Source of the DNA: a virus
Direction: 5' to 3' (one strand)
IMG/VR virus record: IMGVR_UViG_3300030450_002092
Location: 1-58,918 of that record
Length of the DNA: 58,918 nucleotides
Below the pieces are notes generated by a model, which saw only the letters and a program-made list of their open reading frames with translations, did no database searches and had not been told where the DNA came from. Numbering within the stretch: the first letter of the stretch is position 1; every line of letters starts with the position of its first letter. A program made the position numbers and the translations under genes. Below, piece by piece: positions 1 to 58,918 of the stretch.

Positions 1-1
1 A

Positions 2-226
2 ATGGATATACGTAAATTGTCAATAGGCCCTGATTACAAATCAGGCGCTATGCATTATTTAATTGGTCAATATGTATTAAACAATAACTATAGAATACAT
101 TTGATTAAGTGGGATGCAAAAACTTCAAATTATTTTATATATATAATACAATCAAACAATGTGTTTTTGTGGAAATCATTTTCTTCAACAATGCCAGTAT
201 CAGTTGAATATAATATAAATTTTTAA
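2..226 (+). CDS. Conserved hypothetical phage protein, 74 aa
   Basis: Small soluble protein of 74 residues with alternating aromatic and charged residues and no signal peptide or membrane segment. I do not recognise a function, although this kind of short protein near the terminase gene looks typical of marine Bacteroidota phages. The ATG is at the very edge of the window, so an upstream start cannot be excluded. Its stop codon overlaps the next ATG by one base (TAATG), which indicates translational coupling with the GroES-like gene that follows. Confidence 0.6.
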   Translation: MDIRKLSIGPDYKSGAMHYLIGQYVLNNNYRIHLIKWDAKTSNYFIYIIQSNNVFLWKSFSSTMPVSVEYNINF

Positions 227-792
227 TGCAATCTTTAGTTGACTTTATTATAACTCCTATTCAAAATCGAAGATATAATAATACTAAAAGTATTGGAAAC
301 GTAGAAGTTATAACAAGCACTTCTCAAGAAGATTTTAGATTTTCTAATAGAGAAGGTATAGTAGTAAATACTCCTAGGGATTATAATGGAGATATAAAAA
401 TTGGCGATACGTTATTAGTGCATCATAATGTTTTTAAATATTACTATGACATGAAAGGTAGAGAGCGGAGTGGTCGAAGTTTTTTAAAAGACAATTTATT
501 TATGGTAGACCAAGACCAGTTTTTTTTATACAAACAGAATGGTAAATGGAAGCCTCATAGTAAATATTGTTTTGTAAAACCTATAGATACGGAAGAATCT
601 ATTATTTATAAAAACACTAAACACGAGCCTTTAATAGGTATAATGAAATATGCAAACAAAGAGCTAACAGATTTAGGAGTGAAAAATGGAGATAGAGTTT
701 GTTTTAAACCTGACACAGAATATGAGTTTATAGTAGATGACGAAAAATTGTATCGTATAATGTCTCAAAGTATTACAGGAGTGTGGAAATGA
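226..792 (+). CDS. Tandem GroES-like co-chaperonin-fold protein
   Basis: 188 residues that read as two GroES-type beta-barrels in tandem. The second half (about residues 112-188) follows the co-chaperonin pattern: VKP near its start, then GVKNGDRVCF, a turn, and DDEKLYRIMSQSITGVW, matching the GroES order 'VKVGD..F ... GEEYLIMRESDILGV'. The first half (about 5-105) has the same KIGDTLLVHH and FLKDNLFMVDQDQFFLY elements. I infer a structural or chaperone role because it precedes the terminase genes. It is clearly different from the shorter GroES encoded beside GroEL at 51.2 kb. It could instead be a virion protein that has borrowed the fold. The stop overlaps the next small ORF (ATGA). Confidence 0.6.
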   Translation: MQSLVDFIITPIQNRRYNNTKSIGNVEVITSTSQEDFRFSNREGIVVNTPRDYNGDIKIGDTLLVHHNVFKYYYDMKGRERSGRSFLKDNLFMVDQDQFFLYKQNGKWKPHSKYCFVKPIDTEESIIYKNTKHEPLIGIMKYANKELTDLGVKNGDRVCFKPDTEYEFIVDDEKLYRIMSQSITGVWK

Positions 793-926
793 AAAGGCCT
801 AAACGAAAAAAATTAAACAATTTTGAAAAAGAGTTCAAACCAAAAATTAAATACAATCGAAACAAAGATAGACACCAAAAGTATAAAATTAAGAATTATC
901 GCAGCGGGTCAGAAAGCAGTGAATGA
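789..926 (+). CDS. Tiny basic ORF, 45 aa, overlapping next gene
   Basis: ATG-initiated 45-codon ORF that overlaps the upstream stop as ATGA and ends in TGA. It is strongly basic (begins MKRPKRKKLNN). About two thirds of it is overlapped, in the +1 frame, by the ORF at 823-1149, which has no ATG of its own. It may be a genuine small basic protein, a leader that couples translation into the next ORF, or the N-terminal part of a frameshifted product. I do not recognise a family. Confidence 0.4.
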   Translation: MKRPKRKKLNNFEKEFKPKIKYNRNKDRHQKYKIKNYRSGSESSE

Positions 927-1149
927 ATTAATTAAAGTTGCTGGAGAAAAAATAATCAAACATGACCCTGAAGATGATTTGTCAGCAGACAGGCTTAAAA
1001 ATGCAGCGGCAACAAAAAAGCTAGCTGTGTTTGATGCGTTTGAAATATTAAATAGAATACAGCAAGAAAAAGAGGCTATGGATTTAGCTGATAAAGGAAT
1101 TTTAAGAACTGATACAAAACAAGGATTTGCAGAAAGAAACTCAAAATAA
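823..1149 (+). CDS. Putative small terminase-position protein
   Basis: 108 residues if the TTG at 823 is used; no ATG exists until residue 86. The body is helical (GQKAVNELIKVAGEK, then NAAATKKLAVFDAFEILNRI), consistent with a small DNA-binding or oligomerising protein. Its place directly in front of the large terminase subunit makes a small-terminase role the best guess, but no helix-turn-helix can be shown from sequence alone. It overlaps the 45-aa ORF upstream and the terminase downstream (23 bases), each time stepping by one frame. Start codon and function are both uncertain. Confidence 0.5.
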   Translation: MKKSSNQKLNTIETKIDTKSIKLRIIAAGQKAVNELIKVAGEKIIKHDPEDDLSADRLKNAAATKKLAVFDAFEILNRIQQEKEAMDLADKGILRTDTKQGFAERNSK

Positions 1150-3373
1150 ATTATATCAAGTTGTAACTGGGGTTATACCTAAAAATGTTTTAACTAAAAA
1201 GAATAAAGCTAAATCATGGGTGTATGGTTATAATGAAAAATATAATGTTATTATTATTTCTAAAACAGGTCAAATAGGGGAGATTATAAGTATTAGCGGA
1301 TTAGACATAGCCTTGCCATTAGCCCCTGCAATTAGTCGTACACGACCAAAAAACCCTAAAGAACAATATTGGAGTAGAACAGAATACCCTAAAGCTTTGC
1401 AAAAAATTCCTAGTATTTTTATTTGGAATGACATGCCATCTACGTTTAAAAATAATTGGATTGATTATATTGAGCAAGAATTTGAACGAAGAGAAGATGG
1501 CCATTGGTTTTGGAATAACGGAGTTCAAACTTATATTACTGGCTCACATTATATGTATTTACAATGGACAAAAATTGATGTGGGGTTTCCTGATTTTAGA
1601 GAAGCAAACAGATTGTTTTATATTTATTGGGAAGCGTGCAAAGCAGATAATAGGAGTTTTGGAATTTGCTATTTAAAAATAAGACGTTCTGGATTTTCGT
1701 TTATGGGTTCCGAAGAATGTGCTAATATAGCTACTATATCGAAAGACTCTAGAATAGGTATACTATCCAAAACTGGAGCTGATGCTAAGAAAATGTTTAC
1801 TGACAAAGTTGTTCCAATTACTAATAATTATCCCTTCTTTTTTAAACCTATTCAAGACGGAATGGATAAGCCTAAAACTGAATTAGCTTTTAGAGTACCA
1901 GCATCTAAAATTACCAAAAAAAACATGCATTTAGAAGATGATTTTGAAATGGATGGATTGGACACAACTATTGACTGGAAAAATACAGATGATAACTCAT
2001 ATGATGGAGAAAAACTTTTATTGTTAGTACATGATGAAAGTGGTAAATGGATTAAGCCTAATGATATATTAAATAACTGGAGGGTTACTAAAACTTGTTT
2101 AAGATTAGGTAGAAAAATTATTGGAAAATGTATGATGGGTTCTACATCTAATGCATTAAGTAAAGGGGGTAGTAGTTTTAAAAAACTATATGAAGATTCA
2201 GATATTACTAAACGAAACGCAAATGGCCAAACTAAAAGCGGCCTATATAGTTTGTTCATACCAATGGAATGGAATATGGAAGGTTTTATTGATAAATACG
2301 GAATGCCTGTTTTATCTAACATTAAAAAACCCGTGTTAGGAATTGATAATGAGCTTATTAAAGTAGGAGCTATTGATTATTGGCAAAACGAAGTTGATTC
2401 TTTAAAGCAAGACTCTAACGCTTTAAATGAATTCTACAGACAATTTCCGCGTACTGAGTCTCACGCATTTAGGGATGAGTCAAAACAATCCTTATTTAAT
2501 CTAACTAAAATATACCAGCAAATTGATTACAATGATTCTTTAATTATAGGGCAGCATGTTAGTGTAGGAAATTTTAGATGGAAAAATGGAGTTAAAGATA
2601 CAGAGGTGATTTTTAGTCCAGACGCGCGAGGTAGATTTTATTTAGGATGGATACCTGAATCGAATTTAAGAAACAGAATAATAAAAAAAAATGGAATTAA
2701 TTACCCTGGTAATGAACACATTGGGTCATTTGGATGTGATAGTTATGATATTTCAGGCACGGTAGGAGGTAAGGGTTCTAATGGAGCTTTACACGGAATG
2801 ACAAAATATAATATGGATAATGCTCCAAGCAACAGCTTTTTTTTAGAATATGTGGCTAGACCTCAAACCGCAGAAATATTTTTTGAAGATGTATTGATGG
2901 CATGTGTATTTTACGGAATGCCTATATTATGTGAGAACAACAAACCTAGGCTTTTATATCATTTTAAAAATAGAGGATATAGGGGTTATAGTTTAAATCG
3001 ACCTGATAAAACATACAACAAATTATCTAAAACAGAAAAAGAGTTGGGAGGCATCCCAAACTCGAGTGAAGATGTAAAGCAATCTCATGCGGCAGCTATA
3101 GAGTCATTTATAGAAAAATATGTAGGGATTGATTTACAAGGAAACTACAGAGATAGTGATGAAATGGGAGATATGCTTTTTACTAGAACATTAGAGGATT
3201 GGGCTAAATTTGATATTAATAATAGAACAAAATTTGACGCATCAATTAGTTCAGGACTAGCTATTATGGCTAATCAAAAACACCTTTATACACCAGTTAA
3301 AAAACAATCAAAAATAAGCATTAACTTTGCAAGATATGCTAACAGTGGAATATATAGTGAATTAGTACAATAA
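1127..3373 (+). CDS. terL: Terminase large subunit
   Basis: 748-residue DNA-packaging motor. The ATPase domain has a deviant Walker A (KIRRSGFS, about residues 184-191) and a Walker B with catalytic acid (LLLLVHDES, about 297-305). The C-terminal half contains an RNase H-like nuclease signature, FGCDSYDIS near residue 540, with further acidic residues in the tail. It should cut the concatemer and power packaging through the portal encoded next. The start is a TTG at 1127 that overlaps the preceding ORF; I see no better in-frame ATG upstream of the conserved region. The gene also contains one copy (1332-1349) of a dispersed palindrome described separately. Confidence 0.9.
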   Translation: MQKETQNKLYQVVTGVIPKNVLTKKNKAKSWVYGYNEKYNVIIISKTGQIGEIISISGLDIALPLAPAISRTRPKNPKEQYWSRTEYPKALQKIPSIFIWNDMPSTFKNNWIDYIEQEFERREDGHWFWNNGVQTYITGSHYMYLQWTKIDVGFPDFREANRLFYIYWEACKADNRSFGICYLKIRRSGFSFMGSEECANIATISKDSRIGILSKTGADAKKMFTDKVVPITNNYPFFFKPIQDGMDKPKTELAFRVPASKITKKNMHLEDDFEMDGLDTTIDWKNTDDNSYDGEKLLLLVHDESGKWIKPNDILNNWRVTKTCLRLGRKIIGKCMMGSTSNALSKGGSSFKKLYEDSDITKRNANGQTKSGLYSLFIPMEWNMEGFIDKYGMPVLSNIKKPVLGIDNELIKVGAIDYWQNEVDSLKQDSNALNEFYRQFPRTESHAFRDESKQSLFNLTKIYQQIDYNDSLIIGQHVSVGNFRWKNGVKDTEVIFSPDARGRFYLGWIPESNLRNRIIKKNGINYPGNEHIGSFGCDSYDISGTVGGKGSNGALHGMTKYNMDNAPSNSFFLEYVARPQTAEIFFEDVLMACVFYGMPILCENNKPRLLYHFKNRGYRGYSLNRPDKTYNKLSKTEKELGGIPNSSEDVKQSHAAAIESFIEKYVGIDLQGNYRDSDEMGDMLFTRTLEDWAKFDINNRTKFDASISSGLAIMANQKHLYTPVKKQSKISINFARYANSGIYSELVQ
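1332..1349 (-). repeat. Dispersed palindrome copy 1, inside terminase
   Basis: TTGGTCG-TGTA-CGACTAA on the - strand, within the terminase reading frame. Extended identity of 23 bases with copy 5 (1330-1352). Confidence 0.7.
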
Positions 3374-5809
3374 ATGAAAGATATTAAAATAGATATATCT
3401 AATGTAGGGTTTCCAAGCCAGTATGTTTCAGACGCTGAAAAAGCAACTGAAGAGTATGGTCTAATGATAGGCCAGGCAATACAATATGAGTGGTTTAGAA
3501 AGGATTCTTCTGCGTGTAGATATTATAGTCGTTGGCAAGACTTTAACAGATTACGGTTGTATGCCCGTGGAGAACAACCTATAGCCAAATATAAAAACGA
3601 ATTAGCAGTAGACGGAGATTTGTCTTATTTAAATCTTGATTGGTCAATCGTTCCTATAATACCTAAGTTTGTAGACTTAGTTGTGAATGGAATGAATGAC
3701 AGATTATTTAAGGTCAATGCTTACGCACAAGACGCTATGTCACAATCAAAACGTAGTGCTTTTCAAGATATGATAGAAGCACAAATGGTTTCTAAAGAAC
3801 TGTTAAGCGTTATTCAAAAAGGCACAGGGGCTGACCCTTTTACAATGTCTCCTGATGACCTTCCCAACACCGATGAAGAACTTGCGTTATATATGCAGTT
3901 AAATTATAAGCCTGCTATAGAGATAGCAGAAGAAGAAGGGATTGACACTATATTTGCTGAAAATCATTATGATGACACTAGAAAAAGATTAGATTATGAT
4001 TTAACTGTTTTAGGAATGGCTTGTGCAAAACATGAGTTTTTACCTGGAAGCGGTGTCGAAGTAAAATATGTTGACCCAGCTAATTTAATTCATAGTTATA
4101 CGGAAGACCCACAATATAAAGATTGTTTTTATTGGGGAGAAATTAAAACTGTTGCTATAACAGAATTAATGAAGATAGACCAGTCTTTAACGCTAGACGA
4201 CTTAAAAGAAATTAGCCAATACAGTCAAATGTGGTATGATTATTTTAACATGCGTCAATATTACAATAATGATATTTTTTATAAAGACACTGTTACGTTA
4301 ATGTATTTTAACTACAAGACTACTAAAAAATATGTTTACAAAAAGAAAGTAAATGAAAATGGTGCTACTAAAATTATAGAGAAAGATGATTCTTTTAATC
4401 CACCAGAAGAAATGATGGAAGAAAACAATTTTAGAAAAATATCTAAAACTATTGATGTTTGGTATGATGGTATTATGGTAATGGGTACTAACATTATGCT
4501 TAAGTGGGAATTAATGGAAAACATGGTAAGACCAAAATCTGCTACTCAAGCAGCTTTACCTAATTATGTTGCAACTTCTCCACGAATGTATAAAGGTAGA
4601 ATCGAATCCTTAACAAAAAGAATGATTCCATTTGCAGATTTAATTCAGCTTACTCATTTAAAATTACAGCAAGTAATATCACGAACTGTCCCTGATGGTG
4701 TATATATAGATGCAGACGGATTAAATGAAGTAGACTTAGGTACTGGTAATGCATACAACCCTGAAGACGCGTTAAGATTATATTTTCAAACTGGTAGTGT
4801 TGTAGGTAGAAGTTACACACAAGAAGGGGAATACAATCAAGGTAAAATACCTATACAACAATTAACTTCTAACTCGGGGGCTAACAAAACACAAATGCTT
4901 ATTACCAATATGAATAACTACATCAACATGATTAGACAGGTAACGGGATTAAGTGAAGCCAAAGACGGTAGTAATCCTGACCCTAATGCATTAGTAGGTA
5001 TTCAAAAATTAGCTTCTTTAAATTCAAACACAGCTACGCGTCATATTTTAGATGGTTCTTTATATATATACAGAACATTAGCAGAAGGGTTATCTTATAG
5101 AATGGCGGATATTTTAGAATACGCAGAGTTTAAAGATGAATTTGCAAATCAAATAGGTAAATACAATGTAACTATTTTGCAAGAAATGAATGAGTTGTAT
5201 ATATATGATTTTGGTATTTTCATTGAAGTAACTCCTGATGCAGAAGAAAAAGCTCAACTGGAACAAAATATTCAAATGGCTTTACAAAAAGGGGATATAA
5301 ATTTAGAGGATGCAATCGATATTAGAGAAATTCATAATCTAAAGCTAGCAAATCAGCTTTTAAAAATGAAGCGTAAAAGCAAAGAAGAAAGAGATAGACA
5401 GTTCGAAATGCAGAAGCAACAGCAGCAAGGGCAGATACAAATGCAGTCTCAACAAATGGCAGCAGAAACAGCTATGCAAAAAATTCAAGCTGAAAGTCAA
5501 GCTAAAATGCAATTAGAACAAGCCAAGGTAGCTTTTGAGATTGAAAGGTTAAATGCGGAAGCTCAATTAAAAGGAACCTTAATGGATAAAGAATTTGGCT
5601 ATAATCAACAATTAAGAGATATTAGCGAAAGAGGATTGAGAGATAGAGAAATGCAAAGAGAAAAAGCTAAATCTGACCGAATTAGTCAGGCTAACAATGA
5701 ACAGTCTAGATTAATAAATCAAAGAAAAAACAATTTACCACCTCAACGGTTTGAGTCAAATGAAGACAGTTTAGATGGTTTTGATTTATCAGAGTTTGAG
5801 CCTAGATAA
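3374..5809 (+). CDS. Portal protein
   Basis: 811 residues starting directly after the terminase stop. The central part (about 60-600) looks like a podovirus-type portal: long mixed alpha/beta with YARGEQPIAKYKN, LVVNGMNDRLFK and a region around LITNMNNYINMIRQVTG. The C-terminal 170 residues form a Gln-rich coiled coil (QKQQQQGQIQMQSQQMAAE...) and an acidic tail, as in the barrel or crown of long portals. It forms the dodecameric ring at the packaging vertex. Family assignment rests on position between terL and the capsid gene and on overall pattern. Confidence 0.85.
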   Translation: MKDIKIDISNVGFPSQYVSDAEKATEEYGLMIGQAIQYEWFRKDSSACRYYSRWQDFNRLRLYARGEQPIAKYKNELAVDGDLSYLNLDWSIVPIIPKFVDLVVNGMNDRLFKVNAYAQDAMSQSKRSAFQDMIEAQMVSKELLSVIQKGTGADPFTMSPDDLPNTDEELALYMQLNYKPAIEIAEEEGIDTIFAENHYDDTRKRLDYDLTVLGMACAKHEFLPGSGVEVKYVDPANLIHSYTEDPQYKDCFYWGEIKTVAITELMKIDQSLTLDDLKEISQYSQMWYDYFNMRQYYNNDIFYKDTVTLMYFNYKTTKKYVYKKKVNENGATKIIEKDDSFNPPEEMMEENNFRKISKTIDVWYDGIMVMGTNIMLKWELMENMVRPKSATQAALPNYVATSPRMYKGRIESLTKRMIPFADLIQLTHLKLQQVISRTVPDGVYIDADGLNEVDLGTGNAYNPEDALRLYFQTGSVVGRSYTQEGEYNQGKIPIQQLTSNSGANKTQMLITNMNNYINMIRQVTGLSEAKDGSNPDPNALVGIQKLASLNSNTATRHILDGSLYIYRTLAEGLSYRMADILEYAEFKDEFANQIGKYNVTILQEMNELYIYDFGIFIEVTPDAEEKAQLEQNIQMALQKGDINLEDAIDIREIHNLKLANQLLKMKRKSKEERDRQFEMQKQQQQGQIQMQSQQMAAETAMQKIQAESQAKMQLEQAKVAFEIERLNAEAQLKGTLMDKEFGYNQQLRDISERGLRDREMQREKAKSDRISQANNEQSRLINQRKNNLPPQRFESNEDSLDGFDLSEFEPR

Positions 5810-5836
5810 GCTTAAATTTAACATTAAAATAATTAT

Positions 5837-5844
5837 TAACTTTG
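5837..5844 (+). promoter_or_regulatory. Bacteroidota-type promoter -7 box
   Basis: TAACTTTG matches the Bacteroidota consensus TAnnTTTG. It lies 17 bases upstream of the ATG of the probable scaffold gene, in the 51-base gap after the portal gene. No clear -33 TTG element is visible. Confidence 0.6.
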
Positions 5845-5860
5845 TAAAAAATTAAATTAA

Positions 5861-6961
5861 ATGGAATTAAAAGTTAGAGAAGTAGGGAAAGTAGAAGAAT
5901 CTGCTGCCCAAGTAGAAGAAAAACTACTAAAACAAAACGAAGAAAAACAAACTATTCAAGAAGAAAAAAGTGTTGAAGCAGCTATAGAGCCACAACAAGA
6001 AGCAGAAGCTGTGCCAACAGAACAAAAATCTTTAGAAGAAAAAGATGTTCTTGAATATATAAGAAATAGATACGATAGGCCTATAGAATCATTTGATGAT
6101 TTAATGGCTAAGCGAGAAGAAAAGGAAGAATTACCTGAAGATGTCGCAGCGTATTTTAAATATAAAAAGGAAACAGGGCGTGGAATTAATGATTATGTAA
6201 AACTTAATCGAGATTTTGACGAAATGAATCCTGATGTTTTGTTAACTGAATATTTTTTAGACAGTGAAGCAGCAATAGATGAAGAAGATGTAGAGGCCTT
6301 AATGGATGATTATACATTTGATGCAGATATTGATGATGAAAAAACTATTAAAAAAATAAAGTTAGCAAAGAAAAGAAAAGTTGTTGAAGCTAGAAAATAC
6401 TTTAATGAGCAAAAAGATAAGTATAAACAACCGCTTGAGTCAAGCAAGGAAGTTTTATCTAATGATGCTCAACAAGAATTAGACCAGTATAGACAATATG
6501 TTGATGATGCGAAAACGCAAGCAGAACAGCAAAAAAGAAAAGCTGATTGGTTTGCGCAAAAAACAGAAGAGGTGTTTTCGAATGAATTCAAAGGTTTTGA
6601 GTTTAAGGTAGGAGAAAATAGCGTAATGTACAATCCAGGAGAAGCAACGGAATTAAAGAAATCTCAAGGAAATATTATGAACTTTGTTCAAAAATATTTA
6701 GGCGAAGATGGATTAATGAAAGATGCACCAGGATATCATAAAGCGTTATCATTAGCGATGAACCCTGAAAAGTTTGCTCAGTTCTTTTATGAACAAGGTA
6801 AAACTGAAGCAATAGAAAGCGATGCGCGTAAAACTAAAAATATAAATATGAAGTTACGCTCTGCGCCAGAAGTTGTTAAACAGGGAGGGACGCAAATTAG
6901 AACTGTTAATAATGACTCTGGAAACAGATTAAAAATTAAGAGTTCACGAATTAGAAAATGA
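5861..6961 (+). CDS. Probable capsid scaffolding protein
   Basis: 366 residues, highly charged and rich in Glu, Lys and Gln, largely helical and coiled-coil-like with no membrane segment. The first 60 residues are almost pure E/Q/K/A. The last residues are basic (KIKSSRIRK), which fits the usual scaffold arrangement of an acidic rod with a basic capsid-binding tail. It lies between the portal and the major capsid protein, the usual scaffold position, and has its own promoter box. No protease motif was seen. Function is inferred from position and composition, not from a recognised domain. Confidence 0.65.
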   Translation: MELKVREVGKVEESAAQVEEKLLKQNEEKQTIQEEKSVEAAIEPQQEAEAVPTEQKSLEEKDVLEYIRNRYDRPIESFDDLMAKREEKEELPEDVAAYFKYKKETGRGINDYVKLNRDFDEMNPDVLLTEYFLDSEAAIDEEDVEALMDDYTFDADIDDEKTIKKIKLAKKRKVVEARKYFNEQKDKYKQPLESSKEVLSNDAQQELDQYRQYVDDAKTQAEQQKRKADWFAQKTEEVFSNEFKGFEFKVGENSVMYNPGEATELKKSQGNIMNFVQKYLGEDGLMKDAPGYHKALSLAMNPEKFAQFFYEQGKTEAIESDARKTKNINMKLRSAPEVVKQGGTQIRTVNNDSGNRLKIKSSRIRK

Positions 6962-6990
6962 TTTATTAAACTTAAAAAAAATTAGAAATT

Positions 6991-8439
6991 ATGCCAGGAA
7001 GTATTGAAACAGGTGGCTTGTTAAATTATCAGTTGCAGCCAAGTGCGCAGCAGATTACAACATCCACTAATTATATCAATAACTTCGATTTCTTAAGTAC
7101 TTATCTTCCAGATACGTATGAAAAAGAATTCGAACGTTATGGTAACAGAACAGTATCATCATTCTTAAGAATGGTAGGTGCTGAAATGCCTTCAAACTCA
7201 GATAAAGTAATCTGGGCGGAGCAAGGTAGATTACACGTAAAATATACAGGAGTAACATCAGGTGCAGCAGCGGCTCAAGACACTGCTACATGGACAGTTC
7301 CAGCAGCTCAAATAATTCCAGCTACACAGCCACAAACTGGTGCAGCAGGAGGAATTGCTATAAGAGTTGGACACACTGTTATGTTCTCTGACTCTACACC
7401 AGGGTCTACATTCACTAACAAAGCAGTTGTAACAGCTGTAGATTATCCTAACAGAACGTTTGACGTAGCTTATTATGAAGCTGGAGGTCAAACTATGGCA
7501 GCAGCAGTTGATTGTGATGTATTTATTTACGGTTCAGAATTTAAAAAAGGTCAAGTTGGTATGCCAGAAACTTTAATCTCTGACGATTCTATATTCTCTA
7601 ATTCACCTATTATCTTAAAAGATACTTACAAGGTGAATGGTTCGGATATGGCTCAAATCGGATGGATTGAAATTTCAGGTGAAGACGGGGCTAATGGATA
7701 TCTATGGTATCTAAAGTCTGAGCACGACACAAGATTACGTTTTGACGATTACCTAGAAACAGCTATGGTGGAAGCAGTTCCAGCAGAAGCAGCTTCAGGA
7801 GCTATTGCGAATGCAGCAGGTATAGCAGGTAACAAAGGTTCAGAAGGTATCTTCCACGTAGTGGGGACAAGAGGAAATGTATGGTCAGGTGGAAACCCAA
7901 CTGTCTTAGCTGACTTCGATGCAATTATCGAAAGATTAGATAAGCAAGGTTCTATTGAAGAGAATGTATTATTCTTAAATAGACAATTTGGTTTTGACAT
8001 TGATGATATGTTAGCTTCACAAAACTCATATGGAAACGGTGGTTCTTCTTATGGTCTTTTTGACAATGATGAAGAAATGGCGTTAAATTTAGGATTCAGA
8101 GGATTCCGTAGAGGATATGACTTCTACAAGTCTGACTGGAAATACCTAAATGACCCTACAATGAGAGGTGGACTAGTTGGAGGAGCTATCAATGGATTGA
8201 TGGTGCCAGCAGGTTCAACTACAGTATATGACCAAATTTTAGGTAGAAATGCTAAGAGACCATTTTTACATGTTAGATATAGAGCTTCAGAAACTGAAGA
8301 TAGAAGATATAAAACATGGATTACTGGTGGAGCAGGAGGAGCAGCTACGTCTGATGTAGACGTAATGTCTGTAAACTTCTTATCTGAAAGATGTGTATGT
8401 ACTATGGGTGCAAATAACTTCTTCTTATTTAAAGCTTAA
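6991..8439 (+). CDS. Major capsid protein
   Basis: 482 residues with the composition of an HK97-fold capsid protein: N-terminal helical stretch, then beta-rich domain with many Ala, Gly and Thr. Residues about 85-185 contain an inserted beta domain with the pattern RVGHTVMFSD ... VVTAVDYPNRTFDVAYYEAGG that recurs in other virion genes here. The gene lies after portal and scaffold and ends in a strong terminator, as expected for the most abundant virion protein. Codon choice also looks more regulated than in neighbouring genes (many TTC, GGA and AGA codons). Confidence 0.85.
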   Translation: MPGSIETGGLLNYQLQPSAQQITTSTNYINNFDFLSTYLPDTYEKEFERYGNRTVSSFLRMVGAEMPSNSDKVIWAEQGRLHVKYTGVTSGAAAAQDTATWTVPAAQIIPATQPQTGAAGGIAIRVGHTVMFSDSTPGSTFTNKAVVTAVDYPNRTFDVAYYEAGGQTMAAAVDCDVFIYGSEFKKGQVGMPETLISDDSIFSNSPIILKDTYKVNGSDMAQIGWIEISGEDGANGYLWYLKSEHDTRLRFDDYLETAMVEAVPAEAASGAIANAAGIAGNKGSEGIFHVVGTRGNVWSGGNPTVLADFDAIIERLDKQGSIEENVLFLNRQFGFDIDDMLASQNSYGNGGSSYGLFDNDEEMALNLGFRGFRRGYDFYKSDWKYLNDPTMRGGLVGGAINGLMVPAGSTTVYDQILGRNAKRPFLHVRYRASETEDRRYKTWITGGAGGAATSDVDVMSVNFLSERCVCTMGANNFFLFKA

Positions 8440-8454
8440 GAAGATAATTAATAA

Positions 8455-8484
8455 GGGGAGGGGTTCGCTCCTCCCTTTTTTTTA
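8455..8484 (+). terminator. Strong intrinsic terminator after capsid gene
   Basis: Perfect 8-bp stem 8456-8463/8468-8475 capped by a TTCG tetraloop (UUCG in RNA) and followed by a run of T. Flanking A and T residues extend the pairing. It ends the portal-scaffold-capsid transcript. Confidence 0.9.
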
Positions 8485-8504
8485 ATCTAATAAAATCTAA
8501 TAAA

Positions 8505-9239
8505 ATGAAAAAGAAAACATTAAAAACAGAGACATATGTCTTGCAAAACGGTGAATCACCGTTATCTTACATGCTAGCTTCTCATCATAATAAAAGAAAT
8601 ACATTGTTGTATTGGGATGAGGAAAAACAAATTAATAGAGAATTATGTTACGCTAGAAATCAAAAATCAATTTTTGCTGACGAACAAGATGGGAATAAAA
8701 TACTAGAACCTATTGTATTTGAAGATGGAATGTTAATTGTTCCTAAAGACAACCCTATGCTTCAACAGTTTTTAGAATTCCATCCTAGTTATAATAAACT
8801 TTTCCGTAAAGTAAATACCGAAAAAGATGCTGCTCAAGAAGTTGAAGTGTTAAACGCACAAGTAGAGGCTTTAGTAGAAGCTCGTGCAATGGAGATTGGA
8901 CAGCTAGAAACAGTATCTCGTGTTTTATTTAACGTAGATGTTAGTAAAATTAGTACAGCAGAATTAAAAAGAGACGTATTAGTTTATGCTAAAAATGAAC
9001 CTGAAAACTTTTTAAACATTATAAACGACCCTATGCTTAAGTTAATGGCTGAAGTGCAATCATTTTTTGATGATGGAAAGTTAATGATGAAAAAACAAAA
9101 TGTTCACTTTAACACTAAGACTAATAAAAAACGAATGATGACTGTACCGTTTGGGGAAGATAGAAATGAAATGATTGCTCATTACTTAAAATCTGACGAA
9201 GGTATAGAAACATTAAAGTTTTTACAAAAAATAAAATAA
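8505..9239 (+). CDS. Hypothetical structural-region protein
   Basis: 244 residues, soluble, mixed helix and strand, with a helical stretch near 105-140 (DAAQEVEVLNAQVEALVEAR). No signal peptide, membrane segment or catalytic motif was recognised. It lies alone between two intrinsic terminators, immediately downstream of the capsid gene, so it may be expressed by read-through of the capsid terminator at a lower level. A head-related accessory role is likely from position only. Confidence 0.6.
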   Translation: MKKKTLKTETYVLQNGESPLSYMLASHHNKRNTLLYWDEEKQINRELCYARNQKSIFADEQDGNKILEPIVFEDGMLIVPKDNPMLQQFLEFHPSYNKLFRKVNTEKDAAQEVEVLNAQVEALVEARAMEIGQLETVSRVLFNVDVSKISTAELKRDVLVYAKNEPENFLNIINDPMLKLMAEVQSFFDDGKLMMKKQNVHFNTKTNKKRMMTVPFGEDRNEMIAHYLKSDEGIETLKFLQKIK

Positions 9240-9265
9240 TCGGTGTGTAGGCACATATTTTAGAA

Positions 9266-9298
9266 AGAGAGACTGCTTAAAACAGTCTCTTTTTTTTT
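9266..9298 (+). terminator. Intrinsic terminator
   Basis: 8-bp stem AGAGACTG/CAGTCTCT (9268-9275/9283-9290) with a 7-base loop and a run of nine T. It is directly followed by a promoter box, so it insulates two transcription units. Confidence 0.9.
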
Positions 9299-9301
9299 AG
9301 T

Positions 9302-9309
9302 TATCTTTG
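9302..9309 (+). promoter_or_regulatory. Promoter -7 box TATCTTTG
   Basis: Exact TAnnTTTG match 30 bases upstream of the ATG at 9340, immediately after the terminator T-run. Confidence 0.7.
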
Positions 9310-9339
9310 TACTTTATTAACCTAATTATATTATTTATT

Positions 9340-9639
9340 ATGGAAAAATACATAACAATTAAAACAGCGTTCGGAAATTTTATGATTTCTTGCAACGATA
9401 TTAAAGGCATAGAGCAATTAAGTACTACTAAAGTAAAAATGATTTACGGAAACGGTAAAAACATTGAGCTAGACCACACGGCAGTTGGAGCAGCAGTTGT
9501 TACACCAAGAACTCTTGTAAGTGATGCGGTAGAAGCAGCGTTAGCAACCGACTGGAGAAGTGTAACCCGCGTTGTAGACTGTTCTTTTGTTGCAGCAACA
9601 GGCGCACAAGCAGAATGGACGGCTGTAGGACAAAACTAA
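9340..9639 (+). CDS. Small virion-module paralogue A
   Basis: 99 residues from the ATG at 9340, chosen because it follows the promoter and is preceded by a leader shared with the next gene. It starts MEKYITIKTAFGNFM and contains a VKMIYGNGKNIELDH turn and a DAVEAALAT helix. It is paralogous to the next gene (MEKFLKINVAS..., VKLSYNGG..., NAVKAALATGW) and shares its N-terminus with the third. These look like small beta-rich head-decoration or connector-associated proteins, but no function is demonstrated. Confidence 0.7.
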   Translation: MEKYITIKTAFGNFMISCNDIKGIEQLSTTKVKMIYGNGKNIELDHTAVGAAVVTPRTLVSDAVEAALATDWRSVTRVVDCSFVAATGAQAEWTAVGQN

Positions 9640-9664
9640 TATTAACCTAATTTTATTATTTATT

Positions 9665-9952
9665 ATGGAAAAATTTTTAAAAATAAATGTCGCAAGTGCT
9701 GGAGGCCCAACGCAGCTGGTAGCTTTACACGACTTAAAACTAGTGGAACAAACTAGTACTACTGTTGTTAAACTTTCTTACAACGGTGGAAGAGTAACTA
9801 CTATTACTTGGCCTAATGGTGAAGCATTTCCTGCATTACAGACTTCGGTACAAAATGCAGTAAAAGCAGCTTTAGCAACAGGTTGGACTGAAGTAGCTTA
9901 CCCTTATCTCGCGAAGAAAGATGGATATGTTGACACAATAGTAACAGCTTAA
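9665..9952 (+). CDS. Small virion-module paralogue B
   Basis: 95 residues, clearly homologous to the preceding gene along its whole length: same start (MEKFLKI), same 'EQ(L)STT-V' segment, same C-terminal 'AVKAALATGW' helix. Its 25-base leader (9640-9664) is a near-exact copy of the leader of paralogue A (9315-9339; one mismatch), so the duplication included the 5' untranslated region. Function unknown; probably a small virion component. Its stop lies 12 bases before the start of the third family member. Confidence 0.7.
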   Translation: MEKFLKINVASAGGPTQLVALHDLKLVEQTSTTVVKLSYNGGRVTTITWPNGEAFPALQTSVQNAVKAALATGWTEVAYPYLAKKDGYVDTIVTA

Positions 9953-9964
9953 ATGTATATAAAA

Positions 9965-10579
9965 ATGGAAAAATTTTTGGAAATAGATGTAGCAAGAGAA
10001 GTCGATAGTGGACAGGCTACATCAGATGGGACTGGTTCAGGAAATGGGCCAAATAAATTAAATGACTCAGGTCAAAACTTTGTAGCTACAGTAGCTGTTG
10101 GAGACTGGGTATATGTTTACGGAGTAAATGGTACGCCACAAGCGTCACCGCATTTATATCAAGTGGCTACAGTAGACAGTAATACAGAACTTACTTTAAC
10201 TCCTAAAGGCGCTACAGCTGGATTAGGAACTGGAGTTGTTAATCAAGGAGATTATTATATATATTCTAATACAGTGACTCAGAGTCAAATGGTAGGAGTG
10301 TCGGATGTAATTACTGCTAGAGAAAATACTCCTGACGCAGCAAATGTTAAATTAAACCTGCTATATAATAGAGATAATCCTCAATTATCAATACAATTTG
10401 TATTTGCAAATAATGGTGCTAACGATAACAGTGCAGATATGATGAATGGATATAATGCAGCAGTTGAGAATTTATATCATTCTACATGGCCAAATGTTAC
10501 AGGCAAGTGGGAAGATAAAATAACAAATGCAGGAGTTGTTTCTAAGGCCTATAAAATATTAAGTGTTAAAAAAGTATAG
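9965..10579 (+). CDS. Paralogue C with inserted beta domain
   Basis: 204 residues from ATG 9965 (an in-frame ATG at 9953 would add four residues; 9965 keeps the MEKFLEIDVA start shared with paralogues A and B). Residues about 18-100 are an inserted beta domain with the pattern SGQNFVATVAVGDWVYVYG ... YQVATVDSNTELTLTP that also appears in the 180-aa protein at 53.0 kb. The C-terminal half resumes the family pattern (YNRDNPQLSIQFVF). Likely a virion surface or head-associated protein; function is not established. Confidence 0.65.
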   Translation: MEKFLEIDVAREVDSGQATSDGTGSGNGPNKLNDSGQNFVATVAVGDWVYVYGVNGTPQASPHLYQVATVDSNTELTLTPKGATAGLGTGVVNQGDYYIYSNTVTQSQMVGVSDVITARENTPDAANVKLNLLYNRDNPQLSIQFVFANNGANDNSADMMNGYNAAVENLYHSTWPNVTGKWEDKITNAGVVSKAYKILSVKKV

Positions 10580-10598
10580 ATTAAACTCAATATAATTA

Positions 10599-10635
10599 AG
10601 AGAGGTTGCTAAAAAAAAGTAACCTCTTTTTTTTT
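10599..10635 (+). terminator. Intrinsic terminator
   Basis: Stem AGAGGTT/AACCTCT (10601-10607/10621-10627), extended inward by a G.T and a C-G pair, with an A-rich loop and a T-run of ten or more. It ends the paralogue A-C unit. Confidence 0.88.
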
Positions 10636-10638
10636 ACT

Positions 10639-10646
10639 TATCTTTG
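10639..10646 (+). promoter_or_regulatory. Promoter -7 box TATCTTTG
   Basis: Exact TAnnTTTG match just after the terminator and 16 bases before the ATG at 10662. It probably drives the connector/tail operon. Confidence 0.7.
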
Positions 10647-10661
10647 TAGAAAGAATATAAA

Positions 10662-11387
10662 ATGATTAACTCTGTTAGAAATACTGTATTAGCCATATTG
10701 AATAAAAACAACTATGGTTACATTTCTCCTAGCGATTTTAATTTATATGCTAAACAAGCTCAATTAGATTTATTTGAAGACTTGTTTTACGAATATAATT
10801 ATCAAATTATTAAAGAGAATATGCGTCAATCAGGGACTGGTTACGCTAACATTGCTAAAGGAATAGTAGAGGTAATTGATTTGTTTTCCACTACAGCTGT
10901 ATTAGCTAATCCTGCCCCAGGAACAAATGAATACACAATGCCAGCTGATTATTATTTAATTAATAAAGTTTTATGTTATGATACAGCGGGAACTTCCCTT
11001 ACGGGTGAAGCGGAGCGTGTAAGCCATAGTAAAATTACATTGTTAAATTCATCTAATTTAACTGCGCCTACTACCACGTACCCAGCATATACCACGCAAG
11101 CAGCTGTGATGACTGTGTATCCATCAACTATAAACGCAGCAGGTCAAGTTCAAGCACAATACATAAGGTACCCTGCCGACCCAGTATGGACATATTTACA
11201 AATAACTGGAGGAGAGCCTGTGTTTGACGGAAGTAATGTAGCTTATCAAGATTTTGAATTATCAGCTGATTATGAAACCGATTTAGTGGTAAAGATTTTA
11301 CAATATGCAGGCGTATCAATAAGAGAAGCAGCTGTAGTTCAATATGCAAATACAGCAGAAATTAACGAAAATACATCAGAACAATAA
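10662..11387 (+). CDS. Putative head-tail connector protein 1
   Basis: 241 residues. The N-terminus (VRNTVLAILNKNNYGYISPSD, then FNLYAKQAQLDLFEDLF) is a helical segment typical of adaptor or ring proteins that dock below the portal in podovirus-like phages. The middle is beta-rich with a YPSTI...AQYIRYPADPVW element, and the C-terminus is helical. The stop overlaps the next ATG (TAATG), so the two connector genes are coupled. Assignment is based on position between capsid and stabilisation genes and on this pattern, not on a catalytic motif. Confidence 0.6.
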   Translation: MINSVRNTVLAILNKNNYGYISPSDFNLYAKQAQLDLFEDLFYEYNYQIIKENMRQSGTGYANIAKGIVEVIDLFSTTAVLANPAPGTNEYTMPADYYLINKVLCYDTAGTSLTGEAERVSHSKITLLNSSNLTAPTTTYPAYTTQAAVMTVYPSTINAAGQVQAQYIRYPADPVWTYLQITGGEPVFDGSNVAYQDFELSADYETDLVVKILQYAGVSIREAAVVQYANTAEINENTSEQ

Positions 11388-12310
11388 TGTCATACTTAAA
11401 CGGATATCAATATTATACAAATTCAGGAACTGCACCGCAAGATGCAAACTGGGGCTCATATCAATATGTTAGTCTTGATGATATAGTAAATAATTTTTTA
11501 TTAATGTATGACGGAAATCATTCATTGGTTAATAATGAAGAAAGATATAAAATAAGATTTCACGCAAAAAGAGCAATACAAGAATTAAATTATGATGCAT
11601 TTAAAGAAGTAAAAGCTTTAGAATTAAATGTAGGAGAAGATTTACGATTTATATTACCTATAGATTATGTTAATTGGGTAAGGGTATCTATGTATAAAGA
11701 TGGTGTATTAAGACCATTGACTGAAAACATACAACTCAACACAGCGTCTGCATACTTGCAAGACAGTGATAACAATTTATTGTTTGACCAGAATGGTAAT
11801 ATATTGCAGCCAGAATTTGCTACGATAGATGTAGACAGGTTAAGGGGAACAGAAAAAACTATGTACATAAACAACAACAGCGCTTATGATGGTCTTATGG
11901 GTTGGTGCTACAATGGATGCTGGTACTTTGACTTCCCTATTGGAGGGCATTATGGATTAAACACTGAAACGGCTAATGCTAATCCCACATTTAATATCAA
12001 TAAAAAAAGCGGAACAATTACTTTTAGTTCAAACATAAAAGAACAATTATGTATTCTTGAATATATATCAGACGGAATGGAAGGTGGTGTAGATGCAGAT
12101 GTTACCGTTAATAAATTATTTGAAGATTATATATACGCTTATATGCAATATGTTATTCTTAACTCTAAAATCGGTGTTCAAGAATATATTGTAACTCGTG
12201 CTAGAAAAAACAAATCAGCTTTATTAAGAAATGCAAAGATTAGATTAAGCAATATTCATCCAGGGAGATTATTGATGAATATGAGAGGAAAAGATAAGTG
12301 GATAAAATAA
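11387..12310 (+). CDS. Putative head-tail connector protein 2
   Basis: 307 residues. It contains RFHAKRAIQELNYDAFKEVK followed by ELNVGEDLRFILPIDYVNWV, an arrangement I associate with adaptor/collar proteins next to the stabilisation protein. It ends in a basic helix (ARKNKSALLRNAKIRLSN). No signal peptide or membrane segment. It is coupled to connector 1 by a one-base overlap and is followed one base later by the start of the tail-stabilisation gene, so all three should be made together. Confidence 0.6.
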   Translation: MSYLNGYQYYTNSGTAPQDANWGSYQYVSLDDIVNNFLLMYDGNHSLVNNEERYKIRFHAKRAIQELNYDAFKEVKALELNVGEDLRFILPIDYVNWVRVSMYKDGVLRPLTENIQLNTASAYLQDSDNNLLFDQNGNILQPEFATIDVDRLRGTEKTMYINNNSAYDGLMGWCYNGCWYFDFPIGGHYGLNTETANANPTFNINKKSGTITFSSNIKEQLCILEYISDGMEGGVDADVTVNKLFEDYIYAYMQYVILNSKIGVQEYIVTRARKNKSALLRNAKIRLSNIHPGRLLMNMRGKDKWIK

Positions 12311-12311
12311 G

Positions 12312-15300
12312 ATGGCTAAAACTACAAGAAATTTTATACAAGGCAGAATGAATAAAAGCGTTGATGAACGCTTAATTCCACAAGGTGAATATATAGATGC
12401 ATTAAATGTAAGACTAGGTTCAACTGAAAATTCTGAAATAGGTTCAGTAGAAAACTCTAAAGGAAATAAACTTTTAGTAACCCCTGAATTTCCAACTGGC
12501 ACTACACATGCATTTCAATGTCTAGGGGCTTATGCTGATGCCGCTAATGAAACTATATATTGGTTTATTCACGCAGACACCGTTAGCATTGGTTCAACTA
12601 CAAAATTAGACATGATAGTGTCTTACAATAAGCTGAGTCAAATTACAACTAATCATATTGTTAGTATTGACGATGGCGGTAATGTAAACACTACATTGAA
12701 CTTTAGTGATACTTATTTAATCAATTCTATAAACAAAGTAGAAAATTTATTGTTTTTTTCTGACAATAAAAATCCTCCAAGATTTATAGATGTCAATAAA
12801 AACTATCCAGACCCGATAGGAAACATTGACCAGTTTTCAGCCGAAAGTATTTTAGTAATAAAAAAACCTCCTGTTGCTGCTCCTGCGATAAGACAGTTTA
12901 ATACAAGTCAATCTGAAACTTATATGGATGAAAGATTTGTATGTTTTGCGTATAGGTATAAGTATGCTAATAATGAATACTCAGCCACTTCTCAGTGGAC
13001 TTTACCAGCTTTTAGTCCTAAGCCTTTTAATTTAAGTTTAGAAAGTGCTTTAAATGAAGGAATGATAAATAATTTTAACACGGTAGAGGTAACCTATAAT
13101 ACTGGTAGTTCATTAGTGACTGAGGTAGAGTTGCTTTTTAAAGAAGCCGCAAGTAATACTATTAATATTATCGAATCATTTAATAAAGTGGAGTTAGGAT
13201 TAGGCGACAATAATGATGAAACGATGATGTTTGATAATAATAAAATATTTACAATACTCGCGGATTCTGAAATTTTAAGATTATATGATAATGTTCCATT
13301 ATTAGCAAAAGCGCAAACTATAATGGGGAACAGGTTAATGTATGGAAATTATGTTGAAGGTTATGATTTAGTTGATTCTTTAGATAGCCCAATACAGTTT
13401 GATTATATAGCATCACTAAAACAAACAGCAATTAACGAAACATTTTTGACACCAGTTTTTTCTGCTGGTAGTTATCAAATAGATTGTATTACTAGTAGTC
13501 CAGCTACTACAAGTTCTACAGATGCAGTTATGACTATTTATTTAACAGAGGATGGAACAGCTGGAGGAACGCCAATACCATTAAAAAGCGGAATGGTGTT
13601 AGATTTTGATGTTAACTTTATACATCACCAGTTTACTGGAGATACTTCGGGTTCTTTTACAGCTCCAACTGCAACTACGCCTTTAACTAATCTTCCATTT
13701 ACATTTGTTTTACCTCAAGATTATTCTTCAGCTTTTGCTTTAGCAACTAGCCCTGAATTTGTTGCCTTTATGGGGTCTCCTACTAATATTCAAAAAGTAG
13801 CAGATTGTGCTAATGGAATATCTGTGTCTGATACTTTTAACTGTTTACTGCCTTCAGGATTAGCTGGAGCAAGCGGTGGTTCTACAACTACTTTATCAAA
13901 ATGCTGGAGTGGTACTAAAGATTTATATTGCACAGGTAACACAACTTTGTTTGACACAGCTTTTGCTACATTAGGTATTGTAACCAATTCTTCAAACGCA
14001 TCTTCACTTGGTATTCAATTAATGTCTATGGCTTATGTAGATACTTGTCCGCAAAATGGAGCGGCTACAGCAACACAAGTAGTATATGAATATTATAAAT
14101 TTAGTGGAGCTCAAGTTAATATTAAAAGTATTGACACTTTACCAAGTTTAAAAAGTAACAGAAACTATGAAGCTGCTATTGTTTATATGGATGATTTTAA
14201 CAGAAGTAGCACGCCTATTGTTAGTCCTAACAATACAGTTGCAGTAACTTGTGCTGATGCGGTAAATCGTAATCAAATACAAATAGAAATACCTACAACA
14301 ATGCATCCGCCAAAATGGGCAACACGATATAAGTTTTGTGTTCAGCCAGATAGAAGTGGTTATGAAACTGTATATACAAACTTATTTTTTCAAGACCCTA
14401 AGAGTGCAAGAATATGGTGTTTGTTAGAAGGAGAGAATGCACAAAAAATAGAAAAAGGTGATAGATTAATTGTTAAAAGAGATAGCGATGGGCCGACTAG
14501 TAGATGTGTATATACTACTGTTTTAGAAAAAGAAGTAAAAATTGATGATTTTATCACAGTACCTATCCCTGGTACAACTGAAAATGCTGTAGTGCCTGCG
14601 GGGGCTTATATGGCTTTAGCGCCAAGAAACTTTTCAGCGGCATTAGACCCAGACGCAGTGTTTAATCCAGGGACGAGTGGTATGGTAGCTACTGGGGGTA
14701 GCTCCACGTCTAATCCATCAAAAGATAGTGATTACGGCCCTCAGGTATATTATCTATTAAGCACGGTTTCAAACTCAGGAACAGCAACCACTGCTGACCC
14801 TAAATATGCAGATGTACCTGTTCCTCAAGGGAGTATTATTAATATGAATTTTCGTTTTGCTAGAATCGGGCCAGGAGACGGAAATAAAAATTGTGAGAGA
14901 GTAATTTATGAACTAGAACTAAACGGACTTGTATCTCAAAATGATTATGTAAATATGTATGATTGGTTTGAAGGCGATAACATTGAGTCATTATTAAATG
15001 GAGGAGAATGGGAAGTAGGTGATTCTGGTGCAGACGGTACTTTTGAGTATGATGATTCTTTATACTATGGTAATGCATCTTCAACATCTTTAACAGCTTT
15101 TCAAGCTTCAAGTAATTTTGGTCAACATGTAAAAGAGTTTAACATGAGATTTTTTAGAGCTAATGATGTAGCAGGTACTGCAAGTACTAGTAATGCTATA
15201 GGTGTAGTAGTTAGGGGTGGTCGAGCTTGCGGTAGTTCAGAAAAAAGAAGAAGTTTAATTACAATGTCAATTCAAGTTTTCAAAAGTGATAACACTTTAG

Positions 15301-18005
15301 TTTTTGAAACAGAGCCTACAGATGCAGCACCAGGAATATTTTTTGAAAGCTCCGACACATTTGATATAACAAATAATTTTCATTTATCAGGCAGCGCAGA
15401 TGGCGACCAAAATCAAACTGCGTCTCAGCCCGCCATTATTACTATATCTTCAGCTAATTGTTTTGTTTTTGGTAACGGGGTAGAAAGCAACAAGATTAGA
15501 GATTCTATTTCAGGTAAAAGTTTTAATTTAGGAAATAGAGTTTATGGAGCAAGTGAACAGATATATAAGCGAGCTCATAGATTTGCCGATATTACTTATA
15601 GTGGAATATATAACGATGAGTCAAACATAAACAAACTTAACGAATTCAATTTAGGTTTGGTTAACTTTAAACCTCTTGAAGATAGATATGGCCCTGTTGA
15701 AGTTTTATCGGGTAGAAAAACAGACGTGCTAACATTGCAAGAAGATAAAATATCTTATGTCTTAGCAGGAAAAAATTTATTATCAGATGCTGCTGGCGGA
15801 AGTGCTTTAACGTCTGTACCTCAAGTATTAGGAACTCAAATAGCTAGAATAGAAAAATACGGCATTAGTAATAATCCTGAAAGCTACACAGAATGGGGTT
15901 CAGATAAGTTTTTTACTGATGTTAAAAGAGGAGCTATAATTCAACTTAAAGGTGCATCAGCAGACAGTGAACGATTGGGAGTAATATCAGAAGTTGGTAT
16001 GCGTGGATATTTTAGAGATTTATTTAATGAGTCTTTTACTTACCAGAAAATTGGAGGATTTGACCCATATATGAATGAATATGTTTTAAGCATAAACAAT
16101 AACAGACTTCCTCTTGAAGACATTAGATATGCTTGTGGAGTAAGCAATACATTTACTGTAGAAGCAGGTTCTCCTGTAATACTCTTATACCGCCTTACAG
16201 AAACTTCTGGTAATGCAAGATTAGATTATACATTTGGCGATGGTAGTGGTAGTACTACAACTATAACGGCTGCATGGGTGGATGAAGCTGGAGTCTCACA
16301 AAGTGTTACTAGTGGAGCGGTAAGTGTAGATGGCTTTATAACTGTAACTCGTAATGTACCAAGTATCGTAGATGTTACCATTACAATAACCCAAACAGCA
16401 GGTTCACAAAGCGTAACAATAAATCAAGCTTGTCCGTTAGCTGCTACTGTAAATATTGTTCAAATTTGTTTAACAAATGATGACGAAAATACTTTATCTT
16501 CATACAATCAATATTACTGGAATACGTTTAGTGGTGGCCCGTATACTCCTCCTTATTACACCAACCCAACGTATACATCTTCTTTAACATCTACATTTGT
16601 AGATTTTGCTCAAGGAAGTACAACACCAGTTATATCAAATTACGCTATAACAACTGGATTAACAGGTCAAAATAGTTTTCCACCAACAGGTGCTTATATT
16701 ACTATGGTATCCAATAAAATAGCGCCAGCCAATTTTACTTTTGATTCGACTAATGATAAGTTTTATTATTTAAATAGTAATACTTTATATGGTAACAACG
16801 TTACAGATATGAATACTTTATTAGCTGCTGCAACTGAAGCCACTCCTATAACCGAAGAAACAGCAGGAGTAACTTATAGCGCGCAGTTTATAAGACCTGG
16901 CTCTAACACTACCTACTTATACTTGGTATGGGATTACAGAAGTATACAAGCAACAAATTTAAGTTTTAAAGCAGGCACAGGTAATACAGCAGCTGACAGG
17001 TTTAGCGCTTGTTGTGTAAACCCTCAAACAGCATATTATTTAGACGGAGCAACTTTGTCTAGTGCTAATGTGATATATCAAAACTCATTACTAACTGTTG
17101 TAGCTCCAGACGGATATTATAGTGATGGTGCTTATGTAAGACTACAAAAACTAGGCGCTTTACAACCTGACACTACAGCATGTGCTTGTGGGGTAAGTTG
17201 TTCAGGTTCCGCAATATACTGGAAAACTACACCTCTTGCAGTGTATAAGTCAACTCATACTTTTACTACTAATGGAGCAATAATAGTCAATTTTATCCCG
17301 TGGGAAACCCCTGTAGGTATACAAGTAACTTATGATGGTGTTATATATAATAAGTTTTCATCTACTATATTTGGCGATGTGGCTCCAAACAGTTTAAATA
17401 CACCAGTGTTTTTAGGACAAACAAGTTCAGGTACTCCGCCAAGTGCTGGAAATTACCCAGTAGCCGAATTAAACTCACAGTCTCAATATCAAGTTATACC
17501 TAATACTACTCAGTATGTAAGTGTAGGGGCGGGGCAAATAAAAACTTCACTTGGAAACCCAGGTATATGTAGTATAGTTGTGCCTGCTACTAATACAAAT
17601 ATAAAATATCTTGAAATAGAAGTATATAATTTAATAACTGCTCCTTCAGAATATTTATCTAAATATATACAAGTTAATTGTCCAGCTAATTTAACCTCAT
17701 TTAGTTCAAGTGGATTTACAAGAGCTAATAATCCAGCCGCTTGTTTAGACCCTAATGATGCTATTGATTTATTCCGACAGCCAAATAATCCAGCGCAAGC
17801 TATTATAAGTGTTAATGACCAGATTTATGCAAATAACAATGGAGATTTAGCTGTCAATACTGATGCTTCATCACCAGGATATGCTAACAGAGCATTTAGT
17901 GCAGGAGGTTGGATAAGAGTAGAACAACAAGCAAATGGAGTAACAGCATTACAGTTAAGTGATGAAAGTATAGTAATTGCAACAAGTTCAACTTGCGCAC
18001 CATAA
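12312..18005 (+). CDS. Tail stabilisation/nozzle protein with adhesin-like insertion
   Basis: 1897 residues. The first 50 (RNFIQGRMNKSVDERLIPQG, then EYIDALNVRLGS) carry the conserved start of the P22 gp10/crAss-type stabilisation family. About residues 1160-1262 carry its other core signature (SDKFFTDVKRGAIIQLKG, SEVGMRGYFRDLF, GGFDPYMNEYVLSIN). After this the family normally continues into a C-terminal domain starting with a SYSE-type motif. Here a roughly 630-residue, Thr/Ser/Asn-rich, beta-repeat region with a PKD-like part (about 1285-1370) follows instead, and the expected end appears as the next gene. It seals the head-tail junction and may contact the host. Far longer than usual for the family. 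Confidence 0.75.
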   Translation: MAKTTRNFIQGRMNKSVDERLIPQGEYIDALNVRLGSTENSEIGSVENSKGNKLLVTPEFPTGTTHAFQCLGAYADAANETIYWFIHADTVSIGSTTKLDMIVSYNKLSQITTNHIVSIDDGGNVNTTLNFSDTYLINSINKVENLLFFSDNKNPPRFIDVNKNYPDPIGNIDQFSAESILVIKKPPVAAPAIRQFNTSQSETYMDERFVCFAYRYKYANNEYSATSQWTLPAFSPKPFNLSLESALNEGMINNFNTVEVTYNTGSSLVTEVELLFKEAASNTINIIESFNKVELGLGDNNDETMMFDNNKIFTILADSEILRLYDNVPLLAKAQTIMGNRLMYGNYVEGYDLVDSLDSPIQFDYIASLKQTAINETFLTPVFSAGSYQIDCITSSPATTSSTDAVMTIYLTEDGTAGGTPIPLKSGMVLDFDVNFIHHQFTGDTSGSFTAPTATTPLTNLPFTFVLPQDYSSAFALATSPEFVAFMGSPTNIQKVADCANGISVSDTFNCLLPSGLAGASGGSTTTLSKCWSGTKDLYCTGNTTLFDTAFATLGIVTNSSNASSLGIQLMSMAYVDTCPQNGAATATQVVYEYYKFSGAQVNIKSIDTLPSLKSNRNYEAAIVYMDDFNRSSTPIVSPNNTVAVTCADAVNRNQIQIEIPTTMHPPKWATRYKFCVQPDRSGYETVYTNLFFQDPKSARIWCLLEGENAQKIEKGDRLIVKRDSDGPTSRCVYTTVLEKEVKIDDFITVPIPGTTENAVVPAGAYMALAPRNFSAALDPDAVFNPGTSGMVATGGSSTSNPSKDSDYGPQVYYLLSTVSNSGTATTADPKYADVPVPQGSIINMNFRFARIGPGDGNKNCERVIYELELNGLVSQNDYVNMYDWFEGDNIESLLNGGEWEVGDSGADGTFEYDDSLYYGNASSTSLTAFQASSNFGQHVKEFNMRFFRANDVAGTASTSNAIGVVVRGGRACGSSEKRRSLITMSIQVFKSDNTLVFETEPTDAAPGIFFESSDTFDITNNFHLSGSADGDQNQTASQPAIITISSANCFVFGNGVESNKIRDSISGKSFNLGNRVYGASEQIYKRAHRFADITYSGIYNDESNINKLNEFNLGLVNFKPLEDRYGPVEVLSGRKTDVLTLQEDKISYVLAGKNLLSDAAGGSALTSVPQVLGTQIARIEKYGISNNPESYTEWGSDKFFTDVKRGAIIQLKGASADSERLGVISEVGMRGYFRDLFNESFTYQKIGGFDPYMNEYVLSINNNRLPLEDIRYACGVSNTFTVEAGSPVILLYRLTETSGNARLDYTFGDGSGSTTTITAAWVDEAGVSQSVTSGAVSVDGFITVTRNVPSIVDVTITITQTAGSQSVTINQACPLAATVNIVQICLTNDDENTLSSYNQYYWNTFSGGPYTPPYYTNPTYTSSLTSTFVDFAQGSTTPVISNYAITTGLTGQNSFPPTGAYITMVSNKIAPANFTFDSTNDKFYYLNSNTLYGNNVTDMNTLLAAATEATPITEETAGVTYSAQFIRPGSNTTYLYLVWDYRSIQATNLSFKAGTGNTAADRFSACCVNPQTAYYLDGATLSSANVIYQNSLLTVVAPDGYYSDGAYVRLQKLGALQPDTTACACGVSCSGSAIYWKTTPLAVYKSTHTFTTNGAIIVNFIPWETPVGIQVTYDGVIYNKFSSTIFGDVAPNSLNTPVFLGQTSSGTPPSAGNYPVAELNSQSQYQVIPNTTQYVSVGAGQIKTSLGNPGICSIVVPATNTNIKYLEIEVYNLITAPSEYLSKYIQVNCPANLTSFSSSGFTRANNPAACLDPNDAIDLFRQPNNPAQAIISVNDQIYANNNGDLAVNTDASSPGYANRAFSAGGWIRVEQQANGVTALQLSDESIVIATSSTCAP

Positions 18006-18015
18006 AAATTTAAAT

Positions 18016-18825
18016 ATGCCATTTAGTAATCAAACCATAACATATAGTGAATCCGTACAAGGGTTTCCATCTTTCTATTCTTATATACCAGAAAAAATAT
18101 TAGGAATGAATGGGTTTTTGTATACATTTAAAAACGGTAAGTTGTATCAGCATAATGATAATACAGCTCAACGAAACGAATATTATGGAGCAACATATCC
18201 ATCTACAATAACCAGCGTATTTAATGAATCCCCTTTAGAAAATAAAATATTTAAATCTATCGGTATTCAATCTGATGATAACTGGGGTGCTACTGTTACC
18301 TCAGATATTCAAACAACAGGTTTTATTACAAATAGTTTTTTTGTAAAAAAAGAAGGAGAGTGGTTTGCATATTTAAGAAATAATGAAGCTGCTCCAATTA
18401 GTGGAGAATTTGCTTTGCGTTCTGTTCAAGGAATAGGAATCCAATCAGTAAGAACGGGTGTGGGTACAAACAACTGTGTAATTACATTCCCAGCTGGTGT
18501 TCCATTGCCGTCAGGTATTATGCCTGGTACAAGCGTTGGGGATATAGTATATTTTACTATAGCTCCATTTAACACTGTTATGACTCCATCCAAGGCGGGG
18601 GAAGTTTTAGGGGTTGATAGAACAGCTAATACTATAACATTAGACAATACAAGTGTAAATCTTCCAACAACTGGTACAGATGCGTATATTATGTTAATTA
18701 AAAACTCAATAGCAGAGTCTCATGGTATACTGGGTCACTATGCAGAGTTTACTTTAACAAACACAAATACTGCGGCAGTAGAGCTGTTTGCTGTAGATTC
18801 AGACATTATGAAAAGTTTCCCTTAA
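18016..18825 (+). CDS. Detached C-terminal domain of stabilisation protein
   Basis: 269 residues from ATG 18016. The start (TITYSESVQGFPSFYSYIPE, then GFLYTFKNGKLYQHN) matches what I know as the C-terminal domain of crAss-like stabilisation proteins, here on its own gene 11 bases after the parent-like gene. The second half contains the recurring beta motif TSVGDIVYF ... EVLGVDRTANTITLDN. Likely part of the same tail ring or nozzle complex. The gene is followed by a promoter box, not a terminator. Confidence 0.65.
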   Translation: MPFSNQTITYSESVQGFPSFYSYIPEKILGMNGFLYTFKNGKLYQHNDNTAQRNEYYGATYPSTITSVFNESPLENKIFKSIGIQSDDNWGATVTSDIQTTGFITNSFFVKKEGEWFAYLRNNEAAPISGEFALRSVQGIGIQSVRTGVGTNNCVITFPAGVPLPSGIMPGTSVGDIVYFTIAPFNTVMTPSKAGEVLGVDRTANTITLDNTSVNLPTTGTDAYIMLIKNSIAESHGILGHYAEFTLTNTNTAAVELFAVDSDIMKSFP

Positions 18826-18831
18826 AATTAG

Positions 18832-18839
18832 TATCTTTG
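18832..18839 (+). promoter_or_regulatory. Promoter -7 box TATCTTTG
   Basis: Exact TAnnTTTG match 15 bases upstream of the ATG at 18854, between the tail-ring genes and the internal virion protein operon. Confidence 0.7.
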
Positions 18840-18853
18840 TGATAATTATTTAG

Positions 18854-19405
18854 ATGAGTAATATAGAAACAATAATTGCTGAGCAAGTTTTAGGAGAAGT
18901 AACCTCTAAGCGAGGAATGATGTGGGAAAAAATTGCGGAGTTTCAGTCTCAATTAGAAGAGATTGAAGGGGTTTTTACTCATAAATCAGGGGAAGAACAA
19001 AGTGAGGGATTACAAACTTATTTTCCTTTAGAACACACTTTTGAAGGTGGGCTCTATACTAGGCAAATTTTTATGCCAAAAGGAGCAGTTGTGGTAAGTA
19101 TGATACATAAAAAACAACACCCATCTTTTTTATTAAAAGGTGAGTTATCATATTTAACAGATGAAGGAAAAATTGTTAGAATTAAAGCTCCGTATACAGT
19201 CTTTACACAGGCAGGAGCTCAAAGAGTTTTTTATATTCACGAAGATGTAGTGTGGACGTGTGTGCATAAAACAAACAAAACAAATGTAAGAGAAGCAGAG
19301 CTTGAATTATTTTCAAATGATTTTAAAGATTTGCCTAAAAGTATAATAGATAAAAGAAAAAAAATATGTCAGCAGCAGCAACAGCAGCCATTATTGCAGG
19401 AGTAG
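18854..19405 (+). CDS. Cupin-like (RmlC-fold) protein
   Basis: 183 residues. About residues 57-140 show a cupin pattern: HTFEGGLYTRQIFMPKGAVV, an HKKQHP segment, FLLKGELSYLTDEGKIVRI, then APYTVFTQAGAQRVFYIHED. The His residues at the usual metal positions are partly kept. The C-terminal QQQQQQ tract is read from DNA that is also the start of the next gene (40-base overlap), so it may carry little function. It could be a virion-associated or metabolic cupin; the substrate is unknown. Confidence 0.55.
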   Translation: MSNIETIIAEQVLGEVTSKRGMMWEKIAEFQSQLEEIEGVFTHKSGEEQSEGLQTYFPLEHTFEGGLYTRQIFMPKGAVVVSMIHKKQHPSFLLKGELSYLTDEGKIVRIKAPYTVFTQAGAQRVFYIHEDVVWTCVHKTNKTNVREAELELFSNDFKDLPKSIIDKRKKICQQQQQQPLLQE

Positions 19406-20304
19406 GTTTAGTTTTATCAGGTACAGGAATGGGTATAAATTTTGCCGCTGCGGGTCGAGCAAGAAGAGCCCAAGCAGATGCAGAGTTTGATGCAGAAAAT
19501 GCAATGAAAAAGGCTAGAAAAAAACTTAATGTAAATTTTTACGAAAACCTCTCTATCAATAAAGAAGCTTATGAACTAGAAAGAGAAGCTTTATTATCCG
19601 CAGGAGCGCAAGCAACCGCAGCAGGAGCGGAAAGCGAAAGAGGAGCCGCAGCTGTAGCAGGGAGAGTTTTAGCTGCACAAAATCAAGCGCAAGCACAACA
19701 AAGAGTAGCAATGAGTAAAGAGCAAAAAGCTTTAGACGCTATGATAGCTAAAGAAGATTCAAGATTGCGTGATGTGAAAGTGCAGTTAGATTTAGAAGAA
19801 GTAGCAGGTGCGCAAGCAGCAGCGGGTAGAGCAGAGCAACAAGCTGGTCAATATCAAGCAGCAGGGGTTCAAGGAATTTTAGACACAGCTAGAGCAGGTA
19901 TGACATTTGGAAATGCGATGGGAGAAGTAAAAGCTGCAAAAGGTGGAGATATGGCACCAATAGAAGCAAGGTTTGACGGTAAAAAAGGATTCCTTGGATT
20001 GGGTCGTAAAGATGTAGAAGGCACAATGCAAACTAATTTAGAAACTTTCTTAGAAACCGATGAAGGGAAAGCATTAGGATTAGCTGATACAGACTTTACA
20101 AAAACATTTGAAATTCAAAATCGTCCAGCTTTAGATAAGGATGGGCAGCCACAAATGAGTGGTCAAGCTGCATTTCGTGATGCATTTAGACAACAACTAA
20201 CACCAGCTGGAATAAAAGCATTTGATAAATATTTAAAGGACTTAGCTAATCCTCCTGTTGAAGACTTGTCGGCAGCAGGTGGTTATTCTGGAATGTCATT
20301 ATAA
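19366..20304 (+). CDS. Internal virion protein (T7 gp14-like position)
   Basis: 312 residues. An N-terminal hydrophobic segment (AAIIAGVGLVLSGTGMGINF, about 7-26) is followed by a long Ala/Gln/Glu-rich helix (to about residue 170) and a soluble C-terminal domain. This is the usual layout of the small ejected core protein of podoviruses, which inserts into the host membrane to help form the DNA channel. It starts inside the upstream gene and precedes two larger internal-protein candidates. Assignment is by topology and gene order. Confidence 0.6.
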   Translation: MSAAATAAIIAGVGLVLSGTGMGINFAAAGRARRAQADAEFDAENAMKKARKKLNVNFYENLSINKEAYELEREALLSAGAQATAAGAESERGAAAVAGRVLAAQNQAQAQQRVAMSKEQKALDAMIAKEDSRLRDVKVQLDLEEVAGAQAAAGRAEQQAGQYQAAGVQGILDTARAGMTFGNAMGEVKAAKGGDMAPIEARFDGKKGFLGLGRKDVEGTMQTNLETFLETDEGKALGLADTDFTKTFEIQNRPALDKDGQPQMSGQAAFRDAFRQQLTPAGIKAFDKYLKDLANPPVEDLSAAGGYSGMSL

Positions 20305-20322
20305 ATTATACAATAAATAACT

Positions 20323-22476
20323 ATGGCAAAAACTTATTACGGATACGCACAAAGAGAAGCAGCAGAAGGAGTAGACTGGAGCGGGGTTGCTCGTAAGTTT
20401 ACGAACATGCTTGAAATGGAGCAAGAGGCTAGGGAGCAAGACCAGGCAGCACTTGACAAAGCAGATACTGATTTAGCTACTACACTACAAACTGCTCCCA
20501 ACGGAGAAACTCAAGAGCTACACAACTACATGTTAGACTATGCTAACAACGCTTCTAATTACCAACTTATGTTAAAGCGTTCTGTAGACAATGGGAATAT
20601 GAGTAAAAAACAATATACTCAAGCTATCAATAACTTAATGGCTGGAACAAATCAAGCTATATCTTTAGTTACGAAATACAATGACTTTGCTGCAAAACAA
20701 GCTGAAAAAATAAAAAACCAAACAATGCCTGGGCAAAAGCTATATGAAAATGAATTGTTAGAAACAATGTTAGATTTTTCTAATACGGCATTATATATAG
20801 ACCCTGTAACATTTAAAGTTTCACAAGGTAAAACAGTAGAAAAAACAATAGGTACAGGTGCGGATGCAAAAACTGTTAGAACAATGTCTACAAATACAGG
20901 AGACTTTAGACCTGTTGCTATTATGACTAGGTGGATGGGAGAAGATTATGATAAGTTCGATATGAGTGCTGCTGTTACAGACATAGCAGCAGGTATGGCT
21001 ACTACTTATGAAACGCTATCTAAAGAGAAAGGTATTAGCGAACAAGACGATGTGCGTCTTAACGAAAATTATAACAACCAATTAGATGCCAGAGTTAACT
21101 CATTCTTAGAAGACCCAAAAAATGTTACAAGTTTATTATATGATTACGCTGGTGTGGCAGAGAATGAATTACCGTTTCAATTTACTACTGATGAATCCAA
21201 AAAGAACGAAGCTAATATGATTTATATTCAGCCTAATAAAAGAGGTGGGTATGATTTAGATTTAGATTCAGCACATGGTAGAAAACTTAAAAAAGCTGCG
21301 GCAGAATTATTAAAAGGCGCAGTAGATGTAAAACTACCTAGAAAAATTACACCTGCTAAAACTGGTGGGGGTACTTTTGATGAAGGTTATGCTAACTGGA
21401 AAAAGGATTTAAATAAAGATAGTTTAGCAGCGGTTAACTGGATGGAGTTAAAAAACGCAGATGATTTAGAATCTTGGACTTCGGCCAAAAATTACTGGTT
21501 AGGTAAACAAATTAAAAGTGGTAATAGTTTTGCAGAAATTGCTGACATTCGAATTAATGACAATAACGATGGTATTGAGATAGTAATAAACCAAGATGAA
21601 GGGGGTCAAAGAACTATACCTGCAAGCTTTGGAGATAATTCATCTTGGATGAATCAAGGTGCTGGCGGAGTATTGCAAGATGTAGATGTATTAAGTTTAA
21701 TAAATAATAAGCAGTTTAACCAAAACTTTATGCAGGGCAATAGAAAACTTGGAGAAAACAATCTTCCTGTAAACTGGTCTTCACAAGGAGCTACTAATCA
21801 AGGATGGAATTATGAAAATTTAGAAGTAGTTACTTCTGGTGGGGGGACAAAAGACGAAGTACTCGGTAGTCCTTTGGATTTAATTACTCAAACAAAACCT
21901 GATTCAGCGGATGATGTTGTTACCGTGCTAACTACAATATTTAACACAACCCCTGCTAACAATCGACAAATGTTATCAGACCAAAGCTTAGAACCAGTAA
22001 CACACAAAGGCACTGAGTATACAGAAGTTTACTACCCTGAGTTTATGACGGCTCCTATATATATAAATTCAGAAGATAATAACTATAACAAGTTAAATTC
22101 TATTGTGAAAAAACTGTACGATGCGTCAGCAAAACAAGAAATGCTAAGGCCTAATGATTTCAAGTCTGTTTTAGGTGATGATTTTTCAGTACAAGAGTCT
22201 ATTATGACGAATCGAATTACGAAAAAGGAAATTCCAGATTCAGGAAGAAATAAAAATATAGTAAGTTGGAATAAGGGTGATGGTAGATTAATAGTAACTA
22301 ACAGAATTCAAAAAGATAACCCGTTAGTACCAGAAGATATAGAGATAGCAGGTTATGTTATCGGTGAAAAACCTGACCCTAATAAAATAAAAGCAGCTAA
22401 TCCAGAGTTAAATTACACTCAAGTAATTGAGTTATATAATCAGGCAGCAGAACATTATAAATTATACAATAAATAG
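20323..22476 (+). CDS. Putative internal virion protein (gp15-like position)
   Basis: 717 residues, soluble, largely helical at the N-terminus (MLEMEQEAREQDQAALDKAD, then LHNYMLDYANNASNYQLML) with a mixed alpha/beta remainder. No signal peptide or membrane segment. It lies between the gp14-like protein and the giant ejection protein, the place occupied in T7-like phages by gp15. I saw no catalytic motif. Function is inferred from gene order and composition. Confidence 0.55.
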   Translation: MAKTYYGYAQREAAEGVDWSGVARKFTNMLEMEQEAREQDQAALDKADTDLATTLQTAPNGETQELHNYMLDYANNASNYQLMLKRSVDNGNMSKKQYTQAINNLMAGTNQAISLVTKYNDFAAKQAEKIKNQTMPGQKLYENELLETMLDFSNTALYIDPVTFKVSQGKTVEKTIGTGADAKTVRTMSTNTGDFRPVAIMTRWMGEDYDKFDMSAAVTDIAAGMATTYETLSKEKGISEQDDVRLNENYNNQLDARVNSFLEDPKNVTSLLYDYAGVAENELPFQFTTDESKKNEANMIYIQPNKRGGYDLDLDSAHGRKLKKAAAELLKGAVDVKLPRKITPAKTGGGTFDEGYANWKKDLNKDSLAAVNWMELKNADDLESWTSAKNYWLGKQIKSGNSFAEIADIRINDNNDGIEIVINQDEGGQRTIPASFGDNSSWMNQGAGGVLQDVDVLSLINNKQFNQNFMQGNRKLGENNLPVNWSSQGATNQGWNYENLEVVTSGGGTKDEVLGSPLDLITQTKPDSADDVVTVLTTIFNTTPANNRQMLSDQSLEPVTHKGTEYTEVYYPEFMTAPIYINSEDNNYNKLNSIVKKLYDASAKQEMLRPNDFKSVLGDDFSVQESIMTNRITKKEIPDSGRNKNIVSWNKGDGRLIVTNRIQKDNPLVPEDIEIAGYVIGEKPDPNKIKAANPELNYTQVIELYNQAAEHYKLYNK

Positions 22477-22484
22477 TTTAGAGT

Positions 22485-25400
22485 ATGGACGAGTTAAGTT
22501 TTTCTGACTTATATCAGGTTTTAGAATCTCCTGATATGTTTAATTCTCCCGAGCAATTAACCCAGTTTTTTGGTGGTGACTACTCTGTTGAAGATTTGTA
22601 TACTGTAGTAGATAAAGAAACTTTTCCCACGCTACAATCTTTTCAAGAATTTTTTAATTTACCTATGACTAATCCAGCAGGGGAAGAAATGGATTTTTCT
22701 GAGCAAGACAGGGGTACAACAGGTGTTAAGGATTGGTTTAAAAAAGCGTCCGAAAAACTATTAGGCATGAACCCTGATGAAGATGCTAAAGCTAGAGAAA
22801 AAACTAGGGATAGTATTATAAGTGCAGAAACGGAGAAATATAAAAATGATAAAACTATTGATGTAATATCTGTATCAGGTGCTCCTATAAGAGATTACAA
22901 GGATGTAGTAAAAGAAGAAACTACAGAAGAATTTCTGCCTAAGAAAAAAAAAACAAAGAACGAGGTTGCTCAAGAATTAAGAACTTCTTTAGAAATAGAA
23001 TATGACCCAAAAGATTATATTAAAAACTATCCTGCACCTAACGACCAAGGTCTAAACCCTAAAGGTGAGCCTAAATTTGAAACAATGGAAGAATATCAAG
23101 CTTTCATTGAAGAAGAAGTAAATGTAGGTCTAAATCAAATAATAGGTTTTGCTGGCGATAAGGGTGAGCAGATATTTGCGTTTGATGCTAATAGTAACGA
23201 GGGTTTTCAAAACAATGTATCAACTGCTCTAGATAACGTAGGATTTACAGACACCGAAAATACCACTGAATTAAAACAATATCAAGACGATTATCAACAA
23301 CGTCTTAGAAACACTATAGGTAAATATGGTTTTTTAATTGAAAAGCCTATATCTTTTAATATGGGTATGGGTAGTGTTAGTGAATTTTTTGACTTGACTA
23401 ATTATACACCAGATGATTTAAAAAAAGAACTGCAAGGTAAAAGAGAGACAGTGGCTACAAAAAACCCTGACCAATACCTAACTATTACTTCTTTAGATGG
23501 AAGCGACCAGTTTAATTTAAATATAGCTAATCCAAGTAAAGAAGAATTAGCTCTGTTTGAAAAGTTTGTTAATGACAAAGCCCGTTTTCCTGAGGAGCCT
23601 AACCCTGAGGAAAGTAATATTGCTAAAGCGCTTGATATTAAAAATGCGAGAACAGGCAAACGTTTTAATTTAGATACTGGAGATTATTCTTCCCATAAAA
23701 TGATAAGTGTTGAAATAGATGGAAAGTATTATGCTATGCCTTCACTGTATCCTAAAGACCCTAACGTACAATCTACTTATGAAGATAGGTGGGTAGAGTT
23801 CGACCCTGAAACTCAGCTAGACGAAATTATAGAAATGGCTAATCAAAGAGGAGAAAAGTATGCGTTTGAAACACAAGAAGAAGCAGAAGCTTTTGCTGAA
23901 GGGGCATGGAAAGATTATAATACTGTAGACCTAGAAAAAGAAAGATTTTTTCAAGCACACGGTTTTGAAGATTATGATGGCATGATGGAAGCTGTTAATG
24001 ATTATGATGCTATCCGAGACGAAATATTACTCATTAATGAAATTCAAGGAATGGCTAGTCAGCAAGATTCGCAGTTTACAAAAAGAATTGGGAGAGCATT
24101 GGGTGTAGATGAAGAAACATTACTTGCAGCGGGAGGTGATGCAATTCTAGGTGACTACGCTGCCCTAGACCCAAAGAGCAAAGTGGCTGTAGGGTACATT
24201 GACCGAGAGAACTTTCAGTTTGTCAAAGGCGAGAGACCTTGGTTGAGTAATGCTACACAGGTTTATGGCGGTAATGAACTTATTGTGGATAAAGCAACTA
24301 TTGACAAATACCCTAAGCTTTTTGGTAAGGACGGCAGGATGAGGCGTGATTGGTCAGAAAGAAAAGTAGAGCTTGAGAAGATGAGAGACAATCTTTACAA
24401 TATTACACAAGATAAAAAATTTCAAGATGTTAGTTTACAATGGGACTTAGAAGCAGCCAAAAGAAGAGAAGCATATACTATAGAGGCAATTAACACAAAA
24501 AACAATGCTAATATGGGCTTAAAAGCTTTAGACCAATTAAGTATAGAGGCATTTGGTGTTAGTTCAAACGAATTAGAAAACTATCGCCTAAATAATTTAG
24601 CTAGTCTGGATGAGCAACAGATAGAAATAATGGACTATATAACGTTAGCCAAGGGTGAGCTTGAGGCGCAAAAAATTTATGCTGCTGACCAATACATAAT
24701 AAGTCAAACTTATTTAAATTCAAAATCAATAAAAGAAGCAAGGGGTGTGGTTTTAGAAGATTTCTGGCCTCAAGTAAAAAACGAATGGATAACTCGTGGA
24801 GAAAGAGGAAAAGCCGCAGAGTATTTGTTAGCAATGTCTCTGTTTAGTGAGAACCCTGTTAAGATGCAAGAGCTTATGGGTATGAGTAGAAAAGAGGTGG
24901 CGATAGAAGTTTCTAAACATTTAGAAAACTCTGTAACTAAGAGTGAAGGAATGAGTAAAGAAATGCTGGAGTGGAATAAAGCCAAAGGTTGGACTGAAGC
25001 AGCAAATGTCTTTATGGATAATCCGCTAGATATGGGTGCTTCATTAGCAGCAGGTTCTTTTTCAGAAATGTTACCGTACGGTTTAAAAATTATCCCTGGC
25101 TTTGGTATTGTTGGTGGAACTACAGGATTCCTTGATGCTAAATTGAGACGTAAAAGAGGCTTTAGAACTCGTGGTCAAACTAATTTTGGGCAAAAAGTTA
25201 TAGGAGCAGGAAAGAAATTAAATCCTAAGGCTTGGGCAAGAGAAAATGCAGATTTAGTTATAGGAGCACTTGGTGGAACGGTAAAAGGAACAATGCTTGG
25301 TGGGTCTGCTACTATATTAGCAATGGAATACACCACCGCTATATTTGAAGCAGCTACTGCAAATGGTTATGATATATTTGACGCAGAAGAAATGTTAATG

Positions 25401-28400
25401 GCAATGAATGACCCTAATGTGTGGAATGAAGGAAGAAGCGTAGGATTGGCTAGAGGTATACCTATTGCTGTTGTAGACTATTTAAGTGCACGTACAGCTG
25501 GTAAATTATTTATAGGCAAAGGAGGATTATTTCACGCGGGTTCAAGAGCAGAAGCTTGGAGAAGGGCTGGTTTAGTTATAGCAGAAAGAGCTATTGTTGA
25601 CCCAGCAGCTGAAGCTTATGGTGAATATTTAGCGCAATCTGCTAATGCATTATTAAACGGTAAAACATTTAGAGCTGATGAAATAGCTCTAGAAGCTATA
25701 GGTGCGTTTGGAAGTAATACTAGTAATGCTGTTATGAATCTAACTATGACTGCTTTAAAAAATGAACACATATTAAAAGCCAAACAAATGGGAGATACGC
25801 AGTACTATTCTGGCTCTACATTTAACAACGAACAAACCACTAACTGGGCGAATAATATGCGTAAGATTGGGTATATTGATGGGAATACAGAAGAAAAGAT
25901 TCAGAAAAATATTGGGTACAAAAGAGACGCTCAACTGTTGCTGGGATTAGGAGAGAAGGGTGTGGCTAGTACAGAGTTGTTGCCTGTGCAAACTAAAATG
26001 ATGGATATTTTTAATGCTAAAAATCAACTCTCACAGAATGAATTAACAAAACAATTATTTGGAAAACAAATAAGAGTCTTAAACCAAGAACTATCAAACC
26101 TTGCTACACAAAAACAAGTTGTTGCGGGTGAAGAAACTGAAGAGGCGAATAAAATTGTTAATGAAGTTTTAGGGAGAACAGAAGAAAGTCCAGGTGATTT
26201 ACAATTAAGCCAAAGCCCCATAGCTGATTTATTTACTAATGACCAAACATTTAACACAGAAGAAATAGCTTTTGATAAAGTTTCTTTGGAAGACATAAAA
26301 GAAAAGAGAATTCCAGGGGGCACAACCCGTGATGTATATGATATAGGAAACAATAAAGTTATTAAAATTGCAAAGAACCCCAGAGGTTTACAACAGAACA
26401 CATCGTTGAATTACGGGGATTTAAATATACTTGGGCCTTTTGTCCCTAATATATTTGAAAGAGGAGAAGATTATATAGTTGTAGAAAATGTACCTAGAAA
26501 TGATAAAGCAGTAAGAGAATTTTTAAAACCTTTGCAGAAGTTTTCGCAAACAGATTTTGATAACAGAGGCAGTGAAGTTCAAGAAGTAATGGAGGAAATG
26601 GGATTGTCAGATTTTTTTAATTACGATGTGTTGTGGAATGATTTTAAATCTAGAAGAAACTGGGGTCAAAGAGAAAACGGAGAGTTTGTATTAGTAGATG
26701 AAGGTGCGTTAAATAAAAATGTAACAGCTAGGTCAGAAGTTCCTGCTTGGGCTAGAGAAGACTGGGAAAATATTAAAAGAAGAAGAAAAGGAGACGGGGG
26801 TGTTCAATTAAGTCAGGCTGTTGCTCCTTTAGAAAACACGCTACTTGACTATCAATACGACAAAGAAACTGGTTATTTTCCTTCTACCATTGACAACGTT
26901 CAAAAACTTGAAATTATTGTCGAAAGATATGGATATGATTTAATATCAACGCAAACAGAAAGAGGTGAACAAGCTGGATACTATTTAGCACCTGTAGGTT
27001 CCAGAATAAAACAAGACCCATTCAAAGGTAAAGAATTAACTAGAGTACAAAGACAAGAGCCTGATGCTAGTCCTGAAACTAGAGAAGAACTTGTAGCCTT
27101 GTTACAAAAAGCTTTCCCAGGCACGCAGGTATACGACAACCAAGAAGAATTTGAAAAAGCTCTTAAAGACCCAGGTGTAGTTAAAAGAACTACTAAAGAT
27201 GGTTATGTAGCTTATGGAGCTACCCGTGATGGTAAAATATATTTAAACCCTGATGATAAAACATTAGAACTTCCTCTCCATGAATTTGGCCATATATATG
27301 TAGACTATTTAAAATCAAACCAATCGGGTGCAAAAGGAACAGCATTATATAAGAGAGGATTACAGCTTATTACATCTACAGAAGATGGAGAGAAAATATA
27401 CAATCAACAAGTAAAAATATATGGCGAAGGAGACCAGGCTAGGGAAGAGGCTTTAATTATATATATAGCGCAAGAAGGAGCAAAGAAAACTAAAGAGGCA
27501 GAAAGGCAAACCAAAAATAAATTATATAAGTGGTATGAAGCTCTTATGAACTTTATAAAAAATGCTTATTTAAAAGCTAAAGACTTTTTTAAATCACCAA
27601 CCTTTGAACAAGACGTAAAAGGAATGTCTTTAACTGACTTTGTGAATATGGCGTTAGGAGATTTATTGGGAGGTGAAGTAGTTGTAGAAGATGTGATTGT
27701 AGATGAAACAGGTCAAACTAAACTAGCACTGTCTCAGCAAAAAAAAGTGCCACGTGGTAGTAATATGGTGGAAGTGGTAACTGAAGCTAGAGAGTTAGGT
27801 ATATCAGATGACCAAATTAAAGCTGTGTTAGTTGAAAGAGTTAATCGTGGTGAAAACATAGGCGTGCGTGGGGAAGAAAGGTTTACCCGTCAAGATATAA
27901 ATGATGCCTTCACAGCATTACCAACTGAGATAGTTTCACTACCCCCAGCATTTAGAAATATTGAGGGAGGCTTCTTTAGAGGTATGGCTTTATTTACTGA
28001 AGTACAAAACATTGTTAACAAAGCTATCGGGGTTGGTACCACAACCGAAGTAAGAAAAAGACACATAGATTCTGTAAAGAAAAGATTTCCTAAAGCTACT
28101 AAGGGTAAATCTACCGCACAAATATTAAGATTATTTCCAATAGATGAAACCATATTAGAAGGTTTAAAATCACCAGCAGAAATTCGTAAGATAGGTTTAG
28201 ACGCATTGAAAGCAAGTCCTCTTTATGCTGCTCAATCACCTAAAGTTCAAGAACAATTAGTTGTCGATTACGACAAAGAGTTAGGTATAAGAGCAAACAG
28301 AAACGTACAACTTGAGGTTAACAAAATAAAAAACACTTTGCGTGCTAGAAAACAAGGGGCTAAAGATGTTGCAACAGCTAAAAAAGATTTAGCAAAACTT

Positions 28401-31400
28401 ATAAATTTAATATTTCCTAAAACAGACTTAATAAACAGAAGCGATTTAACTTACATGAATAATCGTATAGCTGCTGTTAATGATGCCAACCAACTTGCAG
28501 AAATAGAAAACGTATTAAGCCGTATTGCTAAAGTTGAAGATAGAATTAAAAAAGATTTAATTTCTAAGATAAAAAAACTTATTCAAAATCAATCTAAAAC
28601 TAATGTAACGGCAACAGGAAAAACCCGTAAAGGTGCGCAAATAGATGTCACAACAAAAGAGTTTTTTGTAGCAGCTAAAGCTTTACTTGACACCTACGAT
28701 ACACCTCAAGGTTTAGAGATTTTTGCAAAAGAAATGAATGAGTTAGCTAATTTAGAAAACACAATATCTAAACTAAGAGATAAAGAAAATAAAACAAGAG
28801 AAGACAGGGAACTAATAGCCAGGGCCGATGCGTTTAGTGTGCTGGGAGATTTACATCAAATGAATTTAGCTGAGGTAGAACAGTTGTTTGATGATTTAAA
28901 AAATAAAAGACAATTAGGAAGAAGTTTACATCAAGCTGAACAAGAGGAAAGAAAAGCAGAGCTGGCAAAGTTAGAACAAGAAGCTGATGAGCAAATTAAA
29001 AAAACAAATAAAGATTTATTTTTCGAAGATGGTACCCCGAAAAATCAAGACACTTTAAATAGTGAAGGAAGAAATGCGTTGGCGGGATACAAGAAGAGTG
29101 GCTTTGTAAATTCAATGAAAAAACTACAAAAAAACTTTTTAGACTTTGATAATTTTAAAAGAGTGATGCAGGAAATGAAGTTAAACGCATATGATATGAT
29201 GGCAATGGGGCACGTTTTATATTCTTCATTAGATAACAGAAATGGTAAATTTTTATTAAACAATATCTATTATAGACTAACTGATGCAGAAGAAAATTAT
29301 AACTCTATTTTCTTTGATTTTCGTGACAGATTAACTGAAATAGCTCATGAAGTTCTGGGTAAAAAGAAGTATAGTAATATCCTGGCAGAAAGGTTTGGTT
29401 TAAAATGGAATGATGTAGACGCTTACCAATATATAACTGTTTTGGCTGATAATGGTAAAACGATATTAATAGAGGGTGTTAACCCCCAAAATAAATTATC
29501 AACTCAAAACACGCCTCTAACCACTAGTGAAGCTATGCGTATAATTGCTTTATGGAAAAACCCTGAGAGTAAAATTATTTTGCAAAATGATGGGTTTACA
29601 CAAGAAAAAATTAACAAACTAGAAAAGTTTATCGGTAAAGATTTAACAACTTTTGTAGATAAAGTAGTTGGCTTTTTAACCGATGAAGTATATCCAATTA
29701 TAAATGCTAAACATCGAGAGATATATGGAGTGAACTTGCCGTTCAGAGAATTGTATTTTCCTAGAGCAACACAACCTATTATTGGGCAGCCTAAAAGTTA
29801 CGGCTTTGATGTTGACGCACAATCTAATTTAAACGCTATTCGCTCTATGTTGCCTGGAAGCTTGTCAGAAACGGCTAGCCCAAATAACCTGAGAATGATA
29901 TTAACCGATATGAATTTCTTTAATACTTTAGATAATTACATAGATGATGTAGCTAGGTGGACGGGTTATGCAACCGATGTAAAAATTATAGAAGGAATTA
30001 TCTCTATGCCATCAGTAGAAGCGTTGCTTTCTACTACTGGAATGAAAGAAATGATTATATATAATATAAATGTAGCTATAGACCCATCAGGAAAAACACG
30101 AACCCCTAATAAAACCAGAGCTATTTCAAATGGTATAAGTATGGTTACTAGTTATTTCTTATCACTACATCCGATGCAGTACTTAAAGCAAGCGTCTTCA
30201 GTTGTTATGGCTTACCCATTATATAATAATCCCAAGTTTAAAGTATTTAAACAAACAAAAAAAGCAGGGGATACTCTTTTTACAGGTAGCGGTATTAAAA
30301 ATATCGCCACTAACACCGTAGAATTATTATGGAATACAGCAGCTTTTGCATTAAACGAACCTGCAAACATATCTGCATTTATGACGCAAATAGTAAAAGA
30401 GTTTGCTCCAGGGAACTATGCAAAAAACAAAGAACTCGCTAAAAAAATATCAGCTACTTTCAGAAAAAGAAATTGGGAGTCTAAATCAGGAAATTTGTAC
30501 ATGTTGTATACAGGTAGAGAAAGAGCTGATTTAATAGACAGCACTCCCGAAGGGATTGAAAGAAAAAAGCGTGCTCAAAGTTATGATATTATAAAAAAAG
30601 CATTTGGTTTCTTTACTTCAGAAGGAGATTTAGCTGGGGCTATGGGGTATATTATTGTATACAAAAATATGATAGCCAATGGGTTTACACATGAAGAAGC
30701 GTTAAGAGTATTTAACGATTATAATTTAACTAATCAGTCACGTAGAGGTATAGATAAGCCAGGGCTACAATCCCAAAAAAGTGGTACTGCACAAGTGTTT
30801 TCAGCATTTACAACCACCCCAATACAAATTCTTAACAATACTTATTTAAGTTTTATGAATTTCTTTAAAGACGTATTTAGAAATGTAACCCCTTCTGGAA
30901 AAGACTTTAACACGTTTGGGTGGGTAGGGTTTATTTCTGTTATGCTCTTCCATGCGGTTTCATCTATGTGGTTATTATTGCTAGGAGACAAAGACGATAG
31001 AGAAAAGTTTTGGGAACAAGTTTTAAAGTGGCACGGTATACAAGCAATGATGGATGCTATACCTATGGTGAATGAAACTATTTCGGCATTTATAAATGAA
31101 GTTGAAGGAACACCTTATAAAAAAGGAAAAGACTCTACAACGATGCCTCCAGTTGAAGTTGCGGAAGAATTAGGTAAGTGGGTTAGAAATGAGGAAGGCA
31201 GAAATATATTTGAACAAACCCTTAAAGCACTTTATGAGTTTACTCAATTCAGAGTAAGAGCTCAGTTTGATATTTTTGAATATCCATTACAGCAAGCAGT
31301 TGAGGGGGAGAACCATTGGGTATATGATTTCCTACGAATGATGCGTGTACCTAAAAGCAGAATACCTGCGCGCTTCCTTCCAAAACAAGGTGGTGAAGGT

Positions 31401-31445
31401 CGAAGAAAGACTTATAAGAAAAAGAAAAGAACGAGACAAAAATAA
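22485..31445 (+). CDS. Giant polyvalent ejection protein with kinase-like and metallopeptidase domains
   Basis: 2986 residues. Hydrophobic, potentially membrane-active stretches lie around 855-960 and 2809-2836 (VGFISVMLFHAVSSMWLLLL). A kinase-like fold is suggested by a Gly-rich loop GGTTRDVYDIG at 1278-1288, Lys1294 in KVIKIAKN, and FVLVDEG with Asp1405 in the metal-binding position. A zinc-peptidase motif HEFGH is at 1599-1603. Long coiled coils follow (about 1900-2180), then a C-terminal region with SYFLSLHPMQYLKQASSVV as in large polyvalent phage proteins. It probably travels in the capsid and is ejected with the DNA to protect or reprogramme the infected cell. Enzyme activities are inferred from motifs only. 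Confidence 0.7.
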   Translation: MDELSFSDLYQVLESPDMFNSPEQLTQFFGGDYSVEDLYTVVDKETFPTLQSFQEFFNLPMTNPAGEEMDFSEQDRGTTGVKDWFKKASEKLLGMNPDEDAKAREKTRDSIISAETEKYKNDKTIDVISVSGAPIRDYKDVVKEETTEEFLPKKKKTKNEVAQELRTSLEIEYDPKDYIKNYPAPNDQGLNPKGEPKFETMEEYQAFIEEEVNVGLNQIIGFAGDKGEQIFAFDANSNEGFQNNVSTALDNVGFTDTENTTELKQYQDDYQQRLRNTIGKYGFLIEKPISFNMGMGSVSEFFDLTNYTPDDLKKELQGKRETVATKNPDQYLTITSLDGSDQFNLNIANPSKEELALFEKFVNDKARFPEEPNPEESNIAKALDIKNARTGKRFNLDTGDYSSHKMISVEIDGKYYAMPSLYPKDPNVQSTYEDRWVEFDPETQLDEIIEMANQRGEKYAFETQEEAEAFAEGAWKDYNTVDLEKERFFQAHGFEDYDGMMEAVNDYDAIRDEILLINEIQGMASQQDSQFTKRIGRALGVDEETLLAAGGDAILGDYAALDPKSKVAVGYIDRENFQFVKGERPWLSNATQVYGGNELIVDKATIDKYPKLFGKDGRMRRDWSERKVELEKMRDNLYNITQDKKFQDVSLQWDLEAAKRREAYTIEAINTKNNANMGLKALDQLSIEAFGVSSNELENYRLNNLASLDEQQIEIMDYITLAKGELEAQKIYAADQYIISQTYLNSKSIKEARGVVLEDFWPQVKNEWITRGERGKAAEYLLAMSLFSENPVKMQELMGMSRKEVAIEVSKHLENSVTKSEGMSKEMLEWNKAKGWTEAANVFMDNPLDMGASLAAGSFSEMLPYGLKIIPGFGIVGGTTGFLDAKLRRKRGFRTRGQTNFGQKVIGAGKKLNPKAWARENADLVIGALGGTVKGTMLGGSATILAMEYTTAIFEAATANGYDIFDAEEMLMAMNDPNVWNEGRSVGLARGIPIAVVDYLSARTAGKLFIGKGGLFHAGSRAEAWRRAGLVIAERAIVDPAAEAYGEYLAQSANALLNGKTFRADEIALEAIGAFGSNTSNAVMNLTMTALKNEHILKAKQMGDTQYYSGSTFNNEQTTNWANNMRKIGYIDGNTEEKIQKNIGYKRDAQLLLGLGEKGVASTELLPVQTKMMDIFNAKNQLSQNELTKQLFGKQIRVLNQELSNLATQKQVVAGEETEEANKIVNEVLGRTEESPGDLQLSQSPIADLFTNDQTFNTEEIAFDKVSLEDIKEKRIPGGTTRDVYDIGNNKVIKIAKNPRGLQQNTSLNYGDLNILGPFVPNIFERGEDYIVVENVPRNDKAVREFLKPLQKFSQTDFDNRGSEVQEVMEEMGLSDFFNYDVLWNDFKSRRNWGQRENGEFVLVDEGALNKNVTARSEVPAWAREDWENIKRRRKGDGGVQLSQAVAPLENTLLDYQYDKETGYFPSTIDNVQKLEIIVERYGYDLISTQTERGEQAGYYLAPVGSRIKQDPFKGKELTRVQRQEPDASPETREELVALLQKAFPGTQVYDNQEEFEKALKDPGVVKRTTKDGYVAYGATRDGKIYLNPDDKTLELPLHEFGHIYVDYLKSNQSGAKGTALYKRGLQLITSTEDGEKIYNQQVKIYGEGDQAREEALIIYIAQEGAKKTKEAERQTKNKLYKWYEALMNFIKNAYLKAKDFFKSPTFEQDVKGMSLTDFVNMALGDLLGGEVVVEDVIVDETGQTKLALSQQKKVPRGSNMVEVVTEARELGISDDQIKAVLVERVNRGENIGVRGEERFTRQDINDAFTALPTEIVSLPPAFRNIEGGFFRGMALFTEVQNIVNKAIGVGTTTEVRKRHIDSVKKRFPKATKGKSTAQILRLFPIDETILEGLKSPAEIRKIGLDALKASPLYAAQSPKVQEQLVVDYDKELGIRANRNVQLEVNKIKNTLRARKQGAKDVATAKKDLAKLINLIFPKTDLINRSDLTYMNNRIAAVNDANQLAEIENVLSRIAKVEDRIKKDLISKIKKLIQNQSKTNVTATGKTRKGAQIDVTTKEFFVAAKALLDTYDTPQGLEIFAKEMNELANLENTISKLRDKENKTREDRELIARADAFSVLGDLHQMNLAEVEQLFDDLKNKRQLGRSLHQAEQEERKAELAKLEQEADEQIKKTNKDLFFEDGTPKNQDTLNSEGRNALAGYKKSGFVNSMKKLQKNFLDFDNFKRVMQEMKLNAYDMMAMGHVLYSSLDNRNGKFLLNNIYYRLTDAEENYNSIFFDFRDRLTEIAHEVLGKKKYSNILAERFGLKWNDVDAYQYITVLADNGKTILIEGVNPQNKLSTQNTPLTTSEAMRIIALWKNPESKIILQNDGFTQEKINKLEKFIGKDLTTFVDKVVGFLTDEVYPIINAKHREIYGVNLPFRELYFPRATQPIIGQPKSYGFDVDAQSNLNAIRSMLPGSLSETASPNNLRMILTDMNFFNTLDNYIDDVARWTGYATDVKIIEGIISMPSVEALLSTTGMKEMIIYNINVAIDPSGKTRTPNKTRAISNGISMVTSYFLSLHPMQYLKQASSVVMAYPLYNNPKFKVFKQTKKAGDTLFTGSGIKNIATNTVELLWNTAAFALNEPANISAFMTQIVKEFAPGNYAKNKELAKKISATFRKRNWESKSGNLYMLYTGRERADLIDSTPEGIERKKRAQSYDIIKKAFGFFTSEGDLAGAMGYIIVYKNMIANGFTHEEALRVFNDYNLTNQSRRGIDKPGLQSQKSGTAQVFSAFTTTPIQILNNTYLSFMNFFKDVFRNVTPSGKDFNTFGWVGFISVMLFHAVSSMWLLLLGDKDDREKFWEQVLKWHGIQAMMDAIPMVNETISAFINEVEGTPYKKGKDSTTMPPVEVAEELGKWVRNEEGRNIFEQTLKALYEFTQFRVRAQFDIFEYPLQQAVEGENHWVYDFLRMMRVPKSRIPARFLPKQGGEGRRKTYKKKKRTRQK

Positions 31446-31447
31446 CT

Positions 31448-31588
31448 ATGCCATTTACTAAAATAGGAAAAAACAAATATAAAAGCCCAAGTGGAAGAAC
31501 CTTTACTGAAAAACAAGTGAAGTTATATTATGCTACTGACGGCTTTAAAAAGAAAAGACCTAAGCGTGGAGACTTTAAGAGGTCTTAA
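31448..31588 (+). CDS. Tiny basic protein, 46 aa
   Basis: 46-codon ATG ORF two bases after the giant gene, encoding a basic Lys/Arg/Tyr-rich peptide (MPFTKIGKNKYKSPSGRTFT ...). Its stop overlaps by four bases the stop of the convergent metallophosphoesterase gene. It resembles, in size and charge, the small basic proteins at 51.9-52.7 kb. A nucleic-acid-binding virion component is possible; nothing more can be said. Confidence 0.6.
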   Translation: MPFTKIGKNKYKSPSGRTFTEKQVKLYYATDGFKKKRPKRGDFKRS

Positions 31589-32673
31589 AAGTAATGCGTT
31601 AGTCTTGCAACCTGCCCGCTTTCATTGTGATGGATAAACCCCTCACAAGCCTTAGGAGCGCCTGTAAAGCCTTTTCTACTGTGCCAGCTATCTGCCGAAG
31701 AAGGAGAGCGCATATACTCTACAGTGACCCCTATAAAGTCTTTTCCATCTAGCCATTTGTGTTTTACTTTGTGGTGAATGTGATGAAGATACCAATATCT
31801 ATGAGTCGTAGACGACCAATCTTGAGGATTTTCTTGCGCCATTAACAAAGGCAAAGCATCCATTTTTGCACCGTCTCCATGCTCTAAACCTATAAGGTTT
31901 GTACCATATTTATAATACTTTCTGTGAGAAACCCCTATATCAAACTTTACATTATCTGCTTTTCTAAACCAACTCTTCAAAGTGTGAGCAAGATGAAACC
32001 CTGATTGATAATCATGGTTACTCATACTATGCAGGACATCAACAGGAGCTACCTGTCTTAACATTTCTATACACTTCACGTAAAGCATTAGAGCTATTTC
32101 ATAATGCTCCCACCATTTACCATCGGTGTCTTGATACGTTCCTTTAGTAGTGGTGCTATAAACATTATCTATATGTAATATGTCGTTGCCAACACAAAAC
32201 AAAACTCTGTCTATATCAAAACCAGCTGATTTATCAATTAATCCTATTACTCCTTCTATTACTCGACTTACAGCCGTTTCGCAATCATATTTTTCGCCTG
32301 TTTCTAATTCATTTGCGTATTTACCTATGTGTATATCTGCTGGATTAACTATTAGCAAATGGTCTCCTGCTGGAGTTTTAATAGTAGGATAGGTAGGGGA
32401 ATAGGTTTCGACAAAAGAATTTATTTTGTCCCATATTTGGTTTTCATCTAACCCTAAGTTTTCTTTAGTAACTACGGAGAATCTATAATCTCCACTTCCG
32501 CTTTGCCAATGCTTTACGCTAACTACATCTTTTTTGTTGATGCCTCTTTCTTTTAAGTGTATATCGAGTGCGGAATTGTTATTTATGTTGTCTACAACGG
32601 TTGCTCTTCTCTGTAGAATTAAATCTACTTCTTCTGTTGAAAGCCTGAGTCGTTTACCGTATTCTTTTCCCAT
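31585..32673 (-). CDS. Calcineurin-like metallophosphoesterase
   Basis: 362 residues with the full metallophosphoesterase motif series: PADIHIG (Asp113, His115), VGNDILHIDN (about 161-170), SNHD (about 220), EHGDG, and HHIHHK near the C-terminus. The N-terminal 100 residues are an extra helical domain. The family includes SbcD/Mre11-type nucleases and 2',3'-cyclic phosphodiesterases; the replication-module setting favours DNA end processing, but the substrate cannot be told. It is the last gene of the leftward operon. One copy of the dispersed palindrome (31802-31819) lies inside it. Confidence 0.8.
   Translation of the reverse strand: MGKEYGKRLRLSTEEVDLILQRRATVVDNINNNSALDIHLKERGINKKDVVSVKHWQSGSGDYRFSVVTKENLGLDENQIWDKINSFVETYSPTYPTIKTPAGDHLLIVNPADIHIGKYANELETGEKYDCETAVSRVIEGVIGLIDKSAGFDIDRVLFCVGNDILHIDNVYSTTTKGTYQDTDGKWWEHYEIALMLYVKCIEMLRQVAPVDVLHSMSNHDYQSGFHLAHTLKSWFRKADNVKFDIGVSHRKYYKYGTNLIGLEHGDGAKMDALPLLMAQENPQDWSSTTHRYWYLHHIHHKVKHKWLDGKDFIGVTVEYMRSPSSADSWHSRKGFTGAPKACEGFIHHNESGQVARLTHYF
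31802..31819 (-). repeat. Dispersed palindrome copy 2
   Basis: TTGGTCG-TCTA-CGACTCA on the - strand, inside the metallophosphoesterase gene. Confidence 0.6.
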
Positions 32674-32674
32674 G

Positions 32675-32863
32675 TTATATTTCGTCTTCCACCGATTCCT
32701 GTAAGGAGGTAAGAGTCTTTATAATAAGAGCAGAATCTTTTTTTACTTCGGTGTAATGTCCATCAACAAAGTTTTCGTAAAGATTGTCTAGGGAGTCGTG
32801 TATCTCTTTCATCGTAAAATTGATGAACTTCAACTTATCTTTCTCTACTCCTTGGCTAACCAT
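32675..32863 (-). CDS. Hypothetical small acidic protein
   Basis: 62 residues, predicted helical (FINFTMKEIHDSLDNLYENF, then LIIKTLTSLQESVEDEI), no known motif. It ends one base before the metallophosphoesterase start, so the pair are probably co-translated. Function unknown. Confidence 0.6.
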   Translation of the reverse strand: MVSQGVEKDKLKFINFTMKEIHDSLDNLYENFVDGHYTEVKKDSALIIKTLTSLQESVEDEI

Positions 32864-32906
32864 TTATCCTATAATCTTTTACATTTTGACTAACTTTAGT
32901 CTTGTT

Positions 32907-33302
32907 TTAGACATTTTGAGATAAAGATAATAAATTATTTTGTTTTTTTAGTTTCTTTACTAATAAAATTAATTCAGCTTTTGTTAACTCTAAGTAATCC
33001 TCGCCCTGCTCATCTAGTAAATCGAGGCATTGTTCATACTTTTTTAACAGTTTTTTATCATAAGACAATATCCAGTCTATACTCTTTACGTAGTGTAAAA
33101 TTGAAGCGTGATTTTTTAAAAGAGACAAACCTATGTGGTAATAAGTAAAGTTTTGTTCCCGTAGTATTTTAGAGTATACCATTCGAGCATTTACATATTT
33201 TCTTTTCCTAGACTTAAGTAATACATCAACACTAAATACGTTGTTAACGATTTGTTTTACTTTTTTTATTTTACGAGTATCTGATTCTTTTAGATATTTC
33301 AT
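32907..33302 (-). CDS. DnaA domain IV-like DNA-binding protein (copy 1)
   Basis: 131 residues. Residues 31-76 follow the DNA-binding domain IV of DnaA: a basic stretch RKRKYVNARMVYSKILREQ, then YYHIGLSLLKNHASILHYVK, with NHASILH in place of the DnaA signature D-H-[ST]-T-V. There is no AAA+ ATPase domain; the protein is too small for one. A coiled C-terminal segment follows. It may bind phage or host origin boxes and recruit or titrate replication factors. The start overlaps the upstream gene by 32 bases. Confidence 0.65.
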   Translation of the reverse strand: MKYLKESDTRKIKKVKQIVNNVFSVDVLLKSRKRKYVNARMVYSKILREQNFTYYHIGLSLLKNHASILHYVKSIDWILSYDKKLLKKYEQCLDLLDEQGEDYLELTKAELILLVKKLKKQNNLLSLSQNV

Positions 33303-33618
33303 TTGCTGTTAGTGTTGTTTTGTTTAATATATGGTCAAGATAAGTGTCTGCGTCAGTTTCTTCTATACTTAAAAACACTGGAACATCGCCTTCTTCGTGG
33401 TAATATTCTAATTCAAAGAAAAAATTTGTAGGACTAGTAATAACTCCCCCTACCTTTTGTGTCCACCCATTTAGCCTTGGCAATAACTCTGCATTACAAT
33501 CCATTAATACAGCAACTGGAACGCTGTAACGAATTGGGAAATCACGAAGCTGGTCGAGAAAGCCCGCGTCCATATCGTACTCGGGTCTAACCTCGGTATA
33601 CTTCTGTTTTAAATCCAT
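33271..33618 (-). CDS. Hypothetical protein, 115 aa
   Basis: 115 residues, acidic, mixed alpha/beta, no membrane segment. It includes RYSVPVAVLMDCNAELLPRL and FFFELEYYHEEGDVPVFLSI. It overlaps both neighbours (32 bases with each), typical of a tightly packed early operon. I do not recognise a family; the neighbours (VRR nuclease, DnaA-like protein) suggest a DNA-metabolism accessory role. Confidence 0.6.
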   Translation of the reverse strand: MDLKQKYTEVRPEYDMDAGFLDQLRDFPIRYSVPVAVLMDCNAELLPRLNGWTQKVGGVITSPTNFFFELEYYHEEGDVPVFLSIEETDADTYLDHILNKTTLTANEISKRIRYS

Positions 33619-33826
33619 GTTCTTTTAATTCTTTTAATCTGTATTCTTGTAAAATCGAAAGCCTTCCCTCAGGTTTTTTTATTTCGCTAAACAATACTTC
33701 GCTGCCTGGCGGTAAAGCAATTATATCTGGAATACCGTTCTTGTTGGTCTTTAGCAGTTTTATTACATAGTAACCTTCTGCCTCAAGCTCTTGAATTCTT
33801 TTCTTTTGAATTTGTTGCTCAGTCAT
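33587..33826 (-). CDS. VRR-NUC domain nuclease
   Basis: 79 residues, a minimal VRR-NUC (PD-(D/E)XK superfamily) domain: an early Glu in EQQIQ, GIPDII (31-36) with the catalytic Asp, SEIKK (47-51) giving the E-x-K pair, and Gln60 before a closing helix. Stand-alone VRR-NUC proteins in phages cut branched or structured DNA and often sit beside SNF2-type helicases, exactly as here (the helicase lies one base upstream). Likely role: resolving replication or packaging intermediates. Confidence 0.85.
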   Translation of the reverse strand: MTEQQIQKKRIQELEAEGYYVIKLLKTNKNGIPDIIALPPGSEVLFSEIKKPEGRLSILQEYRLKELKEHGFKTEVYRG

Positions 33827-33827
33827 A

Positions 33828-35063
33828 TTACAAATTTAAGAAATCTCTTTTGAAGTGATTTAGGGTGTAATCTTTTTTCTTTGTAACGGCTTTATAAATT
33901 TGATGCTCAATTCCTTTACGGGCAAATATCCAATAAACTTTATTCTTTAATCTATCCTTGGTTGTCATTCTATCTCTTGATTGCCAATAACTTGTAGCAC
34001 TAAAATCTATATTGTAATAAATTAAAGCACTAGCTTTTTTCAATGAGATACCTTCTCTTCCGCTCACAATTTGCAGGGCAATAGATTTGTCTGTAGTGTT
34101 GAATTCTTCTAAATTGGTCGTTAACGACTCTCTTCCATAAACTTCTTTTAATGCATCAAGCTCTGCAATAAACTTATAGAATATAGCTATTTTTTTATTT
34201 TCAAATTTACGTTTGATAAATTTTGCCTTAGAGTAATCTAAGACGTTTGTAGCGCCAGACTCAAACTTAACAGTCCCTGAATACATTTGGTGAACCTTAC
34301 TCATTAATTTAACCGCGGTGTCTCCTAACACAACTTCTTCTGTGCCTCGCAGCACTTTATCTTTTTGTAATTTTTTAATCCACTCGTATGTTTTTTCCTT
34401 CATATCTACAGTTAAGATTTTTTCTGTAGTTTTCACTTGAAAGCCCGCCTCTTTTTGTGTGTAAGATATAGTGTAAGGTTTTATTTTTTCTAAAATTTTC
34501 TTAGTTCCTCCGCTATAATCTCTTATATACATTATCCCTATTGGTCTAACTTGTACGTTTACATAATCATCAGAAAACCTATAAAAGTTTTTATATTGGG
34601 CAAAAGGATTAGTAGGTATCCCATAAATTTGATGATAAATCTGACTATAACTTTCGGGTGTAGGAGTTCCTGATAACAGAATAACAAAAGGATTATGTTT
34701 TTTTAGCAACGCTTTAACCTGCTTAGCTCGTTTGCTGGGTTTGGGAAAAGCCCCCATCGTATGGGCCTCATCACATATTACCACCGTCCATTTATTTTTA
34801 GGAATTTTATGTAAGCTCTCATAATTAATCACGTGTAGGTGATAATTAGGATTAAGCAAATCATAATCTGCTTCAATACTTGATATAGCTTTTTTTTTGG
34901 TTATAAAAAGCACACTGCCTTTTCCACCAATATCTTGTGCAATGCTTAGGGACGTTAAAGTTTTTCCCGTTCGCACCTCCATTGCCAGATATAAAAATTT
35001 ATATTGGTTTATTATTTGTAACCCGCGTGTTACAATTTCTTTCTGGTAGGGTCTGAGTTCCAT
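33828..35063 (-). CDS. SF2 (SNF2-like) DNA helicase/translocase
   Basis: 411 residues with classical superfamily 2 motifs: RTGKT Walker A at 31-35, DEAH at 98-101, LSGTPTPES motif III near 131, and motifs V/VI near the end (IVSGREGISL, QSRDRM). The short size and paired VRR-NUC gene match the phage SNF2-helicase plus nuclease pair. It should remodel branched DNA during replication or recombination. One copy of the dispersed palindrome lies inside it at 34114-34131. The start lies within the end of the upstream gene (34-base overlap). Confidence 0.85.
   Translation of the reverse strand: MELRPYQKEIVTRGLQIINQYKFLYLAMEVRTGKTLTSLSIAQDIGGKGSVLFITKKKAISSIEADYDLLNPNYHLHVINYESLHKIPKNKWTVVICDEAHTMGAFPKPSKRAKQVKALLKKHNPFVILLSGTPTPESYSQIYHQIYGIPTNPFAQYKNFYRFSDDYVNVQVRPIGIMYIRDYSGGTKKILEKIKPYTISYTQKEAGFQVKTTEKILTVDMKEKTYEWIKKLQKDKVLRGTEEVVLGDTAVKLMSKVHQMYSGTVKFESGATNVLDYSKAKFIKRKFENKKIAIFYKFIAELDALKEVYGRESLTTNLEEFNTTDKSIALQIVSGREGISLKKASALIYYNIDFSATSYWQSRDRMTTKDRLKNKVYWIFARKGIEHQIYKAVTKKKDYTLNHFKRDFLNL
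34114..34131 (+). repeat. Dispersed palindrome copy 3
   Basis: TTGGTCG-TTAA-CGACTCT, inside the SF2 helicase gene. Confidence 0.6.
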
Positions 35064-35287
35064 TCTTTTAGTGTTTGTCTGATGTTAATACATTTTTCAT
35101 ATTCTTCTTCCTCTATGAAATAATCTAGCATGTTTAAAATAAAGTCTTTACTATATGGGGCAAAAGGATTATGAGCAAAGTAATAATCTTCCGACTCTAT
35201 AATATCTTCTTCAGCAGCATTCTCAAATAAAACGCTGTAAGAATTTCGCATAGCAATGTGTAATATTTCTTTGTCGCTTTTAGCCAT
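35030..35287 (-). CDS. Hypothetical acidic protein, 85 aa
   Basis: 85 residues, acidic helical protein (FENAAEEDIIESEDYYFAHN, then YFIEEEEYEKCINIRQTLKE). It overlaps the helicase start by 34 bases and the primase/helicase stop by one base. No motif recognised; probably a small partner of the replication enzymes around it. Confidence 0.6.
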   Translation of the reverse strand: MAKSDKEILHIAMRNSYSVLFENAAEEDIIESEDYYFAHNPFAPYSKDFILNMLDYFIEEEEYEKCINIRQTLKEWNSDPTRKKL

Positions 35288-37701
35288 TAAAAAGGGAGAT
35301 TAGGATTAGATGGAGTAGATTGTGTTTTATATATTATCCATCTGCCGTGCATATCTCTACCTTCTTCTGGTACTACACCTTCTCTAAAAACTCCATATGC
35401 AGTAAGCCACTTATTAAACCTCGTTCTTGAAATAGTCATTTTAGATTTAGGGGCGTAGTCTGGATTCTCTTCAATAAAATCATAATACAATTCTTGTTTA
35501 TATATTCGTTTATCTACTTGCAATTTAGTGTTCACTGTTTGTCCTTGTAACAAACCGCACCACTCTATAAATTCGTGTGATGTTTCTGCTGACAGCTGTC
35601 GAACTTCTAAATTTACAAATGAAGATTTTATAAGTCCTTCGTTTAGATGAAGCTGTAAACAATCCACCATATAATTATCAAAGATACACCATTCTGCATC
35701 GTCCCAATCTCCAAACATTAGCTTGTTAAATTCATCTAAAGGAGAGAAAGATTTATTGTAGTGTTGGTGTAATTCTATTTCCCATTTACGCCTTGCAAAA
35801 GAATTACCAGACCCTTTAATAGCATAGTTAGTGGTAATTGCTATCTTCGGAGAATTTTCAAATGGAATTTTAATTGCATCTTTATTTTTCTTTTCTAAAG
35901 TTAATCCTTCTGTAACAACAGAAAACAATCTTTCAAAATCAAAATATTTTTTTACATCATCAAAGCATAATATCTGTGTGTCAGCCGAAACTAATTGATA
36001 AGCAAAAGACCTCTCAAAGTTAAAAGATTTTCCATCTATAAATACCAACTTCTTCATATGGCCTAGTGCATTCATAAATAAACCTTTACCAGTTCCACCC
36101 TCTGGATTGTCCGATATAACTTCATCGTTTAAAATTACAGCTGGAGAAAAAGATAAGTTTTTATACCCATGCATTAAATAACCAATAGTACTTTCCATTG
36201 TTGATATACGTGATTGTTTCTGCCCGCATATGTTGGCAACGAACTGCTTGTAGTCGCAATCCTTTACTTTACAAATTGTAAAAATTCTATTGATGACTTG
36301 TTCGCGCCAGACATAACCGCCTAAATCTAAATAGTCTATAGGAACAACATCGTTTTTGGTTATTTTAACGGCACAATTTCTGTAGTATAAGTAGGCCTCA
36401 TCTTTAGTGTCTTCTATAAAATATACTTCAATGGTTGATAGTAAAGACAAAAACTCTTCTTTAAAAAATCTAGTGTGGTCAGCAAAATAATTATAGATAC
36501 TCATATCTTCTAACTTCAACAAAGTATCTAATACAAAATCTTTAATTTCTTTTTCTGATGTATGGTCTATAAGATTGTTTGATACTTTTACAAATACATA
36601 GTTGCGACTTCCTTCTGGGCAAAACTTGTAGTACCCGTGGTCTTCTAAAAATTGTTTAAATAGTATATGTACTATTTTAATAACACCCTTATTAGATTTA
36701 GTCCAAAAAATTTGATGCTTGTTCTCCTCATCTGCTTTTTCCAGCACAGAGTTTATTACCTCGGTATCAAATGAAGCATCTTCTAATTGACACCGAATTT
36801 CATTTTTTGGTACGCCTTGTTTGAGTTTGGTTTTTATATCACTTATCCTATCCTCATCTTCATAATACTTTGTTCCAAAGTTATGGGTATTACTATAAGC
36901 AGATTTGATAGTTCTTTTGATTTCTTCTAAATTAAAATCTTTATTAGAATACTGCCCTAATACATATGAAGCTAAACTTTCACTAATACCATAATCATTA
37001 AAAGCAGCTGCTAAAACATAGGCATGCTGATTTCTTTGTCCTTCATTCATCGGAAATTTTTTCTCCCACCATTTCACTAATATCTCTACTATTTTATTTT
37101 CATCAGTTATAGGTATGGTAACGGGGTCAATATGTTTCTTAACTTCTTTATACTCTACCTCTTCAATCTTATCCCACTCAGCACTATCATTATTAATATG
37201 AATTAAAGGGTCATAACTTTCGTAACAGACACGTGAGATATTTTTAGTTGTCTTGTCAAAATAATCCGAATTAAAATATTTATCTAGTGATTGAAAATAT
37301 CTTGTATGATTCTCTTTGTCCCGCGGGATTTTTATTAATACTTTTAATCCATTACCAGAGGGAGAAATAAAAACAGAAAAGACAAACTTATTTTTAGTAA
37401 GCATATCTTTATCTTTCAACATATCTTTTACCTTTCCGTAACCATCAAAGTCTAAACAAATTAAACCGCTATGTTCAATTAAACTGGTGTCTTGTCTTTT
37501 AGTAAACGTACCAGAAAAACAAACAGCTGGTAATAATTTTTTAATTTCATTTCTTTTGCTTTTATCTTTTTCTCTCCTAATTCTTTTGACTAAATCTTTG
37601 GAGGAGCCATTCTTAATTCTCTCTAAAATAGTGTAGGCATCGCGATGAAAAGGGGTTGTAGTTTCTTTTATGTTTTGGAATATTGTTATAGTGTGTGTCA
37701 T
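35287..37701 (-). CDS. Primase-SF3 helicase replication protein (VirE N/D5-like)
   Basis: 804 residues. The N-terminal part (about 15-165) resembles the VirE N-terminal/BT4734-like primase-type domain common in Bacteroidota elements, with LICLDFDGYG and SPSGNGLKVLIKI. A helical linker with a PriCT-like look follows (about 200-270). The C-terminal third is a superfamily 3 helicase: Walker A PEGGTGKG near 533, Walker B ILCFDDV near 577, and a conserved Asn-containing KIAITTNYAIKG. It should open the origin and prime synthesis for a host polymerase. Its start codon abuts the iteron array at 37704-37782. Confidence 0.85.
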   Translation of the reverse strand: MTHTITIFQNIKETTTPFHRDAYTILERIKNGSSKDLVKRIRREKDKSKRNEIKKLLPAVCFSGTFTKRQDTSLIEHSGLICLDFDGYGKVKDMLKDKDMLTKNKFVFSVFISPSGNGLKVLIKIPRDKENHTRYFQSLDKYFNSDYFDKTTKNISRVCYESYDPLIHINNDSAEWDKIEEVEYKEVKKHIDPVTIPITDENKIVEILVKWWEKKFPMNEGQRNQHAYVLAAAFNDYGISESLASYVLGQYSNKDFNLEEIKRTIKSAYSNTHNFGTKYYEDEDRISDIKTKLKQGVPKNEIRCQLEDASFDTEVINSVLEKADEENKHQIFWTKSNKGVIKIVHILFKQFLEDHGYYKFCPEGSRNYVFVKVSNNLIDHTSEKEIKDFVLDTLLKLEDMSIYNYFADHTRFFKEEFLSLLSTIEVYFIEDTKDEAYLYYRNCAVKITKNDVVPIDYLDLGGYVWREQVINRIFTICKVKDCDYKQFVANICGQKQSRISTMESTIGYLMHGYKNLSFSPAVILNDEVISDNPEGGTGKGLFMNALGHMKKLVFIDGKSFNFERSFAYQLVSADTQILCFDDVKKYFDFERLFSVVTEGLTLEKKNKDAIKIPFENSPKIAITTNYAIKGSGNSFARRKWEIELHQHYNKSFSPLDEFNKLMFGDWDDAEWCIFDNYMVDCLQLHLNEGLIKSSFVNLEVRQLSAETSHEFIEWCGLLQGQTVNTKLQVDKRIYKQELYYDFIEENPDYAPKSKMTISRTRFNKWLTAYGVFREGVVPEEGRDMHGRWIIYKTQSTPSNPNLPF

Positions 37702-37703
37702 AG

Positions 37704-37782
37704 TATGTCGTTTATATGTCGGTTTTATGTCGTTTTTATTTTCATAAGTTGTTGATTGTCAGTTGATATGTCGATTATGTCA
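37704..37782 (+). repeat. Iteron array A (TATGTCG repeats)
   Basis: Three TATGTCG repeats at exact 11-bp steps (37704, 37715, 37726), a 30-bp gap, then two repeats at a 9-bp step (37767, 37776; the last is TATGTCA). The gap contains TAAGTTGTTGATT. The array starts three bases upstream of the primase/helicase start codon. Array B at 49048 has the same geometry. Candidate origin or operator. Confidence 0.75.
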
Positions 37783-37892
37783 TATATTTACCCGCTTATA
37801 AAAAAAAGAAAAATAAATATAATATAAAATTTTATTACTCTTATATGTTTTGGTTAAAATTAACATATCGACACACAAAAAAACATAAAAAA

Positions 37893-37916
37893 AGAGCCAT
37901 AAGAGACTCTCTTTTT
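37893..37916 (-). terminator. Intrinsic terminator after SSB-like gene
   Basis: On the - strand, stem AGAGTC/GGCTCT (with one G.U pair) closes a TCTTAT loop and is followed by seven T. It separates the SSB-like gene from the primase/helicase gene. Confidence 0.65.
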
Positions 37917-37931
37917 ACGTTAGTTACTCAA

Positions 37932-38222
37932 TTAGAATGGTAGTCCAGAATCTTTAACTGGCGCAGCAGCTACAGGAGATTCTACAGGAGATTCTACAGG
38001 AGATTCAACTTTTTTTTCTTGCTTATCACTAAGTGTTAAACCGAAAAAATGTTCTTCTTTTCCATCTGCATTAGTCCTAGTGTTTACCCAAGCAGCTATT
38101 TCTTTTTGGGTGCCATCAGGCAATGCAACAGAGCCTTTATAATCTGGTTGTTTACTACCTTCTTCTTTGTACTTATTTTTAAATAAGTTCCCTTTATTTG
38201 GGTTGTGTTTGAAATCTGACAT
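37932..38222 (-). CDS. SSB-like single-stranded DNA-binding accessory protein
   Basis: 96 residues. The N-terminal 65 look like a compact OB-type module (KQPDYKGSVALPDGTQKEIA, then AAWVNTR and FFGLTLSD). A disordered linker with the four-residue repeat PVES and an Ala/Pro stretch leads to the C-terminal tip DSGLPF, very close to the SSB tip that binds SSB-interacting proteins. It is directly upstream of the primase/helicase. Likely coats ssDNA or docks replication partners. It is much shorter than cellular SSB, so full SSB activity is not certain. Confidence 0.65.
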   Translation of the reverse strand: MSDFKHNPNKGNLFKNKYKEEGSKQPDYKGSVALPDGTQKEIAAWVNTRTNADGKEEHFFGLTLSDKQEKKVESPVESPVESPVAAAPVKDSGLPF

Positions 38223-38325
38223 TGTTATTTATTTTTATAGTTCGTTCCAAATGATTCATTGTCTCAAAGATTAAATCTTCTTTCTCGACTTTACTATTAA
38301 CGGACATTGGAACTCTAATCCACAT
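38194..38325 (-). CDS. Hypothetical small protein, 43 aa
   Basis: I start this at the ATG at 38325 (MWIRVPMSVNSKVEKEDLIF ...) because it follows the stop of the upstream 50-aa ORF by ten bases; an ATG at 38400 would extend it through that ORF in another frame. It overlaps the SSB-like start by 29 bases. Function unknown. Confidence 0.45.
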   Translation of the reverse strand: MWIRVPMSVNSKVEKEDLIFETMNHLERTIKINNNVRFQTQPK

Positions 38326-38335
38326 AATAGTACCT

Positions 38336-38488
38336 TTAGGCGTTCTCTTCGGAATCTTGTTCCATAAAGACCGCATAAACTTTAACACCTTTAGTTTCAT
38401 TGATTAATTTTTTAGTTACCTTTTGTTTTTTTGTTGTATCCTCTTTTTGATATTTAGGATTAGTTGAATTTAATTTTCTTTTCTTCAT
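38336..38488 (-). CDS. Hypothetical small basic protein, 50 aa
   Basis: 50-codon ORF whose ATG follows the stop of the exonuclease gene directly (TAAATG). The N-terminal 35 residues are basic (MKKRKLNSTNPKYQKEDTTK), and the end is GVKVYAVFMEQDSEENA. The tight spacing supports translation. No family recognised. Confidence 0.5.
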   Translation of the reverse strand: MKKRKLNSTNPKYQKEDTTKKQKVTKKLINETKGVKVYAVFMEQDSEENA

Positions 38489-39220
38489 TTATAAATCTTC
38501 ATTTAAATAAAACTGTTCTATATTTTCCATACTTCCTTCAGCAAAATATTTATTATACATCTTGACTGCTCTTTCTACTTTTTGTTCGCCTCTTTCTAAA
38601 AACTCTGGAGTAGGGTTAAACTTCCCTAACACTTTAGATTCTTTACATATAACATAGAACACTAAAGGTTTTCCGAACAACTCTTGATACAAGTATGCTT
38701 GTGAGTCATAATTATATGAACGTGCTGAAAACTTAAATCGAGAAATGTCAGCAGTACTTTTGATATCAATTACACAATCATCACATACAATGTCTGCCTT
38801 TCCTTTCCACATCAAGCCTTTTATTTCTTTTATCGCTGGCTCTTCAAATTTATTTCCAGTCTTATATATAGGCATAGCAAAGTCAAAGTTTCTTAACATT
38901 GTTTCTTTTAATTGGTCGGCTAATTCTTTTTCTTTTTGTAAAAGCATTACCTCTACTTCTCTCATTTCCACTGTTTCTTTGTATAGCTTTGTATTTCTAC
39001 TACTCGCATCTACAAATTCCCAGTTAGCTATTTTTTGTGGCTCCAAAATAAGTTGATGAAAATATCTTCCAAACAAAAAATTCTTGTTATCTGGCCTATC
39101 TGTTTTAAAGTTTATCGGATTGTAAAGTAAGTCGCTAATATCTGAATTAGATAAATATTTACGACCTACTCCCGAGTAATATTCTTTATCGTTTTTTAGT
39201 TGTTGTATTACTTTTTCCAT
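38489..39220 (-). CDS. RecE/Cas4-type PD-(D/E)XK exonuclease
   Basis: 243 residues matching the phage exonuclease family with a PD-(D/E)XK core: GRYFHQLILEP (51-61), Asp143 in KGKADIV, DIKST (152-156) giving D-x-K, and the helical YDSQAYLYQE (171-180). It resects double-stranded ends to make 3' overhangs for the annealing protein encoded just upstream; the two genes overlap by 35 bases. Together they form a two-component recombination system used for concatemer formation or repair. Confidence 0.85.
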   Translation of the reverse strand: MEKVIQQLKNDKEYYSGVGRKYLSNSDISDLLYNPINFKTDRPDNKNFLFGRYFHQLILEPQKIANWEFVDASSRNTKLYKETVEMREVEVMLLQKEKELADQLKETMLRNFDFAMPIYKTGNKFEEPAIKEIKGLMWKGKADIVCDDCVIDIKSTADISRFKFSARSYNYDSQAYLYQELFGKPLVFYVICKESKVLGKFNPTPEFLERGEQKVERAVKMYNKYFAEGSMENIEQFYLNEDL

Positions 39221-39746
39221 TTGTTATTGCGTTTGTTATTGTTTGTTTTATTTCTTCAGTTATATTGTAGTTGTTGTCTTTTAAGAAAGCAACAATATGT
39301 TTCATATTTTTATCTTTCTTTGGTAAAGCCGCCACCCATTTTAAAAAAGCCTCGACATCTACATCTTGCACGGTAATAGTGGTTTCTACTTTCTTATTAT
39401 TTAATTTATAGTTAGCAGTTTCTTCGTAGCTTGCTACTCCACTATCTATACCAATCCCAAAACACCCTAATGCTCTACCCCATGCGCTTGTTTCTGCATT
39501 CTCTACGTAACTTCCTTTATTAATAAAGTTAGATGCTGCCTCTTCAAAAGCTGTACCCGTAGCCACTGTGAAACCAGATTCTTTTTCTATAATAGCTGCT
39601 TGAACTAATATCGTTGTACTTGTTTTTTCTAGTACAGTAGTAACCATACCATACTTGTGTTGGTAAGTTTCTCTGAAATGTTTTAATCGGTCGTGAACCA
39701 TTACATAGTCCTTCCCTTGAATATTTACTGTTTTTAATTTTGACAT
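39186..39746 (-). CDS. Erf-like single-strand annealing protein
   Basis: 186 residues with the Erf/Rad52-superfamily motif VENAETSAWGRALGCFGIG (81-99) after a beta region (VTTVLEKTSTTILVQAAIIE). The C-terminal third is helical and Lys/Thr-rich. It anneals complementary single strands exposed by the adjacent exonuclease. It overlaps that gene by 35 bases, strong evidence of co-expression. Probably the main recombinase of the phage, since no RecA-like protein is visible. Confidence 0.85.
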   Translation of the reverse strand: MSKLKTVNIQGKDYVMVHDRLKHFRETYQHKYGMVTTVLEKTSTTILVQAAIIEKESGFTVATGTAFEEAASNFINKGSYVENAETSAWGRALGCFGIGIDSGVASYEETANYKLNNKKVETTITVQDVDVEAFLKWVAALPKKDKNMKHIVAFLKDNNYNITEEIKQTITNAITNGKSNTTTKKR

Positions 39747-39750
39747 AATT

Positions 39751-40158
39751 TTATTTGTTTGATTGATTAAGTTTTTTGTTTATTTTACTATATGAATTCA
39801 TTATCCTTTCTCGTGCTGCCTTTAGATTCATAATATGTTTAGCATTCTTTCGTGTGTTTACTTCTGTTTTTATTTTGTCTTCTATCATTTCGAGTTTTCT
39901 ACGATAGTTAGACAAACATAAGACAAAAACAGCAGACCGCCAACCTTTTTGATAAAAAATTTCATACTCCTCCGTAGTTATTTCTTTATAAAAATCTCCG
40001 CCTAGAGTTGTGTTGTGAATTATAGTATCAAAATTAGTTTTGTTCTGCTCTATTCTGATTCCAGACAAAAGCCGTGCTTCAAATTCTTCCCCGTCTAAGA
40101 CGGCAGAAAATTCGTCTGCCTTTGCTTGATTAAATATTTCTTTTAAAGTGTAACACAT
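39751..40158 (-). CDS. Hypothetical protein, 135 aa
   Basis: 135 residues, soluble. The N-terminal half is mixed (EFEARLLSGIRIEQNKTNFD); the C-terminal half is a long basic helix (RRKLEMIEDKIKTEV, then NAKHIMNLKAARERIMNSYS). It overlaps the upstream DnaA-like gene by 16 bases and lies four bases before the annealing protein. No motif recognised; a DNA-metabolism accessory is plausible. Confidence 0.6.
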   Translation of the reverse strand: MCYTLKEIFNQAKADEFSAVLDGEEFEARLLSGIRIEQNKTNFDTIIHNTTLGGDFYKEITTEEYEIFYQKGWRSAVFVLCLSNYRRKLEMIEDKIKTEVNTRKNAKHIMNLKAARERIMNSYSKINKKLNQSNK

Positions 40159-40445
40159 TCTTGAATTCTGTCCGTGATGGTAATGTAATCCTCATCTTGT
40201 TGTCTTTTCTGTTTGACCACATCTATCCCGTGAAGGATTGAAGAGTGACTTATTTTGTATCCGTTTTTTGACAAGTAATCTTGAATGTAACTTAATCTTA
40301 TTTGTCTTGACATACACCCGAAATATAAAATATGTCGCGCATCTACCACTTTTCTTTCTTTAGTTTTAGTAAAGAGTTTTTCTCTACTAATATCATACAG
40401 TGAGCAAACGTTGTCTGCTAGCTGATTAAATATAGGTTCTTTCAT
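40143..40445 (-). CDS. DnaA domain IV-like DNA-binding protein (copy 2)
   Basis: 100 residues, almost entirely a DnaA domain IV look-alike: VCSLYDISREKLFTKTKERK (13-32), then VVDARHILYFGCM, IRLSYIQDYLSKNGY and the signature-like SHSSILHGIDVVK (66-78). It lacks any ATPase domain. It shares only this fold with copy 1 at 32.9 kb. The spacing of the basic loop and the S-H-S-S-I-L-H motif fits sequence-specific origin recognition. It may bind the iteron arrays or compete with host DnaA; this is inference. Confidence 0.7.
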   Translation of the reverse strand: MKEPIFNQLADNVCSLYDISREKLFTKTKERKVVDARHILYFGCMSRQIRLSYIQDYLSKNGYKISHSSILHGIDVVKQKRQQDEDYITITDRIQECVTL

Positions 40446-40581
40446 TTGAATTTTTTTTAATTATTTCTTCCCACTTCTTTTTTTCTTGGAGAATTTTCTT
40501 TAGTTCTTGTGCGTGAAAGTTTAAGTTGAAAATAATATCATCAACGGTTCTCACTTTTTTTGGTTTGTTTTTTTGGTTCAT
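40426..40581 (-). CDS. Hypothetical basic coiled protein, 51 aa
   Basis: 51-codon ORF (MNQKNKPKKVRTVDDIIFNL ...), ending in a Lys-rich helix (LKKILQEKKKWEEIIKK). Its ATG follows the upstream stop directly and its end overlaps the DnaA-like start by 20 bases. This tight packing supports it as real. Function unknown. Confidence 0.5.
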   Translation of the reverse strand: MNQKNKPKKVRTVDDIIFNLNFHAQELKKILQEKKKWEEIIKKNSNERTYI

Positions 40582-40770
40582 CTATCTTTGTTTAGGTGTT
40601 CTGTTGTAGGTTATGTTAGGGTAATCCCCACTATCTACATTCCATTTAGTAATAACTTGACCTTCTAAATCAATTACTGTATATCCTTGTTTTGCTAATA
40701 ATTTAATAGCGTTGTGTATTTCTTTAACCTCTAGTCGATAGCTGTCAAATATTTCATTGTGTATTGGCAT
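40582..40770 (-). CDS. Hypothetical protein, 62 aa
   Basis: 62 residues from the ATG at 40770 (MPIHNEIFDSYRLEVKEIHN). An upstream ATG at 40818 would place the start inside the structured element at 40798-40880, so I prefer 40770. A helix with NAIKLLAKQGYTVIDLEGQV suggests a compact alpha/beta fold. It is the first gene after the structured element and may be controlled by it. Confidence 0.55.
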   Translation of the reverse strand: MPIHNEIFDSYRLEVKEIHNAIKLLAKQGYTVIDLEGQVITKWNVDSGDYPNITYNRTPKQR

Positions 40771-40797
40771 TTTATTAAATTTAATTGTGTTTAAAAA

Positions 40798-40880
40798 ACA
40801 GAGAGAGAAACCAAACATTTAATATTAAGGTTTCTTAAACCCATAAAGTTTTTGGGATTATTCCCGACTCCTCTCTCTGT
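40798..40880 (-). ncRNA. Branched structured RNA/attenuator candidate
   Basis: A perfect 10-bp closing stem (40798-40807 with 40871-40880) encloses at least two smaller hairpins: GGGA/TCCC (40854-40857/40862-40865) and AAACC/GGTTT (40808-40812/40829-40833). On the - strand the closing stem is followed by a T-run, as in an intrinsic terminator, and the next gene starts about 20 bases further on. It is not a tRNA: no T-arm or D-arm consensus fits. It could be an attenuator, a riboswitch-like leader or an unusually branched terminator. Confidence 0.5.
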
Positions 40881-40936
40881 CAAAACTACATTATGAATGA
40901 GCGGCTAATATAAGAAATGTATAAGGATTGTGCAAA

Positions 40937-41218
40937 TTATTTCTGACTTTTTAATCTTTCAATTTCAAACTCTAGATGGGCAATAGCTTTAGTTAAGCAT
41001 TCTATTCCCCCATCTTCGTGCTTGACTCTTGAACGTAAGCAGTAGGTAACTGCGGTACCCACATTGTAAGAGCAGTTAAAATCTTCAACCACATATCGTG
41101 CTTGATACTTTCCTGCTCTTGTTGTATTTCCTACATAGTAGCTGGGTACTCTGTTATCTTTATCGGTAGTTGATAGGTTTCTATCAGTGTCGTACCAGTA
41201 TGCGCTTTTACCTTCCAT
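40937..41218 (-). CDS. DUF3310-like phage protein
   Basis: 93 residues. The segment FNCSYNVGTAVTYCLRSRVK followed by GGIECLTKAIAHLEFEIERL matches the DUF3310 pattern (an N-x-G-x-A-hhYhhR helix, then a KAhxhLxxxI helix). The family is phage-specific and has been linked to nucleotide metabolism; whether this copy has enzymatic activity cannot be told. It starts two bases after the preceding gene's stop and ends before the structured element. Confidence 0.6.
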   Translation of the reverse strand: MEGKSAYWYDTDRNLSTTDKDNRVPSYYVGNTTRAGKYQARYVVEDFNCSYNVGTAVTYCLRSRVKHEDGGIECLTKAIAHLEFEIERLKSQK

Positions 41219-41219
41219 C

Positions 41220-41618
41220 TTAAAAATTTAGAAACATGTCTTTCGCCATGTCTTCAAAGATGGTTTTTTCTAGCTTTTTTAAATCTAAACTAACCTCTAG
41301 TTCTTTCTGGTAGTTTAAAGCATAATGAGATTCGGGCAGCATTTGAATAATAAATCCGCCCGCATATCTAATAACTTCTTTGGAGTTGGGTAATAGTTTA
41401 AATCCTAAATCCACTACGCTCACATCGTGGTCTCTATATAGGTGTAGATACGTGTTCATAGTCATTATTTGGCCAGTACTTCTAAAAGTAGTTAGGCTGA
41501 TTCTTCCTTTGTCTATTGATTGTTGTAGCTTTTGTATAACTTTTTTACGTGGTGTTTTTTGTGATTTTTCTAACAGTATTTCGGCTGTTAGCATTCTTCT
41601 GGGTTTCTTGAATTTCAT
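41220..41618 (-). CDS. Hypothetical protein, 132 aa
   Basis: 132 residues with a basic N-terminus (MKFKKPRRMLTAEILLEKSQ, then KTPRKKVIQKLQQSID) and a beta-rich middle (VSVVDLGFKLL, GGFIIQMLPE). No membrane segment or known motif. Position at the head of the DUF3310 pair suggests an early accessory protein. Confidence 0.6.
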   Translation of the reverse strand: MKFKKPRRMLTAEILLEKSQKTPRKKVIQKLQQSIDKGRISLTTFRSTGQIMTMNTYLHLYRDHDVSVVDLGFKLLPNSKEVIRYAGGFIIQMLPESHYALNYQKELEVSLDLKKLEKTIFEDMAKDMFLNF

Positions 41619-41656
41619 TTGATTAAGGTTTAATTGTTGTGTAAATATAGTTTAAT

Positions 41657-41866
41657 TTATTGACAAGCTAAAATTTCTGTTCCTTTAAAATACCAATGTC
41701 CATCAATGTTAACTTTGGTGATGGAGGTGATATTAAATTTTTTTCTTCTCTCTTTTCTTTTTAAACTATCTGCTTTATATTTCTTCAGCTGACGCTCTAA
41801 AGATTTGACGCGTTGCTTCAGTATAAGCTTTTCTGTTATTAGTTCTGCTTTTCTATTTAATTCCAT
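41657..41866 (-). CDS. Hypothetical coiled-coil protein, 69 aa
   Basis: 69 residues. The first 43 form a strongly basic coiled coil (ELITEKLILKQRVKSLERQL ...); the rest is a short beta unit (ITKVNIDGHWYFKGTEILA). Function unknown. Its start overlaps the tiny membrane ORF upstream by ten bases. Confidence 0.55.
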   Translation of the reverse strand: MELNRKAELITEKLILKQRVKSLERQLKKYKADSLKRKERRKKFNITSITKVNIDGHWYFKGTEILACQ

Positions 41867-41952
41867 AGCATAAGTATTATTAGTGTGATGACTACTCCCG
41901 CATATGACAAAGCGAGAAACTTCATATTGTTTTCATATTTTTTATTATCCAT
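41857..41952 (-). CDS. Tiny single-pass membrane protein, 31 aa
   Basis: 31-codon ORF: a charged N-terminus (MDNKKYENNMK) followed by one hydrophobic segment (FLALSYAGVVITLIILMLW). It overlaps both neighbours by about ten bases, which favours real translation. Phage early operons often contain such membrane micropeptides, but I cannot assign a target. Confidence 0.45.
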   Translation of the reverse strand: MDNKKYENNMKFLALSYAGVVITLIILMLWN

Positions 41953-42166
41953 TTTTTTTGAGTTTATATTTTGACATATCGTTTTTAATCCCGCGTACAA
42001 ATTTTGCTTTGTACCTCCGCTCCTTTTCCATAAAGTAGGCGACCTTGAGGTTTACTTTTTCTTCCTTACCACTATACCTAAAGTAGTTGTCAAATTCTCT
42101 TACGTTTCTTTTATACTCTTGTTTCAGCCCTTGTTCGTGCAAGAGTTCTAGCGCTACGTGATGCAT
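41945..42166 (-). CDS. Hypothetical basic protein, 73 aa
   Basis: 73 residues, basic and helical (LHEQGLKQEYKRNVREFDNY, then KVAYFMEKERRYKAKFVRGI). Its ATG overlaps the upstream stop by one base. No family recognised; charge suggests nucleic-acid contact. Confidence 0.55.
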   Translation of the reverse strand: MHHVALELLHEQGLKQEYKRNVREFDNYFRYSGKEEKVNLKVAYFMEKERRYKAKFVRGIKNDMSKYKLKKNG

Positions 42167-42393
42167 TATCCTACGCTTATTGTTGAGCGAGTAACATTAC
42201 ATCTATCTACCATATTCCAATAGTGGTCGTAATATTTATCGAACACTTCTTGTGCTTCAGGGGTGTATTCTGTGTGAGTTCCGCAGTCAACGTTTATATC
42301 TGAATCGGTTTTTCCCTCTGCGTAAAAGTCTTTGATTGTTCTATTGCTTGCAAGTGCGCAGCAAAGTTCTATTTGATTGATTTCTATATACAT
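42166..42393 (-). CDS. Hypothetical acidic protein, 75 aa
   Basis: 75 residues, with ELCCALASNRTIKDFYAEGK and an acidic middle (DSDINVDCGTHTEY). It is the first gene behind the strong leftward promoter at 42422-42453, so it should be among the earliest expressed. Small acidic first genes of phage early operons are often host inhibitors, but nothing in the sequence proves that here. Confidence 0.6.
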   Translation of the reverse strand: MYIEINQIELCCALASNRTIKDFYAEGKTDSDINVDCGTHTEYTPEAQEVFDKYYDHYWNMVDRCNVTRSTISVG

Positions 42394-42421
42394 AAGTTTA
42401 GTTTGATTGGTTTATAATAGA

Positions 42422-42453
42422 CAAAGGTACAACAATATTTAGACATAGCCAAA
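42422..42453 (-). promoter_or_regulatory. Leftward early promoter with conserved spacer
   Basis: On the - strand TTTG (42450-42453), 20-bp spacer, then TACCTTTG (42422-42429): both Bacteroidota promoter elements at normal spacing. The spacer contains TATGTCTAAAT, shared with the promoter at 45128-45159. Confidence 0.8.
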
Positions 42454-42472
42454 TTTCATTGTACCTTTTTCA

Positions 42473-42494
42473 GATTGGTCGCTTGCGACTAATC
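42473..42494 (+). repeat. Dispersed palindrome copy 4, over a stop codon
   Basis: TTGGTCG-CTTG-CGACTAA with outer GA/TC pairing. It contains the TAG stop of the gene at 42489-42734. One of six copies of the TTGGTCG-N4-CGACT element. Confidence 0.7.
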
Positions 42495-42734
42495 GTTGTC
42501 TGCTCGTGCTTGCTCCAGTGCCTTGCTGTAAAAATAAGATTCGTGATTGTCGAGAAAGTCCCAGTAAAAATCTGTGATATCTATATTGTTTAGTTCGACA
42601 CTTTGTATCGATAGGTCTTCTTCGGGTGGTTGGTCGTAGTCGTGCGACATATCATCGTAGTAGTATTTATATTCTATTACTATACAATAGTTGTCGCCTT
42701 CCACAACGCAAGTTCCATATTTAGTTATAGGCAT
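42489..42734 (-). CDS. Hypothetical acidic Tyr-rich protein, 81 aa
   Basis: 81 residues, very acidic and aromatic (EYKYYYDDMSHDYDQPPEED, then DITDFYWDFLDNHESYFYSK). It reads like a conserved small phage protein but I cannot name the family. Its TAG stop lies inside one of the dispersed palindromes. An acidic, DNA-mimic-like character is possible, not shown. Confidence 0.6.
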   Translation of the reverse strand: MPITKYGTCVVEGDNYCIVIEYKYYYDDMSHDYDQPPEEDLSIQSVELNNIDITDFYWDFLDNHESYFYSKALEQARADND

Positions 42735-42751
42735 AATTTTAATTTAATTGA

Positions 42752-43003
42752 TTAATAAAATATCCACATCGCAACATAGAATATAAACCATAACATTAAT
42801 AAGAATATTACGTGTATTGCTGTTTGCGTGTAGTTGATTTGGTTGTTGTCTTTAGTTGTTTCTAATTCTTGTAAGTGTCCGACTAGCCTATCTAATCCAC
42901 TGCAAACGCCTTTGTGTTCGGCAGAGGTATGACTATCGTTTACCCACTCCTTATCTTCTTTAATATCTTTTGCGATATTTTTAATTTGTTTTATTGTTAT
43001 CAT
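42752..43003 (-). CDS. C-terminally anchored membrane protein, 83 aa
   Basis: 83 residues. The soluble N-terminal part is helical (KQIKNIAKDIKEDKEWVNDS); the last 24 residues are a strong membrane segment (AIHVIFLLMLWFIFYVAMW). Tail-anchored topology. It follows two tiny genes with spacings of a few bases. Function unknown. Confidence 0.6.
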   Translation of the reverse strand: MITIKQIKNIAKDIKEDKEWVNDSHTSAEHKGVCSGLDRLVGHLQELETTKDNNQINYTQTAIHVIFLLMLWFIFYVAMWIFY

Positions 43004-43005
43004 AG

Positions 43006-43152
43006 TTATTTATTTTTTGTGATTAATTCTTTTGCTTTTTCTATTGCCTTAAACATTTGTTTATGGTGGTCGCAAATATTTTCTTTGCCCACAATTTCTT
43101 CAATATACCAAGCTGTTTCGTTTAATGTATTTATAATTTCATTTGCTTTCAT
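43006..43152 (-). CDS. Hypothetical small helical protein, 48 aa
   Basis: 48-codon ATG ORF (MKANEIINTLNETAWYIEEI ...) ending in a Lys-rich helix, two bases before the start of the membrane protein gene. Helical and amphipathic, no known motif. Spacing supports translation. Confidence 0.55.
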   Translation of the reverse strand: MKANEIINTLNETAWYIEEIVGKENICDHHKQMFKAIEKAKELITKNK

Positions 43153-43156
43153 AATT

Positions 43157-43327
43157 TTAATATTGTTTTAATGTCGTCCATTCGATATCAAAGTCCGACA
43201 GTTTTTCGTATTCTTCTTTGTCTCTCGTTGAGTTGTTGTCTACTATCCACTTTTCAGGGTCGTTAGTAATATCAACAATGTATGTTCTACCAGTATTTTC
43301 GGTAAATCTTATAATTGCTATTTCCAT
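43157..43327 (-). CDS. Hypothetical small acidic protein, 56 aa
   Basis: 56-codon ATG ORF with alternating strands (MEIAIIRFTENTGRTYIVDI) and an acidic helix (NSTRDKEEYEKLSDFDIEW). Its stop is four bases before the next ATG. A conserved small phage protein by appearance; function unknown. Confidence 0.55.
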   Translation of the reverse strand: MEIAIIRFTENTGRTYIVDITNDPEKWIVDNNSTRDKEEYEKLSDFDIEWTTLKQY

Positions 43328-43356
43328 ATTTATTGTTTTTAATTTATTTGTTATTA

Positions 43357-43881
43357 TTATATTGCGTAATCGTGAATCTCTAAACTGTAAGCATAAGTCT
43401 TGGCCTCATTAATCTTCATTGATAAGTCTATAATTTTATTTCTTTCTGCTCTTATCTCTTTTTTAGATTCTTCAGTGCTTGCACTTTGTTCTTTTGCATT
43501 GTAAAAAATCCAAATGTTGTTGTATAATTTACTTCCTCTATATTTTTGAGAGGCCAATAATCCAGTTTTTCTAATAACTAAATTAACAATGGATTGCTCT
43601 TCTCTTGCAGCTTTTAATCTATCTATCTTGATACCATTGATTTCGTGTTTAAATGAAGCAACATAATCCATAAAATCTGACTCGTTAATCATTTTACCTA
43701 CGTTCAACATTATCTTTTTATTTTCTCCTTCGCAATAAACATAAAGACCTTTTCTTCGTAGATTGTAAAACGTTTTTGTTTCTCTAGTATTTAAATCTTT
43801 TAGTGTTAAGTTGTCGAATAATCCATTTGCAATTATAACTCTGTTAAGTAATCTTTTTTGCGCTGGTGTTAAATTTCTCAT
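43357..43881 (-). CDS. Hypothetical protein, 174 aa, distant relative of 45487-46182
   Basis: 174 residues. It begins MRNLTPAQKRLLNRVIIANG, similar in spacing to the LTGAQRRNLQEVLNS start of the 231-aa protein at 45.5-46.2 kb, so the two may be distant paralogues. The remainder is helical and basic with a Lys/Glu-rich coiled C-terminus. No catalytic motif. It is the gene after the cyclotransferase in the leftward operon, behind a probable terminator. Confidence 0.5.
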   Translation of the reverse strand: MRNLTPAQKRLLNRVIIANGLFDNLTLKDLNTRETKTFYNLRRKGLYVYCEGENKKIMLNVGKMINESDFMDYVASFKHEINGIKIDRLKAAREEQSIVNLVIRKTGLLASQKYRGSKLYNNIWIFYNAKEQSASTEESKKEIRAERNKIIDLSMKINEAKTYAYSLEIHDYAI

Positions 43882-43920
43882 TTGTTATTGTTTTTTTGTT
43901 ATTAATATTTAGTCAATGTA

Positions 43921-43949
43921 AACAAAGCAGAGGTTAGCTAGTAACCTCT
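43921..43949 (-). terminator. Hairpin over the cyclotransferase stop codon
   Basis: 8-bp stem AGAGGTTA/TAACCTCT (43929-43936/43942-43949), 5-base loop. It includes the stop codon of the cyclotransferase gene and is followed on the - strand by CTTTGTTT. Probable weak terminator. Confidence 0.5.
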
Positions 43950-44629
43950 TGCTCTGAATACATTTCATTACACACACTGCAATGATATTTTTGATTGCTG
44001 ATTTCAGTTTCATCATAGTAAACTTCTTCAAAGCAAATGTTACAATACTTTGTATTGTCATCTTCTTTGTCTGCTATTGTTGACAATGAAGAGAATAAAT
44101 CCCTACGCTCGTGGTAACGAGTAGTAGGCTCGTAAGTGTACTGCTCATAGGTTGGCTTATCAGCGTATGAGTATCGCCTTGTACCAAAGCTAAATTTGGG
44201 TGTAATTGGAAAGCTTTTATGATACTTCATATTGGTTGATGAGATACTATCGTATCTATTCCAGTTATTGTTTATAAAGTATATCCAAGCATTTACTATC
44301 GTTCCATTGTTTAGCTTGATAGGTAGTTGCCTTCTGCGATAAAAATTCGGGTGTCCCTCTAGCGAATCAAGAGCAGAAAAGGTGTCATTGTTTACCTTAT
44401 ATACTTCGACTTCTACGTGGTGTCCACTTCCGCGTTTATCTAACAAGTAAGGCAGCCCGCTGATTACTAGCGGGTACCTATCTTTTGTCGTTCCTTTGTT
44501 TACAAATCGTTGGCCATACAATAATCTGTGATTGCCCCCGCCTTTCTTTAAAGTACCATACACTGCTACAACATTGTGCTGTAACACATTGGGTTTAGAA
44601 AACCAAACTCCATTGTGTTTTATCCACAT
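43934..44629 (-). CDS. Gamma-glutamylcyclotransferase-like protein with zinc ribbon
   Basis: 231 residues. The GGCT/AIG2 core starts with VAVYGTLKKGG (22-32), the substrate loop, and has the catalytic-type Glu91 in LDSLEGHPNFYRR. After a linker, a C-terminal zinc ribbon with two CxxC pairs (YCNICF and HCSVCNEMY) follows. The first 15 residues (MWIKHNGVWFSKPNV) actually resemble the end of a class II glutamine amidotransferase, and the frame is open up to that enzyme's TGA stop upstream. GGCT enzymes release 5-oxoproline from gamma-glutamyl amides. The substrate here is unknown; the neighbours suggest peptide amide metabolism. Confidence 0.75.
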   Translation of the reverse strand: MWIKHNGVWFSKPNVLQHNVVAVYGTLKKGGGNHRLLYGQRFVNKGTTKDRYPLVISGLPYLLDKRGSGHHVEVEVYKVNNDTFSALDSLEGHPNFYRRRQLPIKLNNGTIVNAWIYFINNNWNRYDSISSTNMKYHKSFPITPKFSFGTRRYSYADKPTYEQYTYEPTTRYHERRDLFSSLSTIADKEDDNTKYCNICFEEVYYDETEISNQKYHCSVCNEMYSEQEVTS

Positions 44630-44710
44630 TTCTTTGTTGTAGATTTCGTATTGTCGGTTGCGTTTGTTGTAAGTAACAAATCTAGAATCGTGCTGACCTA
44701 GTACTGCTCT

Positions 44711-45064
44711 TCATTGCTGCCTAGCAATACCGCCTAGTTCAATAGCAAGTTGCTTGCTATCACACATATCTTGTGTTCCATACCCGCGTATAGTTCCATT
44801 GTGCATAAGCAGTTCGTTACTATTATTACCGCATATAAATGGGTGGGTGTTTGCTTTGTTAATTTTCCCTTTAGTTGCTAATCTGAAATGAGCGATATAG
44901 GGTCTGTCTGTGTCTAGTACTTTCCATTCTTTAGACTGGTAGTATTCGACTTCATTGGTATCCAGAAAAATTACGCCTAGTCCGTGAGGATTGATGCGTG
45001 AAGAATTTTTAAGTATCTCTGGCGATACTTTTTTGTCTTTCGACTTTACAATAATTATACACAT
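44711..45064 (-). CDS. Class II glutamine amidotransferase-like protein, interrupted by TGA
   Basis: 117 residues with an N-terminal nucleophile hydrolase signature: Cys2 exposed after Met1, RINPHGLGVIFLD, AHFRLATKG (58-66), NTHPF (72-76) and MHNG (87-90). It stops at TGA (44711-44713), yet the same frame stays open and encodes SRFVTYNKRNRQYEIYNKE then WIKHNGVWFSKP, the expected C-terminal hairpin of this family, before entering the cyclotransferase. So the stop removes the enzyme's own C-terminus. Options: recent nonsense mutation, readthrough, or sequencing error. The reaction would be glutamine-dependent amide transfer or hydrolysis. Confidence 0.75.
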   Translation of the reverse strand: MCIIIVKSKDKKVSPEILKNSSRINPHGLGVIFLDTNEVEYYQSKEWKVLDTDRPYIAHFRLATKGKINKANTHPFICGNNSNELLMHNGTIRGYGTQDMCDSKQLAIELGGIARQQ

Positions 45065-45127
45065 AGTTTATTTGTTTGTGAGGTTTGTACTTCTAGTATT
45101 GTGTACGCTGACCTCTGATTATTTAGA

Positions 45128-45159
45128 CAAAGATAAGAAAACATTTAGACATAACCAAA
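45128..45159 (-). promoter_or_regulatory. Leftward promoter for amidotransferase operon
   Basis: On the - strand TTTG (45156-45159), 20-bp spacer with TATGTCTAAAT, then TATCTTTG (45128-45135), followed by TCTAAAT. It lies 64 bases upstream of the amidotransferase start. Near-copy of the promoter at 42422-42453. Confidence 0.8.
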
Positions 45160-45440
45160 CAATTTATGCGAAATTTTATTTCGTGTATTCTAGAAGACCG
45201 CTTCCAAATGTCTTCTTTGAATTTGTGTCTCGTGTTTTTTTTTGTGTCTCGTGTTTTTTTTTACAGCTCCTCCGCTTCCAGCTTCTTTGCTTCTGTATTT
45301 GTAAATCCCCTCTGCTTCTTTGCTTCCGCTCCCCATGCGTCTGCCATGCGTCTGCCATGCGTCTGCCAATCCCGCGGGATTAGCAAAGGAGGTTCGGCAA
45401 AAAAAATTCGGTTCGGTGAAAAAAAATTCGGTTCAAGGCA
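45136..45440. repeat. Repeat-rich, strand-asymmetric intergenic region
   Basis: About 300 bases between a terminator and a promoter with no convincing gene. It holds a 20-bp repeat TTTGTGTCTCGTG-T7 twice (from 45222 and 45241), three tandem 11-bp units ATGCGTCTGCC (45335-45367), a perfect 14-bp palindrome AATCCCGCGGGATT (45368-45381), two GCTTCTTTGCTTC elements, and two A-run/TTCGGTTC repeats. The + strand is pyrimidine-rich over most of it. A 60-codon - strand reading frame (45176-45358) is low-complexity and I do not accept it as a gene. A replication or regulatory site is possible. Confidence 0.55.
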
Positions 45441-45466
45441 AAAAAAAAGACCGCATAAAGCGGCCT
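45441..45466 (-). terminator. Intrinsic terminator (leftward)
   Basis: On the - strand AGGCCGC/GCGGTCT stem (one G.U pair), TTTAT loop and a run of at least eight T. It ends the transcript of the 231-aa gene, just downstream of palindrome copy 5. Confidence 0.85.
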
Positions 45467-45472
45467 CTCTTT

Positions 45473-45490
45473 TTGGTCGTGTACGACTAA
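45473..45490 (+). repeat. Dispersed palindrome copy 5, over a stop codon
   Basis: TTGGTCG-TGTA-CGACTAA. It contains the TAG stop of the gene at 45487-46182. Together with flanking bases it shares 23 identical bases (opposite strand) with the copy inside the terminase gene at 1330-1352. Confidence 0.75.
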
Positions 45491-46182
45491 TTTGTGTGAA
45501 CGTATCTCTGTTCAGTTGGGATTTTTATTTCCTCAACATTTACAAAAACTCTCTTGCTACATTGTGTAAGTCTGTATAAATGTTGATTCGAAATTATGCT
45601 GCTCCCTCTAGCCCTATTGTAGTCATAAAGCGTTTTACCATTTACCCATTTTCCAGAATCAGCATAAAAGGTTAGGGCCATTGCACTTAATCTATAATAT
45701 TTTATGATATAAATTAAAAAATCTCTATCCCTCTCATCGTATCTTATTCTAGCGTGCATAAGGCGGTTAGCTTGTCTAATAGCATTGTCAATTAAGGAGT
45801 AAACCTTTTCCACAGTATGAATTTTAGGCCAGTTTAATTCTAAAAATTCTAAACTAGTGTTAATTCCGAATCGCAATTCGTTGTGTTCTGTAGGTGTGAA
45901 AAGCATTTCTATTCCTTTAAATTGCGCTTTGTTTAGCCTTAAACTTCGGCTCCCCCACGTATCTCTCGCTAAAGGAAACGAAAGTCCTTCTGCGGCCTCT
46001 AAACCATTGTTGCTACGCCTTTGACTATCAGATAAAGTTTTAACAAATTTACATCTTAACTTTTGTTCGTTGTTTGGTGTAATTTGTTGAAAGTAAAATG
46101 AATTCAAAACTTCTTGTAAGTTTCTTCTTTGCGCGCCAGTTAATTTAATACTGGTTAACATTTTGTTTGTGTGTGTACTCAT
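45487..46182 (-). CDS. Hypothetical protein, 231 aa
   Basis: 231 residues; an in-frame ATG at 46161 (MLTSIKLTGAQRRNLQEV) is an alternative start. Central and C-terminal parts are helical and basic (LIDNAIRQANRLMHARIRYD, RDFLIYIIKYYRLSAMAL). The end KRVFVNVEEIKI ... QRYVHTN resembles a degenerate fragment at 48290-48391 and the start resembles the 174-aa protein at 43.4 kb, so it belongs to a small family in this genome. A hammerhead-like element lies just upstream (46207-46257). Function unknown. Confidence 0.6.
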   Translation of the reverse strand: MSTHTNKMLTSIKLTGAQRRNLQEVLNSFYFQQITPNNEQKLRCKFVKTLSDSQRRSNNGLEAAEGLSFPLARDTWGSRSLRLNKAQFKGIEMLFTPTEHNELRFGINTSLEFLELNWPKIHTVEKVYSLIDNAIRQANRLMHARIRYDERDRDFLIYIIKYYRLSAMALTFYADSGKWVNGKTLYDYNRARGSSIISNQHLYRLTQCSKRVFVNVEEIKIPTEQRYVHTN

Positions 46183-46206
46183 AATATTTGTTTTTAAATT
46201 GTTTAA

Positions 46207-46257
46207 TCTGTTTCATCGTTTTCGAATCATCAGGCACGACATTCATCGCACTACAGA
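46207..46257 (-). ncRNA. Hammerhead ribozyme candidate, type III
   Basis: Read on the - strand: stem III UCUGU (46257-46253), A17 at 46252 (predicted cleavage after it), stem I GUGCGA/UCGUGC with loop UGAAUG, core CUGAUGA (46233-46227), stem II UCG/CGA with an AAAA loop, core GAA (46214-46212), then ACAGA (46211-46207) closing stem III with the required A15.1-U16.1 pair. All conserved core bases are present. The unusual points are a U-U mismatch at 10.1/11.1, A rather than C at position 17, and two wobble pairs in stem I. It lies between the amidoligase stop and the next gene. Confidence 0.65.
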
Positions 46258-46289
46258 GGGCAGTTTATACAGCTGCCCAGCTGTGTCAA

Positions 46290-47390
46290 TCATCTTTTGC
46301 GTGCAAAAGAGATTTCCCCTCGTTTCCACAATCGAAACGCTGTCGGTGTTGTTATCGATTTCACAACCGCTAACTCATCGCGGTGCATTCTAGCTGGATT
46401 TTGGTATCTGTTCCAAATAAAAGGCAATACAACGTGGTTAATTTTGTTAGTCATTAACATTTTTCTAAAGTGTTTTGATAACTCAATTAACATTTCAACC
46501 TTGCCCTCATCGTTGTTATACATCGATAATAAAGTTGGTTTTAACTTCTTAATCAATTTTGCATAACTCCCTCTATCATTAACAGCAAAATCAACAATAA
46601 TTTGCATTAATTTATATCTGTTAATCATTTGTTTTACGCTAGTAAATCGGCTCCATAATCTAAACTCCAGTAAACCTAATCTTGATTTCTCAAATATTGG
46701 CTGGTATTTTGTACCTCTAGCAGCGTTGATATGGTCTGATATAGATTCGCTAGTTGTTCTCGCTGTAACGTTATTGCAGCAAAACTGGTTAGCTAATCTC
46801 TTGCGGTTAAGAGCGTAAATGATTGCGTAATAAGGCCTCATCAGTTCATTTAATTCACTACTGGTATGATTTGCGCTAGCAATAGTCATATGGCCGCCAC
46901 ATCTGTAAGACCCATAGTCATTCATTTCATCTGACTGGCTGTAATTTTCATCGATTAAATACTTTGCTTTATGCATTAAATCAAATATTTTATTACGCCA
47001 TTTGCTCATTGGGATAAGTGGTAAAATATTAGTGATGGCTTCAAGTCCGCAGCTCCCATCTCTTTCAATCCCTTTCATTAATTGACAAAAATAATTCAAT
47101 TCGCTACCAGTTAAAACATCTCTAGAAATTCTCGATTTCTCTACTTCCATTCCGATAGTAAATTTTGATTTGTAAACAAACTCAGAAGATTCTAATACTC
47201 TGGTTATGTTGTTTGCTCTTTGTTTCTTTGTCATTCCAGTTAAATCAACCTCAAATTTTGTATTTGCGTAGTCCTCTGGATTCGGGCTACATTGATAAGG
47301 CTGTACAACAATTCTAGAACGCTGATTGCCATTTGAATTGGCCGCCAGCTGCTCTAGTTTGTCATACTTTTTTCCGATTAAATTTTTCAT
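46290..47390 (-). CDS. Amidoligase (COOH-NH2 ligase family)
   Basis: 366 residues with the phage-type amidoligase pattern: TIGMEVE (78-84), ERDGSCGLE (109-117), CGGHMTIAS (164-172) and LEFRLW (241-246), the order seen in the glutamine synthetase/GCS-like amidoligase_2 family. Such enzymes use ATP to join a carboxylate to an amine, forming amide or peptide bonds. In other phages this family is reported beside GGCT and class II amidotransferase genes, as here. The substrate (cell wall peptide, host protein or small metabolite) cannot be told. The 3' end forms an 8-bp inverted repeat TCTTTTGC/GCAAAAGA (46293-46310). Confidence 0.75.
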   Translation of the reverse strand: MKNLIGKKYDKLEQLAANSNGNQRSRIVVQPYQCSPNPEDYANTKFEVDLTGMTKKQRANNITRVLESSEFVYKSKFTIGMEVEKSRISRDVLTGSELNYFCQLMKGIERDGSCGLEAITNILPLIPMSKWRNKIFDLMHKAKYLIDENYSQSDEMNDYGSYRCGGHMTIASANHTSSELNELMRPYYAIIYALNRKRLANQFCCNNVTARTTSESISDHINAARGTKYQPIFEKSRLGLLEFRLWSRFTSVKQMINRYKLMQIIVDFAVNDRGSYAKLIKKLKPTLLSMYNNDEGKVEMLIELSKHFRKMLMTNKINHVVLPFIWNRYQNPARMHRDELAVVKSITTPTAFRLWKRGEISFARKR

Positions 47391-47416
47391 TTGTGTGTGT
47401 GTTTTTAAGTTAAAAA

Positions 47417-48085
47417 TTAGTTTGAATTATTGTTAAAATTATCGTTTCCAGTATCAATTCCAGTTAAAACAGATACTCCCGCCAGTTTTGATGCTAAAAA
47501 TTGCATCGCTTTTACGATTTCATCTTGCTCATTTTTACTGGTTAACTCTAGATTTTCATCGATTCTAACAGCGATATTTCTTTCCGCATCTTGCTCCAGT
47601 TCTTTAATCTTAAAAGCTAGTGTGAAAATAGTCGGGATTGTTGCCGATACTGACTCTTCTGCATTTACTTCAAGTCCTTTGACAAATTTGTTAAAATTGT
47701 CGATAGACCTAACAACATTCTTTCCGCTCTCCTCTTCTTCTGTACATTTCGTTAAAAACTGGTTAACATAATCAGCATTTTGAGTAGTACTCTTATAAGC
47801 TTTCGCCATTCTGTTCATTTGGCTTTGCTTAACATTAAAAAACTTCATTGACATATCTTCAATACTCCAAAGAGCCAAATCGTTAGATTCAAACATTCTT
47901 TTTGTTGCTGGTTTCTTTAGCCATTTTTTGCATTCTGTAGCTAATTTTCCCATTTGAATTTTAGCTATTAATTTGCTGCTTTGGGCAGTTTCTACAGTAT
48001 CAACCAGCGCTGATATTTCTGTAAGTGTGTTCGAAAAGTTGCTATCGTTTAGCATTTCTCTTTCCATTTCTAATAAATTTCTCAT
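47417..48085 (-). CDS. Putative DNA-binding/early regulator protein
   Basis: 222 residues, first gene of the leftward operon. Mostly helical; LATECKKWLKKPATKRMFES and WSIEDMSMKFFNVKQSQMNR (about 73-92) could form a helix-turn-helix. A Glu-rich helix and an Asn-rich tail (NDNFNNNSN) follow. Its place next to the divergent region makes a regulatory role attractive, but no family is recognised. A promoter box lies at 48117-48124. Confidence 0.5.
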   Translation of the reverse strand: MRNLLEMEREMLNDSNFSNTLTEISALVDTVETAQSSKLIAKIQMGKLATECKKWLKKPATKRMFESNDLALWSIEDMSMKFFNVKQSQMNRMAKAYKSTTQNADYVNQFLTKCTEEEESGKNVVRSIDNFNKFVKGLEVNAEESVSATIPTIFTLAFKIKELEQDAERNIAVRIDENLELTSKNEQDEIVKAMQFLASKLAGVSVLTGIDTGNDNFNNNSN

Positions 48086-48116
48086 TGTTTTATATTTTTT
48101 TATGAGATTTTGCGGG

Positions 48117-48124
48117 CAAAATTA
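48117..48124 (-). promoter_or_regulatory. Leftward promoter -7 box TAATTTTG
   Basis: TAATTTTG on the - strand matches TAnnTTTG, 31 bases upstream of the start at 48085. No clear -33 element; moderate support. Confidence 0.5.
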
Positions 48125-48149
48125 CCCTCGAAATTACTCCTAATATTCT

Positions 48150-48182
48150 GCGTTTTTACTCTGAAAAACAGCGTTTTTACTC
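48150..48182. repeat. Direct repeats GCGTTTTTACTC, 21-bp step
   Basis: Two identical 12-mers (48150-48161, 48171-48182) spaced 21 bp start to start, two helical turns, upstream of the leftward promoter box. Operator-like. Confidence 0.6.
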
Positions 48183-48275
48183 GCGTATTGTCTATTAGTT
48201 GTGCATTCATAGTTTAAATATAATCTAATTCAACCAGTTGACCAAAGGATTTTTATATTATTTTTTTGGGCTGAA

Positions 48276-48293
48276 TTGGTCGCATACGACTAA
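48276..48293 (+). repeat. Dispersed palindrome copy 6
   Basis: TTGGTCG-CATA-CGACTAA, extended by flanking AA/TT to AATTGG...CTAATT. Located in the divergent control region. Confidence 0.75.
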
Positions 48294-48391
48294 TTAAAAT
48301 TATATCTGTTGTCCAGAGTGTTAGAAATTTTATACTGGAGCGCGTTCACGTAGTTTTGTTTAGGGTGTTTTAAATGGCCTATAGATGACCT
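48290..48391 (-). pseudogene. Degenerate 3' fragment related to 231-aa gene
   Basis: A start-less - strand frame of about 33 codons ending in TAG inside palindrome copy 6. It reads IGHLKHPKQNYVNALQYKI then SNTLDNRYNFN. The pattern K-x-x-[FY]-V-N-x4-K-I ... R-Y ... N parallels the end of the 231-aa protein (KRVFVNVEEIKI ... QRYVHTN), whose stop also lies in a copy of the palindrome. Likely a duplicated and decayed gene end. Similarity is short. Confidence 0.35.
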
Positions 48392-48689
48392 TTAATCTCT
48401 GTATAAGAGCATTAAAGTTTTAATATTTACCCCGATATTAAAATTAAATAATCATATCCCCCTATCAACCTATTAGATTAACTGGAAAAGCTAGAATAAT
48501 GAGGGCTATTCTCTGATTCTAAAATTGATTTTAACCTGTAAAACCTGATTTGGAAAAAGCTAAAAAAATCGGCAAAAAAGAAAATAAAACAGACCCCCCG
48601 CCAAACAAAAAAATTTTTTTTTCCAGCGCGACCGTAACGCGTATATCGTTAGGAAGCCTACAACCTCTATGTATCTCATATAAATTTTG

Positions 48690-48697
48690 TATCTTTA
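48690..48697 (+). promoter_or_regulatory. Rightward promoter -7 box (TATCTTTA)
   Basis: TATCTTTA, one base off TAnnTTTG, 18 bases before the ATG at 48715. It is the only candidate for the short rightward gene after the divergent region. Confidence 0.5.
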
Positions 48698-48714
48698 CAA
48701 AAAAAATAAAAGTT

Positions 48715-48966
48715 ATGTCTTATCAAAAACCTAACCCGAGTCCTAAAGTGACATTGAAACAGCCTTCAGCTAATAACTATGTTGACGGTTTAGAAATTAG
48801 AAACGGTAGATTAATAAATCTTCGACCGCCATCAATGATGGGCATTGAACAAGCTGCGATGTATAGAAAAGAAATGAAGAAACAATATAAGATAGATTGT
48901 ATTGCAGACGGAATTGAAAGAGCTAAAATGAGAATGGACGGAGATAGAGATATATACGAATACTAA
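48715..48966 (+). CDS. Hypothetical protein, 83 aa
   Basis: 83 residues from the ATG at 48715, chosen over longer frames because a promoter box lies just upstream. N-terminus is polar and Pro-rich (MSYQKPNPSPKVTLKQPSAN); the C-terminus is helical and charged (MYRKEMKKQYKIDCIADGIE, then RAKMRMDGDRD). It is the first rightward gene and ends in an intrinsic terminator, so it forms its own unit. Function unknown. Confidence 0.6.
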   Translation: MSYQKPNPSPKVTLKQPSANNYVDGLEIRNGRLINLRPPSMMGIEQAAMYRKEMKKQYKIDCIADGIERAKMRMDGDRDIYEY

Positions 48967-48998
48967 ACTTTAGTTTGTTTGTTTGTTTGTTGAAAAGA

Positions 48999-49028
48999 GA
49001 GGGTAACATTCTGTTGTCCTCTTTTTTT
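48999..49028 (+). terminator. Intrinsic terminator
   Basis: 10-bp stem (48999-49008/49012-49021, two G.U pairs), 3-base loop, then T7. It is preceded by a GTTT tandem run (48973-48990). Confidence 0.85.
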
Positions 49029-49032
49029 ATGT

Positions 49033-49040
49033 TAACTTTG
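49033..49040 (+). promoter_or_regulatory. Promoter -7 box TAACTTTG upstream of iteron array B
   Basis: Exact TAnnTTTG match directly after the terminator. Transcription would start in or just before iteron array B and reach the SET gene 163 bases later. Confidence 0.65.
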
Positions 49041-49047
49041 AAATACA

Positions 49048-49126
49048 TATGTTGATTTTATGTCGGTATTATGTCGATAATAAATTTGTAAGTTATTGAT
49101 TTATAATACTTATGTCGATTATGTCG
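49048..49126 (+). repeat. Iteron array B (TATGTCG repeats)
   Basis: Repeats at 49048 (TATGTTG), 49059 and 49070 with exact 11-bp steps, a 30-bp gap containing TAAGTTATTGATT, then 49111 and 49120 with a 9-bp step. Same geometry and strand as array A at 37704-37782, about 11.3 kb away. Confidence 0.75.
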
Positions 49127-49203
49127 ATTTGAAAACGATTCTGTATTCAAATATTTTTTAAATAGTGAGTATATAAATATATATATAATAAAGAAAGTAA
49201 AAT

Positions 49204-49590
49204 ATGACATACAATAAAAAAGAATTTTTAGAAATGTTAGCGGACTTAAGTTTGACCGAACAAGAGCTATCAGACATAGCCAAGAGTGGAGAAGTAGTTA
49301 AGTTTAAAACCTTAACAGTAAAGAGAAAAAAATCTAAAATACACGGCTACGGAATGTTTGCTCAAGTTGATTTGGAGAAAGGGGACATTATAGGATTAGC
49401 CTCCGTCAATGCAATACATAAAACTTATTTAGGTAGATATACCAATCACTCACATAGTCCTAACATTGATTTTTTATATTTACAGAATTATGATTTAATA
49501 GGCGTGGCCAAGCAACCTATTAATAAAGGAGAAGAATTGTTAGTAGATTATAGAAATCATATTTTAACTCCACAATTTTATAAAATATAA
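49204..49590 (+). CDS. SET-domain protein (lysine methyltransferase-like)
   Basis: 128 residues. Residues about 36-118 contain the SET signatures: KIHGYGMFAQVDLEKGDIIG (45-64), RYTNHSHSPN (78-87) and KGEELLVDY (108-116), with the catalytic-type Tyr in the last motif. The AdoMet-binding N-H-S motif is kept. It probably methylates a lysine of a host or phage protein. It follows iteron array B and is read together with the chaperonin genes downstream. The N-terminal 30 residues are a short helical extension. Confidence 0.8.
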   Translation: MTYNKKEFLEMLADLSLTEQELSDIAKSGEVVKFKTLTVKRKKSKIHGYGMFAQVDLEKGDIIGLASVNAIHKTYLGRYTNHSHSPNIDFLYLQNYDLIGVAKQPINKGEELLVDYRNHILTPQFYKI

Positions 49591-49595
49591 GTTTG

Positions 49596-49603
49596 TATAT
49601 TTG
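49596..49603 (+). promoter_or_regulatory. Promoter -7 box TATATTTG for groEL
   Basis: TAnnTTTG match six bases after the SET gene stop and 23 bases before the groEL ATG, so the chaperonin genes can be transcribed separately. Confidence 0.65.
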
Positions 49604-49626
49604 CTTTAAATTTAATTCAATTTACT

Positions 49627-51258
49627 ATGAACCCACAAGCAGGAGGCTACACGCCCAAAGACCTGAGATTTGGAGAGTCAGGCAGAACATCACTAATTAA
49701 CGGAATCACTCAAATAGCTAATGCAGTTAAATCTACATTAGGCCCAAGAGGACATACAGTATTAATTGAGTCACCCAATGTTTCAAAAGGAATGACTGTA
49801 ACCAAAGATGGAGTTACTGTTGCACGAGCAGTAAACTTATTACACCCCGTAGAAAATTTAGCAGTAACCATGATGAAGCAAGCGGCAAACAATACAGCCA
49901 CCTCAGCTGGGGATGGGACTACCACGGCAATCGTGTTAACCGAAGCGTTAGTTAAAGCGGGAAATGAATTAATTAAAGATTCACATAATCGAACTGAAAT
50001 ACTCCGAGCATTAAATAATGAGTTAGACAATATAGTGTCTGAGTTAAAAAAGAATTCTAAACCTATAACCAAACAACGATTAAAAGACGTAGCAGTTATT
50101 TCCGCTAATGGAGACAAAGAGATTGGTTCTATTATTTCAAACACATACAATGAGGTAGGTAAAAACGGAATCGTAACGGTTGAACGTTCCCAGACTAGCG
50201 ATACGTACAATGAGGTAACTACAGGAATTAAAATAGAGAAGGGAATGAACTCTCCTTTATTTATTAATGACCAAAAGAAAGATGAGTGTATACTTGAGGA
50301 TGTACATATATTAGTATGTGACAACACGGTGGAGAACATACTAAACATAGAGAATATTTTAAAACCTATAATTCAACAAAACAAAAGATTATTATTAATC
50401 TGCCCTGTAAGCGAAAATGTATTAAATACTTTAGCAGCTAATGTGATTAAGAAAAAACTAAATGTGTGTCAAATCTCTCCACCACAGTTTGGATATAAAC
50501 AAAGAGAGCTTATGCAAGACATTGCTGTTTCAGTTAATGCTACATATTTTTCTGAAAAGACTGGTGATGATTTAAGCCTTATAACTTTTAATGACTTAGG
50601 TCATGCTTCTAAGGTGATAGTTGGAAGCGACTCTACAGTCATTATTAAAGACCCTGAAGTTACTGATGCTGTAGTAGAGGAAAGAGTAAAACAACTGTGG
50701 GACAGTCATAAGTTAGCGACAAAAAAAGCAGATAAAGATTTTATCTTGTCTCGAATAGCATCTTTAACTGGGGGCATCGGTGTAATACACGTAGGAGGTC
50801 AAACAGATTTAGAACAAAAAGAATTATATGATAGAGTAGATGATGCAGTATGTGCGGTTCGCTCTGCATTAACAGAAGGTATATTACCAGGCGGAGGAAC
50901 AGTATTATATAATATAGCAAAGATGTATGCTAATAAATCTAATGACCTTGACCAAAAAAATATTTCTAAAAAAATTGCTTACGCAATTTTAGGGGACGCT
51001 TTGAAAGCACCCCTGGAACAGATACTAGATAATGCTGGGTTAAAAGCCGAAGAAATATATGAAGGACTGTTAGACCCTAGGCACGGGTATGATGTTAAGA
51101 ACGAAAGGTATGGGGATTTATTAGAGCTTGGAGTTATAGACCCTCTTAAGGTTACTAAACATGCAATTAAAAATGCTGTATCAGTAGCCAACACAATTTT
51201 AAGTACTAATGCTATAATAACAATGGCAAGAACATATGAAGCAAATGCAACCACTTAA
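49627..51258 (+). CDS. groEL: Chaperonin GroEL (Hsp60)
   Basis: 543 residues, close to full length for a bacterial GroEL. Key features are present: TLGPRGHTV (38-45), TKDGVTVA (59-66), nucleotide loop AGDGTTTA (94-101), and VDDAVCAVRSALTEGILPGGG near 410-430 with the ATP-hydrolysis Asp. The C-terminal GGM tail is missing; the protein ends TYEANATT. It should form the double-ring folding chamber, possibly for the very large virion proteins. It is divergent from host-type sequences by eye, so a recent host pickup is unlikely. The groES start overlaps its end by 23 bases. Confidence 0.92.
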   Translation: MNPQAGGYTPKDLRFGESGRTSLINGITQIANAVKSTLGPRGHTVLIESPNVSKGMTVTKDGVTVARAVNLLHPVENLAVTMMKQAANNTATSAGDGTTTAIVLTEALVKAGNELIKDSHNRTEILRALNNELDNIVSELKKNSKPITKQRLKDVAVISANGDKEIGSIISNTYNEVGKNGIVTVERSQTSDTYNEVTTGIKIEKGMNSPLFINDQKKDECILEDVHILVCDNTVENILNIENILKPIIQQNKRLLLICPVSENVLNTLAANVIKKKLNVCQISPPQFGYKQRELMQDIAVSVNATYFSEKTGDDLSLITFNDLGHASKVIVGSDSTVIIKDPEVTDAVVEERVKQLWDSHKLATKKADKDFILSRIASLTGGIGVIHVGGQTDLEQKELYDRVDDAVCAVRSALTEGILPGGGTVLYNIAKMYANKSNDLDQKNISKKIAYAILGDALKAPLEQILDNAGLKAEEIYEGLLDPRHGYDVKNERYGDLLELGVIDPLKVTKHAIKNAVSVANTILSTNAIITMARTYEANATT

Positions 51259-51502
51259 TAAATATATTGCAGTAGATATAATAGATGAAGAGATAACTAC
51301 TGACTCAGGATTATTATTATCAGATAAAGACAAGGACTCACTTAGATACCGTAAAGCCAAAGTAATAAAACCTGGCACAGATGTTCCTACATTAAAAAGC
51401 GGAGATATAATATACTATGATAGTAGAAGCGGATATACAATGTTAATTGATAACAAACCTTGTACTATTATTTCTGAGAGAGACGTTGTTGTTGTCGTAT
51501 AA
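51236..51502 (+). CDS. groES: Co-chaperonin GroES
   Basis: 88 residues (or 85 from the ATG at 51245, MQPLNKYIAVDI, which resembles the classical GroES start better). It has the barrel pattern: a mobile-loop region (EITTDSGLLLSDKDKDSL), KAKVIKPGTDVP, LKSGDIIYYDSRSG and CTIISERDVVVVV in place of the usual 'xxREsDIlav' end. It caps the GroEL ring. It is overlapped with groEL and converges with a MarR-like gene, the two stops overlapping by 35 bases. Confidence 0.85.
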   Translation: MKQMQPLNKYIAVDIIDEEITTDSGLLLSDKDKDSLRYRKAKVIKPGTDVPTLKSGDIIYYDSRSGYTMLIDNKPCTIISERDVVVVV

Positions 51503-51899
51503 ACTTATTCATTTCTATAATAAAATTTCTATAGACCTTATCGCTATACGAAACTTTTCTTAAAAATATAGGATTATCTTTAGACGTAGGTATTTCTTCA
51601 CCGTTTAATTTTTTATATATCCCATTGATTACTCGCTTGGCTTTATATGATAATTGATATAGGGCTTTTTGCTTACCAGAACGTTTACGAAAAACTTCTA
51701 TCCACTTGTCCCTCAGCAACTTATCAAATCTATTAACGTTCCAGCTTAACAGTTCGTCAAACTCCCCAAACTTATCTTTACTAAAGTAATCTTCGGAATA
51801 TAAAAAAAGCAACATATCCAACTCACCCGTGGTTAAACCATACTTTGCTTTTATCCAATAACGTACAACCCTCCAGTATTTTAAATAATTAAATTGCAT
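51468..51899 (-). CDS. MarR-like winged-helix regulator candidate
   Basis: 143 residues on the opposite strand to its neighbours. Helical start (YWRVVRYWIKAKYGLTTGEL), then LLFLYSEDYFSKDKFGEFDE, LLRDKWIEVFRKRSGKQKAL and YQLSYKAKRVINGIYKKL, an arrangement like a MarR-family wing (recognition helix, then basic beta-wing, then helix). Isolated, lone-strand location is typical of a phage regulator. It could act on the dispersed palindrome; that is inference. The 3' end overlaps groES. Confidence 0.6.
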   Translation of the reverse strand: MQFNYLKYWRVVRYWIKAKYGLTTGELDMLLFLYSEDYFSKDKFGEFDELLSWNVNRFDKLLRDKWIEVFRKRSGKQKALYQLSYKAKRVINGIYKKLNGEEIPTSKDNPIFLRKVSYSDKVYRNFIIEMNKFIRQQQRLSQK

Positions 51900-51912
51900 T
51901 TTATTAAATTTG

Positions 51913-51920
51913 TATCTTTG
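51913..51920 (+). promoter_or_regulatory. Promoter -7 box TATCTTTG
   Basis: Exact TAnnTTTG match 17 bases before the ATG at 51937, in the short gap between divergent genes. Confidence 0.7.
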
Positions 51921-51936
51921 TAAAAATAAGTAAATT

Positions 51937-52113
51937 ATGCCAGACGAAAAAGATTATAATTATTTAGAGGAGTGGAAAGCTAATGCTAAAAAAAATAAAA
52001 AGAAAACTACTAAGATGAAAAAAAGAAAAAAAATCTTAGGATTAGCAAACTTGAATACTTTTGCATCTACTTACAAACCTAAATACATAAATAAGGAAAA
52101 TGCCAACAGTTAA
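51937..52113 (+). CDS. Small basic protein, 58 aa
   Basis: 58 codons: a short acidic/aromatic start (MPDEKDYNYLEEWKANA), then a Lys-rich stretch (KKNKKKTTKMKKRKK) and a polar C-terminus. It overlaps the next ORF by 14 bases and sits right behind a consensus promoter. One of five consecutive tiny proteins; likely nucleic-acid-binding. No family recognised. Confidence 0.55.
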   Translation: MPDEKDYNYLEEWKANAKKNKKKTTKMKKRKKILGLANLNTFASTYKPKYINKENANS

Positions 52114-52255
52114 TTACAGTTGTCCTGATACAGGTAAACCAATGAAAAAAGTATTTCCATATACAGCCGTGGGTAAAGCACAAGCTGATACATTTGCTAA
52201 ACTTACAGGTGGGAAGAAAAAAAATAATCCGAATAGATATATGAAAGGATACTAA
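52100..52255 (+). CDS. Small basic protein, 51 aa
   Basis: 51 codons (MPTVNYSCPDTGKPMKKVFP ... NNPNRYMKGY), basic and Gly/Lys-rich, with a Cys-Pro turn near the start. It resembles the small basic proteins either side of it in size and charge. Overlaps the upstream ORF by 14 bases. Function unknown. Confidence 0.6.
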   Translation: MPTVNYSCPDTGKPMKKVFPYTAVGKAQADTFAKLTGGKKKNNPNRYMKGY

Positions 52256-52289
52256 TGAAAGTGCTAAAACTACACAAGGAAAATATTAG

Positions 52290-52297
52290 TATCTTTG
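52290..52297 (+). promoter_or_regulatory. Promoter -7 box TATCTTTG
   Basis: Exact TAnnTTTG match 23 bases before the ATG at 52320. Confidence 0.7.
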
Positions 52298-52319
52298 TCA
52301 AATAAATAATTCATAGACA

Positions 52320-52487
52320 ATGGCGAAAGACAGAAATTTTATACAAAAAGTTTTTTCTAATGCAAAACGCAAAGGAACGCTAGGCGATTGCACAGGTAAA
52401 AAGTTTGGAAGTAAATCGTGCCCAAAAGGGTCAAAGAAATATAATTTCGCTAAAACGATGAGAAAAATTAATAAAAAAAAGAAATAG
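52320..52487 (+). CDS. Small very basic protein, 55 aa
   Basis: 55 codons, strongly basic (KVFSNAKRKGTLGDCTGKKF, then SCPKGSKKYNFAKTMRKINK), with two cysteines. It lies directly behind a promoter box and three bases before the next gene. A DNA-condensing or virion-packaged protein is plausible. Confidence 0.6.
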   Translation: MAKDRNFIQKVFSNAKRKGTLGDCTGKKFGSKSCPKGSKKYNFAKTMRKINKKKK

Positions 52488-52489
52488 TT

Positions 52490-52693
52490 ATGGCAAAAAA
52501 GCAAGGATATAACGCAAGACTCGATGAGTCATTAGGCGCTAAACACGGAAAGAAAAGTCAATCACTAAAGTCACGTAGAGACGAAAGTAAAGGAATGGCA
52601 AAGAAAATGACTGGACACGCATATAGTGGTGACCATGGCATGGAGTATCACAAAAATCTTCATGAGCATTTAGGAAAAATGATTAGAAAATAG
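52490..52693 (+). CDS. Small basic protein, 67 aa
   Basis: 67 residues (MAKKQGYNARLDESLGAKHG ...), Lys/Gly/His-rich, ending EYHKNLHEHLGKMIRK. Typical of small conserved proteins in Bacteroidota phages, but I cannot state a function. Separated by two bases from the gene before and one base from the Cys-rich ORF after it. Confidence 0.6.
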   Translation: MAKKQGYNARLDESLGAKHGKKSQSLKSRRDESKGMAKKMTGHAYSGDHGMEYHKNLHEHLGKMIRK

Positions 52694-52694
52694 T

Positions 52695-52826
52695 ATGCGA
52701 AAGCTTTGGTGTAAGTTTCAATGTAGCTGGAATTGGGTATTTTCAAAATTAATGTTTGAAATTTCTCAATGCCCTTATAAACTATGTGAATGTAATAACA
52801 AAAGTTGTGAGGAGAAATCTGAGTAG
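52695..52826 (+). CDS. Cys-rich peptide, 43 aa
   Basis: 43 codons with six cysteines (positions 6, 10, 26, 31, 33, 38) and several Trp. The C-x3-C plus C-x4-C-x-C-x4-C layout could bind zinc or form disulfides. It overlaps the next ORF (which has no ATG) by 71 bases in another frame. Real status uncertain. Confidence 0.45.
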   Translation: MRKLWCKFQCSWNWVFSKLMFEISQCPYKLCECNNKSCEEKSE

Positions 52827-52986
52827 AAAAATTCCGAGCAGAGGCCTGGGTGATTCTATAGAAAAAATAACTAAGGCTACTGGAATTAAAGCAGTAGTTG
52901 ATAAAGTAAGTAAAGTAACGGAAACGCCTTGTGGGTGTAAGGAGAGAAGAGATACACTTAACCGATTGTTTCCATATAAAAAATAA
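52756..52986 (+). CDS. Conserved-looking hypothetical protein, 76 aa or shorter
   Basis: No ATG in this frame; TTG at 52756 or GTG at 52786 are the candidates. The C-terminal 45 residues are the convincing part: SRGLGDSIEKITKATGIKAV then ETPCGCKERRDTLNRLFPYK, with a C-x-C near an R-R pair, as seen in small proteins of related phages. The uncertain start and its overlap with the Cys-rich ORF make the N-terminus doubtful. Confidence 0.5.
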   Translation: MKFLNALINYVNVITKVVRRNLSRKIPSRGLGDSIEKITKATGIKAVVDKVSKVTETPCGCKERRDTLNRLFPYKK

Positions 52987-52992
52987 AAAAAT

Positions 52993-53535
52993 ATGTATTC
53001 AAAAATTCAAGTAAATACAGCTAATGCCCTTGTTGTTCTAGCAAGTGACACAGTACCTATTCCAGACCCAAACTCATTAACAGTTTCTAGTGCTGCGGGT
53101 GATGCATCTACGACAGATAAGTTTTCAGATGCTTCCCAAACATTTTTAACCTCAGTTGTTGTGGGTGCAATTATATACGACACTACAGATGTAAGAGCAT
53201 ATCGTGTAACTGCTGTAGACAGCGATACAGTATTATCTGTCACTCCAAGTATTGTTGGAGCTTCAGGGACGGTTACTTATAAAATATACAACAAGCCATC
53301 TGAAGGCTGTGTTTTATGGGTAGGTTCAGATGTAGATGTAAAACAAGATATATCGGGAGCAGCAGCTGGAGTAACTGACCCTCGTTATGTAGATATAGAT
53401 GTAGTAACTGTAGGTAATAACACAGTAAAATTTGAAAACGCAAAACTAGGTGAGTATTTACCAGCACAAGTATTACAATTAAAAGAATCAAACACTACCG
53501 CAGAGTGTAGAGATAAATGCATAGCACTTTCGTAA
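52993..53535 (+). CDS. Putative virion protein with recurrent beta domain
   Basis: 180 residues, Thr/Ser/Val-rich and beta-predicted. Residues about 40-105 hold the motif ASQTFLTSVVVGAIIYDTTD ... YRVTAVDSDTVLSVTP, the same as in paralogue C (10.0 kb) and similar to segments of the capsid protein and of the 269-aa tail protein. It precedes the envelope/lysis cluster. Probable virion surface or fibre-associated protein. Confidence 0.6.
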   Translation: MYSKIQVNTANALVVLASDTVPIPDPNSLTVSSAAGDASTTDKFSDASQTFLTSVVVGAIIYDTTDVRAYRVTAVDSDTVLSVTPSIVGASGTVTYKIYNKPSEGCVLWVGSDVDVKQDISGAAAGVTDPRYVDIDVVTVGNNTVKFENAKLGEYLPAQVLQLKESNTTAECRDKCIALS

Positions 53536-53538
53536 ACA

Positions 53539-53823
53539 ATGGCACAACAAATAGGAGAAGATACTAAAGTTACATTAGACCTAAAAACTATAAGTATGAT
53601 TATTGGGTTTACTGTTTCGTTGTGTAGTATGTACTTTGTTTTACAAGCAGACATAGCTAAAGCTATGGAGTTACCCGTCCCAGAAGTAACTAAAACAGAA
53701 TTTACATACAAAGACCAAATAATTCGTGATGCTATTATGACGACTCAAGAAGATGTAAAAGAAATGAAAGCTACACTTGAAAAACTTGATGAACGTATTT
53801 TTGAATTAACCAATGAAAGATGA
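53539..53823 (+). CDS. Membrane protein with C-terminal coiled coil, 94 aa
   Basis: 94 residues: polar start, one membrane segment (ISMIIGFTVSLCSMYFVLQA, about 18-37), then a charged periplasmic or cytoplasmic coiled coil (EDVKEMKATLEKLDERIFEL). The topology fits an inner-membrane spanin or a small holin accessory. It overlaps the next gene (ATGA) and belongs to the lysis-type cluster. Confidence 0.55.
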   Translation: MAQQIGEDTKVTLDLKTISMIIGFTVSLCSMYFVLQADIAKAMELPVPEVTKTEFTYKDQIIRDAIMTTQEDVKEMKATLEKLDERIFELTNER

Positions 53824-54158
53824 AACTGTGGATAGCTATATTATTGTTACTACCCACTCTTGCGTTTTCTCAATCTTATAAAGATGGCATAGTAGTCATT
53901 CAATTTTCGGCTGACTTTGTTCAAGCCAACGAAATAGATATAAGTAAGTTAGAAGGAGCAGACATGCTTCGCTTATATTTAACTGAACATCCAAAAATTT
54001 TTAAAAAAGAAAATATAAAATATTTACCTACGGTGATTTTATTTCACAATGGTAATACTGTATTAAGAGTTGAAAGTGATATCTCTCTTAAGCTTCCTGA
54101 TAATACATTAGAGAATATGCAGTTGCATATAAACAAGATTATTAAACGTAAATTTTAA
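53820..54158 (+). CDS. Secreted thioredoxin-like protein lacking CxxC
   Basis: 112 residues with a clean signal peptide (MKLWIAILLLLPTLAFSQS; cleavage near 18). The mature part looks like a thioredoxin fold: VVIQFSADF where the CxxC loop should follow, and YLPTVILFHNGNTVLRVES with the cis-Pro turn. Both redox cysteines are absent, so it is probably a binding module instead of an oxidoreductase. Exported to the periplasm, two bases before the outer-membrane barrel gene. Confidence 0.6.
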   Translation: MKLWIAILLLLPTLAFSQSYKDGIVVIQFSADFVQANEIDISKLEGADMLRLYLTEHPKIFKKENIKYLPTVILFHNGNTVLRVESDISLKLPDNTLENMQLHINKIIKRKF

Positions 54159-54160
54159 CT

Positions 54161-55441
54161 ATGGACAGAAAAAAGAAGACTGAAAAGTTTGCTTTACACA
54201 GCATACTTTATATCGTAATAATTTACTTATTAGCTGCTCTTACTTTTAATGCGCAAGCACAAGTAATTGTAGAACCATCCAATAAAGAAGTAAATAAATT
54301 AAAAAGAGGTTTTAAAAAACAAAATATGTTTTCAAAAGTATATGAAGATTTTTTAAAATACGGAACCCTTTATATGGCGGGTGATGTAAGCAACCCATAT
54401 CAAAAACAATCTATTGACTATATTGTTAGAACTAATCCGAGTGGTAGTTTGTATGATGTACCCGTAGTGCAAGATGCTACTGAGTATCACGAATTTGATT
54501 ATCGTTATGGAATAGGAATAAGAAGAATAGCTAGGTTTGATTATGAAAATAAAGAAAAAGCTTACTATGATGGAACTGAAAAAAATGTAGCATTATCTTC
54601 TCCAACAGCTGCATTTGATGGGTGGGAATATTTATTTCACTGGGAGAAAGAAAGGGAAAGAGGTGAGGTGTTTACTAATCACCGTTACTTTCTTAGGCAT
54701 ACTGGTAAAAATCACATTGTTAAACTCGAATCTAGAGAAGAAGGCAATGTAGGGTTTAAATATAATTCAGCTGAAGTAAGGGCTAGATTACCTATAGGTA
54801 AAAAGTTTAGTATAAGCGCTGGTGTAATAGCTAGAACTCATGACCAAGCTTTTGGATATAATCCTGTGGAAATATGGTTAAATGAAACAGATGAAGACGG
54901 TTACGCATTAAATCCTTGGTACACTTTAGGGTTTGAATATGGTTATGATGATATATATTATAATCAAACAGACCAATTAGGTAATGAAATTTCAGATTGG
55001 TATTGGATAGACGAAGATGGAACAATAGTGGCTCATACGGATTTAGAATTTCGGGAGACAGTTTTTGCTGACTTAATGAATAGATATAACAGAGAGCAAT
55101 GGGATTTACTTGATGCCTTTGCCGAAGTAGCACCGATTGTGGGTGCAGATTATTATTTGTATCGTGAGAAATTTTGGCTACATAGTTATGCAAATTATAT
55201 ATTACCATATCATAAATACTTTAAAGGCGATGAAGCTTTTAGTTATTTAAACAGAAATAACTGGGGGCTGGGAGGATTGAGAGAAGATTCTGAGTTAGAA
55301 CAATGGGACGATTATCAGTTTGGACTAATACTGGGATGGAACCTCACAAATAAATTAGGTATTTTTGTAGAAGGTGAGTATACTAAATTTTGGGATACTG
55401 AAATTTTTAAATCAACAATAGGATTAAATATTGAATTATGA
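54161..55441 (+). CDS. Outer-membrane beta-barrel-like protein
   Basis: 426 residues. N-terminal signal/anchor (LYIVIIYLLAALTFNAQAQV, about residues 16-35). The rest shows many amphipathic strands rich in Tyr, Trp, Glu and Gly and ends in the alternating pattern STIGLNIEL, typical of a barrel. It is encoded between a secreted protein and the M15 peptidase, and its stop overlaps the peptidase start (ATGA). It may disturb the outer membrane at lysis or block re-infection. Both are inference; no close family is recognised. Confidence 0.6.
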   Translation: MDRKKKTEKFALHSILYIVIIYLLAALTFNAQAQVIVEPSNKEVNKLKRGFKKQNMFSKVYEDFLKYGTLYMAGDVSNPYQKQSIDYIVRTNPSGSLYDVPVVQDATEYHEFDYRYGIGIRRIARFDYENKEKAYYDGTEKNVALSSPTAAFDGWEYLFHWEKERERGEVFTNHRYFLRHTGKNHIVKLESREEGNVGFKYNSAEVRARLPIGKKFSISAGVIARTHDQAFGYNPVEIWLNETDEDGYALNPWYTLGFEYGYDDIYYNQTDQLGNEISDWYWIDEDGTIVAHTDLEFRETVFADLMNRYNREQWDLLDAFAEVAPIVGADYYLYREKFWLHSYANYILPYHKYFKGDEAFSYLNRNNWGLGGLREDSELEQWDDYQFGLILGWNLTNKLGIFVEGEYTKFWDTEIFKSTIGLNIEL

Positions 55442-55896
55442 GAATAAGCAAGCATATTGCGTATGCAGAAGCTATACATTCTAACACTGCAAAGCGTAAA
55501 AGAATAGACAACACTCCTAATCCCACGCAAGTAGAAGCGATGAAGCTTACTGCTGAAGAAGTGTTTGAGCCATTGCGTGAATGGGTCGGAGGCCCAATAA
55601 AAGTAAATTCTTTTTTTAGGTCACCCGAACTAAATGAAAAAATCGGAGGTGTAGCTTCCAGCCAGCATTGTAAAGGACAAGCGATTGACCTGGATGATGT
55701 TTATGGGCACAAAAGCAATGCTGAAATGTTTCATTGGATTAAAGAAAATCTTTGTTTCGACCAACTCATCTGGGAATTCGGAACTGACATGAACCCTAAT
55801 TGGATTCATGTTTCTTTTGTTTCAAAAGAAGATAATAGAAATAGATGTTTAAAAGCATATAAAGAAGATTACAAAACTAAATATAAAACGATATGA
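55438..55896 (+). CDS. M15-family peptidase, probable endolysin
   Basis: 152 residues, Peptidase_M15 type. Zinc ligands: SQHCKGQAIDLD (75-86; His77, Asp84) and His124 in NWIHVSF; VNSFFRSPELN (57-67) gives the conserved substrate loop. It should cleave peptidoglycan peptide bridges. No signal peptide, so release needs the holin encoded next (ATGA overlap). Confidence 0.85.
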   Translation: MRISKHIAYAEAIHSNTAKRKRIDNTPNPTQVEAMKLTAEEVFEPLREWVGGPIKVNSFFRSPELNEKIGGVASSQHCKGQAIDLDDVYGHKSNAEMFHWIKENLCFDQLIWEFGTDMNPNWIHVSFVSKEDNRNRCLKAYKEDYKTKYKTI

Positions 55897-56297
55897 AAGA
55901 AATATTAGGAAAAATATTTGGAAGTGCAGCTCTTGAAGTAGGTGACAAGCTTACTGGTATGATTGATAAGTTTGTGCACACAAAAGATGAAAAAGCTGCA
56001 TTTGAAAAAGAAATGACTACTATGTTTATTAATGCAGAAGCTGAAATAGAAAAAAATATTTCTGAAAGATGGAAGGCAGATATGGCATCCGATAATAAAC
56101 TTTCAAAGTCAGTGAGACCCCTGACACTAATATTTCTTTTTGTATCTACTGTTTTGCTTATTTTTGTTGACTCAGGATTTATTAACTTTGCAGTTGATGA
56201 TGAGTGGAAAGAATTACTTAAAATGCTGCTAATAACAATTACCGCAGCATACTTCGGTGGACGTAGTTACGAAAAAGGAAAAAGATTAAAAAAATAA
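55893..56297 (+). CDS. Holin of three-TM type
   Basis: 134 residues. N-terminal charged helix (LTGMIDKFVHTKDEKAAFEK), then the family motif RWKADMASDNKLSKSVRPLT (59-78) followed by hydrophobic segments LIFLFVSTVLLIFVDSGFI and LLKMLLITITAAYFGG, and a basic tail. Matches the 3TM holin family. It releases the M15 peptidase, whose gene it overlaps. Confidence 0.8.
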   Translation: MKEILGKIFGSAALEVGDKLTGMIDKFVHTKDEKAAFEKEMTTMFINAEAEIEKNISERWKADMASDNKLSKSVRPLTLIFLFVSTVLLIFVDSGFINFAVDDEWKELLKMLLITITAAYFGGRSYEKGKRLKK

Positions 56298-56300
56298 TAA

Positions 56301-57023
56301 ATGGCAAAAATCAGTACATATGCAATTTCTACCCCTGTTGTTGATAATGACAAATGGATTGGAACAGATGCAACTGCATTAAAAGAAACTAAAAATTTTA
56401 CTGCAAAAGATGTAGCTATTTATTTAAATAATTTTAATAAAGTTGAATCGGATTCTTTAAGATATAAGTATCAAAATTGGATATCAACAGATATAAGAGA
56501 AGCGGGAACAATTTCTTTTTCTACATCAGGAGAAGGGGATGTTTTGTTCAGTACTGTAACGGGGTTTATGCTAAGCAAGTATACAAAAAGTTTAGTGGAT
56601 GTAAAATCTTTTTACACTAATCCTCTTGTTGGTTCTCAAGTGCTTATTTCACAATGTAAGAACACTTCGGTGTTTGGAATATTTACATGGAACACCGCAG
56701 TTCAAGATGGAGCTGAACTAAATTTTTGGGACATTGGCTTGACTCACGTAGCAAGCAATGGAAGCTTAGAAAGCAATGAGGATTATTTTATATCTTTGTT
56801 GCAGTATAATGTGTCTGCGTCAGGCGGAGATAAAAATTACACAGAAGTGTTTGGTGCACCGCTTACAACTTGGACGGTGAATCATAATTTAAACAAAAAA
56901 CCTGCTGTTAGCTGTATTGATACTTCAGGAAATGAAGTTTATGGTTTGGTAGATTATATAAATGATAATAAAGTAACAATTACCTTTAGCGCAGCGACAG
57001 GAGGAACAGTTACTTGTAATTAA
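56301..57023 (+). CDS. Putative tail-fibre-associated protein
   Basis: 240 residues. The start (MAKISTYAISTPVVDNDKWI, GTDATALKETKNFTAKDVAI) is the short motif often placed at the N-terminus of fibre or appendage proteins in these phages; the C-terminus is beta-rich (TEVFGAPLTTWTVNHNLNKK, then VTITFSAATGGTVTCN). It directly precedes the long fibre gene. Host-recognition role is likely by context. Confidence 0.55.
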   Translation: MAKISTYAISTPVVDNDKWIGTDATALKETKNFTAKDVAIYLNNFNKVESDSLRYKYQNWISTDIREAGTISFSTSGEGDVLFSTVTGFMLSKYTKSLVDVKSFYTNPLVGSQVLISQCKNTSVFGIFTWNTAVQDGAELNFWDIGLTHVASNGSLESNEDYFISLLQYNVSASGGDKNYTEVFGAPLTTWTVNHNLNKKPAVSCIDTSGNEVYGLVDYINDNKVTITFSAATGGTVTCN

Positions 57024-57037
57024 AAAAAGAAGAAAAA

Positions 57038-58918
57038 ATGGCAATAAATTTTTTAAATGCAGTAAGCATAGCGGGCAATTTAGATTTAAATGTAAATCAA
57101 TTAGTCCAAGTTAGAATTGAAAACTTAACAAGCAATCCAGCTGGAACAGGTGGTAGAATCTATTACAATTCTACTGACGGTTCATTAAGATATTATAATG
57201 CTGACGGTTCATCATGGATAACTTTAGATGGAACAGGTGATGTTGATTCTATTGCAGTAGCAAATGGAGGAACATCTTCAGGCACAGCATTAAGCGTTAA
57301 TAGTTCTACAGGAGCTGTAACGATTAGTTCTCTTGCATATGGAGGAACAACAAATGTTGGTCATGTGCCAACTGGAGGTTCTGCCTCAACATTCTTAAGA
57401 GGTGATGGTACTTGGGTAACACCTGGAGGAACTTATTCTTCTTGGACTTTAGGCGCTGATTCAACCGCAGGGACAAACACAGTATCTGATGGAGAAACAG
57501 CAACATTTACTGGTGGAACTGGTATAGATACATCATTATCAACAAGAACAGTTACATTTAATTTAGATTTAAATGAGCTTAGTACAGCAACAGCTGTAGC
57601 AACGGATTATGTAGCGATAGTAGATGTAACTGATAATTCTAGTAAAAAAGCATTGATAAGTGACATAGTTGCTTTAGTGCCTCAAGGTGATGTAACAGCT
57701 GTAACAGCTTCTACTGATGACGCGAAAAAAGGTATTACAGTAGCAAATAGCACTGGCCCTATTCCTGATGTAGGCTTAGATATTATTGGTCAAACAAATT
57801 TAGGGGCTACAGCAGCCACTGATGATGAGCTTATTATTTATGATTTAAGCTCAACTACAAACAAATCTATTACAGTAGCAAATCTTTTAGCTGCTGCTCC
57901 ACAAGGAGACATAACGGGATTAACAGAAGGCGCGGGTATTACTATTACTAACGCAACTGGCCCTGTACCTACAGTAGCTATAGATTATGCGGGTACTGAT
58001 AATGTTATATTAGAAGCAACGGATGACACAGGAAATGCAGTTGCAGCAACTGATAAAATTATTACAAGTAATGTTTCAACAAATGCAGTTGAGTATCATA
58101 ATGTTTCAGATTTACCATTTACAAATAATGATGGAGATATTACAAATGTTACTGCTGGTACGTATTTAAATGGTGGTGGAGCTTCAGGTAGTGTCACCCT
58201 AAATCATGACCCTACAACTAGAAGTGATACAACGACTTCAGCTTCACCTGGTTCAGGAGGAACTTTAGATGTAGTTGATAGTGTAACAACAAACGCAACT
58301 GGACACATTACTGGAATCAATGTGGAAACAGTAACTTTCCCAACTTCAGATAATTATGGTAGTTGGACTGTAGCAGATAGTGGAGGTAATTCTTCCACGG
58401 TAAGTTCAGGACAAACTGCAACATTTGAGCCTACAGCGAATCAAACAACTGTTGCCGAAAGCGGTAGAACTGTTTCAATAGGGTTAGCTACAAATGTAAC
58501 AATACCAGGAGACTTAACAGTTGGTGGTGGTGATATTACTTTAACAGGAACTGGAAGAATTACAGGTGTTGATACGGTTACAGCTTCGACTGATGCAGCT
58601 TCAAAAGGATATGTAGATAGTGCGGTAAGTGGACAATTAGTATTCCAAGGGGGATACGATGCATCAGCTGACCCACCAACGGGAGCTAGTGTATTAACTG
58701 GTTATACATACGTGGTAACTGTAGCGGGAAGTGGTTCAGGTGGAACATTCTGGTCAGTTCCATTAGAGATTGGAGATTTAATTATTTCTAACCAAGACAA
58801 CCCAACAGATGAAGGTGATTGGACGGAAGTTAACAAGAATATTAGTTTAGCTACAACTACTACAGTTGGTGTAGCATCATTTAGCTCAGACAACTTTGCT
58901 GTTAGTGCGGCAGGGGCG
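57038..58918 (+). CDS. Tail fibre protein, partial at right edge
   Basis: Open for all 627 codons to the window end. Low-complexity, Thr/Ser/Gly/Val-rich beta repeats; similar modules SSWTLGADSTAGTNTVSDGE and GSWTVADSGGNSSTVSSGQ recur. Later it shows fibre-collar motifs (DAASKGYVDSAVSGQLVFQG, then GDLIISNQDNPTDEGDWTEV and LATTTTVGVASFSS) common in phage tail fibres. The receptor-binding end is outside the window. Confidence 0.8.
   Translation, partial: MAINFLNAVSIAGNLDLNVNQLVQVRIENLTSNPAGTGGRIYYNSTDGSLRYYNADGSSWITLDGTGDVDSIAVANGGTSSGTALSVNSSTGAVTISSLAYGGTTNVGHVPTGGSASTFLRGDGTWVTPGGTYSSWTLGADSTAGTNTVSDGETATFTGGTGIDTSLSTRTVTFNLDLNELSTATAVATDYVAIVDVTDNSSKKALISDIVALVPQGDVTAVTASTDDAKKGITVANSTGPIPDVGLDIIGQTNLGATAATDDELIIYDLSSTTNKSITVANLLAAAPQGDITGLTEGAGITITNATGPVPTVAIDYAGTDNVILEATDDTGNAVAATDKIITSNVSTNAVEYHNVSDLPFTNNDGDITNVTAGTYLNGGGASGSVTLNHDPTTRSDTTTSASPGSGGTLDVVDSVTTNATGHITGINVETVTFPTSDNYGSWTVADSGGNSSTVSSGQTATFEPTANQTTVAESGRTVSIGLATNVTIPGDLTVGGGDITLTGTGRITGVDTVTASTDAASKGYVDSAVSGQLVFQGGYDASADPPTGASVLTGYTYVVTVAGSGSGGTFWSVPLEIGDLIISNQDNPTDEGDWTEVNKNISLATTTTVGVASFSSDNFAVSAAGA

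What the first reader, a model, noticed from the sequence alone, without database searches (positions are those of the whole stretch)
37704..49126. Two identical-geometry iteron arrays 11.3 kb apart
TATGTCG repeats occur as 3 x 11 bp, a 30-bp gap and 2 x 9 bp at 37704-37782 and again at 49048-49126, on the same strand. The gap shares TAAGTT[GA]TTGATT at the same offset. One array abuts the primase/helicase start (transcribed left), the other precedes the SET gene (transcribed right). Because the orientation to the adjacent gene differs, a DNA-binding site is more likely than an RNA leader. Candidates: dual replication origins or operators, perhaps read by the DnaA domain IV-like proteins.
Basis: partly seen in the sequence, partly recalled or inferred. 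Interest (0 to 1): 0.8.

Follow-up and report, generated by a model that had tools for sequence, protein, structure and literature searches.

The report
Twin iteron origins in a phage
This Bacteroidota-type phage genome carries two same-oriented copies of what looks like a complete DNA-replication start site (short repeats, a DNA-bending site and an easily melted stretch), probably recognised by the phage's own primase-helicase, and the pair recurs in many relatives, so a two-origin phage replication system can now be tested.

Summary
Both arrays (37704-37782, 49048-49126) have the same spacing and are the only high-scoring instances in the window. The shared 'gap' motif is an exact IHF consensus site, WATCAANNNNTTR. 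The AT tracts beside the arrays are the two least stable 50- and 70-bp segments of the window. Beyond each lies an inverted iteron, again exactly 11,344 bp apart, after a 78-bp spacer.

Layout of each unit: inverted iteron - AT tract - iteron pair - IHF site - iteron triple. It recurs in most of the relatives examined, always on the primase strand, next to the primase start and/or (mostly) 8-11 kb upstream. The repeat letters drift between phages. In relatives the second unit sits before groEL; the SET gene is a local insertion.

Best explanation: duplicated replication origins recognised by the phage's D5/SaPI5-like primase-helicase, with host IHF/HU bending the DNA. Repeat letters track the primase's predicted winged-helix C-terminus better than any other conserved protein tested. 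The two DnaA-like proteins are genuine DnaA domain-IV folds but track the repeats poorly, so they are less likely readers and may be accessory. Origin activity and binding are inferred, not shown.

The parts
37694..37700 (-). Fourth iteron of unit 1 (TGACACA), overlapping the primase start codon
   Evidence: TGACA conserved at the primase start in 11 aligned relatives; coordinates checked
37704..37732 (+). Unit 1 iteron triple, TATGTCG at 37704, 37715 and 37726 (11-bp phase)
37745..37757 (-). Unit 1 IHF-type site AATCAACAACTTA (9/9 to WATCAANNNNTTR)
   Evidence: consensus from PMC5742627
37767..37782 (+). Unit 1 iteron pair TATGTCG/TATGTCA (9-bp phase)
37790..37860 (.). Unit 1 AT-rich tract, candidate DNA-unwinding element
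   Evidence: least stable 50-bp segment of the window (starts 37796), second least stable at 70 bp
37861..37875 (-). Unit 1 inverted iterons TAACATA and CGACACA (read on the + strand) beyond the AT tract
49028..49034 (+). Extra iteron of unit 2 (TATGTTA) beyond the triple
   Evidence: (ACATAAAAAA at this position in relatives)
49048..49076 (+). Unit 2 iteron triple TATGTTG, TATGTCG, TATGTCG (11-bp phase)
49089..49101 (-). Unit 2 IHF-type site AATCAATAACTTA (9/9)
49111..49126 (+). Unit 2 iteron pair TATGTCG/TATGTCG (9-bp phase)
49139..49200 (.). Unit 2 AT-rich tract, candidate DNA-unwinding element
   Evidence: least stable 70- and 100-bp segment of the window, second least stable at 50 bp (starts 49144)
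49205..49211 (-). Unit 2 inverted iteron TGACATA (read on the + strand), at the same 11,344-bp offset as in unit 1; overlaps the SET start codon
35287..37701 (-). Primase-helicase (VirE/D5 type), proposed initiator; residues ~709-791 predicted winged helix
   Evidence: co-variation
40143..40445 (-). DnaAa: stand-alone DnaA domain-IV-like protein, 100 aa
32907..33302 (-). DnaAb: DnaA domain-IV-like protein with a C-terminal extension, 131 aa

Best explanation
The two arrays are the core of two same-oriented replication origins. Each unit reads, in the primase direction: inverted iteron(s) - about 78 bp of AT-rich, easily melted DNA - iteron pair (9-bp phase) - one IHF-type bend site - iteron triple (11-bp phase) - one outlying iteron. 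Proposed mechanism: the phage's D5/SaPI5-like primase-helicase binds the heptamers through its C-terminal winged helix. Host IHF or HU (none was found in the window) bends the gap so that the pair and triple meet. The neighbouring AT tract then melts and the AAA+ helicase loads and primes. Unit 1, whose last iteron covers the primase start codon, may also auto-regulate the primase. Shown: sequence, geometry, IHF consensus, stability minima, conservation of position and orientation, structural class of the primase (by prediction). Inferred: binding, bending, melting, origin firing, and any role of the DnaA-like proteins.
For: Geometry far beyond chance. Exact IHF site inside both arrays at the same offset. 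AT tracts rank 1 and 2 in instability in the window; in relatives they are the least stable segment of the locus in 25 of 43 distinct arrays and in the top three in 34. Inverted iteron in 26 of 44 arrays against 7.7 expected. Layout recurs in most DnaAa-bearing loci examined, and every array found in a locus with a primase is on its strand, at its start or 8.3-11.3 kb upstream (outliers L023 at 7.7 kb and L177 at 1.9 kb). The primase model matches the SaPI5 primase-helicase, ASFV PrimPol and poxvirus D5/E5, and its C-terminus is predicted as a winged helix at pLDDT 74-91. SaPI Rep and SCCmec Cch2 use their C-termini to bind iterons (PMC7581432). Of 64 windows from 7 conserved proteins, the three best trackers of iteron type are primase 675-775 (partial Mantel 0.44-0.49, permutation p 0.002 for the top window). 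The primase C-terminus gives 0.57 (bootstrap 0.31-0.71) against 0.25 for DnaAa, and 0.61 against 0.21 for DnaAb on the same phages. Using only the distant array 2, primase windows still lead. Elements L208, L199 and L202 have a different repeat (AGTGTTG/CAACACT type) at matching positions before the same primase; L208 and L202 have no DnaA-like gene in 21-22 kb. No DnaB, integrase or resolvase match.
Against: No binding, melting or replication data. Co-variation is confounded by shared ancestry, and the array-2-only test (20 phages) ranks primase 375-450 first, with 725-775 only third. Some relatives have no detectable unit at one of the two places, so two origins are not obligatory. GC skew simply follows gene direction and locates no origin. 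The SaPI origin lies downstream of its rep gene, not upstream. Iteron position before the primase start also fits auto-regulation alone.
Confidence: 0.66

Rival explanations
1. Dual origins as above, but read mainly by the phage's DnaA domain IV-like proteins, in the manner of DnaA boxes at oriC; the primase-helicase is recruited afterwards.
For: Two domain-IV homologues accompany the arrays in most relatives. The order AT tract - boxes - IHF - tandem boxes matches E. coli oriC, whose low-affinity boxes are 9-mers separated by 2 bp, i.e. 11-bp phase. The family iteron TTATGTYR shares the TTAT half of the DnaA box.
Against: DnaA-like sequences track iteron type weakly and their recognition helices least (0.04-0.16). 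No DnaAb was detected in several array-bearing phages. Comparable repeats occur beside the primase in elements with no DnaA-like gene in view. The TTAT match is short and could be chance.
Confidence: 0.16
2. Operators only: a phage repressor or activator, helped by IHF, controls early genes at the two sites, as Mu repressor does at its IHF-containing operator (Mu from memory).
For: Unit 1 abuts and overlaps the primase start. Unit 2 lies in an intergenic region before SET/groEL. No replication assay exists.
Against: groEL has its own Bacteroidota-type -7 element TATATTTG at 49596, far from unit 2, and unit 2 keeps its orientation to the primase rather than to groEL. Stability minima and the outer inverted iteron are origin-like rather than operator-like.
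Confidence: 0.13
3. Recombination (attP-like arm sites) or partition (parC-like iterons) sites.
For: Short direct repeats around an IHF site resemble attP arms; 11-bp repeats occur in some centromeres (both from memory).
Against: No tyrosine or serine recombinase and no ParA-type match in the window. The StbA/ParM search had no positive control, so that family is not excluded.
Confidence: 0.03
4. RNA leader elements transcribed in the array direction.
For: A TATATTTA stretch precedes the pair in both units in the same orientation, so one transcript direction would fit both.
Against: The heptamers are direct repeats around an IHF site, a DNA feature; unit 2 would make RNA antisense to g48.
Confidence: 0.02

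Closest known systems
Staphylococcal pathogenicity island (SaPI) and SCCmec origins with Rep/Cch2 initiator helicases
   Same: Self-encoded initiator helicase; short iterons beside its gene; C-terminal DNA-binding domain reads the iterons there (PMC7581432); the predicted fold here matches SaPI5 primase-helicase 7om0/7ola.
   Different: Here the unit lies before the gene start, is duplicated 8-11 kb away, includes an IHF consensus site between iteron groups, and accompanies two DnaA domain-IV proteins, in phages without a detected integrase.
E. coli oriC (DnaA/IHF origin)
   Same: Order of AT-rich unwinding element, boxes, one IHF site, then tandem boxes in one orientation at 11-bp phase (PMC5742627, PMC6727663).
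   Different: Iterons are not canonical DnaA boxes and change between phages; no full-length DnaA seen, only domain-IV-like proteins; a primase-helicase would replace DnaA's AAA+ domain and DnaB.
Iteron plasmid origins helped by IHF (pSC101, R6K)
   Same: Iterons, AT-rich region and IHF assistance (PMC4980987).
   Different: Plasmid iterons are typically 17-22 bp and read by Rep winged helices that recruit the host DnaB helicase; here heptamers and a helicase-linked candidate reader.

Membership tests
SaPI/SCCmec-type origin with D5-like initiator | Initiator is a D5-type (SF3/AAA+) primase-helicase | tested here: met
   BT4734-like N-terminal domain, DUF5906 and a weak PriCT-1 match; Foldseek matches to SaPI5 primase-helicase, ASFV PrimPol and D5/E5, although the helicase core is poorly modelled
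SaPI/SCCmec-type origin with D5-like initiator | Iterons adjacent to the initiator gene | tested here: met
   unit 1 abuts the primase start (SaPI origins lie downstream of rep)
SaPI/SCCmec-type origin with D5-like initiator | C-terminal domain of the initiator binds the iterons | tested here: inconclusive
   Predicted winged helix and best co-variation; no binding assay
oriC-type (DnaA) origin | Canonical DnaA boxes TTATNCACA | tested here: not met
   family iteron TTATGTYR shares only the 5' half in that orientation
oriC-type (DnaA) origin | Unwinding element plus IHF site plus tandem same-orientation boxes | tested here: met
   (layout only; melting and IHF binding not assayed)
DnaA domain IV fold (window 40143-40445 and 32907-33302) | Sequence and fold match to the DnaA DNA-binding domain | tested here: met
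   Profile hits 1l8q E=1.5e-6 and 1j1v E=8.7e-16; AF2 model of DnaAa TM 0.75-0.83 to 1j1v/3pvp
Replication origin (any) | DNA synthesis starts there | not testable with these tools
   No reads or replication data held; GC skew uninformative
Phage attP | Cognate integrase | tested here: not met
   no PF00589 or PF00239 match in the window, with positive controls; the record may be incomplete

The most novel reading that the evidence does not exclude
A large group of aquatic Bacteroidota-type podoviruses replicates from a pair of near-identical, co-oriented oriC-like origins about 10 kb apart, driven by a D5-type primase-helicase together with two stand-alone DnaA domain-IV proteins: a hybrid of the chromosomal and the mobile-element initiation schemes, with origin and initiator co-evolving.
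Probability: 0.3. Interest if true: 0.78.

Novelty: new variant of a known kind. Interest (0 to 1): 0.64.

Why it matters
It gives a predicted origin, initiator and bending factor for an abundant, largely uncultured phage group (351 stretches of IMG/VR encode a DnaAa relative) and a natural series of changing iteron letters with which to work out how D5-type primase-helicases, shared with SaPIs, poxviruses and ASFV, choose DNA. The duplicated, co-oriented layout raises testable questions about why a phage keeps two such sites and what DnaA-like DNA-binding domains do without the rest of DnaA.

Tried and rejected
DnaA-box reading of the iterons: one array-2 iteron reads TTATCGACA (8/9 to a DnaA box) in one orientation and the family reads TTATGTYR in the other; too short to decide, kept as a lead. 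Column-by-column covariation of DnaA recognition helices with iterons: no clear column. An early by-eye idea that the DnaAb Asp/Asn position tracks one iteron position had an exception (L073) and was dropped. GC skew for origin location: follows coding strand only. RNA-leader reading: not supported. attP and ParA-type partition: no proteins found; the StbA search had no working control. Cultured Elemo phage NC_055854 (40% identical primase N-terminus) has no array by the same scan. Most distant genome contigs primases (e.g. L200, L203, L216) show no repeat enrichment before the gene, so the arrangement is not universal.
Full report
What was checked. The two arrays are present as described: TATGTCG-type heptamers in a triple at 11-bp phase, a gap (34 bp from the last triple heptamer to the pair; 30 bp if the repeat is counted as 11 bp), and a pair at 9-bp phase, at 37704-37782 and 49048-49126, offset 11,344 bp. 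Each array contains one single-base variant. A scan for any heptamer repeated with this geometry finds these two at 34/35 and nothing else at 29 or more apart from shifted registers of the same arrays; simulated windows peak at 25-29.

What the finding missed. On the strand read in the primase direction, the shared gap motif is AATCAA(C/T)AACTTA, an exact match to the IHF consensus (A/T)ATCAAnnnnTT(A/G) given in PMC5742627. The window has eight exact matches on both strands; the only two on the minus strand lie in the arrays. The AT-rich tracts next to the pairs are the two least stable 50- and 70-bp segments of the 58.9-kb window. Beyond them an inverted iteron lies at 37861 and 49205, again 11,344 bp apart, leaving a 78-bp spacer in both units. 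A further iteron overlaps the primase start codon in unit 1.

Relatives. A search with the primase found 68 loci in IMG/VR. Those closest to the window keep the pair-IHF-triple layout immediately before the primase; some more distant ones lack it there. The second unit lies between the gene called g48 here (48550-48966) and groEL. The SET gene of this window was found only in L116 (94% identical) and L091 (46%) among the loci held, so its neighbourhood to unit 2 is local. A search with DnaAa reached 351 matches, of which 80 loci were kept; most carry a detectable unit scoring 37-43 against a simulated maximum of 36. All units found in loci with a primase lie on the primase strand, at its start or, with two exceptions, 8.3-11.3 kb upstream. 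The neighbouring AT tract is the least stable segment of its locus in 25 of 43 distinct arrays and in the top three in 34. An inverted iteron is found in 26 of 44 against 7.7 expected.

Who reads it. Repeat letters drift: CGACATA, CAACATA, TAACATA, GTCACAAA, AGCATAA and others. Between 34 phages, after allowing for overall protein distance, the three best trackers of iteron type among 64 windows of seven conserved proteins are primase 675-725, 700-750 and 725-775. The primase C-terminus has partial correlation 0.57 (bootstrap 0.31-0.71); DnaAa 0.25; DnaAb 0.21 against 0.61 for the primase C-terminus on the same phages. With unit 2 alone, which is mostly 8-11 kb from the primase gene, primase windows still lead, though residues 375-450 rank above 725-775, and DnaA windows fall in the lower half. 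The AF2 model gives the C-terminus a winged-helix topology with good confidence while the AAA+ core is poorly modelled. Foldseek matches ASFV PrimPol, poxvirus D5/E5 and the SaPI5 primase-helicase. In SaPIs and SCCmec the C-terminus of such initiators binds iterons (PMC7581432). Three distant elements in Bacteroidota-assigned contigs (L199, L202, L208) have AGTGTTG/CAACACT-type repeats at closely matching positions before the same primase; L202 and L208 have no DnaA-like gene in the 21-22 kb held (L199 is a 7.3-kb contig).

The DnaA-like proteins. Both are genuine DnaA domain-IV homologues: profile matches to 1l8q (1.5e-6) and 1j1v (8.7e-16), and DnaAa's model superposes on 3pvp and 1j1v at TM 0.75-0.83. 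The window gave no DnaB helicase, DNA polymerase A or B, HU/IHF, integrase or resolvase match. The proteins may bind other sites, assist loading, or interfere with host DnaA; nothing here decides.

Interpretation. The simplest reading is a pair of replication origins of SaPI type with an oriC-like plan, read by the primase-helicase and bent by a host IHF/HU protein. Binding, bending, melting and initiation are inferences. Why two copies are kept in one orientation, with one unit degenerate in some relatives, is unexplained. Operator function at unit 1 may coexist with origin function.

Limits. Co-variation is confounded by ancestry and the sample is modest; IMG/VR records are mostly fragments; host identity rests on protein relatives in Bacteroidota-assigned bins and promoter style, and several bins are evidently mixed. 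The literature searches covered only the held open-access library and found no description of this arrangement in phages, which is weak evidence of novelty.

Noticed in passing
window 49204-49590; L116:743-1126; L091:8498-8878: A SET-domain gene sits between unit 2 and groEL here and in L116; it was not found in most relatives. Its start codon overlaps the inverted iteron of unit 2.
   Followed up: partly
window 49627-51258, 51236-51502, 226-792: The phage encodes GroEL and two GroES-like proteins.
   Followed up: no
window 43934-47390: A gamma-glutamyl cyclotransferase, a short glutamine aminotransferase-like ORF and an unassigned 366-aa protein lie together, which recalls amidoligase gene clusters (from memory, untested).
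   Followed up: no
L208 -217 to -55 before the primase, and the same region of L199 and L202: AGTGTTG/CAACACT repeats with an inverted pair, a spacer and a direct pair precede VirE-type primases in Tenacibaculum-, Polaribacter- and Flavobacteriaceae-assigned contigs.
   Followed up: partly
window 32907-33302 and relatives: DnaAb carries a leucine-rich C-terminal extension of variable length, possibly a dimerisation segment.
   Followed up: no
window 31585-48085: GC and AT skew invert over the leftward-transcribed block, following coding direction.
   Followed up: no

What the first reader, a model, noticed from the sequence alone, without database searches (positions are those of the whole stretch)
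43934..47390. Peptide-amide cassette: amidoligase, class II amidotransferase and GGCT with zinc ribbon
Three enzyme families that make, transfer or open gamma-glutamyl/amide bonds lie within 3.5 kb on the same strand, separated by an uncharacterised 231-aa gene, a ribozyme candidate and a repeat-rich region. Co-occurrence of these families in phages has been noted in comparative genomics and proposed to modify peptides or wall components. The GGCT with a fused zinc ribbon is an unusual detail.
Basis: partly seen in the sequence, partly recalled or inferred. Interest (0 to 1): 0.7.

Follow-up and report, generated by a model that had tools for sequence, protein, structure and literature searches.

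The report
Conserved UGA readthrough inside phage enzyme
In this bacterial virus two enzyme genes that look separate are really one gene interrupted by a single stop codon, kept at the same place by a whole group of related viruses where every other relative has tryptophan, so the ribosome is probably meant to read through it.

Summary
The three enzyme families are present and linked, but the anatomy was misread. The "amidotransferase" (45064-44711) and the "GGCT with zinc ribbon" (44629-43934) are one 376-codon frame (45064-43934, minus strand) with a single in-frame TGA at codon 118 (44713-44711). Among 112 distinct homologous genes the codon is TGG in 99 and TGA in 13. The 13 form one clade (57-100% amino-acid identity, synonymous sites near saturation) and no gene has any other internal stop. 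The frame after TGA is under purifying selection and has no shared start codon. A 20-nt element 9 nt after the TGA, CTAGGTCARCACGATTCTAG, occurs in 20 IMG/VR contigs, all in this gene behind TGA. Its hairpin is complete in 13/13 TGA genes and 0/99 TGG genes. Elsewhere in these phages Trp is TGG and TGA is a normal stop; no suppressor tRNA was found. Best reading: programmed UGA readthrough inserting Trp. It gives a GATase-GGACT-zinc-ribbon fusion that works with an upstream divergent amidoligase (glutamine-synthetase/GCS2-like fold), present in 68 of 69 testable loci. The cassette is of a known kind; this one-codon recoding is, as far as I could find, undescribed. Readthrough itself was not measured.

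The parts
43934..45064 (-). GATase (class II) - GGACT - zinc-ribbon fusion, 376 codons with one in-frame TGA
   Evidence: single uninterrupted CDS in MW202828 and C75C1
44711..44713 (-). in-frame TGA (codon 118) at a position that is TGG (Trp) in all 99 non-TGA relatives
44682..44701 (-). conserved element CTAGGTCAGCACGATTCTAG downstream of the TGA; predicted 7-bp hairpin with one bulged U; candidate readthrough stimulator
44714..45064 (-). N-terminal part of the Ntn glutaminase (GATase) domain; the product if UGA terminates (117 aa, lacks the last helix and strands)
44255..44569 (-). GGACT / gamma-glutamylamine cyclotransferase domain (residues 166-270)
43967..44044 (-). C-terminal zinc ribbon, CxxC...CxxC (Cys341 to Cys365)
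   Evidence: Cys341, 344, 362 and 365 invariant in 34 sequences
45081..45115 (-). 5' leader hairpin of the fusion mRNA with strong covariation across 26 distinct sequences
45128..45159 (-). Bacteroidota-type promoter TTTGG-N19-TATCTTTG
   Evidence: direct reading; conserved in relatives
46290..47390 (-). divergent amidoligase of the glutamine-synthetase / GCS2 (COOH-NH2 ligase) superfamily
45487..46182 (-). uncharacterised 231-aa gene, in a subset of the clade only (5 loci); not part of the conserved cassette

Best explanation
The locus encodes a two-protein amide-bond cassette: an amidoligase and a GATase-GGACT-zinc-ribbon fusion. Expression of the fusion is gated by a leaky UGA. Shown by sequence: one frame, one UGA at an invariant Trp position, conserved in a clade, with a clade-specific 3' element that can form a hairpin. 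Inferred: most ribosomes stop at UGA (117-aa product lacking the end of the GATase fold, probably unstable), while a fraction reads UGA as Trp with the host's near-cognate tRNA-Trp, helped by the 3' element, and makes the full enzyme. Inferred from the families: the amidoligase joins a carboxylate, probably of glutamate, to an amine; the GATase domain supplies ammonia from glutamine; the GGACT domain removes a gamma-glutamyl group as 5-oxoproline. The substrate is unknown.
For: TGA is in frame and alone, and two outgroup genes have TGG there in an uninterrupted CDS. 112 distinct genes: 99 TGG, 13 TGA, no other internal stop. TGA is one clade on a tree built without the site: single change, shuffled mean 10.6, clade length 1.6 aa changes per site (node support only 70). 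The frame after TGA is under purifying selection: pN/pS mostly 0.08-0.33 (range 0.03-0.43) in codons 119-160, with dS often above 1 in the gene. No start codon is shared downstream. Codons 118-128 are the most codon-conserved window in the TGA clade (0.94 against a mean of 0.60, rank 1 of 301) but ordinary in most TGG groups. The 20-nt element occurs in 20 contigs, 20 of 20 behind TGA in this gene and nowhere else in IMG/VR. The hairpin is complete in 13/13 TGA and 0/99 TGG genes. Elsewhere in the clade 389 window Trp positions are matched by Trp, and a stop replaces Trp only at this site. No suppressor tRNA was found.
Against: No protein, ribosome-profiling or reporter data. The hairpin is not unusually stable for its composition (z about -0.4), and its pairs never vary inside the clade, so covariation cannot test it. 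Codon conservation at this place has permutation p 0.0014 for the fixed place but 0.12 for any place in the gene. All TGA cases descend from one event, and a degenerate search found no independent one (that pattern was strict). One TGG subgroup also shows raised codon conservation here.
Confidence: 0.77

Rival explanations
1. Split gene: the GATase fragment ends at UGA and the GGACT-zinc-ribbon part is made as a separate protein from an internal start or by termination-reinitiation.
For: ATG146 in the window gives a 231-aa ORF; most members carry an in-frame GTG or TTG near codon 160-168; ATG overlaps the TGA (ATGA) in most members.
Against: No start codon is common to the clade: codon 146 is ATG, AAG, TTG, TTA or CTT, and the start sets differ. 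The overlapping ATG opens a 10-codon frame closed by TAG and is CTG in L022. Codons 119-160 are under protein-level purifying selection, which a start at 160 would not explain. The GATase fold would be cut in two.
Confidence: 0.12
2. The UGA is read as selenocysteine, with the downstream hairpin acting as a bacterial SECIS.
For: A hairpin with a bulged U lies 9 nt after the UGA and is found only with TGA.
Against: All 99 other relatives have Trp, not Cys, at the site. The site is in a helix, not a known active-site residue. No Rfam SECIS family matched in the region. The bulge is on the 3' strand, the opposite of E. coli fdhF (own knowledge).
Confidence: 0.03
3. The phages read UGA as Trp in general (code 4, or a phage suppressor tRNA), as some crAss-like phages do.
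For: Trp-for-TGA reassignment and suppressor tRNAs are known in crAss-like phages (PMC7886860).
Against: 193 TGG codons against one TGA at a Trp position in the window's genes; six other genes end in TGA, three of them in ATGA overlaps. Across 48 genes and 48,384 aligned residues of the clade, stops opposite Trp occur only here. No tRNA in the 58.9-kb window or in a 51-kb relative; only tRNA-Met in one subclade.
Confidence: 0.04
4. A nonsense mutation or sequencing error in a decaying gene.
For: A TGG to TGA transition is a common mutation.
Against: Same codon in 13 distinct sequences and in 20 contigs from separate IMG datasets; no second stop in any; catalytic residues invariant; low pN/pS on both sides.
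Confidence: 0.02

Closest known systems
UGA readthrough of the phage Q-beta coat gene
   Same: In-frame UGA read through to make a C-terminally extended protein. Q-beta is where in-frame stop readthrough was first found (PMC8310308); UGA leakage in enteric bacteria inserts Trp (PMC7918605).
   Different: Q-beta is an RNA phage and a structural gene, where UGA lies between a complete protein and an extension. Here UGA interrupts a catalytic domain of a metabolic enzyme in a dsDNA phage, at a position that is Trp in all relatives.
TGA-to-Trp recoded crAss-like phages (code 4)
   Same: dsDNA phages of Bacteroidota with TGA at Trp positions (PMC7886860).
   Different: Those recode many genes, often with suppressor tRNAs. 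Here one codon in one gene is affected and TGA is otherwise a stop.
Bacterial genes with conserved orthologous in-frame stops (PMC7918605)
   Same: Conserved internal stop with low dN/dS.
   Different: Here there is a strict Trp correspondence in 99 relatives and a clade-specific 3' element.
Amidoligase / class II GATase / GGCT set of LUZ24-like and related phages (PMC3890496)
   Same: Same enzyme families in neighbouring genes.
   Different: Here GATase and GGACT are fused and carry a zinc ribbon, no ATP-grasp gene was seen beside them, and the amidoligase is too divergent for PF12224.

Membership tests
Programmed stop-codon readthrough | single in-frame stop conserved among relatives that are otherwise diverged | tested here: met
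   13 distinct TGA genes, 57-100% identity, dS near saturation
Programmed stop-codon readthrough | downstream frame under protein-level selection without its own conserved start | tested here: met
Programmed stop-codon readthrough | cis-acting stimulatory signal | tested here: inconclusive
   clade-specific conserved 20-nt element and hairpin, but not unusually stable and function not tested
Programmed stop-codon readthrough | readthrough protein demonstrated | not testable with these tools
   needs a reporter or mass spectrometry
TGA-reassigned phages (code 4) | TGA used for Trp across genes | tested here: not met
TGA-reassigned phages (code 4) | suppressor tRNA (anticodon UCA) in the phage | tested here: not met
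   records may be incomplete
Selenoprotein | Cys in homologues lacking the UGA | tested here: not met
   Trp in 99 of 99
Selenoprotein | SECIS element | tested here: inconclusive
   hairpin present but no Rfam SECIS match
GGACT / AIG2 gamma-glutamyl(amine) cyclotransferase (PF06094) | profile match above cut-off and YGTL...LExxP..Y signature | tested here: met
   84.6 bits against 22.8; mouse and human GGACT are the best solved relatives
Class II glutamine amidotransferase | N-terminal Cys nucleophile, glutaminase fold, profile match | tested here: met
   Met1-Cys2 invariant; PF13230 25.5 against 23; GlmS/GFAT glutaminase matches
Amidoligase_2 (PF12224) | profile match above cut-off | tested here: not met
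   no match for P0002 or its MW202828 and L010 homologues
COOH-NH2 ligase superfamily (glutamine synthetase / GCS2 fold) | fold and conserved acidic, His and Arg positions | tested here: met
   the rows shown by both searches are glutamine synthetases, GCS2-type ligases and related ligases, best Z 9.5; E82, E84, E117, H167, E242 and R244 invariant in 51 sequences

The most novel reading that the evidence does not exclude
A regulated translational gate. The UGA with its 3' element and the covarying 5' leader hairpin, which shares AGGUCAGC with the element, form one autoregulatory circuit, for example bound by the fusion's own zinc ribbon or sensing release factor 2 or charged tRNA-Trp, so that the phage makes the full enzyme only under certain conditions. 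This would be a previously unseen form of recoding control in tailed phages.
Probability: 0.15. Interest if true: 0.82.

Novelty: new variant of a known kind. Interest (0 to 1): 0.62.

Why it matters
Programmed readthrough is rarely documented in dsDNA phages, and recoding in phages is usually discussed as whole-genome code change with suppressor tRNAs. Here one codon in one metabolic gene is recoded while the rest of the genome obeys the standard code, with about 100 unrecoded relatives as a natural control and a candidate 3' signal only 20 nt long. It can be tested directly with a small reporter. It also warns that gene callers split such genes: the window's two ORFs would be annotated as separate truncated proteins.

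Tried and rejected
Profile comparison of the P0002 alignment with the C75C1 amidoligase gave no significant score, although the motifs line up. The Rfam search at gathering score found nothing in the window. A degenerate pattern for independent TGA events in other relatives found none; a second collection of 80 relatives was all TGG. MFE z-scores do not support an unusually stable hairpin after the UGA. In-frame stops opposite Trp at 36788, 37028, 37307 and 37646 in a six-frame comparison lie within the minus-strand gene 35287-37701 and are taken as antisense shadows, because none recur when only the listed genes are used. Stop-hopping was considered and dropped: no matching landing codon after the UGA. 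Host assignment failed: only one TGG relative lies in a MAG contig, labelled Cytophagales, besides weak hits to the GATase part in Methylococcaceae.

Full report
What is there. On the minus strand, 47390-46290 encodes a 366-aa protein. An uncharacterised 231-aa gene follows at 46182-45487. Then come a GATase ORF (45064-44711, 117 aa) and a GGCT ORF (44629-43934, 231 aa). Reading the GATase frame beyond its stop gives IARQQ-TGA-RAVLGQHDSRFVTYNKRNRQYEIYNKEMWIKHNGVWFSKPN... straight into the GGCT domain with no further stop. The two ORFs are therefore one 376-codon frame with one internal TGA at 44713-44711.

The TGA stands for tryptophan. Two phages in the annotated collection, MW202828 and C75C1, encode the same fusion without interruption, and both have TGG exactly where the window has TGA. 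Across 80 IMG/VR relatives and 80 more, 112 distinct gene sequences have TGG in 99 and TGA in 13 at this column. No gene has any other internal stop. A tree built without the site and the following element puts all TGA genes in one group (one change, shuffled mean 10.6; node support 70) with a TGG group as sister.

The TGA is maintained, not decaying. Within the clade proteins differ by up to 43%, and synonymous divergence often exceeds 1. Yet the TGA is invariant, both sides of the frame have low pN/pS (0.03-0.43 in codons 119-160, mostly under 0.33), and the invariant residues of the GATase and GGACT domains and the four ribbon cysteines are unchanged. The contigs come from separate IMG datasets, so it is not an assembly error.

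Not a general code change. In the window 193 Trp codons are TGG, and six other genes end in TGA, three in ATGA overlaps. Comparing 48 window genes with other members of the clade (48,384 aligned residues), stops opposite Trp occur only at this site. No tRNA gene lies in the window or in a 51-kb relative; three contigs carry a tRNA-Met. The window has no Shine-Dalgarno-like sequence at 36 gene starts and has a TTTG/TAnnTTTG promoter before the fusion, which fits a Bacteroidota host.

Not a separate downstream gene. No start codon after the TGA is shared by the clade. The stretch between the TGA and the GGACT domain is conserved as protein and completes the GATase fold: in the AlphaFold model Trp118 sits in helix 115-122, followed by the last strands of the domain.

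A candidate signal. Downstream of the TGA the clade shares CTAGGTCARCACGATTCTAG. A scan of all IMG/VR contigs finds it in 20 contigs, always in this gene and always with the first base of TGA 12 nt before its own first base. Codons 118-128 have the highest codon conservation of the gene in the TGA clade (0.94, mean 0.60, rank 1 of 301), while most TGG groups are at their average there. The predicted hairpin, CUAGG-UC / GA-U-UCUAG, pairs fully in 13 of 13 TGA genes and 0 of 99 TGG genes. The sister group already has CTAGGT but lacks the 3' arm. The hairpin's energy is not remarkable, and the codon-conservation permutation gives p 0.0014 at this place but 0.12 anywhere in the gene, so a role in readthrough is inferred, not shown.

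The enzymes. The fusion is a class II glutaminase (GlmS/GFAT type), a GGACT domain closest to mammalian gamma-glutamylamine cyclotransferase, and a zinc ribbon. The 366-aa protein has no Pfam hit, but its confident model matches the glutamine synthetase / GCS2 superfamily, and its relatives keep E-x-E, E, H and E-x-R positions. It is present upstream in 68 of 69 testable loci, while the genes between the two vary. By family knowledge a gamma-glutamyl-amine intermediate is the most likely chemistry; the substrate is unknown.

A structured leader. The fusion mRNA has a 5' hairpin with strong covariation in 26 distinct sequences: 97.9% of cells paired against 66.7% shuffled, covariation score 0.712 against 0.19. 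It shares AGGTCAGC with the element after the TGA. That shared 8-mer is weak evidence on its own.

Literature. In the open-access library I found phage amidoligase/GATase/ATP-grasp sets (PMC3890496), whole-genome TGA recoding in crAss-like phages (PMC7886860), conserved in-frame stops in bacterial genes in general (PMC7918605) and readthrough in Q-beta (PMC8310308), but no report of a conserved readthrough codon in this gene family. Subscription journals were not searchable.

Verdict. The cassette is a new member of a known kind. The conserved one-codon UGA recoding inside it is a new variant of a known process (stop-codon readthrough), well supported by comparison and not yet by experiment.

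Noticed in passing
46205-46259 (-); L009 and L019 at the same place after the amidoligase gene: Hammerhead type III ribozyme candidate (23.2 bits, below the gathering score) between the amidoligase and the 231-aa gene. Relatives have better-formed copies with compensatory stem changes. It was not seen in L021, L022 and L028, which also lack the 231-aa gene, so ribozyme plus gene look like one mobile insertion.
   Followed up: partly
45081-45115 (-) and relatives in alignment A7: Covarying 5' leader hairpin upstream of the GATase-GGACT gene in both TGA and TGG phages.
   Followed up: partly
49204-49590 (+): Small SET-domain protein (PF00856, E 2e-10) next to a phage GroEL gene.
   Followed up: no
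49627-51258 (+): Phage-encoded GroEL homologue; also in MW202828 and L010/L011, with GroES-sized ORFs beside it.
   Followed up: no
L022 6110-6183 and L023/L024: tRNA-Met (CAT) gene in one subclade of the TGA phages only.
   Followed up: no
45430-45486 (-): Terminator-like hairpin with a T run after the 231-aa gene; in L021 and L022 a similar hairpin directly follows the amidoligase, consistent with insertion of the 231-aa unit before it.
   Followed up: partly

What the first reader, a model, noticed from the sequence alone, without database searches (positions are those of the whole stretch)
46207..46257. Type III hammerhead ribozyme candidate between two early genes
On the - strand all core bases fit: CUGAUGA, GAA, the A15.1-U16.1 pair and a permissible A at position 17, with three stems. 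Stem III (UCUGU/ACAGA) is the open one, which makes it type III. Weak points are a U-U mismatch at 10.1/11.1, A at position 17, and two wobbles in stem I. Two further hairpins and an 8-bp inverted repeat lie just upstream (46259-46310). Self-cleavage would separate the amidoligase message from the downstream gene and leave a 5'-OH end.
Basis: partly seen in the sequence, partly recalled or inferred. Interest (0 to 1): 0.8.

Follow-up and report, generated by a model that had tools for sequence, protein, structure and literature searches.

The report
Self-cutting RNA between phage genes
Between two genes of a phage related to flavobacterial phages lies a small self-cutting RNA (a type III hammerhead ribozyme) of a widespread phage form in which the nucleotide at the cut site changes together with a supposedly fixed base pair elsewhere in the catalytic core.

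Summary
46207-46257 (-) is a type III hammerhead. A covariance model built from 45 other phage hammerheads, none of them close kin, finds it at 51.0 bits, E 2.3e-12 in 615 kb. It has the family's usual placing: 32 nt after one stop codon and 24 nt before the next start (family medians 33 and 24). A 6-bp hairpin (46258-46278) abuts its 5' end; such abutting hairpins of 6 bp or more occur in 61 of 88 type III members, against 3.8 in shuffles.

The two 'weak points' are a class signature. U10.1/U11.1 hammerheads are common in viral contigs and almost always have A or U, not C, at the cut site. Among 247 distinct type III elements, C17 occurs in 99 of 128 with G-C but in 2 of 109 with U-U. The coupling holds inside single loci and in type I elements. 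Pseudomonas phage PaP3 carries a U-U/A17 hammerhead; a 2011 paper lists PaP3's among active core variants.

Phage hammerheads that split transcripts, and the U-U mismatch, were in print in 2011. I found no report of the coupling with position 17 or of the abutting hairpin. Cleavage of this copy is untested.

The parts
46207..46257 (-). Type III hammerhead ribozyme, 51 nt; predicted cleavage between 46252 (A17) and 46251 (position 1.1)
   Evidence: R1 51.0 bits, E 2.3e-12; R2 63.3 bits, E 1.9e-14
46252..46252 (-). A17, cleavage-site nucleotide (non-C, as in 107 of 109 U-U type III elements)
46234..46251 (-). Stem I hairpin (18 nt, loop UGAAUG); would form the 5' end of the downstream RNA after cleavage
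   Evidence: 18-nt stem I and AAAA loop typical of the family
46215..46226 (-). U10.1 (46226), stem II UCG-AAAA-CGA, U11.1 (46215): the U-U closing mismatch
46258..46278 (-). Hairpin GGGCAG-9 nt-CUGCCC directly abutting the 5' end of stem III; would sit at the 3' end of the upstream RNA after cleavage
   Evidence: abutting stems of 6 bp or more in 61 of 88 nonredundant type III elements against 3.8 in shuffles
46288..46314 (-). Hairpin formed by the last codons and stop of the upstream gene; may be coincidental
46290..47390 (-).
   Evidence: homologues in 7 viral contigs
46183..46206 (-). 24-nt A-rich leader between the hammerhead and the next start codon
45487..46182 (-). Downstream gene, 231 aa, no known family; found only in the two nearest contigs (L001 and the contig of L002/L156)
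45440..45466 (-). Intrinsic-terminator-like hairpin with T9 after the 231-aa gene; in L003 the same sequence follows the upstream gene directly, so hairpin, hammerhead and 231-aa gene are present or absent as one cassette

Best explanation
The element is a cis-acting, self-cleaving type III hammerhead of a U10.1/U11.1 + A17 class common in phages. When the two genes are transcribed together, the RNA cuts itself between 46252 and 46251. The upstream message then ends in a stable hairpin plus a six-nucleotide tail (2',3'-cyclic phosphate). The downstream message begins with a 5'-OH and the stem I hairpin, about 70 nt before its start codon. The element thus works as a protein-free intercistronic processing site that gives both new RNA ends a hairpin cap, and it travels with the gene it precedes as a cassette. 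Shown by computation: the structure, class membership, conserved placing, the abutting hairpin and the cassette pattern. Inferred: cleavage of this copy, its rate, and the effects on stability and expression.
For: Independent models find it strongly: R1, trained on 45 G-C-class elements without kin, 51.0 bits, E 2.3e-12 in 615 kb; R2, 44 U-U elements without kin, 63.3 bits, E 1.9e-14. Four distant contigs (L004-L007, about 40% identical upstream protein) have textbook type III hammerheads at the same junction. Placing is 32/24 nt against family medians 33/24. Abutting hairpin. The stems covary heavily within the U-U class: 249 double-changed cells against 62.5 in shuffles, although pairing was also a selection criterion. 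PaP3's hammerhead has U10.1/U11.1 and A17 and scores 70.4 bits with R2; PMC3088659 (legend passage) lists PaP3's hammerhead among active core variants, and its section 8 says U-U is the most active of the mispairs. Cassettes: window against L003 and G006 against G007.
Against: No cleavage assay, 5'-end map or transcript exists for this phage. The Rfam score is below gathering. A competing fold (46281-46284 pairing with stem III's 5' strand) is 5.2 kcal/mol better than the active fold by nearest-neighbour energies, which ignore tertiary contacts; it is not a family feature (5 of 144). The abutting hairpin is weaker in the U-U class (38 of 109 with stem of 6 or more, shuffles 6.4) than in the G-C class (86 of 128, shuffles 5.65), so it is not obligatory. 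L003, 69% identical in the upstream protein, has no hammerhead, so the element is dispensable to the phage lineage.
Confidence: 0.87

Rival explanations
1. A decayed hammerhead: the U-U mismatch and A17 are inactivating drift in a relic.
For: It scores lower with R1 than most of the hammerheads of L004-L007 (51.0 against 74.0, 72.5, 72.5, 70.8, 56.9 and 49.8 bits), and a competing fold is favoured.
Against: U-U elements are abundant (98 of 124 pattern matches had stems I and III), keep all other core bases and covary in their stems. The coupling with position 17 is not expected from drift. PaP3 shares both features and is listed as active. L001 against the window shows only pair-keeping changes.
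Confidence: 0.07
2. Two-speed design: U-U/A17 elements are deliberately slow hammerheads and G-C/C17 elements fast ones; phages mix both to set an order of processing along one transcript.
For: 37 loci hold both classes. U-U is the best of the mispairs but still a mispair (PMC3088659 section 8).
Against: No rates are known. If both changes simply slow the ribozyme, U-U with C17 and G-C with A17 should be comparably common; G-C/A17 exists (27 of 128) but U-U/C17 is nearly absent (2 of 109), which favours a specific interaction.
Confidence: 0.3
3. The main role is structural at the DNA or evolutionary level: the conserved hairpin-hammerhead blocks are homology patches at which gene cassettes recombine, and cleavage insulates newcomers.
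For: Presence or absence of whole cassettes bounded by hammerheads (window against L003; G006 against G007). Perreault et al. note that flanked genes are not constant.
Against: Stems covary rather than staying identical, so sequence homology is not what is kept; catalytic bases are.
Confidence: 0.2
4. The abutting hairpin is a folding aid (coaxial stack on the open stem III) rather than a 3'-end cap.
For: It abuts at distance 0-1; stem III is short in type III; type I elements lack the extra hairpin (10 of 37, at shuffle level).
Against: Type I elements already leave their own stem III hairpin at the same 3' end, so the cap reading predicts the same pattern.
Confidence: 0.35
5. Chance resemblance.
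For: The bare core motif is expected 0.76 times per window.
Against: Model E-values 2.3e-12 and 1.9e-14, placing, and homologous junctions.
Confidence: 0.01

Closest known systems
Type III hammerhead ribozyme (Rfam RF00008 Hammerhead_3)
   Same: Three stems, CUGANGA and GAA core, A15.1-U16.1, stem III open
   Different: U-U instead of G-C at 10.1/11.1, A17, abutting upstream hairpin; scores 23.2 bits, below the gathering score 48.5
Hammerhead of Pseudomonas phage PaP3 (Bruynoghevirus; NC_004466.2 45418-45468 -)
   Same: U10.1/U11.1, A17, 18-nt stem I hairpin, placed just upstream of the outermost gene of a leftward gene run; listed as active in PMC3088659
   Different: Stem II loop UAAA; phage genus that infects Pseudomonas; an abutting hairpin was not tested there
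Clustered hammerheads flanking genes in prophages (Perreault et al. 2011, PMC3088659)
   Same: Intergenic, several per phage, proposed to cut long transcripts into operon- or gene-length mRNAs
   Different: That paper's arrays are in other prophages; the passages I read do not mention the abutting hairpin, fixed spacing or coupling with position 17
RAGATH-1 hammerhead (RF03152)
   Same: Matches the type I partner elements of the relatives, below gathering
   Different: Type I topology; not the window element
Flavobacterium phage elemoC_14-1A hammerheads (NC_062743.1)
   Same: Cultured phages related by terminase (46.7% identity); type III 19044-19098 (-), Rfam E 1.6e-5
   Different: G-C at 10.1/11.1, N7 = A; sits upstream of the first leftward gene

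Membership tests
Hammerhead ribozyme, type III | Core CUGANGA ... GAA with A15.1-U16.1 and H17 | tested here: met
Hammerhead ribozyme, type III | Stems I and II closed by loops, stem III open | tested here: met
Hammerhead ribozyme, type III | Canonical pair at 10.1-11.1 | tested here: not met
   U-U in the window; but U-U is a recognised natural variant (PMC3088659 section 8) found in 31 of 96 distinct elements in a sample not selected for it, so I do not treat the pair as strictly defining
Hammerhead ribozyme, type III | Rfam RF00008 gathering score 48.5 | tested here: not met
   23.2 bits. None of the 8 records examined reached it either, and PaP3's listed-active element is not matched at E up to 1, so this cut-off does not separate active from inactive here
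Hammerhead ribozyme, type III | Loop I-loop II tertiary contact | tested here: inconclusive
   Loop I UGAAUG (family mostly UGWGUG) and loop II AAAA match the family; no tertiary model was made
Hammerhead ribozyme, type III | Self-cleavage 3' of position 17 | not testable with these tools
   Needs in vitro transcription
Phage U-U/A17 class (defined here) | U10.1/U11.1 together with non-C17 | tested here: met
Phage U-U/A17 class (defined here) | Recognised by a model trained on the class without kin | tested here: met
   R2 63.3 bits, E 1.9e-14
Phage intercistronic processing hammerheads | Between two co-directional genes, same strand, short spacers | tested here: met
   32 nt after a stop, 24 nt before a start
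Phage intercistronic processing hammerheads | Several hammerheads per genome | tested here: not met
   Only one in the 58.9-kb window record; relatives G004, G006 and G007 have 3 to 5
Phage intercistronic processing hammerheads | Processed mRNA ends in infected cells | not testable with these tools
   No transcriptome on hand

The most novel reading that the evidence does not exclude
Position 17 and the 10.1/11.1 pair of the hammerhead form one coupled module with alternative states: (G-C, C17), (U-U, A17 or U17) and perhaps (A-A, U17). In print, the base 5' of the cut stacks on G12, and the A9-G12 pair sits next to 10.1-11.1 (PMC11300833 passages); metal ions bind A9 phosphate and G10.1 (PMC7151607 passage). 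The U-U state would therefore remove the G10.1 metal ligand and re-tune the active site by a different stacking partner. Phages keep both states in one genome, as ribozymes with different ion needs or speeds.
Probability: 0.35. Interest if true: 0.8.

Novelty: new variant of a known kind. Interest (0 to 1): 0.62.

Why it matters
If the coupling is real, the most conserved stem pair of the hammerhead (after 15.1-16.1) and the choice of cut-site nucleotide are not independent, which bears on the role of the G10.1 metal site and on how hammerheads are searched for: Rfam does not report PaP3's element at all. It gives a simple 2 x 2 kinetic test with natural sequences. The hairpin-plus-hammerhead design, at fixed spacing between genes, offers a concrete and testable role for phage hammerheads: protein-free processing that caps both new RNA ends. 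Two laboratory phage systems carry such elements: Flavobacterium elemo phages, and PaP3/LUZ24-like phages, many of them recorded on P. aeruginosa PAO1.

Tried and rejected
Bare motif search as proof: rejected, not significant. Rfam at gathering threshold: no hit anywhere in the window; permissive whole-window run: element not listed. Nucleotide search of the region in named phages: no match. The 231-aa gene as a guide to relatives: only the two nearest contigs. Sequestration of stem III by the upstream ACAG as a conserved switch: rejected for the family (5 of 144, shuffled rate 0.042). L003's record, MW202828 (both stretches), Cellulophaga phi38:1 (50 kb searched) and Tenacibaculum Gundel_1 (49 kb searched) have no hammerhead by my finder. 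A G-C-class query of 51 nt in named phages gave only weak partial matches. Pfam and PHROGs on the flanking genes: none for the upstream and 231-aa genes. Literature: 10 searches; no paper seen that links position 17 with 10.1/11.1 or that describes the abutting hairpin; no paper held all of hammerhead, Patescibacteria and ribozyme. Subscription papers, preprints and supplements were not searchable, including the dataset of all hammerheads of the 2011 paper, which may already show the coupling.

Limits of the counts. Loci came from three pattern scans, each stopped at 120 rows, so they are samples. The first two patterns fix 10.1/11.1, none fixes position 17. The 247 distinct elements include the window and its near-identical kin. 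The sample without selection on 10.1/11.1 used 113 of the 120 loci. Stems were a selection criterion, so percentages of paired cells are inflated; the variety of pair types is not. Models used 45 of 128 G-C and 44 of 109 U-U elements (below 85% identity, first 45 taken; one kin sequence removed from the U-U set). Shuffles keep mononucleotide composition only. The U-U type I elements (10) come from few lineages. The gene caller was crude: 42 of 138 type III and 8 of 47 type I elements lay mostly inside an ORF of at least 50 aa, on either strand.

Full report
WHAT IS THERE. On the - strand at 46207-46257 lies a 51-nt element with all fixed hammerhead bases, three stems, stem III open, A at position 17 and a U-U at 10.1/11.1. 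It sits 32 nt after the stop of a 366-aa gene and 24 nt before the start of a 231-aa gene, all on one strand. A 6-bp hairpin (46258-46278) touches its 5' end with no spacer. Rfam's type III model matches end to end at 23.2 bits, E 0.024 in an 801-nt search, under its gathering score, and is silent in whole-window runs. The bare motif is not significant. The full structure is: one hit in the window against 2 loose-mode hits in 4.17 Mb of simulated sequence.

RELATIVES AT THE SAME JUNCTION. The upstream protein finds seven viral contigs. Two are nearly identical to the window; L001 differs in stem I by two substitutions that turn G-U and U-G wobbles into G-C and U-A, with the core unchanged. Four distant ones (L004-L007, 40-41% protein identity) have textbook type III hammerheads directly after the same gene. 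Three of these four (L004, L006, L007) also carry type I hammerheads nearby: 3 to 5 hammerheads are called in G004, G006 and G007. L003 (69%) has none: there the upstream gene is followed directly by the terminator that in the window follows the 231-aa gene. Hairpin, hammerhead and 231-aa gene are therefore gained or lost together. A second case is G006, which has a 66-aa gene plus a type I hammerhead that G007 lacks, between otherwise matching genes.

A LARGE PHAGE FAMILY. Over 138 type III elements the median distance from the upstream stop is 33 nt (quartiles 27-43) and to the next start 24 nt (20-90), where the neighbour lies on the same strand. Over 47 type I elements they are 0 (-6 to 4) and 20.5 nt. 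Both neighbours lie on the hammerhead's strand in 99 of 138 and 43 of 47 by crude ORF calls. The window's 32 and 24 are typical. A model from 45 G-C-class members without kin gives the window 51.0 bits, E 2.3e-12 in 615 kb.

THE ABUTTING HAIRPIN. Among 88 nonredundant type III elements, 61 have a perfect stem of at least 6 bp ending 0-1 nt before stem III, against a mean of 3.8 and a maximum of 8 in 50 shuffles. Type I elements have no such excess upstream (10 of 37 with any stem of 6 or more, shuffles 0.31). After cleavage a type I element leaves its own stem III hairpin at the 3' end of the upstream RNA, whereas a type III element goes with the downstream RNA. The added hairpin restores a 3' hairpin in the type III case. 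This is my reading; a folding role is the main rival. The feature is weaker in the U-U class (38 of 109, shuffles 6.4) than in the G-C class (86 of 128, shuffles 5.65).

THE U-U/A17 CLASS. Over 247 distinct type III elements, position 17 by closing pair is: G-C C99 A27 U2; U-U A96 U11 C2; A-A U6 C1; G-U A2; C-U A1 (Fisher p 3e-37 for C or not C, G-C against U-U). In the sample not selected on 10.1/11.1 (96 distinct): G-C 57 (C44 A12 U1), U-U 31 (A26 U5), A-A 6 (U5 C1), G-U 2 (A2). After clustering below 80% identity: C17 in 29 of 41 G-C and 0 of 35 U-U. In 37 loci that hold both classes: U-U A47 U4 C0, G-C C35 A11. Stratified by the stem III 5-mer, chi-square is 95.9. In type I, where the linear order of the parts differs: G-C C72 A10, U-U A10, G-U A2, and one each of C-A (C) and A-A (A), though the U-U type I elements are few lineages. 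Stems of 45 U-U elements show 249 double-changed cells against 62.5 in shuffles. The window is an ordinary member: R2, from 44 U-U elements without kin, gives 63.3 bits, E 1.9e-14.

A LISTED-ACTIVE MEMBER. A U-U/A17 element from a metagenomic contig matches 76 phage records, 72 of them of Pseudomonas phages (mostly 94-96% identity over 47 nt). PaP3's element has U10.1/U11.1 and A17 and scores 70.4 bits with R2. In PMC3088659 I read section 8 and passages: section 8 reports the U10.1-U11.1 mismatch and says U-U gave more activity than any other mispair; the legend of Figure S6 lists PaP3 among active hammerheads with core variations. The supplement itself was not readable, so that PaP3's listed variation is the U-U is my inference from the sequence.

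CULTURED RELATIVES. The window's terminase is closest to MW202828 (73.6%) and then to Flavobacterium elemo phages (46.7%), with Cellulophaga, Tenacibaculum and Maribacter phages among the other matches. ElemoC_14-1A has a type III hammerhead about 15 nt upstream of the first leftward gene (Rfam E 1.6e-5) and a type I-like element downstream. Cellulophaga phi19:3 has a type I element.

WHAT IS KNOWN. Clustered hammerheads around phage genes and the idea of transcript processing are in print, and so is the U-U mismatch. I found no text linking 10.1/11.1 to position 17 nor the abutting hairpin. A structural basis is plausible: the base 5' of the cut stacks on G12, which pairs with A9 beside 10.1-11.1 (PMC11300833 passages); metal binds A9 phosphate and G10.1 (PMC7151607 passage).

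VERDICT. A real type III hammerhead, a typical member of a coupled U-U/A17 phage class, most likely an intercistronic processing site. Cleavage of this copy and its consequences remain to be shown.

Noticed in passing
L305-L348 (genome contigs); G008, G009, G011: Type III hammerheads of the G-C class occur in Patescibacteria (CPR) genomes: 36 of 44 genome-contig hits bear CPR names. 25 of 286 genomes of that phylum (24 of 285 without the seed) against 1 of 150 of a control phylum (the seed itself) have a strong match. One Saccharibacteria genome has 8 on several contigs. Chromosome or prophage not settled.
   Followed up: partly
L029, L184, L246, L269, L270, L282, L290: A third state, A10.1/A11.1, seven distinct type III elements, six with U17 and one with C17.
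   Followed up: partly
L377 about 2508-2585 (+); L378 about 530-610 (-): Bruynoghevirus phages (phiIBB-PAA2, PaP3) carry, besides the U-U type III element before the first gene, what looks like a type I hammerhead with C17 and a G-C closing pair further along.
   Followed up: partly
L351:16953-17033 (-): In Flavobacterium phage elemoC the annotated opposite-strand gene gp68 lies on a type I/RAGATH-1-like hammerhead (21.4 bits, below gathering); probably a false gene.
   Followed up: partly
L377, L378: Rfam 15 reports no hammerhead in these stretches of phiIBB-PAA2 and PaP3 even at E up to 1, although PaP3's is listed as active in print: a gap in the library.
   Followed up: yes
window 46269-46284 (-): ACAGCUGGGCAGCUGU competes with the abutting hairpin, and ACAG (46281-46284) could hide the 5' strand of stem III; a possible window-specific switch or chance.
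   Followed up: partly
window about 45340-45440 (-): Short tandem-like repeats (GGCAGACGCAT three times; ACCGAATTTTTTTT twice) in the gap after the terminator.
   Followed up: no
window 43934-45064 (-): GATase_4-like and GGACT (AIG2-like) genes next to the 366-aa gene suggest (recalled) an amidoligase/glutamyl-cyclotransferase peptide-modification cluster; the amidoligase label itself has no family hit.
   Followed up: partly
L068:3314-3364 (-): A type III hammerhead in a 242-kb viral contig, so the family may reach very large phages.
   Followed up: no
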